A stretch of 52,853 bases of DNA from a virus: IMG/VR virus record IMGVR_UViG_3300032722_000027, positions 1 to 52,853 of that record; one strand, written 5' to 3'. Positions 1 to 52,853 of this stretch are shown piece after piece (positions within the stretch are counted from its first letter, which is position 1; each line of letters begins with the position of its first letter). The notes under the pieces were generated by a model. It searched no databases. It was not told the DNA's origin and worked only from the letters and a program-made list of their open reading frames with translations. The translations under genes and the position numbers were made by a program.

Positions 1-252
1 GCCGACACCAAGACGGCGTTCCCCAAGCTGACCACCGTGGGCGGCTCCGTGGACGCGAGGGGTGCCGACACCAAGACGGCGTTCCCCAAGCTGACCACCG
101 TGGGCGGCTCCGTGGACGCGAGGGGTGCCGACACCAAGACGGCGTTCCCCAAGCTGACCACCGTGGGCGGCTCCGTGGACGCGAGGGGTGCCGACACCAA
201 GACGGCGTTCCCCAAGCTGACCACCGTGGGCGGCTCCGTGGACGCGAGGGGT
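1..252 (+). repeat. Four perfect tandem copies of a 63-bp coding repeat
   Basis: Four head-to-tail copies (1-63, 64-126, 127-189, 190-252) appear identical base for base, and the first begins exactly at the window edge, so the true copy number is unknown. Each encodes 21 residues with an FPKLTTVGG core followed by a GSVDARG stretch, a spacing reminiscent of leucine-rich (BspA-like) repeats in phage proteins. The DNA-level identity indicates recent expansion or homogenisation and probably explains why the assembly stops here. Confidence 0.95.
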
Positions 253-750
253 GAGTTATCGCACGTAAAAACTAATGATCCAACCGCCGCCGACACCTGC
301 CGTCGAAACATTTTCGAGACCAATCTAAAAATTGGCTATTACAGCGTCGATGGCATACTGGCCATTCTCATCAATCGCCGGGGGCGAGTTGCCCGCGTGA
401 TTATCGCCGGGAAAACGTCGATGTCTTATGTGGTTGACGATGGCAACGGCAACTATTCCCACGGAGAGACGCTGGCAAAGGCGAGAGAGGGACTGCTTTA
501 CAAACTCTCGTCGCGCGATACCACCATATTCAAGTCGTGGAAAAAGACCACGACAGTTTCGCTTGCCGAAATGATTAAAGCCTACCGCGCCATTACAGGC
601 GCATGCGAGCAGGGTACGCGGAACTTTTGTGAGAGGCTGGGCAAGCTACCGCAAAAACTGACTATCAATGAAGCCATTGAACTTACCCAAGGCCAATACG
701 GCAATCAGGAATTCGTGGAATTTTTCGATCAAATGGAGACCGTACCATGA
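1..750 (+). CDS. Repeat protein with conserved phage C-terminal domain (5' partial)
   Basis: The frame is open through the left edge, so the N-terminus is missing. Residues 1-84 are the four 21-residue LRR-like repeats. From about residue 110 a globular domain follows, with the pattern YYSVDGILAILI, a central DTTIFKSW, then YRAITGACEQGTR and a terminal LTQGQYGN...FVEFF. I recall similar C-terminal blocks in uncharacterised phage proteins that carry LRR or pentapeptide repeats; the function is unknown. The stop overlaps the start of the exonuclease gene (ATGA), placing it in the early operon. It may be the 3' part of the pentapeptide-repeat gene that runs off the right edge. An internal GTG at 37 is not needed as a start. 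Confidence 0.8.
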   Translation, partial: ADTKTAFPKLTTVGGSVDARGADTKTAFPKLTTVGGSVDARGADTKTAFPKLTTVGGSVDARGADTKTAFPKLTTVGGSVDARGELSHVKTNDPTAADTCRRNIFETNLKIGYYSVDGILAILINRRGRVARVIIAGKTSMSYVVDDGNGNYSHGETLAKAREGLLYKLSSRDTTIFKSWKKTTTVSLAEMIKAYRAITGACEQGTRNFCERLGKLPQKLTINEAIELTQGQYGNQEFVEFFDQMETVP

Positions 751-1643
751 TCACCGAACTGGAACGCCAAGCCCGCATGAGTTGTATCGGCAGCAGTGAT
801 GCCGCCGCAGTCCTTGGCCTGTCGCCATATCAGAACCAATATTCCGTCTGGGCTGAGAAACGCGGCATGACGGAGCCATTCCGGGGCAACGAAGCCACCG
901 ACCTGGGCGAACAACTGGAAGACTCGTTGGTCCAGTGGTCCCTGACGCAAGCGGCTATCGCGGGCGTGGAGCATGACGTCCGGTTGTTGCACCCCGAATA
1001 CCCCTTCCTGGCCGCCAACCTCGATGCGCGCGGCCAACTGCCGGAAGGCCGGTTCTGCTCGATCGAGGCCAAGACGGCGGGCTTGACCGGGCCCCTCAGC
1101 GACGAATGGGGCGAGGAATGGACCGACCAGATCCCGATGCACTACTCGGTGCAATGTCACTTCCAAATGATGTGCGGCGGACCTGATTACCCGTTCGCCC
1201 TGGTGCCGGCCCTGCTGGGCGGTCGCGGGCGCTGCATCTTCAAGGTGGAACGCAACGAAGAAACCATTCGGCTCATGCTGCCGAAGCTGCTGGAGTTCTA
1301 CCAAAAGAACGTGGTGGGCGGTGTCGCGCCCGTCAACGTGCCGTGCCCGCCGGAGATTGCCAAACGGATGCGGCGCCAGCCCAACAAGATCGTGACGGTA
1401 TCGGATGGCCTGCTGGAAGCGTGGGAGCACGCCAAGCTGGAAGCCAAGATCGCCACGGATGCGGCGGACGAAGCCAAGGGGCTCGTGCTGGCCGCCCTCG
1501 GCGATGCGGAATGTGGCGAGACGGCCGACGGTCGGAAGGTGACCTATTACGAAACAAGCCGCAAGTCTTATGTGGTGGCAGAGTGCTCCTACAGGACGTT
1601 GCGGTTGGCAGGAACTGGAACCTCTAAACGGAAAGCGAAGTGA
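747..1643 (+). CDS. YqaJ-family viral recombinase / 5'-3' exonuclease
   Basis: 298 residues with the hallmarks of the YqaJ/lambda-exonuclease nuclease fold: IGSSDAAAVLGLSPY near residues 14-28, GEQLED near 54-59, a metal-binding Asp in NLD (~93), the E-x-K motif in IEAKT (106-110) and a downstream Gln (QCHFQ, 136-140). Such enzymes resect dsDNA ends for single-strand annealing recombination. The start overlaps the upstream stop by ATGA, and the adjacent downstream gene is the likely annealing partner. The C-terminal ~70 residues are helical and less conserved. The family assignment is by motif recognition and is strong. Confidence 0.9.
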   Translation: MITELERQARMSCIGSSDAAAVLGLSPYQNQYSVWAEKRGMTEPFRGNEATDLGEQLEDSLVQWSLTQAAIAGVEHDVRLLHPEYPFLAANLDARGQLPEGRFCSIEAKTAGLTGPLSDEWGEEWTDQIPMHYSVQCHFQMMCGGPDYPFALVPALLGGRGRCIFKVERNEETIRLMLPKLLEFYQKNVVGGVAPVNVPCPPEIAKRMRRQPNKIVTVSDGLLEAWEHAKLEAKIATDAADEAKGLVLAALGDAECGETADGRKVTYYETSRKSYVVAECSYRTLRLAGTGTSKRKAK

Positions 1644-1646
1644 TTT

Positions 1647-2885
1647 ATGACCCAGGCGGGAAACGAAGTGTTTGAAGGCGAAGTTGACGCGGGTGAAGTG
1701 GTCGCGCTCACCAACGTGGAGTCTGTAACCCGCGCCGAAGTGGACATTCAGATTGCCACCGCGCACCACTACCCCCGGAGTGTTCGGAAGGCCAAAGCGG
1801 AAATGATCGCGATGGCGACCATTGACGAGGATACGGCCGCCTCGTGCATGTACAGCGTGCCGCGCGAGGGCAAGCACATCCAGGGGCCCAGCGCCCGCAT
1901 GGCTGAAATTATCGCGCAATGCTGGGGCAATATCCGCGTGGTGTCGCGCGTGACCGATGACGATGGCAAGTTCATCGTGTGTGAATCGGTCTGCCACGAT
2001 CTGGAGCGCAACTATGTCAGCGGGTCCCAGGTGCGCCGGCGCGTCACCACCAAGACGGGCAAGCGGTACAGCGATGACATGATCGTCACGACCGCCAATG
2101 CGGCATGCTCGATCGCGGCCCGCAACGCCGTCCTGAAGGTCGTGCCCAAGGTGATCTGGAAACAGGCGTTCGATGCCTCACGCGAAATCACCACGGGGAA
2201 CGCCGAGACGCTGACCAACCGCCGTGCCAAGTTGCTGGATTACTTCCAAAAGTTGGGCGTGAACCCCGATCGGGTTTGTGCGGCCGTCAACCACACGGCC
2301 CCGGAAGAAATCACCCTGGACGATATTGCGGCTCTGCGCGGCATGGCAACGGCGATCCGTGAAGAGGGCGCCGACATTGACGAACTGTTCCCGGGCCCCA
2401 ACGCCAAGGAAACGCCGGCCAACCGCCCCGCGGCCAGTCGGACCGACGCACTCAATCAGAAGATGGCCAGCAATAGCGCCAAGACCGACGCGCCCAAGCC
2501 GGAACCAACCACCAGGGAACACGCCGGCAAGGCCCAGGCCGAGAAGCTGGCCGAAGCACTCAAGGAAACGCCGGGCGCCCCCACGGCCGCGCCGGCGCCT
2601 ACCGCACCGCCGGCCGCGCCCAACCAGGCCCCAGCGCCAACGGTTGACCCCGAGCAGGCCGCCGCCGAATCGCACCGCGTGCTGGAAGTGCAGGCCGAAG
2701 AATTCGCGGCCGGCATGAAGATCGCGAAGGATGCCGAGAAGTTCCTGGCCAAGATCGCGCCGTCCGAACTGGAGAGCGCCAAGGCGATGTGCGGCATCGC
2801 CAGCATCACCGGCCAGAGCATCGACGTTTTGCGTCCGCTGGTTTACGGCGTGAAGTTGAGCCAGTTGGAGAAATCCGCGAAGTAG
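1647..2885 (+). CDS. Probable single-strand annealing / recombination partner protein
   Basis: 412 residues. The N-terminal ~250 residues match a widespread uncharacterised phage family: the AEVDIQIATAHHYPRS pattern (~30-45), GPSARMAEIIAQCWGN (~82-97), then ANAACSIAARNAVLKVVPK and a LGVNPDRVCAAV segment. Residues ~250-340 are an Ala/Pro-rich linker followed by a short helical tail. It lies 3 bp after the YqaJ nuclease gene, the classical exonuclease plus annealing-protein pairing, so a RecT/Erf/Sak-like role is inferred from context rather than from an obvious RecT signature. A strong terminator follows, making this the last gene of its transcription unit. Confidence 0.65.
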   Translation: MTQAGNEVFEGEVDAGEVVALTNVESVTRAEVDIQIATAHHYPRSVRKAKAEMIAMATIDEDTAASCMYSVPREGKHIQGPSARMAEIIAQCWGNIRVVSRVTDDDGKFIVCESVCHDLERNYVSGSQVRRRVTTKTGKRYSDDMIVTTANAACSIAARNAVLKVVPKVIWKQAFDASREITTGNAETLTNRRAKLLDYFQKLGVNPDRVCAAVNHTAPEEITLDDIAALRGMATAIREEGADIDELFPGPNAKETPANRPAASRTDALNQKMASNSAKTDAPKPEPTTREHAGKAQAEKLAEALKETPGAPTAAPAPTAPPAAPNQAPAPTVDPEQAAAESHRVLEVQAEEFAAGMKIAKDAEKFLAKIAPSELESAKAMCGIASITGQSIDVLRPLVYGVKLSQLEKSAK

Positions 2886-2895
2886 ACAGTTACTT

Positions 2896-2934
2896 CCCCG
2901 GCGTGCTCCGCACTTGGCCACGCCCGGGGCTTTT
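2896..2934 (+). terminator. Rho-independent terminator after the exonuclease/annealing operon
   Basis: Stem arms 2896-2905 (CCCCGGCGTG) and 2919-2929 (CACGCCCGGGG) pair with one bulged base around a 13-nt loop, followed by C and TTTT. It begins 10 bases after the stop codon of the annealing-protein gene. Confidence 0.8.
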
Positions 2935-2948
2935 GAAAACCGAATAGC

Positions 2949-3151
2949 GTTGCAGAGTCCGCGGTGGTCCGCGGGGCATAATCGGGTATCTCGGGCGGCC
3001 TGTGGTAAAAGCATCACAGGCGGTAGCAAGCGGCGAGGCTATTGTCCGCCAATAAGCCCGGCTCCGTTCAATTCGGAGCACGCAGTAGAAATGTTGCGTA
3101 ATGGTTACGACCTGCCGCCAAGGCCGCTGGTTCGATTCCAGCCTGCAACCA
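2949..3151 (+). ncRNA. Structured region with tRNA-like 3' end (identity unresolved)
   Basis: This non-coding stretch has a perfect 7-bp closing pair, GTTGCAG (2949-2955) with CTGCAAC (3143-3149), directly after a textbook T-arm (GCTGG, loop TTCGATT, CCAGC; 3126-3142). Inside are perfect hairpins CCGCGG/CCGCGG, GCCTGTG/CACAGGC and GCTCCG/CGGAGC. A tRNA-Gly-like D-loop (GTAATGGTTA) lies just upstream of the T-arm, with an imperfect alternative acceptor strand (GTTGCGT near 3093). Options are a tmRNA-like or intron-bearing RNA, a degenerate or armless tRNA, or a tRNA 3'-end fragment left as an attachment site. I could not find a tmRNA resume frame or a normal cloverleaf. Confidence 0.4.
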
Positions 3152-3176
3152 TTTTTTTTAACACGAAAGGAAGCCC

Positions 3177-3449
3177 ATGAAGATTATTGCAAGGGGAAAC
3201 GACACGGTTTTTATCGAAGCCACAGAACAGGAAGTGGTAAAAATAATGGGGTTCTACTGGGCCAACGAGCCCGGCTGCCCGGCCATTCGCGTTGGATGCG
3301 ATGTGCCAATTAGTGATATGTACGACGCCATCAGGAGCATCGGCCAAACGTCAGGCATCGTTCACAAGGCCGCCGAGGAAATCGAAGGATTTGCCAAGCG
3401 GATGCGAGTGCTGGAAAGGGTGATCGCGGCACGGGAATCTGTCAAGTGA
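3177..3449 (+). CDS. Hypothetical phage protein (90 aa)
   Basis: ATG start with a good ribosome site (GAAAGGAAG) 5 bases upstream. No recognised family. The N-terminal half looks like a small beta-rich fold (MKIIARGNDTVFIEA, later CPAIRVGCDVPIS), and the C-terminal third is a charged helix (EEIEGFAKRMRVLERVIAAR). It is the first gene after the structured RNA region. The role is unknown. Confidence 0.7.
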   Translation: MKIIARGNDTVFIEATEQEVVKIMGFYWANEPGCPAIRVGCDVPISDMYDAIRSIGQTSGIVHKAAEEIEGFAKRMRVLERVIAARESVK

Positions 3450-3550
3450 ATGCGGTGACGACTGCCGCTTAATTCGTCGCAGATCGGGTGAAAAGCCCGG
3501 TGGCGTGGCCCCGGCCCAAACGGGGCGCACTTTTACGAAAGGAACCTCTC

Positions 3551-3688
3551 ATGGGATTCAATTACCCACCGGGCGATCCGAGAAACGACCGGCCTAATTT
3601 CGTGATTCGCGACCCGATTTACTTTTTCAGCGGCCTGATTGCATTTGGCATTATCACGATATGGCTCCTGACAAAACGAGTCCCTTGA
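3551..3688 (+). CDS. Small single-span membrane protein (45 aa)
   Basis: Start chosen at the ATG preceded by AAAGGAACCTCTC; an in-frame ATG at 3488 lacks a ribosome site. The N-terminal 22 residues are polar and Pro-rich, then one hydrophobic segment (YFFSGLIAFGIITIWLL, ~25-41) ends in a KR flank, so an N-out/C-in single-span protein is likely. The leader between 3450 and 3550 contains a strong GCCCCG/CGGGGC hairpin just before the ribosome site, which could modulate translation. No family recognised. Confidence 0.6.
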   Translation: MGFNYPPGDPRNDRPNFVIRDPIYFFSGLIAFGIITIWLLTKRVP

Positions 3689-3753
3689 AGCCGCTAGTGC
3701 ATGTTAAGTAATGCGATGTTTTCTGTCCAAAATGTAAAGCAAGGAAACCTCCC

Positions 3754-5223
3754 ATGACCGCAACCGTAACCGTATCGAACGTAGGCCCGATCGCCAAGCC
3801 GGTCAGCATTCCGGTTGACCCCGAAGGCGGCATTGTCATTTTGCGCGGGCGCAACGGCGCAGGAAAGACCCAAGCTCTCAACGCCGTCCAGACGCTCTTG
3901 TCGGGCAATGGGACCCTCAACAAACGCCAAGGCGCCGAAGCCCCTGCGGAAGTCTCGGGCTTTGGCGCCACTGTCCGTTTCTCGAACCGCACGACCCACA
4001 CGGGCGAACTGGAGGTCGTTTCGCTGGAAGACCGGCTGAGCATAGCCGACTTGGTGGACCCCAAGCTGAAAGACCCGGCCGCTGCCGATGCGCGGAGGAT
4101 AAAGAGCATTCTTTCTCTGGCTGGCACCAAAGCAGATTTCAAACTGTTTGCCGGCCTGCTGGCAGGGAACGCCATGGTGCAATGCACCCAGAAGGCCACC
4201 CGGGAAGCTGGCGACATTGTGGATATGGCCGCCCGCGTGAAGGCTGACCTGCATGAAGCGGCCCGCCAGTATGAAGCCAGGGCGGATCAGGCCCAAGGCG
4301 CCGCCACGGCCGCCCGTGCCGCGATCGAGGGAATTGACCTGCAAGGTGAAGCCGACGAATCCAAACTTCGCAGCGCCCTGGAAGCCTCGCAGGCATCGCT
4401 GATACGCATGCAGGAACAACAGAAGGCCGCCACCCTGGCCCAGCAGGCACGCGCCCGGGCTGAGGCCCAGTTGGACAAGGCTATTGACGAATACACCGGG
4501 CCGGCCACGGCAGACGCGATTGCGGCCTACAATTCAGCATCAGCAGCACTTGCTGAAGCAATGGCCGCCACAGAGAAAGCCCGGAAGTCGCTCCAGTTGG
4601 CTGAACGTGCGGAGGAAAGGGCGTCGGATGCGCTCCGTGAGTCCGCTGGCAACGCTATGGCCGCCAAGGCTCATGACCAGTTGATCGCGCAATTCCGCGC
4701 CGCCCTGAACGCCAACACGGTCGAGGGGCCCACCGCCAAGGATATGAAAGCCGCCGAAAAGGCCCTTGGCGCCGCCCATGCCGCTGTGATGAACGGCGTC
4801 AAGATCCGCGATGCCCAGCGCAAGCAAACCGAACTTGACGGCTACCAGAAACAGGAACAGCAGCATCGCAACGGCGCCGATGCACTCCGCACGGCCGCCA
4901 AGGGGGTTGATGACGTGCTGAGCCGCGCCGTGGCTGGCCAGGGGCTGCGCGTGAAGGATGGCAGGTTGGTGACCACCACGAAGCGCGGCGAGACGTTCTT
5001 TAACGACCTGTCGGCCGGTGAACGGTGGAAGATCGCCCTCGACGTAGCGATTGATGCCGTTGGGGAACGCGGCCTTATCCCACTGGCCCAGGAAGCATGG
5101 GAAGGACTCGACCCGGTAAACCGCCGGCTGATTGCTGACCACGTGCGCGGCCGCAAGGTAACCGTCATCACGGCCCAGTGTGACGCGGGCGAACTGCGGG
5201 CTGAGCCGTTTGAGGCGAAGTGA
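3754..5223 (+). CDS. Rad50/SbcC/RecN-like coiled-coil ATPase
   Basis: 489 residues with SMC-type head halves flanking a coiled coil. Walker A GRNGAGKT is at 32-39 and an ABC signature-like NDLSAGERWKIAL at ~417-429. A Walker B-like hydrophobic strand (GLIPLAQE, ~440) and D-loop (GLDP) follow, and then a beta strand VTVITAQ. Residues ~170-390 are Ala/Glu/Gln/Lys-rich heptads. Phage proteins of this type are thought to act in DNA end processing or recombination. A separate SbcD-like nuclease is not visible; YqaJ is nearby in the same cluster. The catalytic Glu after Walker B is not certain (QEAWEG). Ribosome site AAGGAAACCTCCC. Confidence 0.85.
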   Translation: MTATVTVSNVGPIAKPVSIPVDPEGGIVILRGRNGAGKTQALNAVQTLLSGNGTLNKRQGAEAPAEVSGFGATVRFSNRTTHTGELEVVSLEDRLSIADLVDPKLKDPAAADARRIKSILSLAGTKADFKLFAGLLAGNAMVQCTQKATREAGDIVDMAARVKADLHEAARQYEARADQAQGAATAARAAIEGIDLQGEADESKLRSALEASQASLIRMQEQQKAATLAQQARARAEAQLDKAIDEYTGPATADAIAAYNSASAALAEAMAATEKARKSLQLAERAEERASDALRESAGNAMAAKAHDQLIAQFRAALNANTVEGPTAKDMKAAEKALGAAHAAVMNGVKIRDAQRKQTELDGYQKQEQQHRNGADALRTAAKGVDDVLSRAVAGQGLRVKDGRLVTTTKRGETFFNDLSAGERWKIALDVAIDAVGERGLIPLAQEAWEGLDPVNRRLIADHVRGRKVTVITAQCDAGELRAEPFEAK

Positions 5224-5230
5224 GGACGCA

Positions 5231-5419
5231 ATGGCAATGAACATTTCCGACGTGTGGACCGGAGAGAATCGCAAGATGCTGGCGGAACTGCTCATCCAGG
5301 ACGATGGCCTATCGAAGTGGGATGCCGGATTCTTGGATGACATTTCACACCAGAGCTATCCACCGACGGCCAGACAGTTGGAGACCATGCGGAAGATTTA
5401 CGAAAGGGAATGCCCATGA
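5231..5419 (+). CDS. Small phage protein of the 'LSxWDxxFLxSI' type (62 aa)
   Basis: ATG at 5231 is 7 bases after the ATPase stop, with GAGG upstream. The sequence has the pattern LLIQDDGLSKWDAGFLDDISHQ, then a P-rich turn and ARQLETMRKIYER, matching a short helical domain that I recall from many phage genomes as an uncharacterised unit often next to DNA-metabolism genes. Its last bases overlap the next start (ATGA), indicating translational coupling. Confidence 0.7.
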   Translation: MAMNISDVWTGENRKMLAELLIQDDGLSKWDAGFLDDISHQSYPPTARQLETMRKIYERECP

Positions 5420-5673
5420 ACTCATCCTGGCCAGACTGGCCGTATCTGCGGCAGGCGATAGTGGATGCGATCAACGACGATGAAGATTTGTCGTTGAAGC
5501 ACGAGGCAATGTTTCAAGACGTGGTGAAGCTCGTTGATCACCTAACCGAGCGGCTTGGCGTGCCTAATGGGGCCAGCAATCTCGGCGACATCCTGCCTGG
5601 CACCACGGACACCACCGACGGGCGATCCTTCACGGTCCCACAAAACATCACGCGCACCATTCCGAAAGGGTAG
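5416..5673 (+). CDS. Hypothetical protein (85 aa)
   Basis: The start at 5416 overlaps the upstream TGA (ATGA) and has AAAGGG seven bases upstream; an ATG at 5410 lies too close to that site. The N-terminal 55 residues form acidic helices (AIVDAINDDEDLSLKHEAMFQDVVKLVDHL), then a Gly/Thr-rich tail. No family recognised. Confidence 0.65.
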   Translation: MNSSWPDWPYLRQAIVDAINDDEDLSLKHEAMFQDVVKLVDHLTERLGVPNGASNLGDILPGTTDTTDGRSFTVPQNITRTIPKG

Positions 5674-5676
5674 ATC

Positions 5677-6147
5677 ATGGCATCACTCCAAACCGCCAAC
5701 TGCCCGCGATGCCGATTGCGTGCCGCCGCCCATCGTCCTGGCCGATGTCTGGACGCCTGGATTGCCGAATTGCTCGGCTGGCGCGAGGTTGCCGAACTTG
5801 GCAGCGGCATCGGCTACACCGGCTTGCCGCCGCACGTCTCCGAGGAGGTGCGCAAGGCGAGCGTGGCCGACGTGCTGGCCGGGAAGTTTCCGGCGATTCT
5901 CGTTCCGTGCTATTCGTCGGCACAGTCGCCGGCCCTGGACTTGATCGCGTACCTGAGCGACGGCGGCATGGTCGCCGTGCGGTTCGACAAGTTTGACGTG
6001 AGCGTAGCCGTCAACCGCAACGGCGGTACATGGACCAGTACGCAGGAAATCCAGATGTCTGCCCCACATCGTGCCTTCTGCGAAGCGGCGGCGATGGCGG
6101 CGATCAAGGCAATGACTGCTAAGAGCAAAACCACGAGGAATGCTTGA
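5677..6147 (+). CDS. Phage ABA-sandwich-domain-like protein
   Basis: 156 residues. A CPRC motif at 9-12 is followed by HRPGRCLDAWIAELLGW, which resembles the 'GRELDALVAEKVMGW' opening of the phage ABA-sandwich family. A DGGMVAVRFDKFDVSVAVNRNG strand pair (central) and a C-terminal FCEAAAMAAIKAM helix fit the same fold, whose usual end is a CRAALLA-type helix. Function is unknown for the family. Ribosome site GAAAGGGTAGATC. A few bases separate it from the preceding stop. Confidence 0.7.
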   Translation: MASLQTANCPRCRLRAAAHRPGRCLDAWIAELLGWREVAELGSGIGYTGLPPHVSEEVRKASVADVLAGKFPAILVPCYSSAQSPALDLIAYLSDGGMVAVRFDKFDVSVAVNRNGGTWTSTQEIQMSAPHRAFCEAAAMAAIKAMTAKSKTTRNA

Positions 6148-6156
6148 TATGCGATT

Positions 6157-6237
6157 ATGCGCGATGCGTATAACGTGATGTTCTGGCCGAAAATGTGCGA
6201 ATTACTGAAGGAGCATCAAGAGTGCCATTTGGAATAA
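6157..6237 (+). CDS. Possible micro-protein (26 aa)
   Basis: A short frame ATG-TAA encoding MRDAYNVMFWPKMCELLKEH and a six-residue tail, in an otherwise empty 120-bp gap. The composition is plausible for a phage micro-protein, but the only ribosome site (GAGGAATGC) is rather far upstream. It could equally be chance. Confidence 0.3.
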   Translation: MRDAYNVMFWPKMCELLKEHQECHLE

Positions 6238-6268
6238 GTTTCATACAAAATTGACAGGAGGAGTGACC

Positions 6269-6550
6269 ATGAACCGCGCCAGCTACTACAGGCCACCGGC
6301 GAAGGGAATGTTCTTAATTCAAGATTCGGGCGGCTTGTATTTCATCGGAACTATGCGAATTGGTGCAGAGAACTGCCCAGGATGGGGATCGCACGAGGAG
6401 GACGCTTACGCCATGCCAACGCGGTCTCTCGCGGAGCGATGGATTGAGAGGATACGAGCATCTCCCGGAAGCACCGATAGAGACTTTCGGATCGTGCTGG
6501 CCGCAGGCGTGGAGGTGCCAAATGACATGCAGGAAGGCGGCGGTAAATGA
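6269..6550 (+). CDS. Hypothetical protein (93 aa)
   Basis: Start chosen at 6269 because AGGAGG lies 6-7 bases upstream; the upstream in-frame extension contains that ribosome site. Sequence features: MFLIQDSGGLYFIG strand, a W/G-rich segment, a helix SLAERWIERIRAS, and a hydrophobic strand FRIVLAAGVEV. No family recognised. The stop overlaps the next ATG (ATGA). Confidence 0.65.
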   Translation: MNRASYYRPPAKGMFLIQDSGGLYFIGTMRIGAENCPGWGSHEEDAYAMPTRSLAERWIERIRASPGSTDRDFRIVLAAGVEVPNDMQEGGGK

Positions 6551-6666
6551 GCACGCGCATCCCAGCATCATCCGTACCCGCCACAGTGGCGCGCATCGTG
6601 GCCAATGGCGGCAGTGGATTGGCCCGGCCGGTGCTGCCAAAGTTCAAAAATAAGGTGCAAAAATGA
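6547..6666 (+). CDS. Small basic protein (39 aa)
   Basis: Starts with ATGA overlap at the previous stop and ends with ATGA overlap at the next start, so it fills exactly the space between two coupled genes. Sequence begins MSTRIPASSVPATVARIVAN and ends in a basic tail (KFKNKVQK). Its fit in the coupled chain is the main support. No function assigned. Confidence 0.5.
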   Translation: MSTRIPASSVPATVARIVANGGSGLARPVLPKFKNKVQK

Positions 6667-7115
6667 GTTTGGTATCGACATTCGTTATCGCCGACGATGG
6701 GTATTTTTACGATGATCCTCACATCGGCGAGCCAGGCAATCCGGATTGGTTCATTTGCTTTGACGATGATGATCCGCCGGAGTTGGTCATATTCGACCGG
6801 CGAGGATGCCCCGCAACATCCCGGCGGGCAACGTTACGAGACGCCCGCGAATTGCTGCAAAATCGCGGTCTAGACGCGTGCTTCTATGTCGAATCCATCG
6901 CCGGACACTGCGGCCGTTGCCGTCCGACTAAGAGCATGAAAACTGCCGATGCACAAGCATTCTGGCTGGATTGGAAGGGTGTGCCGCTACCTGTTGCCGC
7001 AATAGTCCGCCACGACAAAAGGGTAAGCGGACTACAAACCATTCATGAGGGCGTGGTGTACGGCAAGCGGGAAGCGAAAGATGAAAAGCGAAAGGAACCT
7101 CACCATGCCCCCTGA
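6663..7115 (+). CDS. Hypothetical protein (150 aa)
   Basis: Coupled to the preceding small gene (ATGA). The N-terminal part is acidic with DDGYFYDDPHIGEPG and FDDDDPPELVIFDRRG, followed by a helix RDARELLQNRGLDACFYVESI and a CGRCRP motif. The tail is Lys/Glu-rich. The CxxC could bind a metal with the earlier Cys, but this is weak. It overlaps the next gene by 11 bases. No family recognised. Confidence 0.65.
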   Translation: MSLVSTFVIADDGYFYDDPHIGEPGNPDWFICFDDDDPPELVIFDRRGCPATSRRATLRDARELLQNRGLDACFYVESIAGHCGRCRPTKSMKTADAQAFWLDWKGVPLPVAAIVRHDKRVSGLQTIHEGVVYGKREAKDEKRKEPHHAP

Positions 7116-7533
7116 ATTCAAAGCCGACCTTGCCGAGCTTAATGCCGTCTGCAATGACCCGGAGTTAGATGCCTTCCCGGAAGTCGCCGCGGCGCTGCGC
7201 GGTCTCGCGCAGGACTTTGCCAATCTTGGCGAAGCGATAGACCGCAACCAAACGGAAATGGACCGCATGAAAGGGCTGCTGGCGAAGGCGGAAGCGGAGA
7301 AAGCCGAAATGGTCAAACGCAACGCAATGCTGCGGAACCGACTAGATTTGCCATTGGAGCGTGTGGCTGGCTATGACCAGATGATGGCCGAGCGTGACCA
7401 GCTTCGGAATTCACTGGAAACCATCCGCGCATGGGCGTGCGGGGAAAAGCAGGGGTTTGGCGACGATATTGACGCCCTGCAAGGATGCTATCGGCTGGCA
7501 AATGAAACACTTTACGGGAAGGTGCAGCCATGA
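7105..7533 (+). CDS. Coiled-coil phage protein (142 aa)
   Basis: Start at 7105 preceded by AAAGGAACCTCACC. Residues ~30-95 are heptad-rich (FANLGEAIDRNQTEMDRMKG, EKAEMVKRNAMLRNRL), then a second helix AERDQLRNSLETIRAW. This is a common 'early' coiled-coil protein layout in phages with no assigned role. The stop overlaps the next start (ATGA). Confidence 0.65.
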   Translation: MPPEFKADLAELNAVCNDPELDAFPEVAAALRGLAQDFANLGEAIDRNQTEMDRMKGLLAKAEAEKAEMVKRNAMLRNRLDLPLERVAGYDQMMAERDQLRNSLETIRAWACGEKQGFGDDIDALQGCYRLANETLYGKVQP

Positions 7534-7778
7534 AACCCATCTACCACAAGTGCGGCCGCTGCCACGGCACCGGCAGAATTCAACTCACGGGCATCTGGCT
7601 CGACACGCTGGCGCTGCTGCGCAATATCAAGGGACCGCTCAGCGGCGCCGATCTGGCGCGCCTTATGGGCTGCAAGAATGAGGCGATGTGCAACCGCCTG
7701 GTGGCGCTGGAGCAAATGGGGCTGTCGCGTAGCAGGCCCTATGGGCGCGTCAGGCTTTGGATGGCGGTGACGTTATGA
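7530..7778 (+). CDS. Zinc-finger plus winged-helix-like protein (82 aa)
   Basis: Begins MKPIYHKCGRCHGTGRIQL, half of a DnaJ-like CxxCxGxG zinc module. Residues ~25-70 then read as a winged helix (LDTLALLRNIKGPLSGADLA, MGCKNEAMCNRLVALEQMGL, SRSRPYGRVRLW). A DNA-binding or small regulatory role is inferred. It is coupled on both sides by ATGA overlaps and immediately precedes the resolvase gene. Confidence 0.65.
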   Translation: MKPIYHKCGRCHGTGRIQLTGIWLDTLALLRNIKGPLSGADLARLMGCKNEAMCNRLVALEQMGLSRSRPYGRVRLWMAVTL

Positions 7779-8497
7779 CCACCACCATGTCAACCCTGCC
7801 TCCATCGGTTCGCGAGTTCATTGAACGCCGCGGTCTGGCCACACCCCGTAAAGTGGCAAATTTGGCCCCGTCCCGGCCCGTGGTGAAGCCGGTAGCCGTC
7901 GAGGCTGCAACACCAACCGACCCCGGCGCCGTCATTGACATCTTTGTGCCCGGCATCGCGCAACCGGGTGGATCAAAAACCGCCACCGTCATTCGCCGAA
8001 AGGGTGGCGCCATCGTGATGGTCAACGGCCGCCCGCTGGTCACGACGCGCGACGCCTGCAAGAAAAACCCTGAGTGGAAGCAGACTGTGGCGTTCTTCGC
8101 GCGGAAGCAATACGCTGGCGACCCGCTGGATTGCCCCCTGTCAGTGCGGTTCATTTTTACCATGCCGCGGCCCAAGGGGCATTACGGGTCGGGCCGCAAC
8201 ATGGGCGTTCTCAAAGCATCGGCACCGCAGTACCACACCAGCAAGCCGGACGCGCTCAAGCTGGCGCGCAGCACCGAGGACGCTTGCACGGGCATTTTGT
8301 GGCGCGACGACTGCCTGACGGTGGACATTCGATCTCGTAAGATTTACGGTGAAAATCCCGGCGTAAGGATTGTTGTGCAAAAGTTGGGCGGTATAATTGA
8401 TGCACATGAGTTAATGCGCGCAGCAACGAACGCGCATCAGGAATTGGATCGGCTGTTGAAGTTGGCGGGCGAAATGCAGAACAAAACGCAGCCTTGA
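7775..8497 (+). CDS. rusA: RusA-family Holliday junction resolvase
   Basis: 240 residues. The C-terminal ~120 match RusA: FTMPRPKGHYG (128-138), HTSKPDALKLARSTEDACTG (154-173), the paired acidic residues WRDDC (176-180) and SRKIYG (187-192). The Asp residues near 159, 169 and 178-179 are the expected metal ligands, with a conserved basic Lys at 189. RusA resolves four-way junctions produced by recombination or replication. The ~50-residue N-terminal extension is atypical and may be a linker. Start chosen at 7775 (ATGA coupling). It ends the early recombination set begun by YqaJ. Confidence 0.88.
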   Translation: MTTTMSTLPPSVREFIERRGLATPRKVANLAPSRPVVKPVAVEAATPTDPGAVIDIFVPGIAQPGGSKTATVIRRKGGAIVMVNGRPLVTTRDACKKNPEWKQTVAFFARKQYAGDPLDCPLSVRFIFTMPRPKGHYGSGRNMGVLKASAPQYHTSKPDALKLARSTEDACTGILWRDDCLTVDIRSRKIYGENPGVRIVVQKLGGIIDAHELMRAATNAHQELDRLLKLAGEMQNKTQP

Positions 8498-8554
8498 CGG
8501 CACCGCCAGCCCCCGGGCATGATAAGTTCACAAATCCGAGAAAGGAGCAACCCT

Positions 8555-9163
8555 ATGCGTACCGTTTCCATTTATGTGCGAGCGTGGCTTTGTTTCGCAA
8601 CGCTGGCCATCATCATTGTTGGCGCCGCCTGCCTTGCCGCTGACGCCGCGCCAGATGCCCCCAAGAGCCCCGCGGCCGTTCAAGCCATGGCAACCCATGA
8701 TGGCGCCCTCAAGCGGGCCAAGGAAGCCTATGATGCTGCCGTGGCGGCTGCTGACCGCAAGTACCTGTCGGACCTGCAGGCGGCATTAAAGATTGCCAGC
8801 AGCAACGGCGCCACCGACGAAGTGGTGCGGATCTTCAGCCAGATCAAGGCGGCGCAGCCGAATGCCGCCAATGACGCAGCCAACGAGCAGGCCCTGCGCG
8901 AGCAAGTCCTCGGCTGCCGGCGGTTCGTCTATGCGCTCCGTGGCTCCGGAAGTAAAGAGTTGGAACTCCTACGGGACGGCAGGCTCGGTAATGGCGTTGG
9001 TGGCTGGGAAAAGAGTTGGAGCGTACAAACCAAAGACGGCCGCGCCGTCCTGGTGCTTGACGGCGAGCGCGGCCCGGCAACGCTCGTTCCCGTCGGCGGC
9101 GCGTTCAAGGGCACGTTTGATCATGGCGCCAGCGCCGAGATCACCCTCACGCCAAAGCGCTAG
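8555..9163 (+). CDS. Secreted coiled-coil protein with Planctomycetota-style motif
   Basis: 202 residues from the ATG preceded by AAAGGAG. A signal peptide is clear: short basic start, hydrophobic core LCFATLAIIIVGAACLA, and cleavage likely near AADAAPDA (~25-32). Residues ~45-90 hold a helical pair, AYDAAVAAADRKYLSDLQAA and ASSNGATDEVVRIFSQIKAA, a layout I associate with exported proteins of Planctomycetota. The C-terminal ~75 residues are beta-rich with a W-x8-W spacing (DGRLGNGVGGWEKSW). It is convergent with, and overlaps by 17 bases, the large glycan protein. A periplasmic or surface role is inferred. Confidence 0.7.
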   Translation: MRTVSIYVRAWLCFATLAIIIVGAACLAADAAPDAPKSPAAVQAMATHDGALKRAKEAYDAAVAAADRKYLSDLQAALKIASSNGATDEVVRIFSQIKAAQPNAANDAANEQALREQVLGCRRFVYALRGSGSKELELLRDGRLGNGVGGWEKSWSVQTKDGRAVLVLDGERGPATLVPVGGAFKGTFDHGASAEITLTPKR

Positions 9164-12161
9164 CGCCAAGTCCTGGCAAATGCCGCGCGTTAAACCCATC
9201 GATAATTTTCCGCATGCTGGTATCCGGCAAGGGCACCACGCGGCGGCGGCTCATGTCGGGCAGTCCGATGTTCGAGAGGTAATGCCCGTATTGCGCGTAG
9301 TTGATGCCGAACCGCGGATCCTCGGGCCATTTGGCCGCGAACCGCGCCCGGGCCACGCCATAAGGAAGGGCCTTTACCGTTCCTCCATGAACGCTCCCCG
9401 ACAAGGGATTCATCTGCCGGAAACGCCAATAATGCAGGCCCGCGACCATCACGCGCATCGCGTAATCATCATCCTCGCACCAGGCCGGGGAGAATGCCTC
9501 GTCAAAAAGTCCGACGCGTTGATAGGTCTCCGGGCGGTGCATGTGGATGTCGAAGGCGCTGCCCGACAAAAATAAATGGATGTCCGGCCGTTCCACCAGC
9601 AGCCGGCGCGCGGCCTCAATTCGATAGGTGTCCCATTTGATGTCATCGCCCAGGATGATCAGCCCGTCAAACTTGTCCCGCTCAAAGGCCCTTTGCAGGA
9701 AAAAGTTCCACGCGGCCGACACTCCGACATTAGCCTCCGCCGTAACGATCTCGACGCCGGGCCCGGCCGGTAGCCGTATGTTCTGGCGGCCGTTGTCCAG
9801 AATCAGCAGCCGGTCCCCGGGGCGCAGGTTGGCCGCCATCTGGGCATAGTTGGCGTTGAGCAAATCCGCGCGGCTCAGCGTGGCCGTCGCCACCATGATG
9901 CGGGGCGGCTCGGAAATGTGGATCGGCTCCACAGACTCTACCGGTGACATCTGAGCCAACAGTGTGGGTAACTCAAACGGAATCGCCACGCAGGCGACAT
10001 CATTCTGGCCCCCCGTAACAGTCACGCGGGTACCGTCGATAACCATGCCATTGATAAATATGCACCCCGGCCGCTTATTGGGGCAGCGCCCCGGCGCGTG
10101 GGCGGGCGTCATCACCGGCGCCGCGGAGATCTTCAAAATGCGGAACGGGAATCGCCCCTCAAACACGTAAAAGCCGGTGTGGTAGCCGCCGTTGCCCTTT
10201 GTATAGGTGTGGAACGTCCCCAGAAAGTCGCCATCGGCCATGCGCACCGGCGGCGCGCTCAGACGCAATTCGTATCGAAATGCCGTGGACCATCCCGCTG
10301 GCCATTTCCAGTCGTTTTCGGCCACAAGGTGAACTTTATCGCCGCGCACCTCCAAGATACGGTGGGGCTGCATCCATTGAATGAAATAAAGCCGGCCGTC
10401 CGAGGAAAACGGCACCCAGTTCTTTTCGTGAACCAACTCGTAAAGCGGATCATCTTCAATCTTGTTAAAATGGGCCACCGGCACCACCGACTGAAAATCG
10501 GAAGATAGCCTCCACAACTTGATGCGTTCGGTGGAAAATCCATTCTCCCAGCAACTCGTGGACATGTACACATCGCCGTTGTGCGCCACCAATCGCGGAT
10601 CGTCGTTGCGCTCAAGGCCGAGCACCCGCCAGGAATCGCGGCTTGCCCCCAAGGCCCCGTTAAGATCGATTGCCGCAATGGGGTTCCTGCGGTTGAGTCC
10701 CGAGCGGTAAGCACCTATAAGCCTGTCCGGGCCCAGGCGCAGCACGGCCATGTTGTAGGGGGCATCCTCTGGCAGGGCTATTTTTGTGATGGCAATATCG
10801 GCAACCCGTTCCGCCGTGTTCACCAATGCAGGAAGCGTCGGTTTTGCCACCTCCGGGGCCTTAGGCTTTTCCTGTGTGTACAGGCCCGACGTGCGTTCCC
10901 TGGCCACGTCGATGTTACCAAACTCGGCCCTGGCCAGGGCGATCGCGTTCTCATATTTAAGGAAGGGGAACGCCTTAAGCTTGCTTTCAGGGTTGCAATT
11001 GAACACCTGCAGGCCTTGGCGCTCGAGGTATGGCCGTAGGTCCGTGAATCGCCGGTTGATCACCGGGTAGCTCGCGTTATTGCCGCGGACGCTGGAATCG
11101 CTGGGCTTGTGGTCAAAGTGGTATCCATAGTCGGCTGACATGGTGAAATCCACTCCCAACAGGAAAATACGGCGGATGCCCAACTCGTACAGGATCCGGA
11201 CGGCTGCGAACATGACCGATCGGCCCGCTTCCCCATCGGTGCCCCACCAGATGGCTGGCGACGTGAGAAAGTTGGTAACAGGGGTCGCGGATCCTTTCGG
11301 TCCCAAGTCCCGGTCATAGGCCAGCAGGTTGGGACTGTCCTGGATGCGCTGGTCAGTCCACTCCCACTTATCGCTGTCGAAAAGCCGCTGCCCCAGCAGG
11401 CCCCGCGGGCTGAACTTCATGATCAGGGGGTCGAGGTAAATCGACCGGATGAAATGATCCGACTGGTCAACGTGGGTGGCGATGTTGGGCCGGAAGGTCC
11501 GCACGCTGTTGTTCACACCCATCGTGAGGATGCCCGGCTGTCGCAGCAGATTGTGGTCCAGCTTTTTGAATGAAGGACCGCCGCAGATCAGGAAGGCGCT
11601 ACGGCCGCGGTACAGCCCCTGTATCTGGACCGTTCGGCCATCAGGATGGTAAAGCGGCATGGGGCCAGCGGCCTTCGCCGGCGGGGCTCCGAATTTTCCC
11701 TTCGGGCAGGTGTTCTCCGCGGCGCGGTCCACACAGGGCCGATGGTCGATGCAATTGCGCCGGTCCCGGTGGTCACAATCGTAGCAGAGCAGCCGGTTGG
11801 CCTGTTCTCGGTCTGAAAGTTGGTCGGCTGGAGGCGGCGCCGGTACGGACCCCAAGGCGCTGAATTTGCCCATGGGGCAGAGCCCCTCGATAAGATGCAC
11901 GCGATGGGCGCCGTTGCAGTTGACGCAGCGCCGGCAGTGCGCGTGATCGTCAGCGAACCGCCGTTCGCCTAAATGCTCACAGGCCCCGCAGATGGCCATA
12001 ACTTCCGCCACCCGCCGAGCCTTTACTGCCGGGTCGGTCTGCCATGGAGACGGTGCGGGGCGGTACGGTTGCTTTGGGGGAATCGGCACGCCGGGGCCAT
12101 AGGTCACCTGTTCGGGTGTCCCGTAGGTTGGCGCATCTCCAAAATGGTGGATCATCTTCAT
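9147..12161 (-). CDS. Multi-domain glycan protein: Cys-rich / DUF115-like / GH130-like propeller / GT2-like
   Basis: 1004 residues in one uninterrupted frame. Residues 55-155 contain two Cys/His-rich units, each closing in CPxGKF. Residues ~172-405 resemble a DUF115/MAF-type nucleotide-sugar domain: GRSAFLICGGPSF (186-198), GILTMGVNN (210-218), HVDQSDHFI, GIRRIFLLGVDFT (328-340). Residues ~470-735 look like a five-bladed GH130/GH43-type propeller (GLERNDDPRLV at 515-525, GFYVFEG, MVIDGTRVTV). Residues ~754-965 are GT2-like: MVATATLSRADLL, GDD-x3-D at 838-844 as a DxD equivalent, and FDEAFSP-x3-CEDDDYAMRV (886-904) as the ED motif. It is the last gene of the structural operon, coupled by ATGA to the Ser-rich protein. 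A role in building or trimming glycans on the virion or host surface is inferred. Confidence 0.75.
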   Translation of the reverse strand: MKMIHHFGDAPTYGTPEQVTYGPGVPIPPKQPYRPAPSPWQTDPAVKARRVAEVMAICGACEHLGERRFADDHAHCRRCVNCNGAHRVHLIEGLCPMGKFSALGSVPAPPPADQLSDREQANRLLCYDCDHRDRRNCIDHRPCVDRAAENTCPKGKFGAPPAKAAGPMPLYHPDGRTVQIQGLYRGRSAFLICGGPSFKKLDHNLLRQPGILTMGVNNSVRTFRPNIATHVDQSDHFIRSIYLDPLIMKFSPRGLLGQRLFDSDKWEWTDQRIQDSPNLLAYDRDLGPKGSATPVTNFLTSPAIWWGTDGEAGRSVMFAAVRILYELGIRRIFLLGVDFTMSADYGYHFDHKPSDSSVRGNNASYPVINRRFTDLRPYLERQGLQVFNCNPESKLKAFPFLKYENAIALARAEFGNIDVARERTSGLYTQEKPKAPEVAKPTLPALVNTAERVADIAITKIALPEDAPYNMAVLRLGPDRLIGAYRSGLNRRNPIAAIDLNGALGASRDSWRVLGLERNDDPRLVAHNGDVYMSTSCWENGFSTERIKLWRLSSDFQSVVPVAHFNKIEDDPLYELVHEKNWVPFSSDGRLYFIQWMQPHRILEVRGDKVHLVAENDWKWPAGWSTAFRYELRLSAPPVRMADGDFLGTFHTYTKGNGGYHTGFYVFEGRFPFRILKISAAPVMTPAHAPGRCPNKRPGCIFINGMVIDGTRVTVTGGQNDVACVAIPFELPTLLAQMSPVESVEPIHISEPPRIMVATATLSRADLLNANYAQMAANLRPGDRLLILDNGRQNIRLPAGPGVEIVTAEANVGVSAAWNFFLQRAFERDKFDGLIILGDDIKWDTYRIEAARRLLVERPDIHLFLSGSAFDIHMHRPETYQRVGLFDEAFSPAWCEDDDYAMRVMVAGLHYWRFRQMNPLSGSVHGGTVKALPYGVARARFAAKWPEDPRFGINYAQYGHYLSNIGLPDMSRRRVVPLPDTSMRKIIDGFNARHLPGLGASALA

Positions 12162-12847
12162 GTCAGAACGAGCGTCCCGGTTTGGTACGAAAACCCATAT
12201 CCCGCGAAACCGCAGAGTGAGTTGGTGAAGGTGTCATAATGGGCCCACGTCCAGGCGCTCGATGGGCTCGATGTCGAGGACGTGATCCATGACAGCCCGG
12301 AGAGTCGCCACCGGCAGGACGGTAAATCCAACCCAATGGTGATGGCTATCGTCTGGTCAATCTCCTGACAGGATGACCCGTCAGTGTTTTTCGTAGAGTT
12401 GTGCACGGAAATGCTGCCCTCGTACTGGCACAAGGCGGCATTCCATGTCAAAGTTGCTGTCGCGTTGAGGGTCTGGTGGTTGTACAGCAGGTAGGGTCCG
12501 CCAACCGCTATCGCAAAGGAAATGTCTTGCGTCCATGCCGTCATTTGAATCGTCGCTGGGGGGCTCGATGGACATGTGCATGGCCCGCTACTCTGGTGAC
12601 TGCTGATATGCTGAGAGCTTTGATGCTGGCTCGATGGAAGGTGCTGCGAACTCCCGACGTGTCCAGAGCTTTGATGCTGGCTCGATACGTGGTGCTGAGA
12701 ACTCGCTTGTTGGCTGCTGCCGCTCTGAATGCTCTGCTGGCTGCTGTGGGGATGACTGCTCTGGTGGCTATGCACGCTCGATTGGTGGGAATGGGCCGAG
12801 GATTCCGTCACGGACGAATAGGATTTAGAACTACCAAGGTCGGTCAT
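12158..12847 (-). CDS. Ser/His/Gln-rich virion-associated protein
   Basis: 229 residues. Residues ~5-90 are low complexity, built from SSxHQSS and SSQHxSS units, ending at a CTCPSSPP motif. From ~95 a beta-rich domain with several Cys and Trp follows (MTAWTQDISFAIAVGGPYLL and later CRWRLSGLSWITSSTSS). The context, between tail-region genes and the glycosyltransferase-containing protein, suggests a displayed tail appendage in which the Ser-rich stalk could be a linker or glycosylation substrate. Coupled on both sides by ATGA. Ribosome site AAAAGG. Confidence 0.65.
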   Translation of the reverse strand: MTDLGSSKSYSSVTESSAHSHQSSVHSHQSSHPHSSQQSIQSGSSQQASSQHHVSSQHQSSGHVGSSQHLPSSQHQSSQHISSHQSSGPCTCPSSPPATIQMTAWTQDISFAIAVGGPYLLYNHQTLNATATLTWNAALCQYEGSISVHNSTKNTDGSSCQEIDQTIAITIGLDLPSCRWRLSGLSWITSSTSSPSSAWTWAHYDTFTNSLCGFAGYGFSYQTGTLVLT

Positions 12848-14337
12848 ACCTTTTCCCCTGGGTACGCGCTGCGGATGAAAGCTTCATTGGCTGCAAACTG
12901 TTCCGGCGTTCTGCTCGGGAACCGCAAATCAGAGAAGCCCTTGCGGATGCCCGTCAAGCGCAGCGTCAGCGTCAATCGCCGTTTGGCTTGGCGCCCAAAC
13001 CGGACATGCACCTTGCCGCCCTTCACCACGGCGCCCACTGCCACCGGGCAATCTGCCACAGCGCCGCACACTTGCACGCTGCCGGGTTCGCATACCTCAA
13101 CGAACCGCGGATCGATGGTGATCCGGCAATTCTTCTGCGGAATCTGCACGGTCAGCACGTCATCGAACCGCACTTCCGGCGATTCCGCGATGAACAAGGC
13201 CGCATACCCGGTCTTACTCCAAGTGGCCGGCACGATGGCCGTAGACTTGGAACTCTGTTCACTCGGGGCATGCGATTGATGCGACGGCTGGCTCTGTTGC
13301 GAGTGCTGAGACGATGGGCCGCTGCTTTGCTCGCTACTCTGCTCGCTGCTTTGCTCCGAAGATTGCTCGGAACTTTGCTGGCTGCTCTGCTGAGAACTTT
13401 GTTGACTGCTCAATTCGCCCCGGCAGCGATGGCCAGTATCGGTTTCGTCCATGTAGGCGGTGTACCAGCGAATCATGGGCGGCGTTCCGCTGTCGCAAAT
13501 TGGCCAGACCGGAACGATGGTTCCCGGACGCACGAAATGCGTCTGCTGATTTTCTTCCGCCATGTTGGTGACCGGCACGATGAAATCGCGCAACGGCGGC
13601 GGTGATGTCGTATCGTCGCCCGGGCAGTAGTGCGGGACTTTCGGGGCGTTGATGAATTTCAGCGGACTTTTGGCGTTGCCGTCACTGTTGGAAACCAGCA
13701 GCATCTGGCCCCAATATTGGTTGGTAATGAAGTCCGGATCGGCACTGCACCCGCAAGGACCACAGCATACCACCCTCGCAAACATGGCCGGTATGGTGTG
13801 CTGGAATACCCAATGCAGAACGGCCGTGCCATCGGCGTTGCGGGAAGCCATCTGGCGCACGAACACGTACTGGCTGCCATCGGTGCGCAACAGGTGCGTG
13901 CCCATGGGTTGCGGGTCGTTGTCGCCCGGCGTTGAGGACTTCACGGCCAGCGGGCCGGTCAATTCGTCAATGTTGGTGGCGGTGAAGATCTTGGCTTCGG
14001 TATCGGTTTCCTTTTCCGCGTTGGCCATCGAAGTGCAAAGATCGTCCTTTTCCTGATGCAAAAATGCGAACTTGAACCAGTACCGCGGGTCGGCATAATC
14101 CGGCTCGCTATTAGGGCCTTGGCGCAACAGCACCGCCAGCTTCCAAGGGAACGGCGAAACTTCTTTTGGCCGTGATACCGATGATCCGCCGCCCTGTATC
14201 GACTCGACAAGCTGACCCGGGCCGCCCATCGTGGGCAGGTATGCATTTGTGCGGTCAACATGCTTGGCCAGCATGTCGGCCAGCGCGTCAAACTCTGGCA
14301 CGTTGGAAATGGGGGTTGGAATATTGGGGAGGGCCAT
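12844..14337 (-). CDS. Tail-region structural protein with SSEQ/SSQ linker
   Basis: 497 residues from the ATG (MALPNIPTPISNVPEF); a TTG 15 bases upstream is a weaker choice. Residues ~1-300 form a globular domain with a CCGPCGCS cluster near 195-202. Residues ~305-370 are a repetitive SSQQ/SSEQ stalk. The last ~125 residues are beta-rich (VRFDDVLTVQIPQKNCRITI, then GGKVHVRFGRQAKRRLTL). The two-domain architecture with a flexible stalk fits a tail-tip or appendage protein downstream of the tape measure. Function is not recognised from the sequence alone. Confidence 0.65.
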   Translation of the reverse strand: MALPNIPTPISNVPEFDALADMLAKHVDRTNAYLPTMGGPGQLVESIQGGGSSVSRPKEVSPFPWKLAVLLRQGPNSEPDYADPRYWFKFAFLHQEKDDLCTSMANAEKETDTEAKIFTATNIDELTGPLAVKSSTPGDNDPQPMGTHLLRTDGSQYVFVRQMASRNADGTAVLHWVFQHTIPAMFARVVCCGPCGCSADPDFITNQYWGQMLLVSNSDGNAKSPLKFINAPKVPHYCPGDDTTSPPPLRDFIVPVTNMAEENQQTHFVRPGTIVPVWPICDSGTPPMIRWYTAYMDETDTGHRCRGELSSQQSSQQSSQQSSEQSSEQSSEQSSEQSSGPSSQHSQQSQPSHQSHAPSEQSSKSTAIVPATWSKTGYAALFIAESPEVRFDDVLTVQIPQKNCRITIDPRFVEVCEPGSVQVCGAVADCPVAVGAVVKGGKVHVRFGRQAKRRLTLTLRLTGIRKGFSDLRFPSRTPEQFAANEAFIRSAYPGEKV

Positions 14338-14348
14338 GACGTATCCGA

Positions 14349-15218
14349 TCAATTCATGACGGGCGGGATCATGCCGTAATTTTTAACCCCTGGCTCGATG
14401 CCGGGGAACACAACGGAGAAATCCACTTCAAGGGCGGAACGGATGCGCACCCAGCCATTGCCACCAAAACGCGAGCCATCGACCACCACATCCGCCGCCA
14501 CCTTGTAGGGTATGATGCCATCCTCATCCTTGTAGAATACATACTCGTCGTGCGTTTCAGGGCGGTAGTGAATCGTGTACTGGTTGTCGTACCACACATT
14601 GTCATGGCTGGAACCCGTTACGGGCAGGATCATAAGCGTGCGCGGTGCGTAGCCGCGCCACTGGAACTTATTTACGCATCCGGCGAAGTTGAGGTTGAAG
14701 AACTCCGGGTCAAGGATTTCGAGGAAGCGGTATCCAACCGTGCCGCTCAGGATGGTACGGTGGAAGATGCCGCCTTGGCGCAATGCGGTGCCGGTCGTGG
14801 TGAACGTACCCTTGTCGTTCGGGTCCGAAGTCCACGTCACGTCGCCATCAGGCGAGTAGACCAGCGACATTGGATTGCCCTTGCCGTTGGTGCACCACTC
14901 GATCTGCCGCAACGATCCGCCCACGGTTTTCAGGTACGCTGATGGGTACAACTTCCATTGGTATTTGATGATGACGTTCATAACGTCATAGGCTGGATCT
15001 GACGTACTGCGCTCAACCACCACGCCTTTAAAAGTTGGGTCAGGATACGGCTCAAGCATAGAAGGCACGCCCGGTGCATTCATAGCAGCAATTTGGCGTG
15101 ATTCCGGGGGCACATCATGCAAGCCGGAAACCTCAAAAATTCGGTAAATGTTCGACTCTGTTAAATTGGCATCGGCTCGGCTAGGGCGAATTAAATCTGG
15201 TTTTACCACAATGGCCAT
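14349..15218 (-). CDS. Tail-region structural protein (289 aa)
   Basis: Start taken at MAIVVKPDLIRPSRAD, one base after the tape-measure stop, with GAGG upstream. Beta-strand-rich throughout, with aromatic/Gly patterns such as FNLNFAGCVNKFQWRGYAPR, KDEDGIIPYKVAADVVVDGS and GNGWVRIRSALEVDFSVVFP. Its place directly downstream of the tape measure corresponds to distal-tail/tail-tip genes in siphoviruses. The family is not recognised. Confidence 0.65.
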   Translation of the reverse strand: MAIVVKPDLIRPSRADANLTESNIYRIFEVSGLHDVPPESRQIAAMNAPGVPSMLEPYPDPTFKGVVVERSTSDPAYDVMNVIIKYQWKLYPSAYLKTVGGSLRQIEWCTNGKGNPMSLVYSPDGDVTWTSDPNDKGTFTTTGTALRQGGIFHRTILSGTVGYRFLEILDPEFFNLNFAGCVNKFQWRGYAPRTLMILPVTGSSHDNVWYDNQYTIHYRPETHDEYVFYKDEDGIIPYKVAADVVVDGSRFGGNGWVRIRSALEVDFSVVFPGIEPGVKNYGMIPPVMN

Positions 15219-15219
15219 A

Positions 15220-17832
15220 TCAACCTCGACTCCCGAAGATGGCGGTACTGACCTTGCCATGCGTAGTGGCTTGCAGAAGTTCAATGATCCTTTGGAGCTT
15301 CACGTTCGTTTCGCGTTGGATCTCATCCTTGGAGTCTGCTCCGCCCACATGCCCCGCCAGTCCACGCGCGATGGCACTGAACGGGTCGCCCGCAACAGAG
15401 AATGGGGCACCCTTGGGCTTTAGATCCTCTTGCTCGCGTTGCAGCACCAGAATCTCGTTCAGCCGCATCTTGTCGCGCAGGTCATCGTCGCCTTGCTCGT
15501 TGATGGCCTCGATGGCGCTTTGGGCTTGCTCAAGATCGGCCCCCTGTTGCTGCTTGGCGCGGCGCCCACCGGGATTCTTGATCTTGGCCGCGTCAAGGTC
15601 GGATTGGTCACGCAGGCCCATGATGTCGAGGCGTTCGGTTTGGCGGCGTTGTTGCTCCCCCGCTTCTACCCATTTACTGTAGGCCTCGTCTGCGATTTGT
15701 TTGCGGGCATCTTCTTCGTACGACTCATCCGTGAGCGCCAAGCCTTGATCGTCCTCAATATCCTTGGCTTTCATGTTGGCAATCCGTTGTTGGAGCGTAT
15801 CGCGGATCTGGCGTTTCTCCCAGTCATTGATATTATCGAGGGATGCAGATAATCCGCCATAATTGCCCGTAGCCACATTGGCTCGCCGCGCCATGGTGTG
15901 CTGCTCATCCTCCTGATTTTGTGCCGCATACGCCTCAGTAATCTGAATCGCCTGCTCATTGGCGCCGGCCGCCGCTACGCCAGCCTGCGCATGCTGTACC
16001 GCCAGCCGCGCCGCCTCGCTGGGATTATTGGCGAAGTCCGCATTGGCATAGGCCAGTTCCGCTTGTGCGTCAATGGTCCGCTGCTGGGCCATTATCATTT
16101 TCGCCGCCAGCCCGGCGCCCTGCGCCCGCAGCACCGACTCTTGAGCCGCCGCATTCAGATCATCTGTCTCGGCCACGATCTTGAGCCGCATCAAATCAAT
16201 CTGACGTTCGCCTAAGGCGACTCGCTGCTTGGCTTGTTCTTCCTCCTCATTCAGCCGGCTGCGAGATTCCTGATCGGCACGCATCGTCAACGCGCCAGGA
16301 TGGGCGTGCAGTTCGATGTCGGCATTGGTTACGTCAGCCTGCAGGGCGCCACGGCGCTGCGTGTTTTCAGCAGCAATCTTCTGCCGTATGGCATCAAAAG
16401 TATCGCCGGAAACGCTCGACCGTAAGACGCCAGTTTGCATAGCTTCGGCGCGATCGCGCGTGGACATGGCATCAAGTTCAGATTGGCTCTTCATGTCCAA
16501 AATCTGCTGCTGCTCGGCTTGGTCCTTGACTTGTTCTTGCTTTATGCTGTTCCGTTGCGCGTTCGCCCTTGCATGGATTTGGGCTATCTCTGGAACGTCT
16601 ACATAGTCCTCTTTCTCAAAACTGTACATCCTCTTTTCTGGGAGTTCATTAATTTCGTTCGCTTCTGCTGCACCTACGGCATTCAATTGCTCAGTGAACG
16701 GCTTGGCACGCTCCGTCATCTCAGTACGGGCATTTTCCTGCAATCGCAGGTAATTCATCATCAAAGGATCATTGGTAGCGCCCATGTTGATCGCTTCGTT
16801 GCGCGTGCGAGTCTGCTCGATCTGCACCGCCTGCTGGGCTTTCTGTTCCTGGGTCTGAATGTTCATGTCGCGTTCAATATCGGCGGCGCTCATGCCGTTG
16901 GCCGTGTCGTACAGATCCCGTAGCCCCGCCAGCGGAGCGCCAACAATAGGAATGGACCGCAACGCCCCCATTTCCGCCTGATGCGCCTTGAGCGCGGCCT
17001 TGACGCCCGAAGCCGGATCATTACCCGCCTCCGCAACGTCCACATCACGACCGGATGTAATTTCCTCCGTTACCAGCGACTCCACTGCCGCGATAGCCGC
17101 GCCCGCCGCATGGGCGATGAAAATGGCGCGGATTCCACGCAATCCGTTGCCGCCACGAGCACCGCGACCACCAGTCGCCCCCCCCGCTCCGCCGCCATCG
17201 TCTTCGTTGGCGTTGTAGCCCCGTTGGGGCATGCTCGCCCATTCGTCGGGCGGTTCCCCCGAACCCAGCAGTCTCGGCCCGACAGGACGCCATTCCGCAT
17301 CAATCACATCGTCGGGGCGCCATTGCGCCCCATCGGAAAGCCCCCCAGCTTCCGCCCGCCACACTTGAAGCCGTCGGCTGATGGCCTCGATTTCCATCGT
17401 GGCCGCCGCCGTGTTGGCACCCATCGACGCCGCTGCTGTTGCCACGGCGGCGGCCGTAGCCGCCACGCTGGCCCGCGCGGATTCCTGCGCCGCATTTACT
17501 GCATTTTTCAGGTTATCGACTTCCGCCGCGACCCCTCCGCCCATGCCGCCGCTAAAATCGAAACCGCTGTAGCCCCCGGCGTTGCCCGTGGAATACCCCG
17601 GCGTGCCGGTAGCGCCCACGGAAGTACCGCCGCCGTTATTGTTGAATCCCCCAAACCCGCTACCGCCGCCCCCGCCACCCATCCCCAGCCCGATGTTTAG
17701 CGTGTTGGCCCTGGCCTGCATCCGGTCGATGGACGCGTTGACCAGATCCTCAGCGTCTTTCACGGACGCAACGGTGGCTTCCGTCTTATTGAGGATGGAG
17801 AACCAGAGATTGCCAAGATCACCAGCCGACAT
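15220..17832 (-). CDS. Putative tail tape measure protein
   Basis: 870 residues, the longest protein of the tail block, almost entirely helical and Gln/Glu/Ala-rich, with a Gly-rich insert near 50-100 and a second near 215-230. A hydrophobic segment (RAIFIAHAAGAAIAAVESLV) sits around 235-255, as tape measures often have. The C-terminus reads RETNVKLQRIIELLQ, typical of tail-length or scaffold coiled coils. It follows the tail-assembly chaperone pair, the canonical siphovirus order, and overlaps the second chaperone frame by 14 bases. If the usual ~0.15 nm per residue holds, the tail would be roughly 130 nm; this is an inference. Confidence 0.8.
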   Translation of the reverse strand: MSAGDLGNLWFSILNKTEATVASVKDAEDLVNASIDRMQARANTLNIGLGMGGGGGGSGFGGFNNNGGGTSVGATGTPGYSTGNAGGYSGFDFSGGMGGGVAAEVDNLKNAVNAAQESARASVAATAAAVATAAASMGANTAAATMEIEAISRRLQVWRAEAGGLSDGAQWRPDDVIDAEWRPVGPRLLGSGEPPDEWASMPQRGYNANEDDGGGAGGATGGRGARGGNGLRGIRAIFIAHAAGAAIAAVESLVTEEITSGRDVDVAEAGNDPASGVKAALKAHQAEMGALRSIPIVGAPLAGLRDLYDTANGMSAADIERDMNIQTQEQKAQQAVQIEQTRTRNEAINMGATNDPLMMNYLRLQENARTEMTERAKPFTEQLNAVGAAEANEINELPEKRMYSFEKEDYVDVPEIAQIHARANAQRNSIKQEQVKDQAEQQQILDMKSQSELDAMSTRDRAEAMQTGVLRSSVSGDTFDAIRQKIAAENTQRRGALQADVTNADIELHAHPGALTMRADQESRSRLNEEEEQAKQRVALGERQIDLMRLKIVAETDDLNAAAQESVLRAQGAGLAAKMIMAQQRTIDAQAELAYANADFANNPSEAARLAVQHAQAGVAAAGANEQAIQITEAYAAQNQEDEQHTMARRANVATGNYGGLSASLDNINDWEKRQIRDTLQQRIANMKAKDIEDDQGLALTDESYEEDARKQIADEAYSKWVEAGEQQRRQTERLDIMGLRDQSDLDAAKIKNPGGRRAKQQQGADLEQAQSAIEAINEQGDDDLRDKMRLNEILVLQREQEDLKPKGAPFSVAGDPFSAIARGLAGHVGGADSKDEIQRETNVKLQRIIELLQATTHGKVSTAIFGSRG

Positions 17833-18016
17833 GGTTCACGCCCATTTGCTCTAGTGCCAATTCCTCAGCCAACGCCTCAGCATCCGCCCGCGCCTCTTCC
17901 ATCAGGTCCGGGGCCTTCCCGCGGCAAATCCCATGTTGCAAGAGCCGCATGTTCAGCAAGTGGCTGTTCTTCCGCCAGTTCATGCCCGGGTAGTAGAACG
18001 CCAGATCATGGAGCAT
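17819..18016 (-). CDS. Second tail-assembly chaperone frame (gpT-like; frameshift or TGATG restart)
   Basis: The -1 frame relative to the upstream gene encodes MLHDLAFYYPGMNWRKNSHL and a helical Glu/Ala tail, ending 14 bases inside the tape-measure gene. It can be entered in two ways: by re-initiation at ATG overlapping the upstream stop (TGATG at 18016), or by -1 frameshifting upstream. The -1 frame is open back to 18298. The best slip candidate I see is a run of five G in the coding strand (plus-strand 18066-18070), although it is not a perfect X-XXY-YYZ heptamer. Such a G/GT pair before the tape measure is a near-universal siphovirus feature. Confidence 0.7.
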   Translation of the reverse strand: MLHDLAFYYPGMNWRKNSHLLNMRLLQHGICRGKAPDLMEEARADAEALAEELALEQMGVNHVGW

Positions 18017-18570
18017 CAGGTAGTCGAAACGCTCGCTCCGGGCGCTGGAGGGTTTGCCGGGGTCTCCCCCATGCCCACAGGCTGCTTGGGAGCCACCTGC
18101 CCGGCATCGCCCATGCCCAGCGTCTTGTTGGCTGCTTTCGCCGCCGCAGTAGCCGCCGCCGCAACGCTCCGGGGCTCGATGATATGTGCCACCCGGGCAG
18201 CCAATGCCCGCTTCTGGTCCCCATACATCTTGCCCAGCACCGCCTTGGCTGCCGCTTCCGTCATGCCGCCCTTCTTGAGCGAGCGCAGAAGGCACCACCG
18301 CGTACCGTCAACATCCTGCACGAAGTAGTCATGTGCGTTGTAGGGGTGTAGCGGCTTCCGCCGTTCCTTGGCCAGCATGTATGCCCGGGCCTGCGGTTCC
18401 ACCTTGGCCTCATCGCATTGCTCCTGCAATGCCGCCACATCCTTGGCGCGGTTGGCGGTGAGGATTTCGATCAGGTCGTCCTCATCCAGAACGGGGAACG
18501 TCACGTCAACGCCGCCGATCTTTTCAATGATCGGGGCGTCAACGGCGTCCAGAAAGTCAGTCGGAGCCAT
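18016..18570 (-). CDS. Tail-assembly chaperone (gpG-like)
   Basis: 184 residues with ribosome site AAGGA. The N-terminal part has a hydrophobic/acidic core (GGVDVTFPVLDEDDLIEILT), a central helical region and LLRSLKKGGMTEAAAKAVLG, then an Ala/Pro-rich C-terminus that overlaps the -1 frame. The position between tail tube and tape measure, plus the overlapping second frame, supports the chaperone role; sequence similarity alone is weak. It would bind the tape measure during tail assembly. Confidence 0.7.
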   Translation of the reverse strand: MAPTDFLDAVDAPIIEKIGGVDVTFPVLDEDDLIEILTANRAKDVAALQEQCDEAKVEPQARAYMLAKERRKPLHPYNAHDYFVQDVDGTRWCLLRSLKKGGMTEAAAKAVLGKMYGDQKRALAARVAHIIEPRSVAAAATAAAKAANKTLGMGDAGQVAPKQPVGMGETPANPPAPGASVSTT

Positions 18571-18595
18571 GAGATTCCTTTGTTACAGGGGCCGG

Positions 18596-18973
18596 TTAAA
18601 CGCTGCCGGCCGCATAGATGCCGTTGCTGCGGAAGTTACACGCAAACGTGGTGAGTTCACCCACCTGGGCACCCCACTCGATATCGGTGAACGTCGCGGT
18701 AATCTGCTGCTGGCGGCCCGTGTCGGCAATCAGCGTGACACTCACGTTTTCAAACGTGTTGCCAAAGCCCAGCGCGGAGCCCTTGACGAAGCCCGACACC
18801 GCGCCGTTGATGCCCTGGCCGGTAATCTTGCCCGTCTGGAACCCGTTGTCGGAGAACCCTTCCGAGTCCTTCCAACGGAAACTGTTGCGTCCGTTGAAGC
18901 GGCGAATCTTTCCGGTCATGCCGCTGGGGAGCGTGAAGTTGGCCGTCAGGCCAGTTAGGGTGTCGTCAGCCAT
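18596..18973 (-). CDS. Putative tail tube / major tail protein
   Basis: 125 residues, ribosome site GGAG. Beta-rich: LTANFTLPSGMTGKIRRFNG, GFGNTFENVSVTLIADTG, then QQQITATFTDIEW. The size, fold pattern and position directly upstream of the chaperones are those of a tail tube subunit. It may alternatively be a minor tail protein, the tube then being the 177-residue neighbour. Confidence 0.6.
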   Translation of the reverse strand: MADDTLTGLTANFTLPSGMTGKIRRFNGRNSFRWKDSEGFSDNGFQTGKITGQGINGAVSGFVKGSALGFGNTFENVSVTLIADTGRQQQITATFTDIEWGAQVGELTTFACNFRSNGIYAAGSV

Positions 18974-19008
18974 GGGAAATCTCCATGAAAGAGTGATGGT
19001 TGGTCAGG

Positions 19009-19542
19009 TTACACGGTTCCAATGATGTCGATTTGGAACGGCACGTTGGTCCCGGCCGCCGCCGTGACGGTCAACAGGTGATGGCTGCCGTCCACGGCGT
19101 AGCCGATGGGGCTTTGCATCGCGATGGCGCCAAGGGGCTGCCCGGCCGCACTGCCCGCATGGGCGATGATGGCTCCAGCCGCAGTACCGAACGGGGCGGT
19201 CCATTCGTTGGTGATAACGCCGGATACGTCGCCAAAGGTCAGGTCCTGGCCCACCGTCTGGCTCTGGTTCTGGATCAAAATGGCTTTGATGCCAGTCAGC
19301 AGGGTCGGGTTTACCAGCCCGGCCAATCCGCACAGATCCACCGTAACCGGGGTGCCGGTGGAGACTGTGCCAGCGTACGACACGATGGCATTGGCCTGGC
19401 CGTTGCCGGTCCCGCTGGCAATCGCCGTGGCGAGGGCGGCGTTGGTGGCGGCCGTGAGTTGGGCCACACTGGCGCCGGCCGGGGCAGTCACACTGCCGTT
19501 GAGGGAGATGCGGAACATTGCCCCGCTAAGCGTGTTGGCCAT
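19009..19542 (-). CDS. Virion structural protein (177 aa)
   Basis: Gly/Ala/Thr-rich beta protein with VTVDLCGLAGLVNPTLLTGI, then AILIQNQSQ, a GAIIAHAGSAAG loop and terminal VPFQIDIIGTV. I recall similar strands in structural proteins of other environmental phages ('xKaixixN... yxixixG'). A tail or head surface role is inferred from its place between the tail terminator and tube genes. Ribosome site AAAGGAG. Confidence 0.6.
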   Translation of the reverse strand: MANTLSGAMFRISLNGSVTAPAGASVAQLTAATNAALATAIASGTGNGQANAIVSYAGTVSTGTPVTVDLCGLAGLVNPTLLTGIKAILIQNQSQTVGQDLTFGDVSGVITNEWTAPFGTAAGAIIAHAGSAAGQPLGAIAMQSPIGYAVDGSHHLLTVTAAAGTNVPFQIDIIGTV

Positions 19543-19554
19543 GAAAAAACTCCT

Positions 19555-19965
19555 TTAATTGGTTGACCGTTGAACGCGAAATTCATGCACGCACAATGCG
19601 TGGTACAGCTCGTTATTGTCGTTGTCGTATTTCATGGAGCACCGTGGCGGATCGTTGCGTATCACGCTGAGGCAAACGTCATTGGGCATTGATAGTGAGG
19701 CGTAATCGAAGATGCGGCATACCTGTTCAATCTTGGCGAGGGCGTCCAGGTACGAGCCGGAGAATATGTCCGTCTGGATCTTGACGTTTTCGATGTAATC
19801 CTTGAGGCCCATCACATGCACATTGCCGCGCCCGGGTACAAAACTGAATCGGGCATAGGGGCGGGGCGTGCCTTCTGGTTGCTGGCTGAAAAACGGCGTC
19901 CCGATGGCCGCCAACGTGGCATCTGATTTCCATTTGTTCTGATAAGCGATGCTGAGTTCCTGCAT
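19555..19965 (-). CDS. Tail terminator-like protein
   Basis: 136 residues. The pattern fits minor tail/terminator proteins: an N-terminal helix (QELSIAYQNKWKSDATLAAI), PYARFSFVPG, a strand VKIQTDIFSG followed by a helix YLDALAKIEQVCRIFD, and a C-terminal strand LCVHEFRVQR. The gene order (after HK97 gp10-like, before tube) agrees. The start overlaps the preceding stop. Confidence 0.6.
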   Translation of the reverse strand: MQELSIAYQNKWKSDATLAAIGTPFFSQQPEGTPRPYARFSFVPGRGNVHVMGLKDYIENVKIQTDIFSGSYLDALAKIEQVCRIFDYASLSMPNDVCLSVIRNDPPRCSMKYDNDNNELYHALCVHEFRVQRSTN

Positions 19966-20357
19966 TAGAGACTCACCCCCGCCCGCACGATAGCCGGGAT
20001 CGTGTCTTTGGCTCGGTCCATGGCCGGGCTCATAAACGGGTACGCGGCGTTCTTATCGGTGCCAAACTCCAAGTCGAACGGCACGTTTTCACTGGCCCCA
20101 TCATCAGTGGCGCGGCTGCTGACAATCCGCTCGGTCAGGGCAAAGTCGTCCTCTTCGGTGAAGTGCCGCACGCCCACAAACAATCGGCCTGTCCGCAGGT
20201 ACGGCGTTTCGCTCGGGTGGCTGTAACGCTCCATGCCCATCGGGAAAGCCGTATCAAGGGTGTCCTCGATATCCGAAACGATTGCATCGCCAATCATGCC
20301 CATCGTGTCGCGCATTAGCGGCATCAGCATCGGGATGGCCTGGTCGGAAATGCTCAT
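19965..20357 (-). CDS. HK97 gp10-like tail-completion protein
   Basis: 130 residues from MSISDQAIPML (ATGA overlap with the upstream gene; the longer frame to 20384 is an unneeded extension). It shows an 'RTGRLF' segment, 'FDLEFGTDKNAAYPFMSPAM' and a terminal helix, the usual signature (RTGxL ... EFGTxxxxxxPFxxPA) of HK97 gp10/tail-completion proteins. These act at the neck, joining tail and connector. Confidence 0.75.
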   Translation of the reverse strand: MSISDQAIPMLMPLMRDTMGMIGDAIVSDIEDTLDTAFPMGMERYSHPSETPYLRTGRLFVGVRHFTEEDDFALTERIVSSRATDDGASENVPFDLEFGTDKNAAYPFMSPAMDRAKDTIPAIVRAGVSL

Positions 20358-20752
20358 GTGATTTTCTCCATCAGCACTTTCCACATCCGACCCTGCCCGC
20401 CCATATCGGCCGGAGCAATCGCCCGGTACTCCGACATGTTCGGGCTGCCAACCAATCCCGCCACGACCTTGTTGCCCTCATTAATGCCCGACAGGTCCGT
20501 CATGGAAAACAGGTTGTAAATGATCGACTCATTGCGCCGCCCGATGTTCGGATCAGGCCGGATGCCGCGACCCTGTACGGAAAACTGCGGCTGGATATTG
20601 CACGCCAAGTTGCTCAGAATCGCCGTTGGGATCCGCACCGTACCGCCGCCCGCGTCAGCCGTGGGCCGCATGGCGTAGACGGTGGCGGTGTGGGTGGACA
20701 TGATATCGTCCGCCAGCAAACCGCCTTGCGAGATGTCAGCCAACAGGCCCAT
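20354..20752 (-). CDS. Head closure / head-tail joining-like protein (132 aa)
   Basis: Begins MGLLADISQGGLLADDIMST, followed by strands TATVYAMRP, LACNIQPQFS, IIYNLFSMTD and YRAIAPADMGGQGRMWKVL. The beta-barrel-like pattern and location between the capsid-side connector gene and gp10-like gene fit a head-closure (gp16/gpFII-like) protein. Assigned mainly by synteny. Confidence 0.55.
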   Translation of the reverse strand: MGLLADISQGGLLADDIMSTHTATVYAMRPTADAGGGTVRIPTAILSNLACNIQPQFSVQGRGIRPDPNIGRRNESIIYNLFSMTDLSGINEGNKVVAGLVGSPNMSEYRAIAPADMGGQGRMWKVLMEKIT

Positions 20753-20761
20753 GAGAATCCC

Positions 20762-21127
20762 TTATCTGACCGCCGGCGGCAACGGCCACCAGGGCAATCC
20801 AAGAACTCCACCGGGCACCATTGTCGGAACCGCCGCCACAAGGTTGTTGGAGCGATCCTGAGACTCCCAATACTCTGCCGCCTCGACGAAGGTGAAACCG
20901 GAACGCTTTTTGAACTCGTACTGATCCAGCCGTTTGGATTCGATGAAGTCTTCGCTCATCAAGGCTCGGAAGATCAGGCCAAGGGCGCCTTCTTTGCTGC
21001 CCGCGGTATTAATTGCCGCCTCGAGAAACTGCCCTATCGCAATGGTCACGCCGTTTTTGGTCAGCATTAAGGGCATTGAAGGCAGGTTCAATGCCACGAA
21101 CTGCTGATCTGTAAACGTAACGGCCAT
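20762..21127 (-). CDS. Head-tail connector region protein (121 aa)
   Basis: First gene after the capsid and its terminator. Sequence: MAVTFTDQQFVALNLPSMPL, GVTIAIGQFLEAAINTAGSK, then EFKKRSGFTFVEAAEYW and a Pro/Trp-rich tail. No firm family; synteny suggests an adaptor or a small structural protein. No obvious promoter of its own was seen after the capsid terminator, so some read-through is expected. Confidence 0.55.
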   Translation of the reverse strand: MAVTFTDQQFVALNLPSMPLMLTKNGVTIAIGQFLEAAINTAGSKEGALGLIFRALMSEDFIESKRLDQYEFKKRSGFTFVEAAEYWESQDRSNNLVAAVPTMVPGGVLGLPWWPLPPAVR

Positions 21128-21139
21128 AATCGCCCTATC

Positions 21140-21177
21140 AAAAACGCCCCGCCCGCTCGTGACGGTACGGGGCGTTT
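21140..21177 (-). terminator. Terminator downstream of the capsid gene
   Basis: Perfect 10-bp inverted repeat AAACGCCCCG (21142-21151) and CGGGGCGTTT (21168-21177), loop 16. On the minus strand the right-hand side ends in five T. It sits between the capsid gene and the connector/tail genes, so it probably sets a high head-to-tail transcript ratio by partial termination. Confidence 0.8.
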
Positions 21178-21202
21178 GGGATACTAAGTTTGGTCAATGC
21201 GG

Positions 21203-22303
21203 TTACGAAACCGTCAGGCTCCAGACCACCAGGCCGTTCTTGATCGTCGGCAGGAAATAGTCGCCGCTGATCGCCTTGAGCTTGATCGGGTCGGTGCTCA
21301 TCGTGGCATAGGCGAACTTGCCGTTGACCACCTTGACATTGGTGAGCAACTGTTCGATGTTCTGCGCCTCGCTGGCAACGGTGGTCGGGATCAGGGTGCC
21401 GGCCTCAAAGAACTCATACCAGTTTGGTTCCAGGTCAGGGATGACCACAATCTGATTGTCGGCGAACCACTGCTGCACGGTGCCGGCCGAATCGACATAG
21501 TAGTTGTTGTAAGCCGGGAACCACTCGAAATCGAGCAAACCTTTGGGCACTTCGTTGGTGTCCATGAACTGCTGATTGAGCATCGGTTGCCGGCTCAGGT
21601 ACGCCTGCATCGCGGTATTGCCGTACAGGTATCCGGGGATGGCCTTCCCGTACAGGATTTTGACCGGGTTGTAGTTGCTGGTCGCGCGGAACGATTCCCG
21701 CAGCGTGCGGAGTGAACTGGGGATGTCGGTGCTGGCGCTCGACCAATCGCCCACGGCATAGGTGGAGACGTTGGGGTAGTTGGTGGCCTTGGTAAACGCC
21801 TGAGTCCCGAACGAGACGGTCTGCACGGCGCCGCTGGAGGTCGAAAGGATGTTGCCGCTGCCATCGGCGTAGATGGCGCCCTTGGCGAAAGCGGAGCACA
21901 CCAGCGTCTTGCGCAGGTTGTCCTGGCGTTCGCGGAAGTCAGCCATGCGGCGGGTAAATTCCGCCTTCGCCTGCATTTTGACGTAATCCACGCCGCTCAT
22001 GAGTTGATACAGGAAGTCCTGATCGACCACGAAGTGCTCGCGGGTGCCGAGGGCGGTGGCATACTGCCAGTTGGCGCCAAGCACTTCGACTTCCCGCGAA
22101 CCGGAAGCCTGGTGGACAAGCTGTGCGGTGGCCCGGTTGCCCTTAAATTGCTTGAACTTGATCTGCAAGCCGACCGGCTTCTCCGGCGACGGCGTGAGAA
22201 CGCCATCGGGCATGTACAGCGGCAGGCCGCGCTTGATCGCTTCACTGTTGGCCAGTTCGGTCATCACCGGGCCGGCGAAGAAGTCCTGTAACGTCTGTCC
22301 CAT
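21203..22303 (-). CDS. Major capsid protein (lambda gpE type)
   Basis: 366 residues, strong ribosome site AAGGAG. The sequence follows the capsid-E family pattern: an N-terminal arm (TLQDFFAGPVMTELANSEAI), a long E-loop helix (FTRRMADFRERQDNLRKTLV), GDWSSASTDIPSSLRTLRES, then the characteristic GTVQQWFADNQIVVIPDLEP and a C-terminal strand set. Length and neighbours (protease upstream, terminator downstream) agree. It forms the HK97-fold shell. Confidence 0.88.
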   Translation of the reverse strand: MGQTLQDFFAGPVMTELANSEAIKRGLPLYMPDGVLTPSPEKPVGLQIKFKQFKGNRATAQLVHQASGSREVEVLGANWQYATALGTREHFVVDQDFLYQLMSGVDYVKMQAKAEFTRRMADFRERQDNLRKTLVCSAFAKGAIYADGSGNILSTSSGAVQTVSFGTQAFTKATNYPNVSTYAVGDWSSASTDIPSSLRTLRESFRATSNYNPVKILYGKAIPGYLYGNTAMQAYLSRQPMLNQQFMDTNEVPKGLLDFEWFPAYNNYYVDSAGTVQQWFADNQIVVIPDLEPNWYEFFEAGTLIPTTVASEAQNIEQLLTNVKVVNGKFAYATMSTDPIKLKAISGDYFLPTIKNGLVVWSLTVS

Positions 22304-22351
22304 GAGAAATCTCCTTGTTAAGTTGCCGGTTAGACCGGGGCTTGCGGTTGA

Positions 22352-23092
22352 TTACCGATCGTTGTCGAAAGTGAACGCCACGCCGCTGACATTGTTCTCG
22401 CCGCCGCTCTTGAGGAAGCTCTTGAGGTAGGCCTGGCAGGACGGTTCCACGGTATTGGTGAAGTCGTCCGTGACCAAGTTCGGAATTTGCGAGGAAAGTA
22501 GGTCCGCTCCACGCAGCCACATTTGCAGGGCCTGGTCGATGCTGGCTCCGTTGATGTCGGCCACATCGGTCCCGAACACGTTGTCGGCAAAGATGATCAG
22601 GGGCGACTGGCTGCCATCGGCGGGCTGGATCAGGCTCTTGGTGACGTAACTGTTGGTCACGGCGCCGACCGTCAGGGTGGTGCCAGAGGCGGCCGAGCAC
22701 GCAACCACTTCGGACTGCATGGTGCCGCCCGTGGTGGCGGGGCCGGCGATGGTGATGCCGACGCTCGCTCCGGCGGCGGCAATGAGGCGGGCCAGTTCGG
22801 TGGCCACGGCCGCATTAACCGTGATGCTGGTATTGGTGGCGGTGATGGCGGCGGTATTGAGGCCGATCACGCTATTGCGGTACTTGCCGCCAGTCGTGAC
22901 CTTGCCCAGGATCGTGCCGGGGCGAATCAAACTCGTGGGGCTGGACCCCACGTCGCGGGTCCGGGTGCCGTCGAGAATGTAAAACGACGGTACGAAGTTG
23001 ATCTGGTTCCATTGGCTCGAAACGAAAATGTTCCGCGGCGTGATGGACCCACCAGTGCGAATGCCGGGGAGGCTGTAGAAATTCGTGCCCAT
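22352..23092 (-). CDS. Head decoration/stabilisation-like protein
   Basis: 246 residues, ribosome site AAGGAG. Residues ~50-75 read SLIRPGTILGKVTTGGKYRN, the 'GTVLGxxxxxGKY' signature of lambda-gpD-like decoration proteins. The rest is Thr/Ala/Gly-rich beta structure with a final helix (LKSFLKSGGENN). Located directly before the capsid gene as expected. It is longer than gpD (~110), implying an added domain (residues ~85-170). Confidence 0.7.
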   Translation of the reverse strand: MGTNFYSLPGIRTGGSITPRNIFVSSQWNQINFVPSFYILDGTRTRDVGSSPTSLIRPGTILGKVTTGGKYRNSVIGLNTAAITATNTSITVNAAVATELARLIAAAGASVGITIAGPATTGGTMQSEVVACSAASGTTLTVGAVTNSYVTKSLIQPADGSQSPLIIFADNVFGTDVADINGASIDQALQMWLRGADLLSSQIPNLVTDDFTNTVEPSCQAYLKSFLKSGGENNVSGVAFTFDNDR

Positions 23093-23137
23093 GTGTTTTG
23101 CTCCTTATGGAAACGGGGTCTTTGATTCCGCCGCTGG

Positions 23138-24244
23138 TTACTTGGCCAACCAGGGATTTTCTTTCTTGACTTCGGGCTTCACCGGATCGGCATCATTTGC
23201 CTTCGCGGGCACAACTTCCAAGCCGAGTTGCTTAGCAGTCGCCTCGCCGGTCGCCACCGGGTTGTTCGATTCGATGATCTTGACCACGCGGTCAACCGTA
23301 TCAGCGATGCCTTCCGGGTCTTCCATGGAAAGCATCAGGGCTGAAAACTTGCCTTCCTTCCGGTCGCCGATCAGCTCAGACTTGAGGGCGTCCTTGGTGG
23401 CCTGGGAAAGTTTGGGGGAGCGATCAAGCCGCTCCTCGCCGACCCGCGCGGCCAGGGAGAGGAACTTCTTGTCGGCGGTGGCCTGCCGGGGAGCGGTTTT
23501 CTTGAGGGTGTCCACTTCGGCCAGGGCCATGGTGAGTTTTTCCTTGGCCGCAGCGGCTTCCGTTTCCAAGCCCATATACCGGGCGCAATGGTCAAGAATG
23601 TGGTCGGTTGCGTTCTCTTCAGTGACGGAACCCTTGGGGAGCTTGCGGAGGCGTTCAATTGCCTCAAAATGTTTGGCTGTGTCGAATGCCATGGGTTTCT
23701 CCAATGAAAGGTGGTATTCGTTATCCGCTGGGTCTTCCAGCCCGGCGGCAATACGCTGGCCGGAAACAACAGGGCGAGGGACGTATGCGGTGGCGTAGAT
23801 GCAATCCTGATATTCCTTGCCCTTGCCATCGGTGACTTTGGGCTCAATTTCGATGGATACCCGGCGGCACGCTTCGGCAATTTCGATATTCTTCTGGCCG
23901 CGAACTTGGTGGACGGTTTGCAACCATTCGCCATGCCGCTCAAGGCCGATCATGTCGCCCATGACGACATCGGCGGTCTTCTTTTCATGGTGGTCTTTGG
24001 TGACAACCATTGCCACGCCGTTCTTCTGCATCGCGTCGAACGTCGTAAGCCAGTGGCTTGCACGGTCTTCGGTAACGACCAGCGGAGTGGCCCACCCCTT
24101 TCTTGTGTAGGTCTGTCCGATTTGGATTGCATCGTGCCGAAACTCGGCAACGGGGGTGCCATCAGCCAGCGTATATCGCTTGGCGGCCCCTTCGGACCCA
24201 ACGGACAAAAATAAGGGTGTCGCGTTCGCACTCATGGAGTACAT
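23138..24244 (-). CDS. Head maturation protease with scaffold-like C-terminus
   Basis: 368 residues from the ATG at 24244 (alternatives: ATG 24235, TTG 24280; none has a good ribosome site). The N-terminal ~200 residues resemble Mu-I-type prohead proteases: TKDHHEKKTADVVMGDMIGL (possible catalytic His), RRVSIEIEPKV (possible nucleophile Ser), YATAYVPRP. The C-terminal ~170 residues form a Lys/Glu/Ala coiled coil (AAAAKEKLTMALAEVDTLKK), consistent with a fused internal scaffold. It sits between portal and decoration genes. Confidence 0.75.
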   Translation of the reverse strand: MYSMSANATPLFLSVGSEGAAKRYTLADGTPVAEFRHDAIQIGQTYTRKGWATPLVVTEDRASHWLTTFDAMQKNGVAMVVTKDHHEKKTADVVMGDMIGLERHGEWLQTVHQVRGQKNIEIAEACRRVSIEIEPKVTDGKGKEYQDCIYATAYVPRPVVSGQRIAAGLEDPADNEYHLSLEKPMAFDTAKHFEAIERLRKLPKGSVTEENATDHILDHCARYMGLETEAAAAKEKLTMALAEVDTLKKTAPRQATADKKFLSLAARVGEERLDRSPKLSQATKDALKSELIGDRKEGKFSALMLSMEDPEGIADTVDRVVKIIESNNPVATGEATAKQLGLEVVPAKANDADPVKPEVKKENPWLAK

Positions 24245-24295
24245 AATGCGAAGTGCTGAAAATATTTGCTTAACTATCAATACCCGTAGTGGGAA

Positions 24296-24475
24296 TTAAA
24301 CATAGACCGCCTTGAAGGGGAAGCGGCAGGCGGGAGAAAGGCAACGGTAATAACGAATATTTCCCCGGTCGGTCTTGTACCCGCGTATTGCGGTGCCGCT
24401 GCAATGCGGGCAACGGTGGCGCCTAAAAATTGCCACCGGCATAGTTGGGGCACGCATAATCATATCAAGAGCCAT
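24296..24475 (-). CDS. Com-like zinc-ribbon protein (59 aa)
   Basis: Start at MALDMIMRAPTMP, with AGAGGG seven bases upstream and ATGA overlap with the preceding stop. Carries CPHC, a TDRGNIRYYRC strand and CLSPAC, i.e. CxxC...CxxxxC, a compact zinc ribbon resembling Mu Com-like or ribosomal-type ribbons. It sits just before the protease gene; a translational or DNA-binding role is possible but unproven. Confidence 0.6.
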   Translation of the reverse strand: MALDMIMRAPTMPVAIFRRHRCPHCSGTAIRGYKTDRGNIRYYRCLSPACRFPFKAVYV

Positions 24476-24476
24476 A

Positions 24477-24755
24477 TCATGCCCTCTTTTGGCAACGCGA
24501 TTCGACCAGTGATTCAAACCAATCGGCATCGGCCGCGCGAAGGCAAATTGTGCGGCCCGTAACTAGGAACACCTCCAGCGCCCGGCCCTTGCCGTCTTGC
24601 ATTCCCACGGGGGAAATATGCGATACGGCATCGATGTTGAACACCTCCCCGGCGACGTTTACGAAGTTGCGGTTTGGCGTTACCGCCGCAGCGGGCAAAG
24701 ACGCCGCTCGCGACTGGTCCAATACCGCCATGCGATTGCCATTGTTCCGGCTCAT
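24477..24755 (-). CDS. Hypothetical protein (92 aa)
   Basis: Ribosome site GGAGA eight bases upstream. Compact alpha/beta pattern: NFVNVAGEVFNIDAVSHISP, ALEVFLVTGRTICLRAADAD, then WFESLVESRC. This resembles small PH-like/DUF-type beta proteins found in many genomes, but the family is unassigned. It lies between the portal and zinc-ribbon genes in the head operon. Confidence 0.6.
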   Translation of the reverse strand: MSRNNGNRMAVLDQSRAASLPAAAVTPNRNFVNVAGEVFNIDAVSHISPVGMQDGKGRALEVFLVTGRTICLRAADADWFESLVESRCQKRA

Positions 24756-24763
24756 GCGATCTC

Positions 24764-26893
24764 CTATCTGTATTCAACGTCGCATCGGCAACCGCCGTGC
24801 GTATCAACCGTGGGCCATGGGCCAAGCATCGGATCAATTTCTCGCCCTTCAAATCCGAGACATACAAGGCAAGTCTTTTCATCGTGGACGCAAACCCAAT
24901 AGCCTTTCAGGCCAAGTTGCTTATTGCCATTGACTTCGCCAATCACGCTGGCGACGTAAATCTGATCGCCCGCAATCTTACCGGCGCGGACCTTGTTGAA
25001 CCACCTGCCATCAACCTTGCCGCCCTTTTTCTCCCAGTGTTTCAGGGTGGAGGCGTTGACTTCTTTCGCTACGTCGCCAGCAATCTTGGTGATACGTTCA
25101 TTGGCGGCATCAATGGCCGCATTCGACAAGGCCGCAGGCGCCGCCGGGTATTTCGCCAACGCAGATTGCACGTTCTCTGCTGCCTCATCTCGCATGGACG
25201 CCGCCAACAGTGCCGCAAGCGTACCGTCGGCATCATCCGGCAGGGCTCCGTTTGTTTTGAGTGCCGCCTTTTGATCGGCGAACAGCAGCAGAAGCAGGGC
25301 GATCAAATCCCGCTCCCGCCTGGTTTTTTTTTCGGCATCGTCATCTTCCACTGAAAGGGCCAGCGATTCGCCCTTGGGAGTTCCGATGTTGACCTCTTTA
25401 TCCTTCTGCTGCTGCTTCAGAAACTCGGCGGCAATGGCGTTGGCATCAAATTGAGCATTTGGCTTCACGCCCGTTTTGGCCATGACGCTCAAAGCGTCAA
25501 CACACCGCAGAAACATCATCGGTCCTTGCGGTCCAGAGAAAAGAGACTTGATAATGTCCTGCTGCAAGCCAAGTTGGCTATCCTGCATAGGGCTGATCTT
25601 GCAGACCACCAATCCCACATAAGCGGGACCGTGGTTTTGATCCAAGTAGGTATCCACCACCTTGTTCATTTCCCGGCAAATCTTTCCGCCAAACGGCTCT
25701 TGAATCTGGACCGCCACACCGCCATGCGTTTCGGAATCGGCCTTGCTGCTGGTGCGGGCCTCCAGGATGGCCCGCGCCGGCGTCAGGTGCCCCATGCAGA
25801 TAGCCCGGTCCAGTTTGTCCCACAGGATGCTGATGCCCTGCCCACTGTCATTCTTGGTGTCGATGAATCCGAGTTTGTACGGGTTGACATCATCCGACTT
25901 GAGCCCCTTAAGGATCAGTTGCTCGGCATGTTTGGCGAACGGGTTTGGGATGATGGCGGTTTGCCCGTTAGCCAGTGCGTTGGCAAACGTCAAAGCGTTC
26001 TGCTGGGCCGTGGCGTCAAGGCTTTGGCCTTTGCCGTCGCGCAGCCCCATTGGCCATTGCACATAGGGGACCGAACGGCAAAGGATGTTCAGGCCCGATT
26101 CCAGCAGGTCGTAAAGTTGTTCGGCTCGAGCCCACGCCTTTTTGTAGTTCTCTTTGCGGGACCGTCCATAAGGGTTGATACCGCGATCATCGTGCGTGAT
26201 GCGAAATACCCGGCGCATGTCGAGAATTTCCACCCCCTGATTTTCTATGCCAAGCACGTTGCCATGCTTGTCCGTCATGAATTGCGTGCCAATGATCGAT
26301 GCGTAACTGCCCACGCCGGGGAATCCAGCCGCGCCCCAAGGCCCAGCCCGTAGCAGCGTCTTAAACTTCTTCACGCTGGTACGCGCCGGGCGGCCGTTGA
26401 TGCCGGGGCGGTTCTCCCACACGATTTCGGCAGTGTGGTTGCCGTCATCGCGAGCGCGGGGGCAGATGTCCAACCGCTCGGCTGCATGGGGGGAAAACTC
26501 TGCCGTAACCTCTTTTACCAAATCCGCCAGCGCCGCCGCCCCAATCTGATCGGCCGCACCGGGGGCGCCCTCGAAGGACATTTCCGCGGACCGAATCGGC
26601 GCGTCCGATGCCGCCTGGCAAAGCGCCACCGTTGGGTTGCGGTCCATCAGATCGTAATTCCAGAACGTCCCCACGGGAACGCCGTAGCCATTCATTTGGA
26701 TGGAGCCGAAGGACGTATACCCGCCAGACCACGCGCCCGAGCCGAATGGCGCCACCGCCAGCCCAAGACCGGCGGCGAAGATGCTGAACTGGTCGGGCAT
26801 GGCCTCGCCGGTCGCCACGGGGCCGCTGGTGATTGCCCGGTCGATTACCATGCCGCCGCCCGTGCCGATTCCGATGTTTAAATTATCTGCCAT
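24764..26893 (-). CDS. Portal (DUF935-type) fused to a MuF-like domain
   Basis: 709 residues. Residues ~60-480 follow Mu gp29/DUF935-like portal features: DLMDRNPTVALCQAASDAPI, FRITHDDRGINPYGRSRKEN, YKKAWARAEQLYDLLESGLN, ILWDKLDRAICMGHLTPARA. Residues ~560-709 contain the minor head protein pattern: helices then DEKTCLVCLGFEGREIDP and DTHGGCRCDVEY (Cys/His zinc site of MuF proteins). These are usually two genes, so this is a portal-MuF fusion. The start overlaps the terminase stop (TAATG), with GGAGC upstream. Portal subunits form the DNA channel and MuF-like domains are ejected or bridge head and tail. Confidence 0.8.
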   Translation of the reverse strand: MADNLNIGIGTGGGMVIDRAITSGPVATGEAMPDQFSIFAAGLGLAVAPFGSGAWSGGYTSFGSIQMNGYGVPVGTFWNYDLMDRNPTVALCQAASDAPIRSAEMSFEGAPGAADQIGAAALADLVKEVTAEFSPHAAERLDICPRARDDGNHTAEIVWENRPGINGRPARTSVKKFKTLLRAGPWGAAGFPGVGSYASIIGTQFMTDKHGNVLGIENQGVEILDMRRVFRITHDDRGINPYGRSRKENYKKAWARAEQLYDLLESGLNILCRSVPYVQWPMGLRDGKGQSLDATAQQNALTFANALANGQTAIIPNPFAKHAEQLILKGLKSDDVNPYKLGFIDTKNDSGQGISILWDKLDRAICMGHLTPARAILEARTSSKADSETHGGVAVQIQEPFGGKICREMNKVVDTYLDQNHGPAYVGLVVCKISPMQDSQLGLQQDIIKSLFSGPQGPMMFLRCVDALSVMAKTGVKPNAQFDANAIAAEFLKQQQKDKEVNIGTPKGESLALSVEDDDAEKKTRRERDLIALLLLLFADQKAALKTNGALPDDADGTLAALLAASMRDEAAENVQSALAKYPAAPAALSNAAIDAANERITKIAGDVAKEVNASTLKHWEKKGGKVDGRWFNKVRAGKIAGDQIYVASVIGEVNGNKQLGLKGYWVCVHDEKTCLVCLGFEGREIDPMLGPWPTVDTHGGCRCDVEYR

Positions 26894-28437
26894 TACAAAG
26901 CTCCTGTCGTTACCAAACCTAAACCGTCAATCGGTTCCAAATGGTCACCATCAACGATCCCCACGTAACTGAACACATCGACCGTATCGTCGTGGGCACC
27001 GTTGGGGAATGCCATCAACTCCGCAATCAGAATCAGCACCCACGGTGCCACTTCCGGCTTCGGGAAGTAGAAGTGCCCATTTTCCATCTTGATCGCCGAT
27101 TGACCGGATCGCGTCACCTTGTCTCCGTCAGCTTCCAGTCCGAGAATCGCCACCCCGTCACGGACGAACTGTTGCACGACTGCCGTGCCGTTCTGTTTTT
27201 TCTCGATGTAGAACCGGCGCAGCGAGCGCTTTATCATCATGCTCTTGATCGCCGGGCCGATGTCGGGATGCTCCAAGCGTTGCCGCAACAGGTCCAGCAG
27301 CAGAATGTCATGGTCCAGTGTGGTAGCGACCGAGAGCAGGGCGGCGTAGTCCGCCGTTTCCTTGAGCGACATGGCCAGATCGCCAACGCCGTAGCGGTCA
27401 TCAATATCGCACTTCATGACTCGCCGGTCGCCGCGCTCAGGATCGTGCAGAACATAATGGTCCTGTTCTTCGGTGTACCAGCGAATCCACGCCTCTTTGA
27501 ATTGGCCGCCGCCGGCGGGGTTTGGGCGCTGCTGGTGCTGGCCGGCAAACGCCGCGGGCCGCAAGCGAAATTCCTCATAGTCGATGGCTGATTTGGGGAA
27601 CTTGGCAGGAAACAGCAACTCGCAATCTTCTTTGCGGGGATCTTCAAACTGCCGAATAACGGTCTTGCCGTTAACCATTTTGATGCCCAGCGTGGTCCGA
27701 CTCTTGTTAGACGGGTCAAAGCGGCTCGGCAGACATAAGTGTTGCCAGTTGCCCCATTTACCTTCCGCCAGAACGTGACCGCTCAAATCTTCTTCATGTA
27801 GCCGCTGCATGATGATGACGCGGGCACCAGTTACAGGATCACTCAGGCGGTTGGCAATGGCTTCATCCCACAGTCGCAGGCATTCCGCCCGCACCAAGTC
27901 GGAATTGGCATCCTTGACGCTAAGTGGGTCATCCACCACAACATAATCGCCGCGGTGGCCAGTGGAACCACCCTTCATGCCGGCCGCCTGACGGAATCCA
28001 GTGGCGTCATTGGCGAGGTAGGCGTCAGAATCTTGCGTGAGTTTCCATTTTGGCCGGAAGGTTTTTTGATACCAGTCCGACATGATAAGCGCACGGCATT
28101 TGCGGGAATCACGGATGGCAAGGTCTTCGGCATAGGACCAGAACAGCCAGCGTTTTCCGGGGCTTTTGAGCCATACCCAGCACGGCCAGAACACGCAGAC
28201 CAGCATTGACTTCATGTGTCCAGGCGGGATGTTTATCAGCAAATTCTGGACGCGGCCTTCTGTCACGGCTTCAAGATGGTCGCAAATTGCCTTGATATGC
28301 CAATTGTCAACGAACGGCGTTGAGGGCTCCAAGACGTGCCACGCCTGTTTGACGAACTCGTGCAGGCTGCGCCGGGCAAGGGCTGCTTGCACAAGATCGT
28401 CGGGCGGAAGATCGGGCATTTCCAAGGCTACAGACAT
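26893..28437 (-). CDS. Terminase large subunit
   Basis: 514 residues from the ATG with GGAG six bases upstream (an ATG at 28449 would add four). ATPase: an unusual Walker A, NIPPGHMKSM (69-78), Walker B YVVVDDPLS (165-173), coupling motif in IIMQRLHEEDLSG. RNase H-like nuclease domain: MKCDIDDRYG, Asp/Glu residues around DILLLDLLRQ, and the C-terminal GAHDDTVDVFSY metal site. Packages DNA into proheads with the portal immediately downstream. The small-terminase candidate is separated from it by a 2-kb module. Confidence 0.9.
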   Translation of the reverse strand: MSVALEMPDLPPDDLVQAALARRSLHEFVKQAWHVLEPSTPFVDNWHIKAICDHLEAVTEGRVQNLLINIPPGHMKSMLVCVFWPCWVWLKSPGKRWLFWSYAEDLAIRDSRKCRALIMSDWYQKTFRPKWKLTQDSDAYLANDATGFRQAAGMKGGSTGHRGDYVVVDDPLSVKDANSDLVRAECLRLWDEAIANRLSDPVTGARVIIMQRLHEEDLSGHVLAEGKWGNWQHLCLPSRFDPSNKSRTTLGIKMVNGKTVIRQFEDPRKEDCELLFPAKFPKSAIDYEEFRLRPAAFAGQHQQRPNPAGGGQFKEAWIRWYTEEQDHYVLHDPERGDRRVMKCDIDDRYGVGDLAMSLKETADYAALLSVATTLDHDILLLDLLRQRLEHPDIGPAIKSMMIKRSLRRFYIEKKQNGTAVVQQFVRDGVAILGLEADGDKVTRSGQSAIKMENGHFYFPKPEVAPWVLILIAELMAFPNGAHDDTVDVFSYVGIVDGDHLEPIDGLGLVTTGAL

Positions 28438-28545
28438 CGCGGGCTCCATGCCCCGCGCGCACCACCCGCCCCCAACCGAACGCTACTCTACCGTTCGCTT
28501 TTTAGAATTGCAACCTTTGCACCGCAAAGTAAGTGGCTTGGCGAC

Positions 28546-28740
28546 TCAATCGACAATATCCCCAATCTCGCACTTCAACGCCTTGCAGGTGGCAACCAGG
28601 GTGCTGTACCGCAGATCGCCGGGATGATCCTCGATCCGCTTCCACGACTGCGCCAACCGCCAGCCCGCCGCCTCAGCGGCCTGTCGGAGATTCAGACCAA
28701 GCTCCACCCGCCGCGCCTTGATTTTCTTGCCATTTATCAT
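28546..28740 (-). CDS. XRE/Cro-type helix-turn-helix regulator
   Basis: 64 residues, almost the minimal lambda-Cro/CI helix-turn-helix: GKKIKARRVELGLNLRQAAE (helices 1-2), AGWRLAQSWKRIE (recognition helix), then DLRYSTLVATCKALKCEIG with the usual 'LxxIAKALxC' ending. It is divergent from the serine recombinase and only ~86 bp away, so it probably autoregulates and controls that promoter. No separate large repressor exists in the window. Confidence 0.8.
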   Translation of the reverse strand: MINGKKIKARRVELGLNLRQAAEAAGWRLAQSWKRIEDHPGDLRYSTLVATCKALKCEIGDIVD

Positions 28741-28769
28741 GGAAATCTCACAAAATGACAGCTAACCTA

Positions 28770-28798
28770 TTGCATTTATAGCAGAATTCTGGTATAGT
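28770..28798 (+). promoter_or_regulatory. Sigma70-type promoter for the recombinase
   Basis: TTGCAT (28770-28775), 17-bp spacer, TATAGT (28793-28798), about 28 bases before the recombinase start and inside the XRE/recombinase divergent region. Confidence 0.65.
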
Positions 28799-28826
28799 GT
28801 CAATGATGAAGTTGAAAGGGGAAGAA

Positions 28827-29507
28827 ATGACCAAGGCGTACTCTTACCTGCGGGTTTCGGGAATTGGTCAGGTGGCCGGCGACGGGTTCCCTCGCCAGCG
28901 TGCCGCCATTGCGGCCTACGCGGCGGCACGCGACCTTTCCATTGAACGCGAGTTCGTTGAGGAGGGCGTCACGGGCAAAATGGAAGCGTGCTACCGGCCA
29001 GCGTGGTTTGATATGCTCTTGGCGCTCAAATCCAACGGCGTGCGGACCATCATCATCGAACGTCTCGACCGGCTGGCCCGCGACTTGATGGTGCAGGAGC
29101 ACATCATCGCGGACATCCAGCGGGCCGGTATTGAACTGGTCAGCACAGCCGAACCAGACCTGGACAGCACGGACCCCACCCGCGTACTGATGCGCCAGAT
29201 CATGGGGGCCATAGCCCAATACGACCGCGCCATGATCGTACTCAAGCTCCGCGGTGCCCGCCAGCGCAAGAAAGCCCTCACGGGCCGCTGCGAAGGCGCC
29301 AAGCCGTTCGGACTGGACCCCAAGCGCCCCGACGAAGCGCCCATCCGCCAGCAGATCCTGGCCATGTGCCGCAACGGCGCCGGCTTTGAGGACATCGCCC
29401 GGCACCTGAACGCCATGGGGGTCAAGACGCGGCACGGTAAACCGTGGCTGCGCGCCACCATCCAGCACATCGCACAATCGGAACTCAAGAAAGGAGTGGC
29501 GGCTTGA
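28827..29507 (+). CDS. Serine recombinase / resolvase-invertase
   Basis: 226 residues from the ATG preceded by AAAGGGGAAG. Catalytic domain: YSYLRVSG with nucleophile Ser11, IIIERLDRLARD (conserved ERxDRLxRD), MRQIMGAIAQYDRAMI (E-helix-type segment), GRCEGAKPFG. The C-terminal ~55 residues (ILAMCRNGAGFEDIARHLNA, MGVKTRHGKPWLRATIQHIA) form the short 'recombinase' DNA-binding motif seen in transposon/phage resolvases rather than the large domain of phiC31-type integrases. It may catalyse inversion, resolution or integration. Neighbouring XRE gene and placement inside the terminase region mark it as a mobile-type insert. Confidence 0.85.
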   Translation: MTKAYSYLRVSGIGQVAGDGFPRQRAAIAAYAAARDLSIEREFVEEGVTGKMEACYRPAWFDMLLALKSNGVRTIIIERLDRLARDLMVQEHIIADIQRAGIELVSTAEPDLDSTDPTRVLMRQIMGAIAQYDRAMIVLKLRGARQRKKALTGRCEGAKPFGLDPKRPDEAPIRQQILAMCRNGAGFEDIARHLNAMGVKTRHGKPWLRATIQHIAQSELKKGVAA

Positions 29508-30073
29508 AGGTGGTTTACGTAGCCGGTCCGTACCGCGCCCCGACCGCATGGGGCCGACAGCAGAACATCCACCGCGCCATGGAAGTGGCGGCGGAAGTGT
29601 GGAAGCTCAACGCTGTGGCGCTGTGCCCCCATGCCAATTCGTCCAACCTCGACGGCATCGTGCCCGATCAATCCTTTCTTGACGGAACGCTTGAACTGCT
29701 TCGCCGCTCCGACGCCATGATTCTGGTGGACGGATGGCATGACTCAGCCGGCACCAAAGGCGAAATTGACCTGTGCGAACGGGTCGGGAAGCCCATCTTT
29801 ACCAGCACGGCACAACTCCGCAAATGGTTGGCATCGCCCGAGAACCACCTTTGCCTCGCAGGATCCCGCGAACGAACCCCGGAACCGTCTACGAATCCAA
29901 CAACCCCCGCGACAACGGCCGCCGCATCGTCATCGTCCACAACGATCCGCGAAGTCCATACGTCGTCGCCCGATCAGCCGACCGCGGTATTCACTCCAAC
30001 ATCCGCAAAGACTCGTTCCGCGACCAGCCGCCGTTCGTCAAACACTGCTACCGAAAGGTGCAGCGCAACGTGA
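29504..30073 (+). CDS. DUF4406 (nucleoside 2-deoxyribosyltransferase-like) protein
   Basis: TTG start overlapping the recombinase stop (TTGA) with AAAGGAG upstream. Residues 1-~112 match DUF4406: KVVYVAGPYRAP, NIHRAMEVAAEVWK, CPHANSSNLDG, DAMILVDGWHDSAGTKGEID, then VGKPIFTS. The fold is that of nucleoside deoxyribosyltransferases and related proteins; activity here is unknown. From ~115 on the sequence becomes Ser/Thr/Pro-rich and overlaps a better-looking frame, so the real C-terminus is probably near 29850 and the extension an artefact of a missing stop or indel. Confidence 0.75.
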   Translation: MKVVYVAGPYRAPTAWGRQQNIHRAMEVAAEVWKLNAVALCPHANSSNLDGIVPDQSFLDGTLELLRRSDAMILVDGWHDSAGTKGEIDLCERVGKPIFTSTAQLRKWLASPENHLCLAGSRERTPEPSTNPTTPATTAAASSSSTTIREVHTSSPDQPTAVFTPTSAKTRSATSRRSSNTATERCSAT

Positions 30074-30111
30074 ACGCCGATCCAACTTTACTGCAAAAAA
30101 TTTCTGGATAA
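29824..30111 (+). CDS. Small phage protein, 'pGTVYxxxxPRDxGRR' family (overlapping frame)
   Basis: In another frame, overlapping the tail of the DUF4406 gene, a sequence reads NPGTVYESNNPRDNGRRIVI, VHNDPRSPYVVARSA, IHSNIRKDSFRDQP. It follows the pattern of short phage proteins of the type 'pGxVwxDxdpRxxGRxxxV...RxTRIrxdRf'. The start is uncertain: ATG 29824 or TTG 29851, neither with a good ribosome site. Either it is genuinely overlapping or an indel has disturbed the boundary with DUF4406. Confidence 0.5.
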   Translation: MVGIAREPPLPRRIPRTNPGTVYESNNPRDNGRRIVIVHNDPRSPYVVARSADRGIHSNIRKDSFRDQPPFVKHCYRKVQRNVNADPTLLQKISG

Positions 30112-30113
30112 CT

Positions 30114-30305
30114 TCACTGGCTCAACGGCATCTTGGGTGGAACCGTTCGATACCAACCCGTCCTGACGGCTCCACAGCCGCAGCAATTCAACTCCACGCC
30201 GTTCTCCCAGCCACAATACGCACATCGCCCACTATCAAAGCCCCGCAACTCGCACAAACGACGCGCCGCAACATTCACTGGCGGGGGTGGAGGTCTACAT
30301 GCCAT
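30114..30305 (-). CDS. Possible zinc-ribbon micro-protein (63 aa)
   Basis: Contains RCAYCGWENGVELNCCGCGA, a double CxxC-type zinc ribbon as in many small phage proteins, in a 63-residue minus-strand frame. The start (MACRPPP) has only a weak upstream site and the plus strand is also open here, so support is mainly the Cys spacing. The remaining 30306-30527 shows no gene I can support. Confidence 0.4.
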   Translation of the reverse strand: MACRPPPPPVNVAARRLCELRGFDSGRCAYCGWENGVELNCCGCGAVRTGWYRTVPPKMPLSQ

Positions 30306-30527
30306 ATATGACCCAATCTCTAAGCGTTAAATTATTGCACTACTGCTGAATATTCGCCATCAACTATAAGCCAAGAGGGGCTATTTTGGAAAAAATTTGC
30401 GAGAAGGGCTTGAGTAATGGACTGACCAGGGCCACCCCGTTTAGCGAATCGCGTTTAGCTTGGCCGGCGGCGAGGTTTAACGGTGCCGGTATATCGTTCC
30501 ACAGATTTAGACATTTCACAATGTACG

Positions 30528-31019
30528 TCATTCTGTCGTCGTGACCGGCGGCGTGTTCGCGTGCTCGGCCTGCACTTCGATAGGCTCTGGCAGTGCGGCC
30601 TGGGCCTGCTGCTGTGCGAGTTTCCGGGCCTTTGCGGCGGCGTGGATGTCGGCCATCTGTTGTAATTCCTCTAATGTGTACATATCAAGGTCGATTGTGG
30701 ATGCTTGCTGTATGGTCTGGACAATCTCCTGCGTGGGCTTACCGTCCAGCGTGTCGCGCAGGGCCTCAAAGTCTGCTGTGCGGCCCGCTTCCTGGATCCC
30801 GCGAAACATCTGCCGCGCTGCTGTAAGCTTCAATGCGGGCGACTCCTTGTCTGCAAAGACCTTCATCAGGTCGAGTTCGGTGAATCCCTTCATCCTGGTC
30901 AGCCATTGTTTTACGGTAAGCTCGCGGTCGGTCTGCCCCTTGGGGTTACCGCTAACCCCTTTCGGCCATTGTCCTGGCCTGCGTGGCAGTTCGGTCAAGC
31001 TATTTGGTTGCTGCGTCAT
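30528..31019 (-). CDS. Terminase small subunit-like (GQWPKGVSGNPKG protein)
   Basis: 163 residues. The N-terminal RPGQWPKGVSGNPKGQ segment is the DUF5681-type motif common in phage genes next to terminases, followed by helices (TVKQWLTRMKGFTELDLMKV, ALKLTAARQMFRGIQEAGR) and an acidic C-terminus. Assigned as probable small terminase or packaging-associated DNA binder from motif and position upstream of the late operon. No ribosome site precedes the ATG and a promoter lies directly against it, suggesting a leaderless mRNA. Confidence 0.55.
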   Translation of the reverse strand: MTQQPNSLTELPRRPGQWPKGVSGNPKGQTDRELTVKQWLTRMKGFTELDLMKVFADKESPALKLTAARQMFRGIQEAGRTADFEALRDTLDGKPTQEIVQTIQQASTIDLDMYTLEELQQMADIHAAAKARKLAQQQAQAALPEPIEVQAEHANTPPVTTTE

Positions 31020-31026
31020 GGTTTAC

Positions 31027-31056
31027 ACAATAGCGTTACTGGCATGGTCTGGTCAA
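31027..31056 (-). promoter_or_regulatory. Minus-strand promoter abutting the small-terminase start
   Basis: Minus-strand TTGACC (31056-31051), 18-bp spacer, TATTGT (31032-31027). Only seven bases separate the -10 box from the ATG at 31019, so the transcript would start at or next to the ATG. Confidence 0.55.
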
Positions 31057-31395
31057 GTGCTTTCTGCCGGTCTTGTTTGTCGGCTTGGTCGTGGTTCGCG
31101 TTCGGTGAGCGATTATCAATGTCCCTGCGGGCCATAAACGCGCAGGAACTCCCCCCCCCTTCAATGTGATTGGGGCGGGGGAGTGGGTTCCCTAGGCTCA
31201 CATCAGGCCATAGCCGGGGAAGTGATACACAGGCTATTCCGAGCGGCTTCCCTGCGGTCTTTGTGGTTACCAGGTCGCGCGGACCGAGTGCGATAACCTG
31301 CACGTTGCCGACAGTCGGCGTATGTCAGATGGGTGCGACAAAACATCCATCTATGCGTAATCTAGCGTTGCGGTTGAGTTCAGTCAAGAGTCTGC

Positions 31396-31424
31396 TTGCA
31401 ATTTATCACTTTGTGGTGTAAAGT
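31396..31424 (+). promoter_or_regulatory. Promoter of the candidate small RNA
   Basis: TTGCAA (31396-31401), 17-bp spacer, TAAAGT (31419-31424). The expected start point near 31431 falls at the second copy of the GACAAAACATCC repeat, and a terminator lies ~70 bases downstream without any frame between. Confidence 0.6.
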
Positions 31425-31430
31425 GACTGG

Positions 31431-31499
31431 TGACAAAACATCCGGCGCCGCCCGGCGCCATCCAGCAGAGCCCGTTAATTGCGGGCTCTGTCTGTTTTT
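31431..31499 (+). ncRNA. Candidate ~69-nt phage small RNA
   Basis: Between the promoter above and a terminator, the transcript would contain hairpin 1 (GGCGCC 31444-31449, loop GCCC, GGCGCC 31454-31459) and a terminator hairpin (CAGAGCCCG 31466-31474, 7-nt loop, CGGGCTCTG 31482-31490) followed by a T-run (five T, 31495-31499). Promoter, compact double-hairpin RNA and intrinsic terminator together are the anatomy of a bacterial sRNA. Target or function unknown; it could be a decoy, antisense or protein-binding RNA. Confidence 0.5.
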
Positions 31500-31712
31500 G
31501 CTCCCCCACTTTGCGTCGCAAGCATCATCCTGGGATGTCTGGCCATTTCGGATTCCCCATCACAAGTATTGCAATCCATCAATATCAGCATGTCATTTCC
31601 TTGTTAGGTTTTTGTTTTGACCAATGTTTATGCGGGTTTGGTGCGTGTCATATCGACCATTCTGCGTGTCAAATAGCGCATAAGATTCTCTCACAATTCT
31701 TTTATAATACGC

Positions 31713-31740
31713 TTGCTTTATACCCGATACATTCTATAAT
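31713..31740 (+). promoter_or_regulatory. Promoter upstream of the DUF932 operon
   Basis: TTGCTT (31713-31718), 16-bp spacer, TATAAT (31735-31740). A second TATAAT at 31703-31708 lacks a good -35 box. The 5' leader (31747-31813) contains an ACTCGG/CCGAGT stem just before the AGGAG ribosome site, a possible translational control element. Confidence 0.6.
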
Positions 31741-31813
31741 GATATCAGTGATTCAGAGATCTGAACCACCGCAACTCGGAGCGAATCCGGGAGGAACCGA
31801 GTAGGAGAATCAG

Positions 31814-32818
31814 ATGAGTACCCTTCGCAGTGAAAAAAGCCTAGCGCTCGCGCTGGCGGCGCCGCATCCGCGCGGCGTTGCCGGCCTGGGCGCTGGGCCA
31901 TGTTGGCGCGGCGTTATGGGAATTCAGGGAATAGAAAGGCAGTGTTTTATGTGGAATCGCAATCAAGGCTATCGTTCAAGTGGTAATGCCCTGGCAACTC
32001 TGGACAATGATCGGCTGCACGCTATCGCGCCGTCGGTTTTCGCGGAGAATCCGCACGAAAGCCGTTCAAGCCGGTATGCGTTCATTCCGACCATTCGCGT
32101 GGTCGATGGCCTGCGCGGCGCTGGATTCCAGCCAGTTTGGGCGGCGCAGTCAAAGTGCCGCACGGATCTTACCCGGCAAGATTTCACCAAACATATGATC
32201 CGGTTTCGGCACGTTGACGCGCTCGATATGGCCAGCGGCACATTCCCAGAGGTCGTTATGGTCAACTCGCACGATGGTACATCGACGTATCAATTCCTTG
32301 CCGGCCTTTTCCGTATGGTCTGCGGCAACGGCTTGATCTGCGGCGATTTCGAGGCGCTGAAAATCCAGCATACGGGGCGAATCGTGAAAGAAGCCATTGC
32401 GGGCAGCTATGGCGTGCTGGAACAATCGCGCCGGTCGTTGGGCGTGGCGCAGGATTGGCAGCAATTGCAACTGACCAGCGGCGAGCAATCCGCCCTGGCG
32501 GTAGCGGCCCATCATGTACGTTTTGCGGATTCGCAGGGCAATGTGGATACCCCAATCCAGCCGGCGCAATTGCTGCGGGCACGTCGCGTGGACGATATGA
32601 AAAATGACCTGTGGACTACCTTCAACAGGATTCAAGAAAACACGATCCGCGGCGGCCTGCGTGGCGTTGGCCAAGATTCCCAAGGGCGCCGCCGGCGCGT
32701 ATCAACGCGCGAAGTCAGGGGCATTGACGGCAATCTAAATCTGAACAAGGCATTGTGGAAACTGGCCGAGGCCCTGGCGGCAAGCAAGCATGCCCCTATC
32801 GAAGTGCAGGCGGCGTAA
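31814..32818 (+). CDS. DUF932 (YfjQ-like) phage/plasmid protein
   Basis: 334 residues with AGGAG seven bases upstream. From residue ~46 the sequence follows DUF932: LHAIAPSVFAENPHESRSSR, YAFIPTIRVVDGLRGAGFQP, DFTKHMIRFRH, EVVMVNSHDGTSTYQFLAGL and FRMVCGNGLICG. The first 45 residues are not typical of the family and a second start at 31949 (MWNRNQGYRSS, with AAAGG upstream) may be the main one. The family is common on phages and plasmids and has no established activity. It leads a plus-strand cluster with an AAA+ ATPase. Confidence 0.8.
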   Translation: MSTLRSEKSLALALAAPHPRGVAGLGAGPCWRGVMGIQGIERQCFMWNRNQGYRSSGNALATLDNDRLHAIAPSVFAENPHESRSSRYAFIPTIRVVDGLRGAGFQPVWAAQSKCRTDLTRQDFTKHMIRFRHVDALDMASGTFPEVVMVNSHDGTSTYQFLAGLFRMVCGNGLICGDFEALKIQHTGRIVKEAIAGSYGVLEQSRRSLGVAQDWQQLQLTSGEQSALAVAAHHVRFADSQGNVDTPIQPAQLLRARRVDDMKNDLWTTFNRIQENTIRGGLRGVGQDSQGRRRRVSTREVRGIDGNLNLNKALWKLAEALAASKHAPIEVQAA

Positions 32819-32823
32819 ACAAT

Positions 32824-32870
32824 CCGCCCGTATCGCGCCCCGTGGCAACGCGGGGCGCCATTACGGGCGG
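32824..32870 (+). other. Long nested hairpin between DUF932 and next gene
   Basis: Outer arms CCGCCCGTA (32824-32832) and TACGGGCGG (32862-32870), inner arms GCGCCCCG (32835-32842) and CGGGGCGC (32851-32858). No T-run follows directly, so it is more likely an mRNA processing or stability element than a complete terminator. Confidence 0.7.
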
Positions 32871-32908
32871 CTTGCGTAAGCCGCTGAATTTTACAAGGGG
32901 AATAGATC

Positions 32909-33412
32909 ATGAGTACGGATTACGAAAAGCACGCGGCAGAATACCGGCAGAAAATGGCCAAGGTAAATGCCTCGCTGGACGATTGCGGCATCGGCCACGG
33001 TGTGCGCGATCGGATGGGCTCGCATATCGGCGCGGCGGCCGATTTCGTTGGCCGGATTACTCGCGGCATCATGGGGCAGTTGACCTATGATCACTTGCAT
33101 AATGTGCCAATGGGAACTATCCGCGCGTGCGATCTGACCGTGGACCATGCGATCCTGGGCGGCACGGTTCATGCGGTGGGCGCGTTCCTCAAATGGGACA
33201 TCGGCGCGGCGATGGAATTTGCCGCCGATGTGCTGGACGATGTGAACGCTCATCCAGAGGCGGCGATTGTGCGCAGCGGATCCATGACGGATATGGTGGC
33301 GGCCCTGGTGGAGTTATCCGGCTGGATGCGCGAGCATACCGGGCCGGCAGACGGTACGCAGGAAATGTTGACGCGGGCGGTGGCAGCTTTGGATAAGTTG
33401 CCGAAAGTTTAA
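32909..33412 (+). CDS. Hypothetical helical protein (167 aa)
   Basis: ATG preceded by AAGGGGAATAGATC. All-helical appearance: EYRQKMAKVNASLDDCGIGH, FLKWDIGAAMEFAADVLDDV, MTDMVAALVELSGWMREHTG. No family recognised. It lies between DUF932 and AAA+ genes with hairpins on both sides, sharing the same GCGGCG-type codon style as its neighbours. Confidence 0.7.
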   Translation: MSTDYEKHAAEYRQKMAKVNASLDDCGIGHGVRDRMGSHIGAAADFVGRITRGIMGQLTYDHLHNVPMGTIRACDLTVDHAILGGTVHAVGAFLKWDIGAAMEFAADVLDDVNAHPEAAIVRSGSMTDMVAALVELSGWMREHTGPADGTQEMLTRAVAALDKLPKV

Positions 33413-33423
33413 CCGCCCCTATC

Positions 33424-33447
33424 CCGGCCAGCTTGGAAACTGGCCGG
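33424..33447 (+). other. Perfect intercistronic hairpin
   Basis: CCGGCCAG (33424-33431), 8-base loop, CTGGCCGG (33440-33447), between the 167-residue protein and the AAA+ gene, without a T-run. Second of three hairpins separating genes in this cluster. Confidence 0.7.
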
Positions 33448-33503
33448 CATTAGTGGCGCTTGACGTTCGGGCGCAATGTGGAATCGTAACAAGGGAATAG
33501 AAA

Positions 33504-34271
33504 ATGAAGCTTTATGAGAAGTATCGGCCCAAGTCTTTCGATCAGGTCATCGGCCAAAGCGCGGCGGTAGCGGGCATTCGCTATGTGCTCAATCGCGGAT
33601 GGGGCGGCAAGGCGTGGTTCATCCATGGCCCATCGGGCGCCGGCAAAACCACGTTGGCGCGGATCATTGCGGCCCATGGGGCGGATGACTGGTTCATCGA
33701 AGAATTGCCGATGGCGCGGGACATATCCATTGCGGACCTGCGGGTCATGCGGGCGTCGATGGCACTCTACGCCACAGGCAAGGGCGGGCGGGCTTTCATC
33801 ATTAACGAGGCCCATGGGATGCGCCGTGACGTTCTGGAAGGGCTTTTGACGTTGCTTGAGGAAATGCCCGATAGCGCCTGCCTGATTTTCACCACCACCA
33901 GCGCCGGCAAAGATCGGCTATTCGATGATTGCGAGGATGCCGGCCCGCTATTGTCGCGTTGTATCAACGTGGAGTTGCGCACTCTGGGCTTGGCGGAATC
34001 GTTTGGGGCGGAATGCCAGCGAATCGCCATAGCCGAAAACCTTGACGGCGGCCATGACCTGGCGGCATACGTTGCCCTGGTGCAATCGTGCAAGCTGAAC
34101 ATGCGGGCGGCATTGCAGCGTATCGAGCAAGGCGCAATGCTTGAGGCACCGGCGCCGGTAATGCCGCGGGCGGCGTGCCTGGCGCAGCCGGAACCGAAAG
34201 CGGTAGCGGCGCCAAAGGTCAAGCAGTGGTGGCAGCAGGAGCAATCCCCCTTACTCCGAAAGGCGGTGTAA
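33504..34271 (+). CDS. Clamp-loader-like AAA+ ATPase (DnaX/RFC type)
   Basis: 255 residues. Begins MKLYEKYRPKSFDQVIGQ, the classic clamp-loader opening. Walker A GPSGAGKT (42-49), Walker B AFIINEAH (97-104; NEAH instead of DEAH), sensor-1 region LIFTTTS (128-133) and an SRC arginine-finger motif (151-153). A short helical lid follows; the usual DnaX collar and C-terminal domains are missing and the tail is Ala/Pro-rich. It may load a sliding clamp for the phage or act as a stand-alone ATPase or inhibitor of the host clamp loader. Ribosome site AAGGGAAT. Confidence 0.85.
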   Translation: MKLYEKYRPKSFDQVIGQSAAVAGIRYVLNRGWGGKAWFIHGPSGAGKTTLARIIAAHGADDWFIEELPMARDISIADLRVMRASMALYATGKGGRAFIINEAHGMRRDVLEGLLTLLEEMPDSACLIFTTTSAGKDRLFDDCEDAGPLLSRCINVELRTLGLAESFGAECQRIAIAENLDGGHDLAAYVALVQSCKLNMRAALQRIEQGAMLEAPAPVMPRAACLAQPEPKAVAAPKVKQWWQQEQSPLLRKAV

Positions 34272-34273
34272 TC

Positions 34274-34588
34274 ATGCGTTCATTCATGCAGCGACTATAC
34301 CGGGCGGCCGACAATCTGGAACGCGGAACGTACCACGGGCGCGAGTTGGACGAAGCCTTGGAAAACGGCGACGGGGACGCGATGATGGCGGCGTTGTGGA
34401 CGCTGGCGGATTCGCGGCCCAAACTGCGATACGTAATGGCCCTGGAATGGCTGGACGGACCATCACCTGACGTGGCGGCACTGATCGGCCTGCCGCTATC
34501 GGCCCTGATAAACGAAGCGGCTATCCAGCGGAACGAATCGCAATTGGAGCGCCAGGCGGCATACTGCGGCCAAGCGTGTTTGTTTTAA
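34274..34588 (+). CDS. Hypothetical protein (104 aa)
   Basis: Starts three bases after the AAA+ stop (AAAGG ribosome site within the end of that gene). Helical: MRSFMQRLYRAADNLERGTY, then ALENGDGDAMMAALWTLADS and helices ending in QLERQAAYCGQ. Likely co-translated with the ATPase and possibly its partner. No family recognised. Confidence 0.65.
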   Translation: MRSFMQRLYRAADNLERGTYHGRELDEALENGDGDAMMAALWTLADSRPKLRYVMALEWLDGPSPDVAALIGLPLSALINEAAIQRNESQLERQAAYCGQACLF

Positions 34589-34601
34589 TCACCTATTCCC
34601 A

Positions 34602-34641
34602 CCCTTGCCGGTTTCCGCACCGGCGCCGGCAAGGGCTTTTT
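34602..34641 (+). terminator. Terminator-like hairpin
   Basis: CCCTTGCCGG (34602-34611) and CCGGCAAGGG (34626-34635) with a 14-base loop, then C and five T (34637-34641). It could end the DUF932-AAA+ transcript or attenuate the small genes that follow. Confidence 0.7.
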
Positions 34642-34652
34642 GAGGATTGAAC

Positions 34653-34922
34653 ATGCCAACGGCAACTCCTGATCTAATCGCCTTCCTCAAGGCCAAACGG
34701 CCGGACGTGCTCAATGCGACCATGCGGCAGCAGTTGGGCGTCGATGCGCCTGCGGCCCCACGGGCATCCGCAAGGCCATCGCAACACCGTAGCGGACCTG
34801 TAGCGACCCAACGGCGCGGCGGTGGTGCGATGGAGCAGTATTGCCCGGCGCTCATCCTGGGCGCCGCATGGGCGATTTCGGACAAAGATCGGCGGCGGGC
34901 GTTGCCGCTATCGTATCGGTAG
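34653..34922 (+). CDS. Hypothetical protein (89 aa)
   Basis: ATG with GAGG about nine bases upstream. N-terminal helix ATPDLIAFLKAKRPDVLNAT, an Ala/Arg/Pro-rich middle and C-terminal CPALILGAAWAISDKDRRR. A small helical protein in a series of short genes behind a terminator-like hairpin. Unknown function. Confidence 0.55.
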   Translation: MPTATPDLIAFLKAKRPDVLNATMRQQLGVDAPAAPRASARPSQHRSGPVATQRRGGGAMEQYCPALILGAAWAISDKDRRRALPLSYR

Positions 34923-34931
34923 GATTATGGC

Positions 34932-35129
34932 ATGGTTCGCGACAAACCAATTACGCCCCGCGCGGCGTTGGTTAATCCGGTCAGGCGGGCGCCGGTCGCA
35001 CGTAAAACCTGCCCGTCCTGCGGCAAGCCGGTTGTGTTCTGGTGCGAGCCATGCCGGGTGAGAATGAATGTCGGGTATGCCCGGCTGGAAAAGAAATTTC
35101 GTGATTGTCGACCACGATCGGCGCTTTAG
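34932..35129 (+). CDS. Zinc-ribbon micro-protein (65 aa)
   Basis: Has a single zinc ribbon, KTCPSCGKPVVFWCEPC (CxxC...CxxC), preceded by a basic N-terminus and followed by a basic helix. Typical of the small phage zinc-ribbon proteins with unknown partners. An AGGATT site precedes the ATG by a few bases. Confidence 0.65.
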   Translation: MVRDKPITPRAALVNPVRRAPVARKTCPSCGKPVVFWCEPCRVRMNVGYARLEKKFRDCRPRSAL

Positions 35130-35142
35130 GCTTGAGGCAAGC

Positions 35143-35277
35143 ATGGCTATTGAATTCTGCCAGCAGGCTGGCTGCATCGAAACTGATGGCGTAGCGGATT
35201 ATCGCGTAGATCCGTGGGTACCCTTGGTAACACTTTGCCCAGCACATGCCCGGGCGCGAGGATTCACGGTAGGGTAG
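35143..35277 (+). CDS. Cys/His micro-protein (44 aa)
   Basis: ATG preceded by GAGGCAAGC. Reads MAIEFCQQAGCIETDGVADY and then VTLCPAHARARG; the C-x4-C...CxxH set may bind zinc. The upstream in-frame extension has no ribosome site. Low information but well placed in the coupled series. Confidence 0.5.
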   Translation: MAIEFCQQAGCIETDGVADYRVDPWVPLVTLCPAHARARGFTVG

Positions 35278-35286
35278 GCGCCGGTA

Positions 35287-35394
35287 GTGGGCATAATCGT
35301 TGATTTCGATGGCACCAGCGAGATCCGGAAGGTTTACGACCAGAAGCGGATGCAGTTAAACGCCCGGCTTGCGGCGTTGGCGGCGCGGCGTTGA
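35287..35394 (+). CDS. Possible micro-protein (35 aa)
   Basis: GTG start nine bases after the previous stop with a GTAGG-like site; MGIIVDFDGTSEIRKVYDQK, then a helical Ala/Arg tail. The short size and GTG start make it uncertain, but the spacing fits the neighbouring genes. Confidence 0.4.
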   Translation: MGIIVDFDGTSEIRKVYDQKRMQLNARLAALAARR

Positions 35395-35498
35395 CCTTCC
35401 ACAATGGCCCAAGGAATCAATACGCGGCCCGTGGCGCCATCTGCGCGGCGTTGGGCTATATCGGGTGGGGCATTTTCGACAAATCGAACGCGGCGCAT

Positions 35499-35532
35499 AA
35501 AAAACCCCGCCGCTGGTTGAGGGCGGGCGGGG
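35499..35532 (-). terminator. Terminator between convergent clusters
   Basis: CCCCGCC (35505-35511) and GGCGGGG (35526-35532), loop 14; the left arm is flanked by six A, giving six U on the minus-strand transcript. It ends the minus-strand fibre operon. The plus-strand genes end ~105 bases to the left, so it may act on both. Confidence 0.8.
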
Positions 35533-35560
35533 CGCGGGGAAAGAAATTCACGTTTAAGAC

Positions 35561-37135
35561 TTACGCGCCAAGCTGATTCGGCATACTCTGCGTGCTGGAT
35601 GTCGGCACTTCCAGCGTAAACGCCGGTCCCGATCCGCATTGACCGGTGTAGGTAGCCCCCTGCACCAGGTTGACGGCCACGTTGCCGCCCGTGTCGCTGG
35701 CCACACTGACCGACTGGCCGACCACCACCAGGCCGGTGCCGGATGGCGCGGCTGTGCAGGTAAAGGAGCATTCCACCCCGGACATGGGATTGCCGGAACC
35801 GCTGACCACCAGGAACGATACCGAGCATTGGCCGGCAGACGGCGCGGTGCTGGCGCCAACGATGTTCCACCCCTGCTGCATCTGACCGTCGGCAAACGTG
35901 CCGTTGACCGTCACGCGGTACGGCAGCCCGGCCGCCGGCGCCGTCCAACTGCTGGTATAGGTACCCAAACCAGCCCGCACAAATGGCCCGTCCGGCGTCA
36001 CCGTCGCGCCGGTGTCGGTACGGACGATGCCGGGAGTAAGCGTGTCGATGCTGCCCCATGCTGGAACTGCCTGCAAATCCAGTAGGGCACCCGTGGTCGC
36101 ATCGCGGGTCGTGATGGTCACGGCATAGGCACTGCCGGTGATAACGTAAGCGAAAGCCCATCGCACGATAATTGCCTCCACCGGCTCGCCGGTACTGGAC
36201 ACGGGAAGGGGGTTGACGATGACACGGGCGGCCGATGGTGTTGGTATTGCCCCAATCGCCTCCTCGATAGCTGCGGTGTTCGCGGTGGCGTTCGCTTCCT
36301 TCGCCAGCACATCCGTCCATCCCGTGGGCGGATCGTCAGGGAACGGAGTGGCGTTGTTCGATGTGACTTTGCCATCCGCGTCGGTCAGCAGTTTGTTTAC
36401 TGGCAAGGCAAGTATCGCCGCTGCCGCTGCCGTGGCGTTGTCGCTGGCGGACGGTGCTGCGGTGTACCACGTATGCGGGATTGCTGTAAGGCCCGCGCCT
36501 GCTGTGCCCACGGTCGTAATGAGTCCGCCAACCTGAGTGCTGGTAGCAAGATCGTTTCCGTTGGCGTCGTAAGCCCGCACGACGTTTGCGCCGGATGCTA
36601 TTGTTTCGAGAACGGCATTAGTGGATGAGGAAATAACCTTGAGAGCGCTGTTGCCATAGGTGCCGTTGTTGACGATGGCGTAGGCGTCGCCGGTCTGATT
36701 GGCGCTGTTGGTATTGGTGAACGTCTGCGATGACGCCAGCGTTACGGGGTTCGTGACACTGCCGATGGTTCCACCGGCCACGTTTACCGTTCCCGTGAGT
36801 GCGTTGAGCGTCCCACCTGCCACAATAACGCCCGTAGCGGCAGTTATGTTCGTCGTGTTCGCCAGTGTGCCGCCCTGCGTCACGATTGGCCCTAACGCCG
36901 TAGCGCCGAAATCCTCGCACGCCTTCTTGTTATTGCACAAATACTCGATTCGCCCCGCACCCCACGCAGTATCAAGTGTGGCGGATGCGTAAGCCAGTCC
37001 ATAGGCATCCGTATTGCCGATGGCTGTGCTGGTGATGCGTGCGGTGCCATCGGCACTGGTCACAGTGTACGTCACGGCCTGCATGCTGTTGGCTGTGCCG
37101 AAATTGCAGGCTAATTGTTTGGTGTAGGTAGCCAT
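35561..37135 (-). CDS. Tail fibre/appendage-like protein (524 aa)
   Basis: Beta-rich and Gly/Thr/Ala-rich. The N-terminal ~45 residues (CNFGTANSMQAVTYTVTSAD) look like a virion-attachment domain. A repetitive helix/fibre region (GTLANTTNITAATG, TLNALTGTVNVAGG, TASSQ-like repeats) follows to ~250, and then immunoglobulin-like domains: AVTITTRDATTGALLDLQAV and GNPMSGVECSFTCTAAPSG. Likely a fibre or receptor-binding protein. The start overlaps the preceding stop (TAATG). Confidence 0.7.
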   Translation of the reverse strand: MATYTKQLACNFGTANSMQAVTYTVTSADGTARITSTAIGNTDAYGLAYASATLDTAWGAGRIEYLCNNKKACEDFGATALGPIVTQGGTLANTTNITAATGVIVAGGTLNALTGTVNVAGGTIGSVTNPVTLASSQTFTNTNSANQTGDAYAIVNNGTYGNSALKVISSSTNAVLETIASGANVVRAYDANGNDLATSTQVGGLITTVGTAGAGLTAIPHTWYTAAPSASDNATAAAAAILALPVNKLLTDADGKVTSNNATPFPDDPPTGWTDVLAKEANATANTAAIEEAIGAIPTPSAARVIVNPLPVSSTGEPVEAIIVRWAFAYVITGSAYAVTITTRDATTGALLDLQAVPAWGSIDTLTPGIVRTDTGATVTPDGPFVRAGLGTYTSSWTAPAAGLPYRVTVNGTFADGQMQQGWNIVGASTAPSAGQCSVSFLVVSGSGNPMSGVECSFTCTAAPSGTGLVVVGQSVSVASDTGGNVAVNLVQGATYTGQCGSGPAFTLEVPTSSTQSMPNQLGA

Positions 37136-37299
37136 TAGCAGATCCCCTTCCGCACGAGGGCTACGATCTGTTCATCACCCATCGCATTGGTTGCCCATGC
37201 GGCATACGCGGTGGATTTCCATACTGTGCGATCCTGCGGATTGCGCACCACGAAGGCCAGCGTCCAGCCCGCGTTGAAGTTTTTGGTGATCTGGTTCAT
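37135..37299 (-). CDS. Small virion-cluster protein (54 aa)
   Basis: Start at MNQITKNFNAGWTL with AGGATGC upstream. Continues AFVVRNPQDRTVWKSTAYA, a compact beta pattern. It is coupled by TAATG to the fibre gene, suggesting an assembly or stoichiometry partner. No family recognised. Confidence 0.5.
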   Translation of the reverse strand: MNQITKNFNAGWTLAFVVRNPQDRTVWKSTAYAAWATNAMGDEQIVALVRKGIC

Positions 37300-37338
37300 G
37301 CTTGCATCCTGTGGCACGTCAATTGAAAGCGCGTCGCG

Positions 37339-37659
37339 TCAGGCAGTCGGGAAAGCGGCAATCACAATCGGCGTTGCCGGACCATTGGGCTGGCCGGTCT
37401 GCGGATTGACCTGCTGATTGCTCAAGCCCAGCGTCGCAATCGTGGTGTCCAGCACGCTCTTGAGGGAGTTGTGGCTGCTCGCCAGCGCGGTGGCAACATC
37501 GTTGCCGACGATACCGGCGAACGTCGGATAGGTCAGCGCGGTCGCAGCTTTGGCGACGGTGTTCATCTGGTTGGCGCTGTTGATGATCGTCTGTCGGGCC
37601 AGATTGACGATAGCCACCGCTTGGGCGGCGTTCTGTAACGGGGTAAGGTTCGCGGACAT
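37339..37659 (-). CDS. Helical protein in fibre cluster (106 aa)
   Basis: Start at MSANLTPLQNAAQAV preceded by AGGAGTTTAACT. Helical with Ala/Gln (AVAIVNLARQTIINSANQMN and a second helix), ending TPIVIAAFPTA. Possibly a fibre-assembly chaperone or minor structural component; unrecognised. Confidence 0.55.
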   Translation of the reverse strand: MSANLTPLQNAAQAVAIVNLARQTIINSANQMNTVAKAATALTYPTFAGIVGNDVATALASSHNSLKSVLDTTIATLGLSNQQVNPQTGQPNGPATPIVIAAFPTA

Positions 37660-37672
37660 AGTTAAACTCCTG

Positions 37673-39334
37673 TTATGGGATAGGTGACATTCCGCCCGCT
37701 GATACGACAGCGGCAAGGCGGGAAACTGCTTCTGCTAAAGTGGTTGGTTCGGATAACCAGTTGGCGCTGCTGATAGTGTCGGAAAAGCTGAAACTGTCGG
37801 CGGTTACGGCACCACTCACTTGCAGGGCGGAAGTGCCGTCGCCTGTGAACAAACCACCCATTAACACTTGTGATCCAACGAGGGTCATCACACCAAGGTT
37901 ATTCGTGAAAAAGGTAACTGGCGTATTAGTGTACGATCCGATTGCGAGTCTGCCGCCGTAGTCCTGCGTCGTCATGATTAGGTACAGGTTCGCATTAGTG
38001 CCTTCGGGGTTATTCGTGACGTAGATGTTGTACGGGAAGGTTAACCCGTGGATCATCATCGCTAGGTACGCGTGTCCCCAGTCCGAACTTCCGTTGTTGG
38101 ATAACAAGAAGCTGCCCCGTGCGCTGGCGTTGGAATCGTTCATGTGCAGAAAGTTGTTGAAGGTGCTGGTCCCATAGTTGTTGGTAATCTCGACGATGTT
38201 GTTCTGGTAGTAGGGATCATAGAATGCACCGTCGCCAAAAATAGCACCGCCAAATGTCGCCGATTGCGTGGTGGTGTTACCATTCGTCAGCACTTGATCC
38301 AAAGTTTCCGATCCGCCCCCGCCGCCCGCTGCCGCAAACCAGTTGCCGAAACTATCGACGGTGAGAACATCGGCGGTTTGAGCCACTGAACCATCGGCGC
38401 GAATCGTCGGATACAAGTAGCTTGATACGTCATTGGCTATGTCTGAAAACAGTATGCCCTTATATGCACCGTAAAACGTGTTCCATGTGCTTTCGCTAAT
38501 CTGCGAATTGCTGGAAAGTTGAAGCAAGCCCCCCTGCATGTTTACCGATCCACCAAAGAGCGTGGTGGTGTTGCTGACAGTTAATGTGCCACCGCAACTG
38601 ATTTGCATGGAACCAGAGCCGCCATCCACAGTGAATACGCTGTCGCGTACAGACAAGCTACCAGCCGTAACAAACGCGATCCCGGTGTCCCCCACCCCAG
38701 TGATGTAATTTCCGTTCATGTCCAGATAACCGCTAGCGGTCAGGGGCCATGTGACGCTGGCAACCGTATTTCCGGTCGATGTGTCAACCAGATTACTACC
38801 GTCATACCCAACGGCAGGAATAAGCACCCCAGTGCCGCCGTTGCTAATCGTCGCGTACGGTATGCTGCTACCGGAGAAATTATTCCACGACAACACGTTT
38901 CCTCCGGGCGTACCACCAGAGGCGTATATCCGCAACGAGCCGTAATTGGTGTCAATGATCGGGTTGCCGTTCCAATCGTGAAGGATTTTACCGAAGGCTA
39001 GGTATGGATTGCCGTAGGTGTCCGCACTCCATGGTCCCGCAGGCAGATTGGTCAGTTGCGAGCCATCGACAGAGGGCAGCATCCCCGTGCTGGGGTCCAG
39101 TTGCACCACGTCGCCCGCAGCGGTGCCGACGTTGAGCCACGCAGCGGTGCCCAACGCACTGGCAAGGGCACTGGCGGACCCGTAAGCGTCAAAGGTGTCG
39201 GCTGGCACACTCAGCACGCCAAAGTCATCCACAGCAAGCGTGGAGCCGTCCGGCTGGACAAGGCCCAGGGTGGAAGCTGTAGCGGGGTAGATCCCCACGT
39301 CGGCGGGACAAGATGGTACGAAACTCCCGGCCAC
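37673..39334 (-). CDS. Large tail fibre / receptor-binding-like protein (553 aa)
   Basis: Start assigned to GTG at 39334, with AGGAG six bases upstream and directly after the previous stop; an ATG 54 bases further upstream would overlap the neighbour. Short Gly/Ser/Asn/Thr-rich beta repeats dominate (STLGLVQPDGSTLAVDDFG, GSMQISCGGTLTVSNTTTLF). The C-terminus ends in TTLAEAVSRLAAVVSAGG, reminiscent of trimeric fibres of the type 'dGxLtxxxxxxF...'. A receptor-binding role is inferred. Confidence 0.7.
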   Translation of the reverse strand: MAGSFVPSCPADVGIYPATASTLGLVQPDGSTLAVDDFGVLSVPADTFDAYGSASALASALGTAAWLNVGTAAGDVVQLDPSTGMLPSVDGSQLTNLPAGPWSADTYGNPYLAFGKILHDWNGNPIIDTNYGSLRIYASGGTPGGNVLSWNNFSGSSIPYATISNGGTGVLIPAVGYDGSNLVDTSTGNTVASVTWPLTASGYLDMNGNYITGVGDTGIAFVTAGSLSVRDSVFTVDGGSGSMQISCGGTLTVSNTTTLFGGSVNMQGGLLQLSSNSQISESTWNTFYGAYKGILFSDIANDVSSYLYPTIRADGSVAQTADVLTVDSFGNWFAAAGGGGGSETLDQVLTNGNTTTQSATFGGAIFGDGAFYDPYYQNNIVEITNNYGTSTFNNFLHMNDSNASARGSFLLSNNGSSDWGHAYLAMMIHGLTFPYNIYVTNNPEGTNANLYLIMTTQDYGGRLAIGSYTNTPVTFFTNNLGVMTLVGSQVLMGGLFTGDGTSALQVSGAVTADSFSFSDTISSANWLSEPTTLAEAVSRLAAVVSAGGMSPIP

Positions 39335-39335
39335 G

Positions 39336-39887
39336 TTACTCCTGCCCGCCAGCGGCGGTAAAAATCGCGTCGAGAACGCGGTCGTCATCCTTGATCGTGG
39401 TATGGCTTAAACCGAGCCAGTTACAGTCAATCTGCACGTCGCCATCAGTGGGCATCGGCTCGCCAAGGTGGATGGTCGTATGGTCTGATTGAAGTCCACA
39501 CGATACGGGAACCGAAATCACATCGAACAAAATCGTGCGTCCAACTTCAGGTTGTGCGTGCCACAGGTCGGGATACAGTTGACCGAACATTGCATCGGGA
39601 ACACCAGTTACCACGATCCATAGTTTCCACCGCTTACCGGCGGCCTGGATCTGGTCGAGGTTCTGCTTACGCAGTTCCCATGTCGATGCCACGCCGTAGC
39701 TGTACGCCACGATCACATCGGCCCACAGCAAATCGTCGATGGTAACGCGGTCGGAATCGTGGTCCTGTAAACACGTCCGCAACCGGACCTCATGCCCGGT
39801 ATCAGTAAACCGCTGGCTGAGCGACCAGTAACGGTCACCGTCGCCCAGTTTCATCAGGAAGCCACCGATGATCAGAATGTTGCTCAC
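39336..39887 (-). CDS. Alpha/beta-hydrolase-like protein
   Basis: 183 residues from GTG 39887 (GGAGG five bases upstream). N-terminal strand ILIIGGF (oxyanion-type) is followed by WADVIVAYSYGVAST, a nucleophile-elbow-like A-x-S-x-G with Ser63, and the C-terminal GLSHTTIKDDDRVLDAI gives a plausible catalytic His162. I recall similar 'YSyG' proteins in other phages of this type. It could be an esterase or depolymerase accessory of the fibre/lysis cluster; enzymatic activity is an inference. Confidence 0.6.
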   Translation of the reverse strand: MSNILIIGGFLMKLGDGDRYWSLSQRFTDTGHEVRLRTCLQDHDSDRVTIDDLLWADVIVAYSYGVASTWELRKQNLDQIQAAGKRWKLWIVVTGVPDAMFGQLYPDLWHAQPEVGRTILFDVISVPVSCGLQSDHTTIHLGEPMPTDGDVQIDCNWLGLSHTTIKDDDRVLDAIFTAAGGQE

Positions 39888-40090
39888 GGTCGCCTCCACC
39901 GGCTGGCCATGTCAGCCTGCACCAGCAGCGTCCGCGTGGCCCACAGGAGAGCCATCGCCGTGCTGCCGAGGATGAAGCCCATGTTGTAGCCAGCGGGCGG
40001 CAGCCGCTTGGCCGATTCTGCGTACTTGCGGATCGCTCGGTCGAATGCCTTCATGCGGCGGTGGAAGTCGGTGCATGGGATGCGTTTCAC
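39884..40090 (-). CDS. Small membrane protein (68 aa)
   Basis: GTG start overlapping the upstream stop (GTGA). A basic N-terminal half (KRIPCTDFHRRMKAFDRAIR) is followed by one hydrophobic segment (YNMGFILGSTAMALLWATRT). It could be a holin, spanin component or anti-holin. Its stop also overlaps the next gene. Confidence 0.55.
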   Translation of the reverse strand: MKRIPCTDFHRRMKAFDRAIRKYAESAKRLPPAGYNMGFILGSTAMALLWATRTLLVQADMASRWRRP

Positions 40091-40899
40091 TTCACACCCC
40101 CACCGAAAGCCGGTACTGGTGTGCCAACCTTGGGAAACAGCTTGTCTCTGTAGATCATCACCGCGTAAATGCCAGCACCAGCGGCAACCGCTCCCAGCGT
40201 GCAGAGAATCCAGAATCGGTAATGGATGACCTCTCCAAGCAGGAAGCTCCCAGTAGCGACGGCCATGCACCCGGCAGCACCCGCAATGCTGATGTGAATG
40301 TCGTGCATCAGCAGGCCGAGAGTCACGGCGATGCCGATGCCCAAAAGGCTGGCGATGGCCACGCCGAATAGCGACTTCTCAAGTTTGGCGGCTTTGTCGT
40401 CTTTTTCCTTCGCCAAGGCGGCCTCTGCCTTGATCCTGGCGGCGTGTTCTTCTGCGGTGGCACGATTACCCGCCTCGATGGCCGCGGCGTTGCTGGCGGC
40501 CCCCTGGCGTAGGCTAGCGATCTCGGTGGAGTTGGCCTGAATCTGGTTCAATGCGGTATCGAGCTTGGCCTGCCACTCTGGCGCCAAGGCCGCCACACCG
40601 CTGTCGATGGCCTTCGCGGTGGCGATCTGCGTATCGTTCCACGGCTTGGCCGATGGCACCTTGGCGGTGCAGTCGGTCGCGGTGGCAATGACTTTGGCTG
40701 TGCCGTCCGATACCGTCTTAACGCCCTGTTTGGCAATCTTCTCAAGGTCGCTCACGGCCGGCGCCGGGCTGGTCGTCGCGGCCGGAAGGTTCGCGGGGTG
40801 GTAAGCGGTCACAGGCGGCGGTGTGGCAGCGCAGCCACAAAGCGACTGCGCCAGCATCACCGATACGAACGCCATCGCCATGTAAAAAAATCGAGTCAT
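40087..40899 (-). CDS. Lipoprotein with coiled coil and multi-pass tail
   Basis: 270 residues. Signal-type N-terminus MTRFFYMAMAFVSVMLAQSL with a lipobox-like LCGC (lipidation Cys ~21-23). Residues ~30-60 are Ala/Pro-rich, and ~100-175 form a coiled coil (LNQIQANSTEIASLRQGAAS). Then three hydrophobic segments follow (FGVAIASLLGIGIAVTLG; GAAGCMAVATGSFLLGEV; FWILCTLGAVAAGAGIYAV). In the lysis cluster it could be a spanin-like or membrane-disrupting factor. The combination of lipidation and C-terminal TM helices is unusual. Confidence 0.65.
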   Translation of the reverse strand: MTRFFYMAMAFVSVMLAQSLCGCAATPPPVTAYHPANLPAATTSPAPAVSDLEKIAKQGVKTVSDGTAKVIATATDCTAKVPSAKPWNDTQIATAKAIDSGVAALAPEWQAKLDTALNQIQANSTEIASLRQGAASNAAAIEAGNRATAEEHAARIKAEAALAKEKDDKAAKLEKSLFGVAIASLLGIGIAVTLGLLMHDIHISIAGAAGCMAVATGSFLLGEVIHYRFWILCTLGAVAAGAGIYAVMIYRDKLFPKVGTPVPAFGGGVK

Positions 40900-40910
40900 T
40901 CAATGCCCTT

Positions 40911-41273
40911 TCAAACCTTGCTTGTTCCTTCAACGCCCCGAGCCAAACGCTCGCGGGTCCGCTTCTGTAACCACATCAATGCTTCTTCCAACTTAGTCAG
41001 TGCCACCGCGTTATCACGGCAAGCGTATTTTCCGCTCTGGAACCCACGCAGCCGGTCGATGACGATGGCGATTAACGCCTCTCCGCTGATGCCGTTGACA
41101 CCCGCCTCGGCGATTGGGCCGTTCTGGAAGCGGGTGTGGCAGCAGACGTTTAGGCGATCCGAACCGTCGATGGTGTATTCATGATTCGCCCCACCAATAC
41201 CGGGTTCATCCATAACAGAAATATCAAGAGCGTCATTGAGTCCGTTGAGTTTGTGGTCGGTTATTGTCCGCAT
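40911..41273 (-). CDS. Tad1-like anti-Thoeris protein
   Basis: 120 residues (ATG with GAAAGGG upstream). The core reads TRFQNGPIAEAGVNGISGEA (47-66), IVIDRLRGFQSGKYACRDNA (70-89), LTKLEEALMWLQKRTRERLA (92-111) and RGVEGT. This is the pattern I know for Tad1, the phage protein that sequesters the signal (gcADPR) made by Thoeris TIR enzymes. The ligand-contacting residues reported, as I remember, for Tad1 as F82, N92, R109 and R113 have the same spacing here: F78, N88, R105, R109. Located in the late, lysis-side cluster. Confidence 0.75.
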   Translation of the reverse strand: MRTITDHKLNGLNDALDISVMDEPGIGGANHEYTIDGSDRLNVCCHTRFQNGPIAEAGVNGISGEALIAIVIDRLRGFQSGKYACRDNAVALTKLEEALMWLQKRTRERLARGVEGTSKV

Positions 41274-41275
41274 AA

Positions 41276-41548
41276 TCAATTCCCTTTCGAGTTTGCCACC
41301 GTGCTGGTGGCTCCGTTTGTTCGCGCGTCGCAATGGGACTGGGCCGCAATGAAAGCCGTCGTGATCGCCCCAAACCCCCCGATGGACCACTTGAGCACGT
41401 CGGCCACTGTCTCACAGGCTTTATCGCTCATGCCCAACGCGTGCGAGTTGGCCAGCACCAGGAACGCCGCGCCGATGCAGACGGCCAAGGCCAGCATGCC
41501 GGCCATGCCCATCTTGAACTTCTGGCCGTATGCGCGGCAGTGCCTCAC
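41276..41548 (-). CDS. Holin-like two-span membrane protein (90 aa)
   Basis: GTG start overlapping the preceding stop (GTGA), GGAG upstream. Two hydrophobic segments, MGMAGMLALAVCIGAAFLVL and VLKWSIGGFGAITTAFIA, are separated by a polar loop (SHALGMSDKACETVAD). Short, basic start and late position indicate a class II holin. Co-translated with the XhlA-like neighbour. Confidence 0.65.
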   Translation of the reverse strand: MRHCRAYGQKFKMGMAGMLALAVCIGAAFLVLANSHALGMSDKACETVADVLKWSIGGFGAITTAFIAAQSHCDARTNGATSTVANSKGN

Positions 41549-41802
41549 GGCTTGAGTACTCCAATCTTCGTCCGAATCCAGTCCACTCCCGCCAACGCCA
41601 GCGCGGTTATCACAGCCCATTGCACGCCGATCCATCGCCGCCGCGATCCTTCAATGCTACTTACGCGGCCTTCCAGATCGTGCAGCTTTTGAAGAAAACC
41701 GCCCGGCGCCTCTGGCGTACCGAGCATGGCCTTGCGAAGTTCAACAACTTGTGCGGTCAGCGCGTCGATGCTGTCACGGATACTGCAGTCCTCATCGCTC
41801 AC
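41545..41802 (-). CDS. XhlA-like small membrane protein (85 aa)
   Basis: GTG start with AGGAG seven bases upstream, GTGA overlap with the previous gene. Helical heptads (IRDSIDALTAQVVELRKAML, FLQKLHDLEGRVSSIEG) precede one hydrophobic segment (WIGVQWAVITALALAGVDWI), the layout of XhlA/hemolysin-type proteins that partner with holins. Confidence 0.65.
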   Translation of the reverse strand: MSDEDCSIRDSIDALTAQVVELRKAMLGTPEAPGGFLQKLHDLEGRVSSIEGSRRRWIGVQWAVITALALAGVDWIRTKIGVLKP

Positions 41803-42101
41803 GCCTGAACTCCTGCTGCCGCGCAAGCACGGCGGTACTCGGCATCGTATAAAACTACGTCGATAGGATGAATGTTTGCCAACTCTGCCACCTGTCGTGC
41901 CGTCATGGAAAAAGAGACCGGCGCGGCGTGGTGGCCGCGACCGGCCGTTCGTGGGTGGCGCGTCGAGGGTCGCGCCGTGGGGTTGGGAGATTCCGACCAC
42001 GCATCATCGCGCGGCAATAATTCAATGGCGCCTTTGTGGTCGGTGCCGTAGAGTTGCACCCCTTCCGGTGGGGGTGGGAGGGTTTCGCATTCGCACTGCA
42101 T
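41799..42101 (-). CDS. First gene of the lysis/fibre operon (100 aa)
   Basis: MQCECETLPPPPEGVQLYGT, then a Pro/Arg-rich linker and a C-terminal helix pair FSMTARQVAELANIHPIDVV and EYRRACAAAG. No Shine-Dalgarno; a perfect TTGACA promoter lies immediately upstream and would start transcription at about the ATG. Function unknown. Coupled by GTGA to the XhlA-like gene. Confidence 0.55.
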   Translation of the reverse strand: MQCECETLPPPPEGVQLYGTDHKGAIELLPRDDAWSESPNPTARPSTRHPRTAGRGHHAAPVSFSMTARQVAELANIHPIDVVLYDAEYRRACAAAGVQA

Positions 42102-42107
42102 GAGTAG

Positions 42108-42163
42108 AGCTTAGAAGACATCGCCCCGATATGTCAACGGAAAAGCGTGTAGACAAGTTGTCT
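42108..42163 (-). promoter_or_regulatory. Lysis-operon promoter with upstream palindrome
   Basis: On the minus strand: TTGACA (42137-42132), 18-bp spacer, TAAGCT (42113-42108), six bases before the ATG at 42101. Upstream of the -35 is a perfect dyad, AGACAA-G-TTGTCT (42151-42163), a likely regulator site. The AbrB-like regulator gene ends eight bases upstream of the palindrome (42172). Confidence 0.55.
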
Positions 42164-42171
42164 GGAACTTT

Positions 42172-42492
42172 TTACACCGTTTCAATTTCGATGCGACCAG
42201 CACCCACAACACAGACCCGCACGCGTTGCTCTGGCGCCATGCCGGCCGCCAGCAGGATAGTGCACGGGATGGCCAGCGTGAGGCTTTTTCGGTTCCGCAC
42301 GCACATCACATGCTCCCGCTTGACTCGCCGCGGTGGTCTGGGTAGTTCTAGGCCGAGCCGTTTGGCCACCGCGTAGGGGTAGCCGTACCGCACACCGAAC
42401 CGCTCGGCGTACCACTTCGCCGGCATCTGCTCGTGGGCGTTTTGCCGGCGGTTCATTTCCTCTTCAATTTGGGAGGTGCGGTTGAGGGGCAT
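42172..42492 (-). CDS. AbrB/SpoVT-like transition regulator with N-terminal helical part
   Basis: 106 residues from ATG 42492 (a GTG 15 bases further upstream is possible). The C-terminal ~45 residues show a swapped-hairpin pattern: CVRNRKSLTLAIPCTILLAA, then GMAPEQRVRVCVVGAGRIEI. The N-terminal part contains an HTH-like segment (AERFGVRYGYPYAVAKRLGL). It precedes the lysis/fibre operon promoter and may control late transcription; this is inferred from position. Confidence 0.6.
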   Translation of the reverse strand: MPLNRTSQIEEEMNRRQNAHEQMPAKWYAERFGVRYGYPYAVAKRLGLELPRPPRRVKREHVMCVRNRKSLTLAIPCTILLAAGMAPEQRVRVCVVGAGRIEIETV

Positions 42493-42522
42493 TTTCTGCG
42501 GCTCCACAAAATGGGATGTTGG

Positions 42523-43629
42523 TTAACTCAGTTTGGGCATCTGGCGGACGCGGAGTTCGGTCGGCCACTCGCTCATGTCGCCACCCTTTTTGTCTTCACA
42601 GTGAAGCCTGTGCACGCCTCCGGTTGGGCATTCGTCGTAGGGGTTGGCCCCAAGCTGCTTCACAAAGCACGGCACAGCAGAGTCCTGGCACTGGGTTACC
42701 ATGGAGCGGATCCGGGGCACATCGCAGCGGCGGGCGCCGGGGCCACTCTCGCCGCCGACGATGACCCAGCCGATGGAGGGGCCGGCGGAATCGTCTTTGC
42801 TGGCTGCGCTGCTGCCGTCGTGGCCGCGGCCGTCGAGGGCGTCCAAGAAACCAGCACCGCGGCAGGGGATGCGCTGGAGGTCCACGGGCCCCAGCAGCGG
42901 CTCGCAGGAGAGGAAGAGCACGGCGGCCGGGCATTTGAGCAGGTGGGGGATGCGATCGTCGGCGCATTGCTGGTTTTCCACGCTGGTGCCCAGCCAGACG
43001 TTGGGCAGGGGCCACACCCATTTGCATGAGTCAACAGTCCTGCCATCGCCGCGCCATTCCGCCGTCTTGTGCGCCGAATCCCACAACCTGCCACAGCCGA
43101 GAATGTCGCCATCGTCGTGGTCCAGCCATCGTGTGATCTGGCGATAGATGTTGTTCGCCAGATTCGCTGATGCCATATATTGTGCCATCCGCTCCGGCCT
43201 TTTCGTCAAGACCTGATGCGTATGCCACGGCGTCAGGGCCATCACGGCGAAGCATTTGTCAATCCAATCGAACGGCACCCATGAGCCGAACAGGTCGGTC
43301 ATGTCGCACCAGAAGATTTTGGACGGCTTCCGGCGGCGCAGCACCTGCTGCAGGACGGCGTCATCAAAGAACACTTCCGTCTTGCCCATGGGGAGTACAC
43401 CGCTTCGGAGCGTATCCAGCGTGGACTTTTGACCTGCGCCACGGAAATCAGGCATGCCGAACCGCGGCTGCATCGCCGAGGCGTAGCACAGGGCGCACCC
43501 GGGGGAGCACTTTTCGCAGTAATGCCCCACGCCGCTGTTGTATCCGCCTTTGGTCTTGTCGCTGCCGGCAAGACGGGCGCGGATTGGATTCACTGAAAAA
43601 TCCGTCCACTCGATCGAGGTAGTACCCAT
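42523..43629 (-). CDS. DUF5131 (phage Gp37/Gp68 family) protein
   Basis: 368 residues. The opening MGTTSIEWTDFSVNPIRARL, a KCSPGCALCYASAMQPRFGM Cys cluster (CxxxC..C) and FFDDAVLQQVL, IFWCDMTDLFG, HQVLTKRPERMAQYM, NVWLGTSVENQ, LFLSCEPLLGP, WVIVGGESGPGARR are signatures of the phage Gp37/Gp68 family, a predicted radical-SAM-like fold that binds an iron-sulphur cluster. Such genes are widespread in phages; a tRNA or protein modification role has been discussed but not shown here. Ribosome site AAAGGACGG. Confidence 0.88.
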   Translation of the reverse strand: MGTTSIEWTDFSVNPIRARLAGSDKTKGGYNSGVGHYCEKCSPGCALCYASAMQPRFGMPDFRGAGQKSTLDTLRSGVLPMGKTEVFFDDAVLQQVLRRRKPSKIFWCDMTDLFGSWVPFDWIDKCFAVMALTPWHTHQVLTKRPERMAQYMASANLANNIYRQITRWLDHDDGDILGCGRLWDSAHKTAEWRGDGRTVDSCKWVWPLPNVWLGTSVENQQCADDRIPHLLKCPAAVLFLSCEPLLGPVDLQRIPCRGAGFLDALDGRGHDGSSAASKDDSAGPSIGWVIVGGESGPGARRCDVPRIRSMVTQCQDSAVPCFVKQLGANPYDECPTGGVHRLHCEDKKGGDMSEWPTELRVRQMPKLS

Positions 43630-43644
43630 TTGGGTTCCGTCCTT

Positions 43645-44181
43645 TCAAAAGGGAATTTGATCTTCGCCCACGAAAAACCGATACACCACGCCGTACAGCC
43701 GATCCAATGCCCGGCCAGCGGCGGTCCTGCCGAACATACGCCATGCAAAATGTTGATCGAACACCAGCGCGAGCAGGAACGCCGCCCGCCATGACCACGG
43801 GCCGTAATCCTTGTGCTGCACCAGGCCCGTGATGGTCACCTGCGAGCCTTCCGGCATCGCGCCGTAGCGACCCGTCGGCTTGTGGAACGTGTAGCCGCCC
43901 AATCGCCACCGTTCCAACCGCACATAGGTCCTGCTGTAGATGCCGTCGCCATTGCAGCCGTTCCACCTCCAGTGATCGGGTTTGCATTGCTGACAGCCCC
44001 AACACGGATGGGTGATTACCTGCCAGTCGTAATTCGGTTCGGGGCCGAACAGGGTATCGTGCGTCTCACGTTCGCCCAGCGCATGCAGGATCTGATCCTT
44101 CATGGCGTAGAACAGACCGTCCCGGTGATATGAAACCACTGGCGGGTTGGAGTTGGCGACGTGTAGCAGGTATCCGATCAT
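43645..44181 (-). CDS. Hypothetical Cys-containing protein (178 aa)
   Basis: ATG at 44181 coupled (ATGA) to the DUF4326 gene. N-terminal alpha/beta start MIGYLLHVANSNPPVV, then CWGCQQCKP-x6-NGCNGDG and a beta-rich half (TYVRLERWRLGGYTFHKPTG). A hydrophobic segment WRAAFLLALVFDQHFAWRMF lies near the C-terminus. Possibly zinc-binding; no family recognised. Confidence 0.65.
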   Translation of the reverse strand: MIGYLLHVANSNPPVVSYHRDGLFYAMKDQILHALGERETHDTLFGPEPNYDWQVITHPCWGCQQCKPDHWRWNGCNGDGIYSRTYVRLERWRLGGYTFHKPTGRYGAMPEGSQVTITGLVQHKDYGPWSWRAAFLLALVFDQHFAWRMFGRTAAGRALDRLYGVVYRFFVGEDQIPF

Positions 44182-44504
44182 GGCTTTCCCCCGTTGGCAA
44201 TCTCCAGCAGTGTATCGCAGTGACACGGCTCCGACAGTCGGCACCAGCAGGCCAGGTTCAGACCGGCCAACTCCCGACATATCTTGGCCCGCAGAAGCCC
44301 CTTGTTTACAATGTCGCGGTGGTAGTCAACAGCCATCTGCGCATCAATGATTCGCACGCAGTTGAATACCACTCCAATGCGGTACGGATTCCCCCACGGA
44401 CCCGGCCGTGCACAGTTCACTGCCGGCAATCCGTTGAGTGCTCGCGATTCGGCTTGCAGGTCAAATCCGCGGCGGCGGGAGAGTTGGATGCGTTGGGGTT
44501 TCAC
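44178..44504 (-). CDS. DUF4326 protein
   Basis: 108 residues. The pattern PQRIQLSRRRGFDL, VNCARPGPWGNPYRIG, then a helix and CWCRLSEPCHCDTLLEIANG (C-x-C...C-x-C-D) are the DUF4326 signature, a small phage/bacterial domain of unknown role, often near DNA-modification genes. Coupled to the endonuclease VII gene by ATGA. Confidence 0.8.
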   Translation of the reverse strand: MKPQRIQLSRRRGFDLQAESRALNGLPAVNCARPGPWGNPYRIGVVFNCVRIIDAQMAVDYHRDIVNKGLLRAKICRELAGLNLACWCRLSEPCHCDTLLEIANGGKP

Positions 44505-45121
44505 TTGCCACCTCCGATCTGCCGCATTTGCTCGGCCACCACTTCGTCGGGCACGTCATGCCGCTTCAAATACTCAACGGCGGATTTAAGTACCTCGATA
44601 TTATCCTTAAACAAGCCAAGCCCTGAATTGCAATGGAAGCATAAGATACCTCGCACCTTTCTGGTGGCATGATTGTGATCTACGTGGAATCCGTATCCCC
44701 TCTTGTCCGTTATTGCCTTCCGGCAAATTGCGCAAACCCCGCCCTGCGATGACAGCAATGCGTCCGCCTGCTCAATCGTTATCGAAAACTTCTTTTTCAG
44801 GTGATGCTGCCGCTTGTGCGTGCGCGAAGCCTCAAGGTTGGCTGCCTGCCAATCCCGCTCTTTCTGGTAGTTGCAGCCCTTGCATATATGCCGTGATCCC
44901 GGGCGCATTTGTGAGACGGGGAACGAGTTCCCGCATTTCTGGCATTCAACATTCCCGTGGTCAATTGCATGATCCAGGTGGGCGCGATACTCAATGCACG
45001 CGGCCTCGCGTAATTTATGGATTTCACCACACCACCCACAATCACAACCTGATTGCCACTCCCGCAACAGTGTGCGGGTCAATGTTCGGCAGTGCCCACG
45101 TAAAGACCGACCATTTTTCAT
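44501..45121 (-). CDS. Endonuclease VII-like (HNH) recombination nuclease
   Basis: 206 residues from the ATG with GGAGG about seven bases upstream. Two Cys-rich segments precede the nuclease: CDCGWCGE (26-33) and ECQKCGN plus CKGCN (59-84). The T4 gp49/endonuclease VII-type domain has GVCAIC (C130/C133), HVDHNHATRKVRG (146-158) and CFHCNSGLG (C161/C164), ending in a helix KDNIEVLKSAVEYLKRHDV. It cuts branched DNA. The window also encodes RusA, so two junction-cleaving nucleases are present. Confidence 0.88.
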   Translation of the reverse strand: MKNGRSLRGHCRTLTRTLLREWQSGCDCGWCGEIHKLREAACIEYRAHLDHAIDHGNVECQKCGNSFPVSQMRPGSRHICKGCNYQKERDWQAANLEASRTHKRQHHLKKKFSITIEQADALLSSQGGVCAICRKAITDKRGYGFHVDHNHATRKVRGILCFHCNSGLGLFKDNIEVLKSAVEYLKRHDVPDEVVAEQMRQIGGGK

Positions 45122-45207
45122 GGACAAACCTCCCGCTTGAAGTGCGCGGCGCCGGCCGGCAGCATGATCAAGGCGGCATAGGGTTGGCATACCGAAAGGC
45201 ATTTCAT
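45118..45207 (-). pseudogene. Truncated ASCH-type start, 29 aa
   Basis: A frame reading MKCLSVCQPYAALIMLPAGA and then nine residues ending at a TGA that overlaps the endonuclease VII start (ATGA). The opening MKxLSVxQPYAxLI is the N-terminus of ASCH-domain proteins, which should continue with a G-x-K-x-x-E-x-R motif for ~120 residues; here the domain is lost. It may persist as a leader for the next gene. Confidence 0.45.
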
Positions 45208-45215
45208 GGTTTTCC

Positions 45216-45395
45216 TCACAATCCGACGCGGCGGCAATATTCCACAACACACCACTCGTATTCCTCTGCTGCAAGATTGAGCCGCCGAAGTGATCTTTTG
45301 AATAATTCGTAGCAGTAGTCTTTGCGATGAGGGTTGTAAATAGCCTCATGCAGTGAAACGATCCGTAGTAAAGATGGGCAAAGCTCAGTAATCAC
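45216..45395 (-). CDS. Small helical phage protein (59 aa)
   Basis: GTG start overlapping the helicase stop (GTGA). Reads MITELCPSLLRIVSLHEAIY ... RSLRRLNLAAEEYEWCVVEY. Two helices with the 'MxxEYExxV' ending of small proteins seen after phage replication genes. Function unknown. It precedes the ASCH remnant by eight bases. Confidence 0.5.
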   Translation of the reverse strand: MITELCPSLLRIVSLHEAIYNPHRKDYCYELFKRSLRRLNLAAEEYEWCVVEYCRRVGL

Positions 45396-46786
45396 GTCGC
45401 GGCCCCTTGCTCATAGAGGCTTTGTTGAGCCTCGATGGAAATGGACTCACAGAACCGAACGCAATACCCGTTGAAATGGAGATCAACCATCGCCAGTTCA
45501 CCACCGCGGTTCTTGCTGATCTGAAGGCTGGCGTGATGTTTCTTTCCCGGGTTAAACGCCTGCCATCCCGCATCATTTTTTTTCCGCACCGCCTCCCGGT
45601 CGAGCAGCATGATCACGTTGGCATCACGCTCCAGTGCGGCGCATTCCGCCAAGTCCCAGTTATGCGGCAGCCGGTCCTCTTTGGCGGATTCTCGGTTAAG
45701 CTGACAGATCGCCAAGATGGGTACGTCAACCTCTTTAGCCATCAGCTTGATGTTTCGGGAAATCTCGACCAGTTGTTCGCGGCGATTTTCCTTGCGGTTC
45801 TCCCCTTCAATCAACTGGACGTAATCGAGCATCAGGCAACTGATGCCATACCTACGTTTCCACGCCCGGGCCTTGGCGCGAATCTGCGGTATGGTCTGGC
45901 GCCCCGTGTCATCAATCAGGATCTTGGCGTCCTGAATTTCGCTTACGGCCACGTTCAGGCGGTCTTGGCATTCCGCGTTGGGGTTACCAGCCAGGATGGC
46001 ACGCCGGCCCAGCCGAGAGCGCGCCAGCACGAGCCGCTCCGTCACTTCATCGTTGGTCATTTCCATCGAGCAAATTGCTACCGGCTTGCCCTGCCCGATG
46101 GCAATGTCGGCCATGAAGTTCAAACCCAACGCGGTCTTGCCGTGGTTGGTGTGGCTCCCGATGATGATGACCTCGCCACCCCGCATGCCGCCAATGATTT
46201 CGTCAACAGATTGCAGGCCCGTCTTGACGCCAAACTTGGCTGGGTCACATTCCCCATGCAGTACCGCCAGCACTCCCGGCAAGTGTTCAGCCGCCATACG
46301 GGCGGCCGCGGTGGCGTCCTGCTCGGCCACCTTTCCCACGCGGGCCTGAATAGAATCTACAATTTCCACGGCCGGCGCTATCTGGTCGGAGGCTTCCCGC
46401 AGACCATCGTGACAAATCTGCATCACGCTTCGCAGTTGCCATTTCTCCCGCACGCTTGCCGCGTAGTGGAGCACGTTGGCTGCCGACGGAACCGACTGGA
46501 GCACTTGTCCCAGGTACTCCATTCCGCCAGCATCGTCCAGCAATTTGCGGGTTTTCAGGTCATTGTGCAATGTGACGGAATCCACCGGGATTGAATTCCC
46601 ATTCCTGCTGCAGTGCAGCCGAAGCATCGCGGAAAAAATCACCTGATGCCGCGGCTCTGAGAACATGGGAGAACTCACGGCCAACGCCACATCATCGATG
46701 CATGTGGGTTCAAGAATCATCGACCCAATGACGGAAATTTCCGCCGCCAGATCAACCGGGATTTGCGTGCTGGGGTTGTTTTCCAT
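45392..46786 (-). CDS. dnaB: DnaB-type replicative helicase
   Basis: 464 residues. The N-terminal domain (residues ~10-105) matches DnaB-N (AAEISVIGSMILEP, FSEPRHQVIFSAM, AGGMEYLGQVLQSVP). RecA-like core: Walker A GSHTNHGKT (210-218; the usual P-loop is GxPGxGKT), CSMEMTNDEVTERL, Walker B CLMLDYVQLI (317-326), LAICQLNRESAKE and ANVIMLLDR. It unwinds DNA at the fork. A loader/organiser gene is immediately upstream. Ribosome site GAAGG. Confidence 0.9.
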   Translation of the reverse strand: MENNPSTQIPVDLAAEISVIGSMILEPTCIDDVALAVSSPMFSEPRHQVIFSAMLRLHCSRNGNSIPVDSVTLHNDLKTRKLLDDAGGMEYLGQVLQSVPSAANVLHYAASVREKWQLRSVMQICHDGLREASDQIAPAVEIVDSIQARVGKVAEQDATAAARMAAEHLPGVLAVLHGECDPAKFGVKTGLQSVDEIIGGMRGGEVIIIGSHTNHGKTALGLNFMADIAIGQGKPVAICSMEMTNDEVTERLVLARSRLGRRAILAGNPNAECQDRLNVAVSEIQDAKILIDDTGRQTIPQIRAKARAWKRRYGISCLMLDYVQLIEGENRKENRREQLVEISRNIKLMAKEVDVPILAICQLNRESAKEDRLPHNWDLAECAALERDANVIMLLDREAVRKKNDAGWQAFNPGKKHHASLQISKNRGGELAMVDLHFNGYCVRFCESISIEAQQSLYEQGAAT

Positions 46787-47711
46787 GTGCCTTCAACCAT
46801 TGCTCGTAAAGGGGGACTTCGTGGGGTAGTAACGTGACACGATCACCGGAAACTTTCATGCCGAACTTCGTCAGGGTGGTTTGTGATATGGGCGGGGCTT
46901 GCGCGTGCGTTCCGGGAATGCCCTTGACGGCCCATTCGTCCAGCGTGCTACACAGGCACGTGAAGGCATACTTCACGCCACGGAAGGGGGTTTCTTTTTT
47001 CATCAGGATTTCCACCGCGGCCGGCACCATGGCGAGTTTGGTTTGCTGGTGTTGTCCCTGGCGGATCTTTACCCCATCCCGAAGTGCGTCCAGCTTGGCC
47101 TGCATCTGGCGGTTTTCGTTTTGGTTCGGCCGCATGGGGTAGCCGCGCTGACACTCAGACCAGCGATCTACAGCGGCTATCGCGTCGCGCATTTCCCCGT
47201 CAGGTTGTTGATAATCCTGCGCATCGACGCCTGACGGGGGAAGAGTTCCTTCCGGAGCGTCGGTCTGCACCCCCTTGGGGGTAGGGGGTATATTCTCTTC
47301 TCTTCTACTCTCCTCTACTCTAGTCAAGACAGAATCGGATTGTGTCCGGACAGGTTCCGGAGTTATTCCGGACACGTCTGCCGTAATCCATCCTATCTTC
47401 GGGTCTGACAGGACTTTAATGGCTATTTCAAAAATGTCTTGTGGAAACCCCGTTGCGATGGATAGGTCCTCTGCGGTCAGTGGCCCGTGCTCGTCGGCTA
47501 GAATTCCATGAATGGGCATTTTGGCCGCTTCTTGGAGTATTAGAATCCATCCGGAGAATATCCGGACACCATCCGGATGGGCCGCGATGCGGCGGAATCC
47601 CTTACCGTCGTGCTTGGTTGGACACTTGACCCACGGTAGGGGCCCGCGCGTCTTAGCCTGGTCTGAGTGGCCAAAATGCGTCTTGATGTCCGTGATCCGA
47701 TAGGTTGTCAT
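46752..47711 (-). CDS. Replication organiser / helicase-loader-like protein
   Basis: 319 residues overlapping the helicase start by 35 bases. N-terminal winged-helix-like part (GFPQDIFEIAIKVLSDPKIG, following LTAEDLSIATG), then a Pro/Glu/Ser linker and a helical C-terminal domain (NENRQMQAKLDALRDGVKIR, KETPFRGVKYAFTCL). The layout resembles phage replisome organisers that recruit DnaB. Ribosome site in GGAAGGTAGGA. Confidence 0.65.
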   Translation of the reverse strand: MTTYRITDIKTHFGHSDQAKTRGPLPWVKCPTKHDGKGFRRIAAHPDGVRIFSGWILILQEAAKMPIHGILADEHGPLTAEDLSIATGFPQDIFEIAIKVLSDPKIGWITADVSGITPEPVRTQSDSVLTRVEESRREENIPPTPKGVQTDAPEGTLPPSGVDAQDYQQPDGEMRDAIAAVDRWSECQRGYPMRPNQNENRQMQAKLDALRDGVKIRQGQHQQTKLAMVPAAVEILMKKETPFRGVKYAFTCLCSTLDEWAVKGIPGTHAQAPPISQTTLTKFGMKVSGDRVTLLPHEVPLYEQWLKAHGKQPQHANPG

Positions 47712-47735
47712 TTCATTCCTACCTTCCGGTGTGAT

Positions 47736-47996
47736 TTAAGCCGCACCACGAGCCGCGTGGCCCAGCGGGCAGCCAGCGAGGTGGCGTTTCTCTTTTGTCC
47801 AGCCGTGCAGCCGACACAAGTCTCGAAGCCTTGCCGAATGCGCTGTTGCGGTACCGGGCACGCCGGCCGCGGCGATTTCGTCCAGGGTCAGCCATTGGCC
47901 AGGCCGGGCGCGAAATGCCTGCGCGACACGATCGAGTTGCCGATCAAGTCTCGGCTGGTCAATCTTGGGATCAAAGATAAGTTCCGCCTGGGTCAT
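47736..47996 (-). CDS. Winged-helix DNA-binding protein (86 aa)
   Basis: Typical small phage winged helix: PRLDRQLDRVAQAFRARPGQ, then WLTLDEIAAAGVPGTATAHS, ARLRDLCRLHGW, and CPLGHAA. Coupled by ATGA to the methylase gene. A regulator or replication accessory role is inferred. Confidence 0.7.
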   Translation of the reverse strand: MTQAELIFDPKIDQPRLDRQLDRVAQAFRARPGQWLTLDEIAAAGVPGTATAHSARLRDLCRLHGWTKEKRHLAGCPLGHAARGAA

Positions 47997-48916
47997 GTTG
48001 GCCCCCCGGCAAGTGGTGGGCCGTTGATGATGAGAAGTTCAGGAGATTCCTTGGCTTGGCCATGGCTGCCCATGGCAGCGCAGTGCAGATTTTTATTCAT
48101 GGTGTGGTCAAGGAATGTCCAGCCGCGGTAAAGTTCCCGGACGCGCGGGCAGTCGTAGTAGCTCACGATGATGCGGGCCTTTTTGTACATCGCCAGCATT
48201 TCGCGCAATCGCGAGTGATCATCCTTGCGGCCAAACAATCCGGCGCCGCCGTGGCTGAACTCGTGCCGGTACCGGGAATGTTCACCTTGGCTGGTTTCGT
48301 AGCCGGTGCGGCTTTCGGCAATGTATGGCGGGTCAACGTAGATCGCTGTTTCGGTGCAATCCTCGAAGCGGTCCAGAATCTGGAATGCGTCTCGGTGTAG
48401 GATCACTACATTCTTTAATCTCTCATGCCATGCCGGGATGGAGTTGGCGGCGTTGCGGAACCGAACCGTTGGACTGCCACCGTTTTTGGTCCAGCGCACT
48501 GCGATCTGGTAGACTTGGCGATCGGTGCCGGCCACGCCGTTGCGCTGCGTCCATGATGCCACGAAGTATTGATAAGCCCACTCGACTGGATCCCGAAGGG
48601 ATTTATCGTCGTCGGCCTCGAGGTAGGCACCAGCATCGCGCAGAAGTTCCTCGCAAAGCACGTAACGCTGCAGGCGGTCGTAGAGCTTTTCGGCATCATC
48701 GACACGTTGCACCACGCGGGCCAGGTTGACCAAATCGCCATGCAGATCGTTCACAGTTTCTTTCTGGCTGGGCTCTTTGGCGAACAGCACGGCCATGCTG
48801 CCGCAAAACGGTTCAAAATACTGGGTGTGGCGGCCGAGTTCCTGCACGACAAATGGCGCCAGCGTGCGCTTACCGCCAAACCATGGGCAGACGGATTTGA
48901 TGATCATCTCACTCAC
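47993..48916 (-). CDS. Dam-type DNA adenine N6-methyltransferase
   Basis: 307 residues. D12-class motifs: WFGGKRTLAPFV (12-23), YFEPFCGSMAVLF (33-45; SAM-binding FxGxG variant) and catalytic DPPY (195-198). A GTG start is used (ATG at 48907 is also possible); upstream is a 13-codon ATG frame ending at that GTG that may be a leader peptide. The target site is not predictable from sequence. It could modify phage DNA against host restriction. Confidence 0.9.
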   Translation of the reverse strand: MSEMIIKSVCPWFGGKRTLAPFVVQELGRHTQYFEPFCGSMAVLFAKEPSQKETVNDLHGDLVNLARVVQRVDDAEKLYDRLQRYVLCEELLRDAGAYLEADDDKSLRDPVEWAYQYFVASWTQRNGVAGTDRQVYQIAVRWTKNGGSPTVRFRNAANSIPAWHERLKNVVILHRDAFQILDRFEDCTETAIYVDPPYIAESRTGYETSQGEHSRYRHEFSHGGAGLFGRKDDHSRLREMLAMYKKARIIVSYYDCPRVRELYRGWTFLDHTMNKNLHCAAMGSHGQAKESPELLIINGPPLAGGPT

Positions 48917-49143
48917 ACCGCCCTCGCAATCTGCCTTAACAGTGTTTCCACCATAACGACCTCAAAAAGTCAGCCCGGCGCCCGAACAGGCGAGCCGGAT
49001 CTGGCCAGTATTTTCAGAACTTAATGCCACCCGTCGGCCGCGAACCGACTGGCAGGCCCGCGACACATATGCGGCCTGCGGGTGGCGAGCCCGGCGCGTC
49101 AAGTTACAACCACGCCGGGGCACTCCGCGAACGTCGCGGGGTT

Positions 49144-50694
49144 TTACTGTGTGGACTCCAGCCCGCCGGCCAGGGGCTTGGCGTCGGCAGTAGCCAGCTT
49201 CTGAACATGGGCCTCGAGGGCAGTCACGGCTTCATCGCCGTAGTCATCACCGTAGGATTTCCAATTCGCTTCGAGCTCTTCACAGTCCTTGACCAGATCA
49301 CCCTTGAGTATCAGCACTTCATCGGTGGTCAGATCCCGCGTGGCATCGTAGACCGCGCATTCCTTGTCGATGCAGTGCTTGAGTTTTGCAATTTTTTCTG
49401 TGATTGCGACCTGATCATTGATCATGCCCAACTGCCATTCGCGGTGATCGCTGCTGGTATCCTTGAGGTTCGGCGGGAAGGTGGTCTCGAAGTCCCACTT
49501 GTGCGGCGACGCGGAGGCTGGGGCTTCAGCGGCCGCGGGCGGCGCATCAGGGTTGGGCGGCAAGCGGTTCTGGTTATCGGCATAGTGCTTATCGATGGCT
49601 TGGTCGATCTTCTCGGCCTTGCCTTCGCCAATGCCCTTGATGATCGTGAAGCCCTTGACGGGGTTGGTTTCCTTGATCTTGCAGAGGTCCGCCACCGTCT
49701 TGATCTGGTCGGGCCCATGCTCGGCAATCTTTTCCTTGATGCTCTCGGGCAGGTCCAGTTTCTCGATGGGCTCATTCAGGATGGCCTGCCAGGCGTCAGC
49801 GTAGGCCTTACGGGCTTCGTCCTGCGTCAGGGGTGTGCCCGCGGGGGGCTCCGTTGTGCCCTGGCTGATGTTGGGGTCGGGCAGTTCGGCCGATGGGTTG
49901 GCTTGCGTGCTGGCTGCGGACGCCGGCGCGGGGCTGGCGGCCTGGTCGAACAGCGGTGTGGGCGTCTGGCCGCGCGAGATTAAGCCGGTCAGGTACGTGA
50001 CCTTTTCGTCGTAGGTCTTTTTCCGGCCGGCCGCAAGCGCCTTGGCGTCTTCCCATTCCTGTAGGGCCTCCAGGACCTCGGCATTGGCGGCATGGACCTG
50101 TTCCTCGAACTCCTGACGCTGCTTGAGGCGGGCGCGCAGGTCGTAGATTTCGGCCTGCACGGGGTTGATGCCGGGGATGTCCTGCGGGATCGTGGTGCTG
50201 GCCGTCGTGGTCGTGGTGTCGGCCGGCACCGCCGCGCCGATGTCACCCGCCGGCATTTCAGTGCCCGTTTGCGCATTGGAGCCGGTGATGGTTGTCGTGA
50301 CATCAAACGCGGCGGTTTCCTGCATGCCTGCCTGAGCCGGTTCAATGGCAGGCGTAAAAACGGCCGGATCGTTCAGCGCCGCGGTGGTGTCCGGAATCGC
50401 CGCCGTGCTCTCCGGCGTGGGCGCGATCAGGTTCGATTCCAGATCGGCCTGCCGGCCGATTTGCAGTTCGCGCACCAGCACAACGGCATCGCGGGCTTGC
50501 TCCAGCGTCACGGCAACACCGGCCTGAATGCCGATGCGATCGTAGGCCAACTTGCAATCGGCGGCGGGGCGGCCTTGCAGGTAGCTCATGCACTGGCTGA
50601 GCGCCATTTCATCGGCGTACTGCCGTGGGGTCTGCTCCGCGGCCTGTGCTTTGGGCCGCCCCGCCTTCCGTGGTTCTTTGAGGGTCGGTGTCAT
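49144..50694 (-). CDS. Long coiled-coil protein with helix-hairpin-helix motif
   Basis: 516 residues. N-terminal helical part with a Thr/Ala/Pro-rich linker (~95-170), a coiled coil (QRQEFEEQVHAANAEVLEAL and following heptads), a second Pro-rich linker, then TVADLCKIKETNPVKGFTIIKG and GEGKAEKIDQAIDK, a helix-hairpin-helix that binds DNA non-specifically. The C-terminal ~90 residues are acidic. Position upstream of the methylase and in the leftward early operon suggests a replication/recombination accessory. Ribosome site AAGGA. Confidence 0.65.
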   Translation of the reverse strand: MTPTLKEPRKAGRPKAQAAEQTPRQYADEMALSQCMSYLQGRPAADCKLAYDRIGIQAGVAVTLEQARDAVVLVRELQIGRQADLESNLIAPTPESTAAIPDTTAALNDPAVFTPAIEPAQAGMQETAAFDVTTTITGSNAQTGTEMPAGDIGAAVPADTTTTTASTTIPQDIPGINPVQAEIYDLRARLKQRQEFEEQVHAANAEVLEALQEWEDAKALAAGRKKTYDEKVTYLTGLISRGQTPTPLFDQAASPAPASAASTQANPSAELPDPNISQGTTEPPAGTPLTQDEARKAYADAWQAILNEPIEKLDLPESIKEKIAEHGPDQIKTVADLCKIKETNPVKGFTIIKGIGEGKAEKIDQAIDKHYADNQNRLPPNPDAPPAAAEAPASASPHKWDFETTFPPNLKDTSSDHREWQLGMINDQVAITEKIAKLKHCIDKECAVYDATRDLTTDEVLILKGDLVKDCEELEANWKSYGDDYGDEAVTALEAHVQKLATADAKPLAGGLESTQ

Positions 50695-50751
50695 TACTCT
50701 GTTCCTTGTCTTTGGGGTTATTGATTAGCGGCCAACGTAGGCCGGCAGATT

Positions 50752-50937
50752 TCACCGAGCGCGAACGCCAAGATTCAGCAGCCGGCGCCGGGCCATGCCG
50801 TACCGCCGCTGGGCCCTGGTGCAGATCGATTCATCGTTGAAGTGCAGATCGGCCGCGTTCTTGACCTTGCGCCTGGCGTGGCGTAACAGCGCCAAGCCGT
50901 GGAGGATGAAACGGCCCTTGACCGTGGCACAGCGCAT
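50752..50937 (-). CDS. Small basic protein (61 aa)
   Basis: MRCATVKGRFILHGLALLRH, then ARRKVKNAADLHFNDESI and a basic RRYGMARRRLLNLG tail. No clear ribosome site, so the start is uncertain; a larger frame runs into the upstream gene. DNA- or RNA-binding by charge is likely. Confidence 0.5.
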   Translation of the reverse strand: MRCATVKGRFILHGLALLRHARRKVKNAADLHFNDESICTRAQRRYGMARRRLLNLGVRAR

Positions 50938-50993
50938 CAAGCCCGGCCGCGGGTGTGGGGTTGAACTTATCGGGGTAGTCCCTTTCCAGTTTG

Positions 50994-51503
50994 CTATTTT
51001 GGTTCCTTCCTTCCTTCCTTTGGGTTTGGGGTTGAGGGTGAAGCGGTTACGCCTTGGCCGGGGCCGTGCCACCCAGGCTTGAATCCGATAAATTCCTTGA
51101 CACGGTTCAAGACGTGATCGGTTTGGCCGTCGAGCCGGATAGCATCCAACAGGTCACGAATCGTGTCCGAAAGTTCCGTCTCGGCCGCGTTAAACTTGGC
51201 CTCAATGTCCTCGCGGTTGGACATCGCACGGGCAACGGCCGGGTAGTTGATGGCGTCAACGTTGATGGCATAGTTTTGATCTTTGTGCTCAAAATTGATC
51301 GCCAACTCTTTTCCAATCGAAGCGCCCAACGAATGCAATGCTGCACAGATTTTCTTGCGGACCAGCACGCGGGCGGTGATAACCGCTCCCGAGACTGCGG
51401 AATCCGCCGCGCGGCGTTCCTTGGTTCGCTGCTCACGGAGCTTTGCCCGGCGCTCCAATGCCGTGCGTTCGATCATCTTTTCCATGTCACGTTTGCTGGC
51501 CAT
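50994..51503 (-). CDS. Hypothetical helical protein (169 aa)
   Basis: ATG at 51503 with AAGGAAACCC upstream. N-terminal charged helix DMEKMIERTALERRAKLREQ, then helices ITARVLVRKKICAALHSLGA and a core ASIGKELAINFEHKDQN, KFNAAETELSDTIRDLLDAI. C-terminal tail Pro/Lys-rich. No family recognised; operon position in the leftward early set. Confidence 0.6.
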   Translation of the reverse strand: MASKRDMEKMIERTALERRAKLREQRTKERRAADSAVSGAVITARVLVRKKICAALHSLGASIGKELAINFEHKDQNYAINVDAINYPAVARAMSNREDIEAKFNAAETELSDTIRDLLDAIRLDGQTDHVLNRVKEFIGFKPGWHGPGQGVTASPSTPNPKEGRKEPK

Positions 51504-51517
51504 TTGGGTTTCCTTAT

Positions 51518-51704
51518 TCAAAGTTCCTGAATGCCGGACTTTCCGCCCCGGCAGGTCGCGCAAAGGCCGGTGTAATGGCGACAATCGCGACCGCACCGCG
51601 AGCAGCAGACCACCTGATGTTTCGGGTTCGGAAAGCGCACGGGATTGTCGAATCGAGCGTCGTAGCTGAATGGTTGTTTCGCTTTTTTTGGTTCGCGTTT
51701 CCAT
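51518..51704 (-). pseudogene. Zinc-finger protein with a +1 frameshift at an A7 run
   Basis: From ATG 51704 the first codons read METRTKK, then seven A (plus-strand T7, 51683-51689). In the other frame the sequence goes on as AKQPFSYDARFDNPVRFPNP, VVCCSRCGRDCRHYTGLCAT and CRGGKSGIQEL to a TGA at 51518. The double CxxC-type zinc-finger frame has no ribosome site or ATG of its own, so either the homopolymer was miscounted (A6 would give a continuous ~60-aa gene) or +1 frameshifting occurs. Confidence 0.65.
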
Positions 51705-51721
51705 CTTGCCCAGCCTGTCTA

Positions 51722-51910
51722 TTAGCCAGCGGTAGAAGGGACTTGCTCTTTTGCCTTGTGGCTTGATTTCAGCAGCTTGCGGATTTTCCGAATCGCTTCG
51801 GCGGGCGTGGTTCCGTATACCGTCAGAGACACACTGCCGTCCGATGGATCATCCGTGCGGGCCACGATTCGCACGGCATTTAAATTGATGTGTGGCTTTT
51901 CCAGATTCAT
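51722..51910 (-). CDS. First gene of the leftward early operon (62 aa)
   Basis: ATG 51910 with AAAGGAG six to eight bases upstream. Reads MNLEKPHINLNAVRIVARTD, DGSVSLTVYGTTPAEAIRKI and a basic tail; a small beta-alpha protein. Driven by a strong minus-strand promoter (51933-51961). No family recognised. Confidence 0.65.
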   Translation of the reverse strand: MNLEKPHINLNAVRIVARTDDPSDGSVSLTVYGTTPAEAIRKIRKLLKSSHKAKEQVPSTAG

Positions 51911-51932
51911 GGTTTGCTCCTTTGTTTTCGGG

Positions 51933-51961
51933 ATGCTATCATGATCGGATATTTTTGTCAA
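51933..51961 (-). promoter_or_regulatory. Leftward early promoter
   Basis: Minus-strand TTGACA (51961-51956), 17-bp spacer, TAGCAT (51938-51933), about 22 bases before the start of the first leftward gene. It would drive the genes toward methylase, helicase loader, helicase and endonuclease VII. Confidence 0.75.
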
Positions 51962-51980
51962 CCGGCAACATCCAAAATAA

Positions 51981-52003
51981 TTCTGCAAAATATATTTGCA
52001 GAA
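51981..52003 (+). promoter_or_regulatory. Palindromic operator between divergent early promoters
   Basis: Perfect 9-bp arms TTCTGCAAA (51981-51989) and TTTGCAGAA (51995-52003) around ATATA. It lies 19 bases above the leftward -35 box and three bases above the rightward -35 box, the arrangement of an operator controlling both. A phage or host repressor is the expected binder; the XRE protein at 28546 is one candidate. Confidence 0.7.
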
Positions 52004-52006
52004 CGC

Positions 52007-52035
52007 TTGACACAAAAACCGATATGGTTTATGTT
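52007..52035 (+). promoter_or_regulatory. Rightward early promoter
   Basis: TTGACA (52007-52012), 17-bp spacer, TATGTT (52030-52035). It starts the transcript that carries the 106-residue protein, the pentapeptide-repeat gene and, if the genome is circular, the recombination operon at the left end. Confidence 0.75.
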
Positions 52036-52078
52036 GAGCAAATCACGCACGCAAAGACCCATCGGAAAGGAACCGCAA

Positions 52079-52399
52079 ATGGCCACGTATGACACGTTCA
52101 CTGACCTGATCCGGAATGGCGACGAAATAGAACACGACATCAGGGTTTCGTATGAGTACACCCCGGCCGAACCTGCAAGCTGCTTCTGCCCCGACACGGA
52201 CGCCACGGTCGAAATCGAGTCAGTCCAGATCCTCAGCGGCAAGTGGCCGGCGCCTGCGGACATTTCGGACGAACTAACCCCGGCCCAGATCGAGACGCTG
52301 AAGGAACGCATCATGGAGCACGAGCAAGAGAACGCCGCCGATACCGAGGATCGGGATTTTGACGCCCGCCGTGAGTTCTTCTCGACGCGCGGCTGCTGA
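52079..52399 (+). CDS. First gene of the rightward early operon (106 aa)
   Basis: ATG with GGAAAGG eight bases upstream. Sequence: [55 protein letters not shown], then a helix [18 protein letters not shown]. The last half is acidic. The beta strands and CFCP are reminiscent of small phage regulators, but no family is recognised. Confidence 0.65.
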
Positions 52400-52445
52400 G
52401 CTGACTCGGCGCGTTGCCGATCGAACCATATTTAAGGAGCCAAAA

Positions 52446-52853
52446 ATGAAAATTGAAATCAAGAATCGCTGGTCCGGCTCGGTAATTTTCTCGGCAGAAG
52501 CCGATGGAATGAAAGCGGTGATCAGTCTAGCGATTGATGCCCGCGCGAACCTGACCGGCGCGAACCTGACCGACGCGGACCTGACCGGCGCGAACCTGAC
52601 CGACGCGAACCTGACCGACGCGGACCTGACCGACGCGGACCTGACCGGCGCGAACCTGACCGACGCGAACCTGACCGACGCGGACCTGACCGACGCGGAC
52701 CTGACCGACGCGAACCTGACCGGCGCGGACCTGACCGACGCGGACCTGACCGACGCGGACCTGACCGACGCGAACCTGACCGGCGCGGACCTGACCGACG
52801 CGGACCTGACCGACGCGGACCTGACCGGCGCGAACCTGACCGGCGCGGACCTG
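52446..52853 (+). CDS. Pentapeptide-repeat protein (3' partial)
   Basis: ATG with AAGGAG upstream. The first 33 residues ([20 protein letters not shown], then [13 protein letters not shown]) are a conserved cap I recall from phage pentapeptide proteins. The rest is A(N/D)LT(G/D) pentapeptides up to the window edge, at least 20 in a row, forming a right-handed beta helix. Role unknown. The frame and strand match the partial gene at base 1, so the two may be one protein interrupted by the repeat break. Confidence 0.85.
52545..52853 (+). repeat. Tandem 15-bp repeats encoding pentapeptides
   Basis: About 20.6 units of 15 bp with the consensus GC-G(or A)(A)C-CTG-ACC-G(A/G)C, all in frame with A(N/D)LT(G/D). 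Two bases per unit vary (Asn/Asp at position 2, Gly/Asp at position 5) and the rest is nearly invariant. The window ends inside the array. Confidence 0.9.

Follow-up and report, generated by a model that had tools for sequence, protein, structure and literature searches.

The window, that is, the whole stretch of DNA that was analysed, comprises the 52,853 bases of a virus record. In it, a late operon runs leftward from terminase and head genes to tail genes, ending with one gene for a protein of 1004 amino acids (Table 1). Other head genes also lie within this operon. The last gene is an open reading frame of 1004 codons on the minus strand, a strand that the earlier note had not given. It starts with ATG, has no internal stop and shows a third-position GC of 0.71–0.78 in its segments and 0.59 in the short linker, near the values of its neighbours, so that the single frame proposed earlier is real. 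Its first 4 nt are shared with the end of the preceding tail gene (ctgacATGAag, an ATGA overlap), which likewise overlaps its own predecessor by 4 nt; each of the last five late-operon genes overlaps its neighbour, and the final three overlaps are of 4 nt. The gene is thus at the end of the virion operon, as had been claimed. No transmembrane segment was found in the protein (maximum Kyte-Doolittle value 1.35).

Table 1. Position of the fusion gene, its parts and the late-operon genes in the window
Feature	Position	Strand	Basis or remark
Terminase	26893-28449		leftward late operon
Portal-position protein	24764-26893		leftward late operon
Major head protein	21203-22303		leftward late operon
Neck/connector gene	19965-20384		leftward late operon
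870-aa tail-operon protein	15220..17832	minus	tape-measure-like by size and position only
311-aa tail-operon protein	14349..15284	minus	without family match; 4-nt overlap with next gene
502-aa tail-operon protein, SSQQ/SSEQ repeat, candidate acceptor	12844..14352	minus	26 Ser in 60 residues
Ser/Gln/His-rich tail-operon protein, 229 aa, candidate acceptor	12158..12847	minus	25 Ser in 60 residues
Whole gene, 1004 aa: Cys-rich + DUF115/Maf-like + GH130-like + GT2-like	9147..12161	minus	open frame, ATGA overlap
Cys-rich segment, residues 58-156, zinc-ribbon-like	11694..11990	minus	two CxxC...C...CP(M/K)GKF repeats (sequence)
DUF115/MptE-like (Maf-like) domain, residues 160-432	10866..11684	minus	PHROG 4603, relatives, AlphaFold model
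Linker, residues 433-459, behind Pro/Ala/Lys-rich stretch	10785..10865	minus	sequence
GH130-like propeller, residues 460-745	9927..10784	minus	Pfam E 9e-6, family profile, model
GT2-like glycosyltransferase domain, residues 746-1004	9150..9926	minus	PHROG, aligned relatives, profile

The four modules of the fusion protein

The fusion of four parts is confirmed, and the fold assignments are well supported, with profiles and predicted folds that lift the first domain matches well clear of chance. The motifs that the earlier note had named are present (GGPSF at 194–198, GVNN at 215–218, NDDPRLV at 519–525, GDDI at 838–841 and AWCEDDDY at 893–900) and are the conserved ones in homologues of all three enzyme modules, across which the active-site motifs are kept. 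Both modelled domains, the DUF115-like and the GH130-like one, fold as proposed, so that the assignments withstand the refuting test set in the earlier note.

The DUF115 domain matches PHROG 4603 ("alpha-2,3-sialyltransferase") at residues 315–409 with E 8e-10, while for Pfam MptE-like (PF01973) it reaches E 0.013 and 15.7 bits, below the curated cut-off of 34.6 bits. Its AlphaFold model (pLDDT 90, pTM 0.87) superposes on the flagellin glycosyltransferase Maf (5mu5) with Z 14.0 over 198 residues at about 12% identity, on M. jannaschii MptE (HPPK; 8sd5) with Z 10.9 and on GT42 Cst-I/II with Z about 10, and in the model the domain has the Maf/MptE catalytic-domain fold. In Maf, an enzyme that O-glycosylates Ser/Thr of flagellin, PF01973 forms the central domain and resembles Cst-II (PMC11339370). 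Pfam gave no match to the N-terminal Rossmann-like or C-terminal helical domains of Maf; the flanks here are the Cys-rich segment and the propeller. The family profile points to Cst-II (E 0.0016), and GPS, NN, GxD, YxF and NC motifs are conserved in an alignment of 23 diverse viral DUF115 relatives. GT42 enzymes share the fold class and the GPS and YxFD-like motifs, but the NSHY of Cst-II becomes N-N-x-x-Y-like in the DUF115 relatives, where the His at what we take to be the catalytic position is not conserved, and no CMP-sialate genes were recognised in the window.

Pfam GH130 is matched at 519–725 (E 9e-6, 25.2 bits, marginally under the curated 26), and a profile from six viral relatives found 1,2-beta-oligomannan phosphorylase with E 4e-14. 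The propeller model (pLDDT 80, pTM 0.86) aligns with Uhgb_MP (4udg) over 263 residues with Z 25.8 and 3.0 A, and with 6q4y of GT108, the Leishmania GDP-Man transferases, with Z 21.1; GH43 enzymes score lower, with Z at most 19.4. As modelled, residues 460–745 carry the GH130 propeller fold. N470, D521 and D721 align with the catalytic Asp and the mannose-binding Asn/Asp of Teth514_1788 and are invariant in the six relatives, and together with R486 they would correspond to GH130 positions involved in binding or in catalysis at the -1 mannose and the +1 sugar (residue roles from PMC4599007, with presumed equivalence to BT3780 numbering). The HRR of Teth514_1788, a putative phosphate-binding motif, seems not to be kept in the viral family, although one Arg may remain. 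A clear phosphate-binding basic motif is missing, so that the domain may either add or remove sugar. The domain thus resembles GH130/GT108 in whole-domain fold, EDPR-type catalytic Asp and mannose-site Asn/Asp, but differs in its fusion to two glycosyltransferases, in an EKNW motif and in that the phosphate-site basic residues are not evident.

In the GT2-like part, PHROG 29879 ("galactosyl transferase") is matched at 761–908 (E 4e-10) and the profile leads to chondroitin synthase (E 1e-4), while Pfam PF00535 is not matched at E 1. N811, G813, W818-N819, D840, A893, E896-D897 and D899 are invariant in 25 aligned relatives, and D839 is retained in most. The motifs NxGxxxxWN, D840 and EDxD therein include predicted metal-binding DD/DxD and catalytic ED motifs.

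The Cys-rich segment has 11 Cys within 95 residues (58–152), in two repeats that end in CPMGKF and CPKGKF. In L193, L215 and L241, too, a Cys-rich extension lies ahead of DUF115. A strict regular expression for the repeat, which may have been too narrow, found zero cases, and a phmmer search with the segment returned only the self-match. What recurs before DUF115 would appear to be Cys-richness only, not homology.

Relatives and partial fusions

One profile and pattern scan of viral contigs found 128 contigs with DUF115 relatives, among them relatives of 34–45% identity, and a search of Planctomycetota genomes with the 1004-aa protein found DUF115 domains 36–41% identical, with E to 8e-50. Several of the latter follow tape-measure and tail genes and are followed by glycosyltransferases. 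DUF115 relatives are mostly standalone, of about 270–430 aa, by tail genes and glycan cassettes, placed behind the former and ahead of the latter in phages as in Planctomycetota prophages; the neighbours, named by eye, include glycosyltransferases, UDP-galactopyranose mutase, sugar-1-phosphate nucleotidyltransferase and a dTDP-sugar-reductase-like gene. The earlier statement that such regions are usually separate genes therefore applies to the majority of relatives, yet fusions of some of the parts recur, so that the protein is no isolated oddity. First, DUF115 is joined to a sulfotransferase-like part (by eye) and GT2 (PF00535, E 6e-9) in L172, to a GT8-like part (by eye) in L162, and to GT-like parts (by eye) and a methyltransferase (PF13578, E 5e-17) in the 1415-aa L152. 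Second, GH130-like relatives, which also occur as standalone proteins, are joined to GT25 (E 6e-5) through a Cys-rich linker in L244 and to a GT-A-like part (by eye) in L245. Third, viral structure models (BFVD) show GH130-like or MptE-like folds in large phage and giant-virus proteins of 400–1300 aa, some named LicD or fucosyltransferase; the DUF115 + GH130 + GT2 chain is not among them as far as seen.

The same fusion in other viral genomes was thus found in part, with other partners, but not as the exact four-part chain. No other sequence among the viral contigs and genomes scanned joins DUF115, GH130 and GT2 in a single protein. Pattern scans of viral and genome contigs, with the full length or with GH130 only, gave nothing close, a scan with the GT2 query no second locus holding two modules, the final GH130 scan no additional fusion, and tblastn against phages and plasmids weak single-domain matches only; the three modules are also absent from the terminase-bearing Planctomycetota contigs L420-L425. 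Among the sequences searched, the exact chain appears unique. P0007 (8519-9163) had been likened to a protein of the relative phage L159, and the comparison gave no match.

Planctomycetota is tentatively the likeliest host, that phylum and a few other phyla having been sampled. This is suggested by the first strong DUF115 relatives, which are in that phylum, by terminase relatives there of 44–45% identity, where the best named phage reaches 40%, and by the GH130-like phage L242/L243, which forms one of the contigs in a Planctomycetota genome. The gene for a serine recombinase at 28797-29507 suggests that the virus may be temperate.

Serine-rich neighbours

The two genes directly upstream of the fusion gene encode Ser/Gln-rich tail proteins. 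With a threshold of 14 or more Ser in 30, a Ser-rich protein occurs near eight of 20 non-redundant viral DUF115 loci, the other 12 being without one, and near one of 39 generic viral GT2 loci, a control set not matched for host. Among planctomycete tape-measure loci, a Ser-rich neighbour is present in 4 of 5 with DUF115 versus 2 of 21 without (Fisher p 0.005), though three of the five DUF115-positive loci are from one genome, so that this p overstates independence. In two imperfect controls, and on a crude count, Ser-rich proteins are over-represented by DUF115 genes.

Discussion

That the protein could act on glycans of the particle, as the earlier note supposed, is plausible, gene context favouring it; that it masks or changes sugars of the host is possible too. 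With moderate confidence, we propose a soluble glycosyltransferase that would O-glycosylate the phage's own tail proteins, in the manner of Maf and of serine-rich-repeat adhesin glycosylation. This reading draws on the fold and profile matches, the overlap with a tail gene, the lack of a transmembrane segment, the context of tail genes and glycan cassettes, and the Ser-rich neighbours. The multidomain enzyme would be cytoplasmic and made late, alongside the tail proteins. Its Maf-like domain would move the first sugar from a host nucleotide-sugar onto Ser where the two upstream proteins are rich in Ser and Gln, prior to assembly, and the Cys-rich segment may assist in keeping the acceptor in place. 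The sugar would be lengthened by the GT2 domain, and the propeller would add (GT108-like) or trim or phosphorolyse (GH130-like) a terminal, probably beta-mannosyl, residue, giving virions with glycosylated tails. Catalysis, the order of steps, the sugar and the acceptor are thus all proposed from these indications. Against this reading count the crudeness of the Ser association, the catalytic His of Cst-II that this family does not conserve and the propeller's want of a clear phosphate-binding basic motif. In addition, the scan of about 45 window proteins recognised no further sugar gene, so that host sugar donors must be assumed. Taken in full, as an assembly line in one chain with Maf-like priming, GT2 extension and beta-mannosyl capping or editing by the GH130/GT108-like part on serine-rich tail linkers encoded directly upstream, the scheme is rather doubtful.

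Flagellin glycosylation by Maf is reported to precede export (PMC4065374). Like Maf, the phage protein has the fold of the Maf catalytic domain and is apparently soluble, and the target of Maf is Ser/Thr of a surface filament protein; unlike Maf, it has Cys-rich, propeller and GT2 parts in place of the flanking domains and a phage tail context. Serine-rich-repeat adhesins are described as glycosylated in the cytoplasm by glycosyltransferases of their own cluster, one of them bifunctional (PMC5207161, PMC5063993, PMC7948813). The likeness to Fap1/GspB lies in the gene for a Ser-rich surface protein beside cytoplasmic glycosyltransferases and in two activities per chain (PMC5063993), whereas the adhesins use accessory Sec export, a phage tail protein takes their place here, and the glycosyltransferase families are unrelated.

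Among the alternatives, the main rival, remodelling of the host surface, in which envelope glycans are changed late in infection or in lysogens so that superinfection is blocked or progeny freed, is possible though unlikely. The serine recombinase gene (28797-29507) with its hint of a temperate lifestyle, the moron/host takeover class of the PHROG glycosyltransferase matches and the many DUF115 homologues within prophages would fit it, but the gene overlaps late tail genes and so is no separate moron, it encodes no membrane anchor, no flippase-like partner was recognised in the scanned window proteins, and the fold is that of a protein glycosyltransferase (Maf). It is still less probable that the enzyme folds now serve, nearly or wholly without catalysis, as a virion appendage for binding to host sugars. 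Ligand binding is known for propellers and for Cys-rich modules, and the gene is the last of the tail operon; against this, GT2 D840 and E896-D897 and GH130 D521 are invariant in the aligned families, and DUF115 relatives are located among glycan-synthesis genes. Very unlikely, in our judgement, is a supply role without virion modification as such, the GH130-like part degrading or recycling beta-mannans of the host as a supply for the linked transferases: the propeller is matched most strongly by phosphorylases, which release mannose-1-phosphate, but the HRR triplet, presumed to bind phosphate, seems lost in the viral family and GT108 transferases have the same fold. DNA modification is an unlikely target given the late tail operon and the Maf-like fold.

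Phage virion glycosylation has been published for mycobacteriophages, with phage-encoded glycosyltransferases and glycans on the particle (Freeman et al. 2023, cited in PMC10955285). Experiments were done there, whereas here a single fusion is known from sequence and models. The mycobacteriophage glycosyltransferases are reportedly encoded by separate genes. Within the literature searched, we found no paper on phage DUF115/MptE-like genes. The description as an undescribed glycosylation machine is therefore apt for the exact chain but not for the principle, since there are precedents both for virion glycosylation and for viral glycosyltransferases of several domains; the protein joins known modules in a new way, in a phage context that recurs.

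If the assembly-line form of tail glycosylation were true, this would be, to our knowledge, the first GH130-fold enzyme that builds glycans on the particle of a phage. Few systems of phage virion glycosylation have been documented, and in these the acceptor and the order of enzymes are usually not obvious. Here the enzyme and its candidate acceptors are adjacent, seemingly soluble and producible in E. coli, so that tail glycosylation by DUF115/MptE-like phage genes is directly testable. The family is widespread, in the 128 viral contigs as well as in Planctomycetota prophages, and one solved member would help to annotate many genes now named "MptE-like" or "sialyltransferase".

Other genes of the window and DUF115 proteins of the comparison contigs

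The serine recombinase gene, which adjoins the terminase gene, encodes only 236 amino acids, while its relatives in the related phage L159 and in contig L155 are 324 and 511 amino acids in length, respectively. It may represent a large serine integrase that has been truncated or interrupted. The gene of the secreted-looking protein is convergent with the DUF115-containing fusion gene, and their 3' ends overlap by 17 bases.

Features of the window and of contigs L152 and L172
Feature	Position	Strand	Description
Secreted-looking protein	8519-9163	+	214 aa; hydrophobic segment near residue 23
Serine recombinase	28797-29507	+	Resolvase (E 4e-27) plus Recombinase match
DUF932 gene	31814-32818	+	E 2e-38
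DUF5131 gene	42523-43629	-	E 2e-60
Prophage protein	L152:7334-11581		1415 aa, single chain; DUF115, further glycosyltransferase-like regions, methyltransferase
Phage protein	L172:9983-12880		965 aa; DUF115, sulfotransferase-like P-loop (PRSGNH), GT2, second motif PRSGSH

Close to the L152 fusion, a 1943-aa serine-rich protein is encoded on the opposite strand. The make-up of the L172 protein, whose sulfotransferase-like region was assigned by eye, suggests sulfated glycans. In the cassettes of phages L164 and L165, genes resembling UDP-galactopyranose mutase and sugar-1-phosphate nucleotidyltransferase (named by eye) come after DUF115, and these phages may encode a galactofuranose supply.
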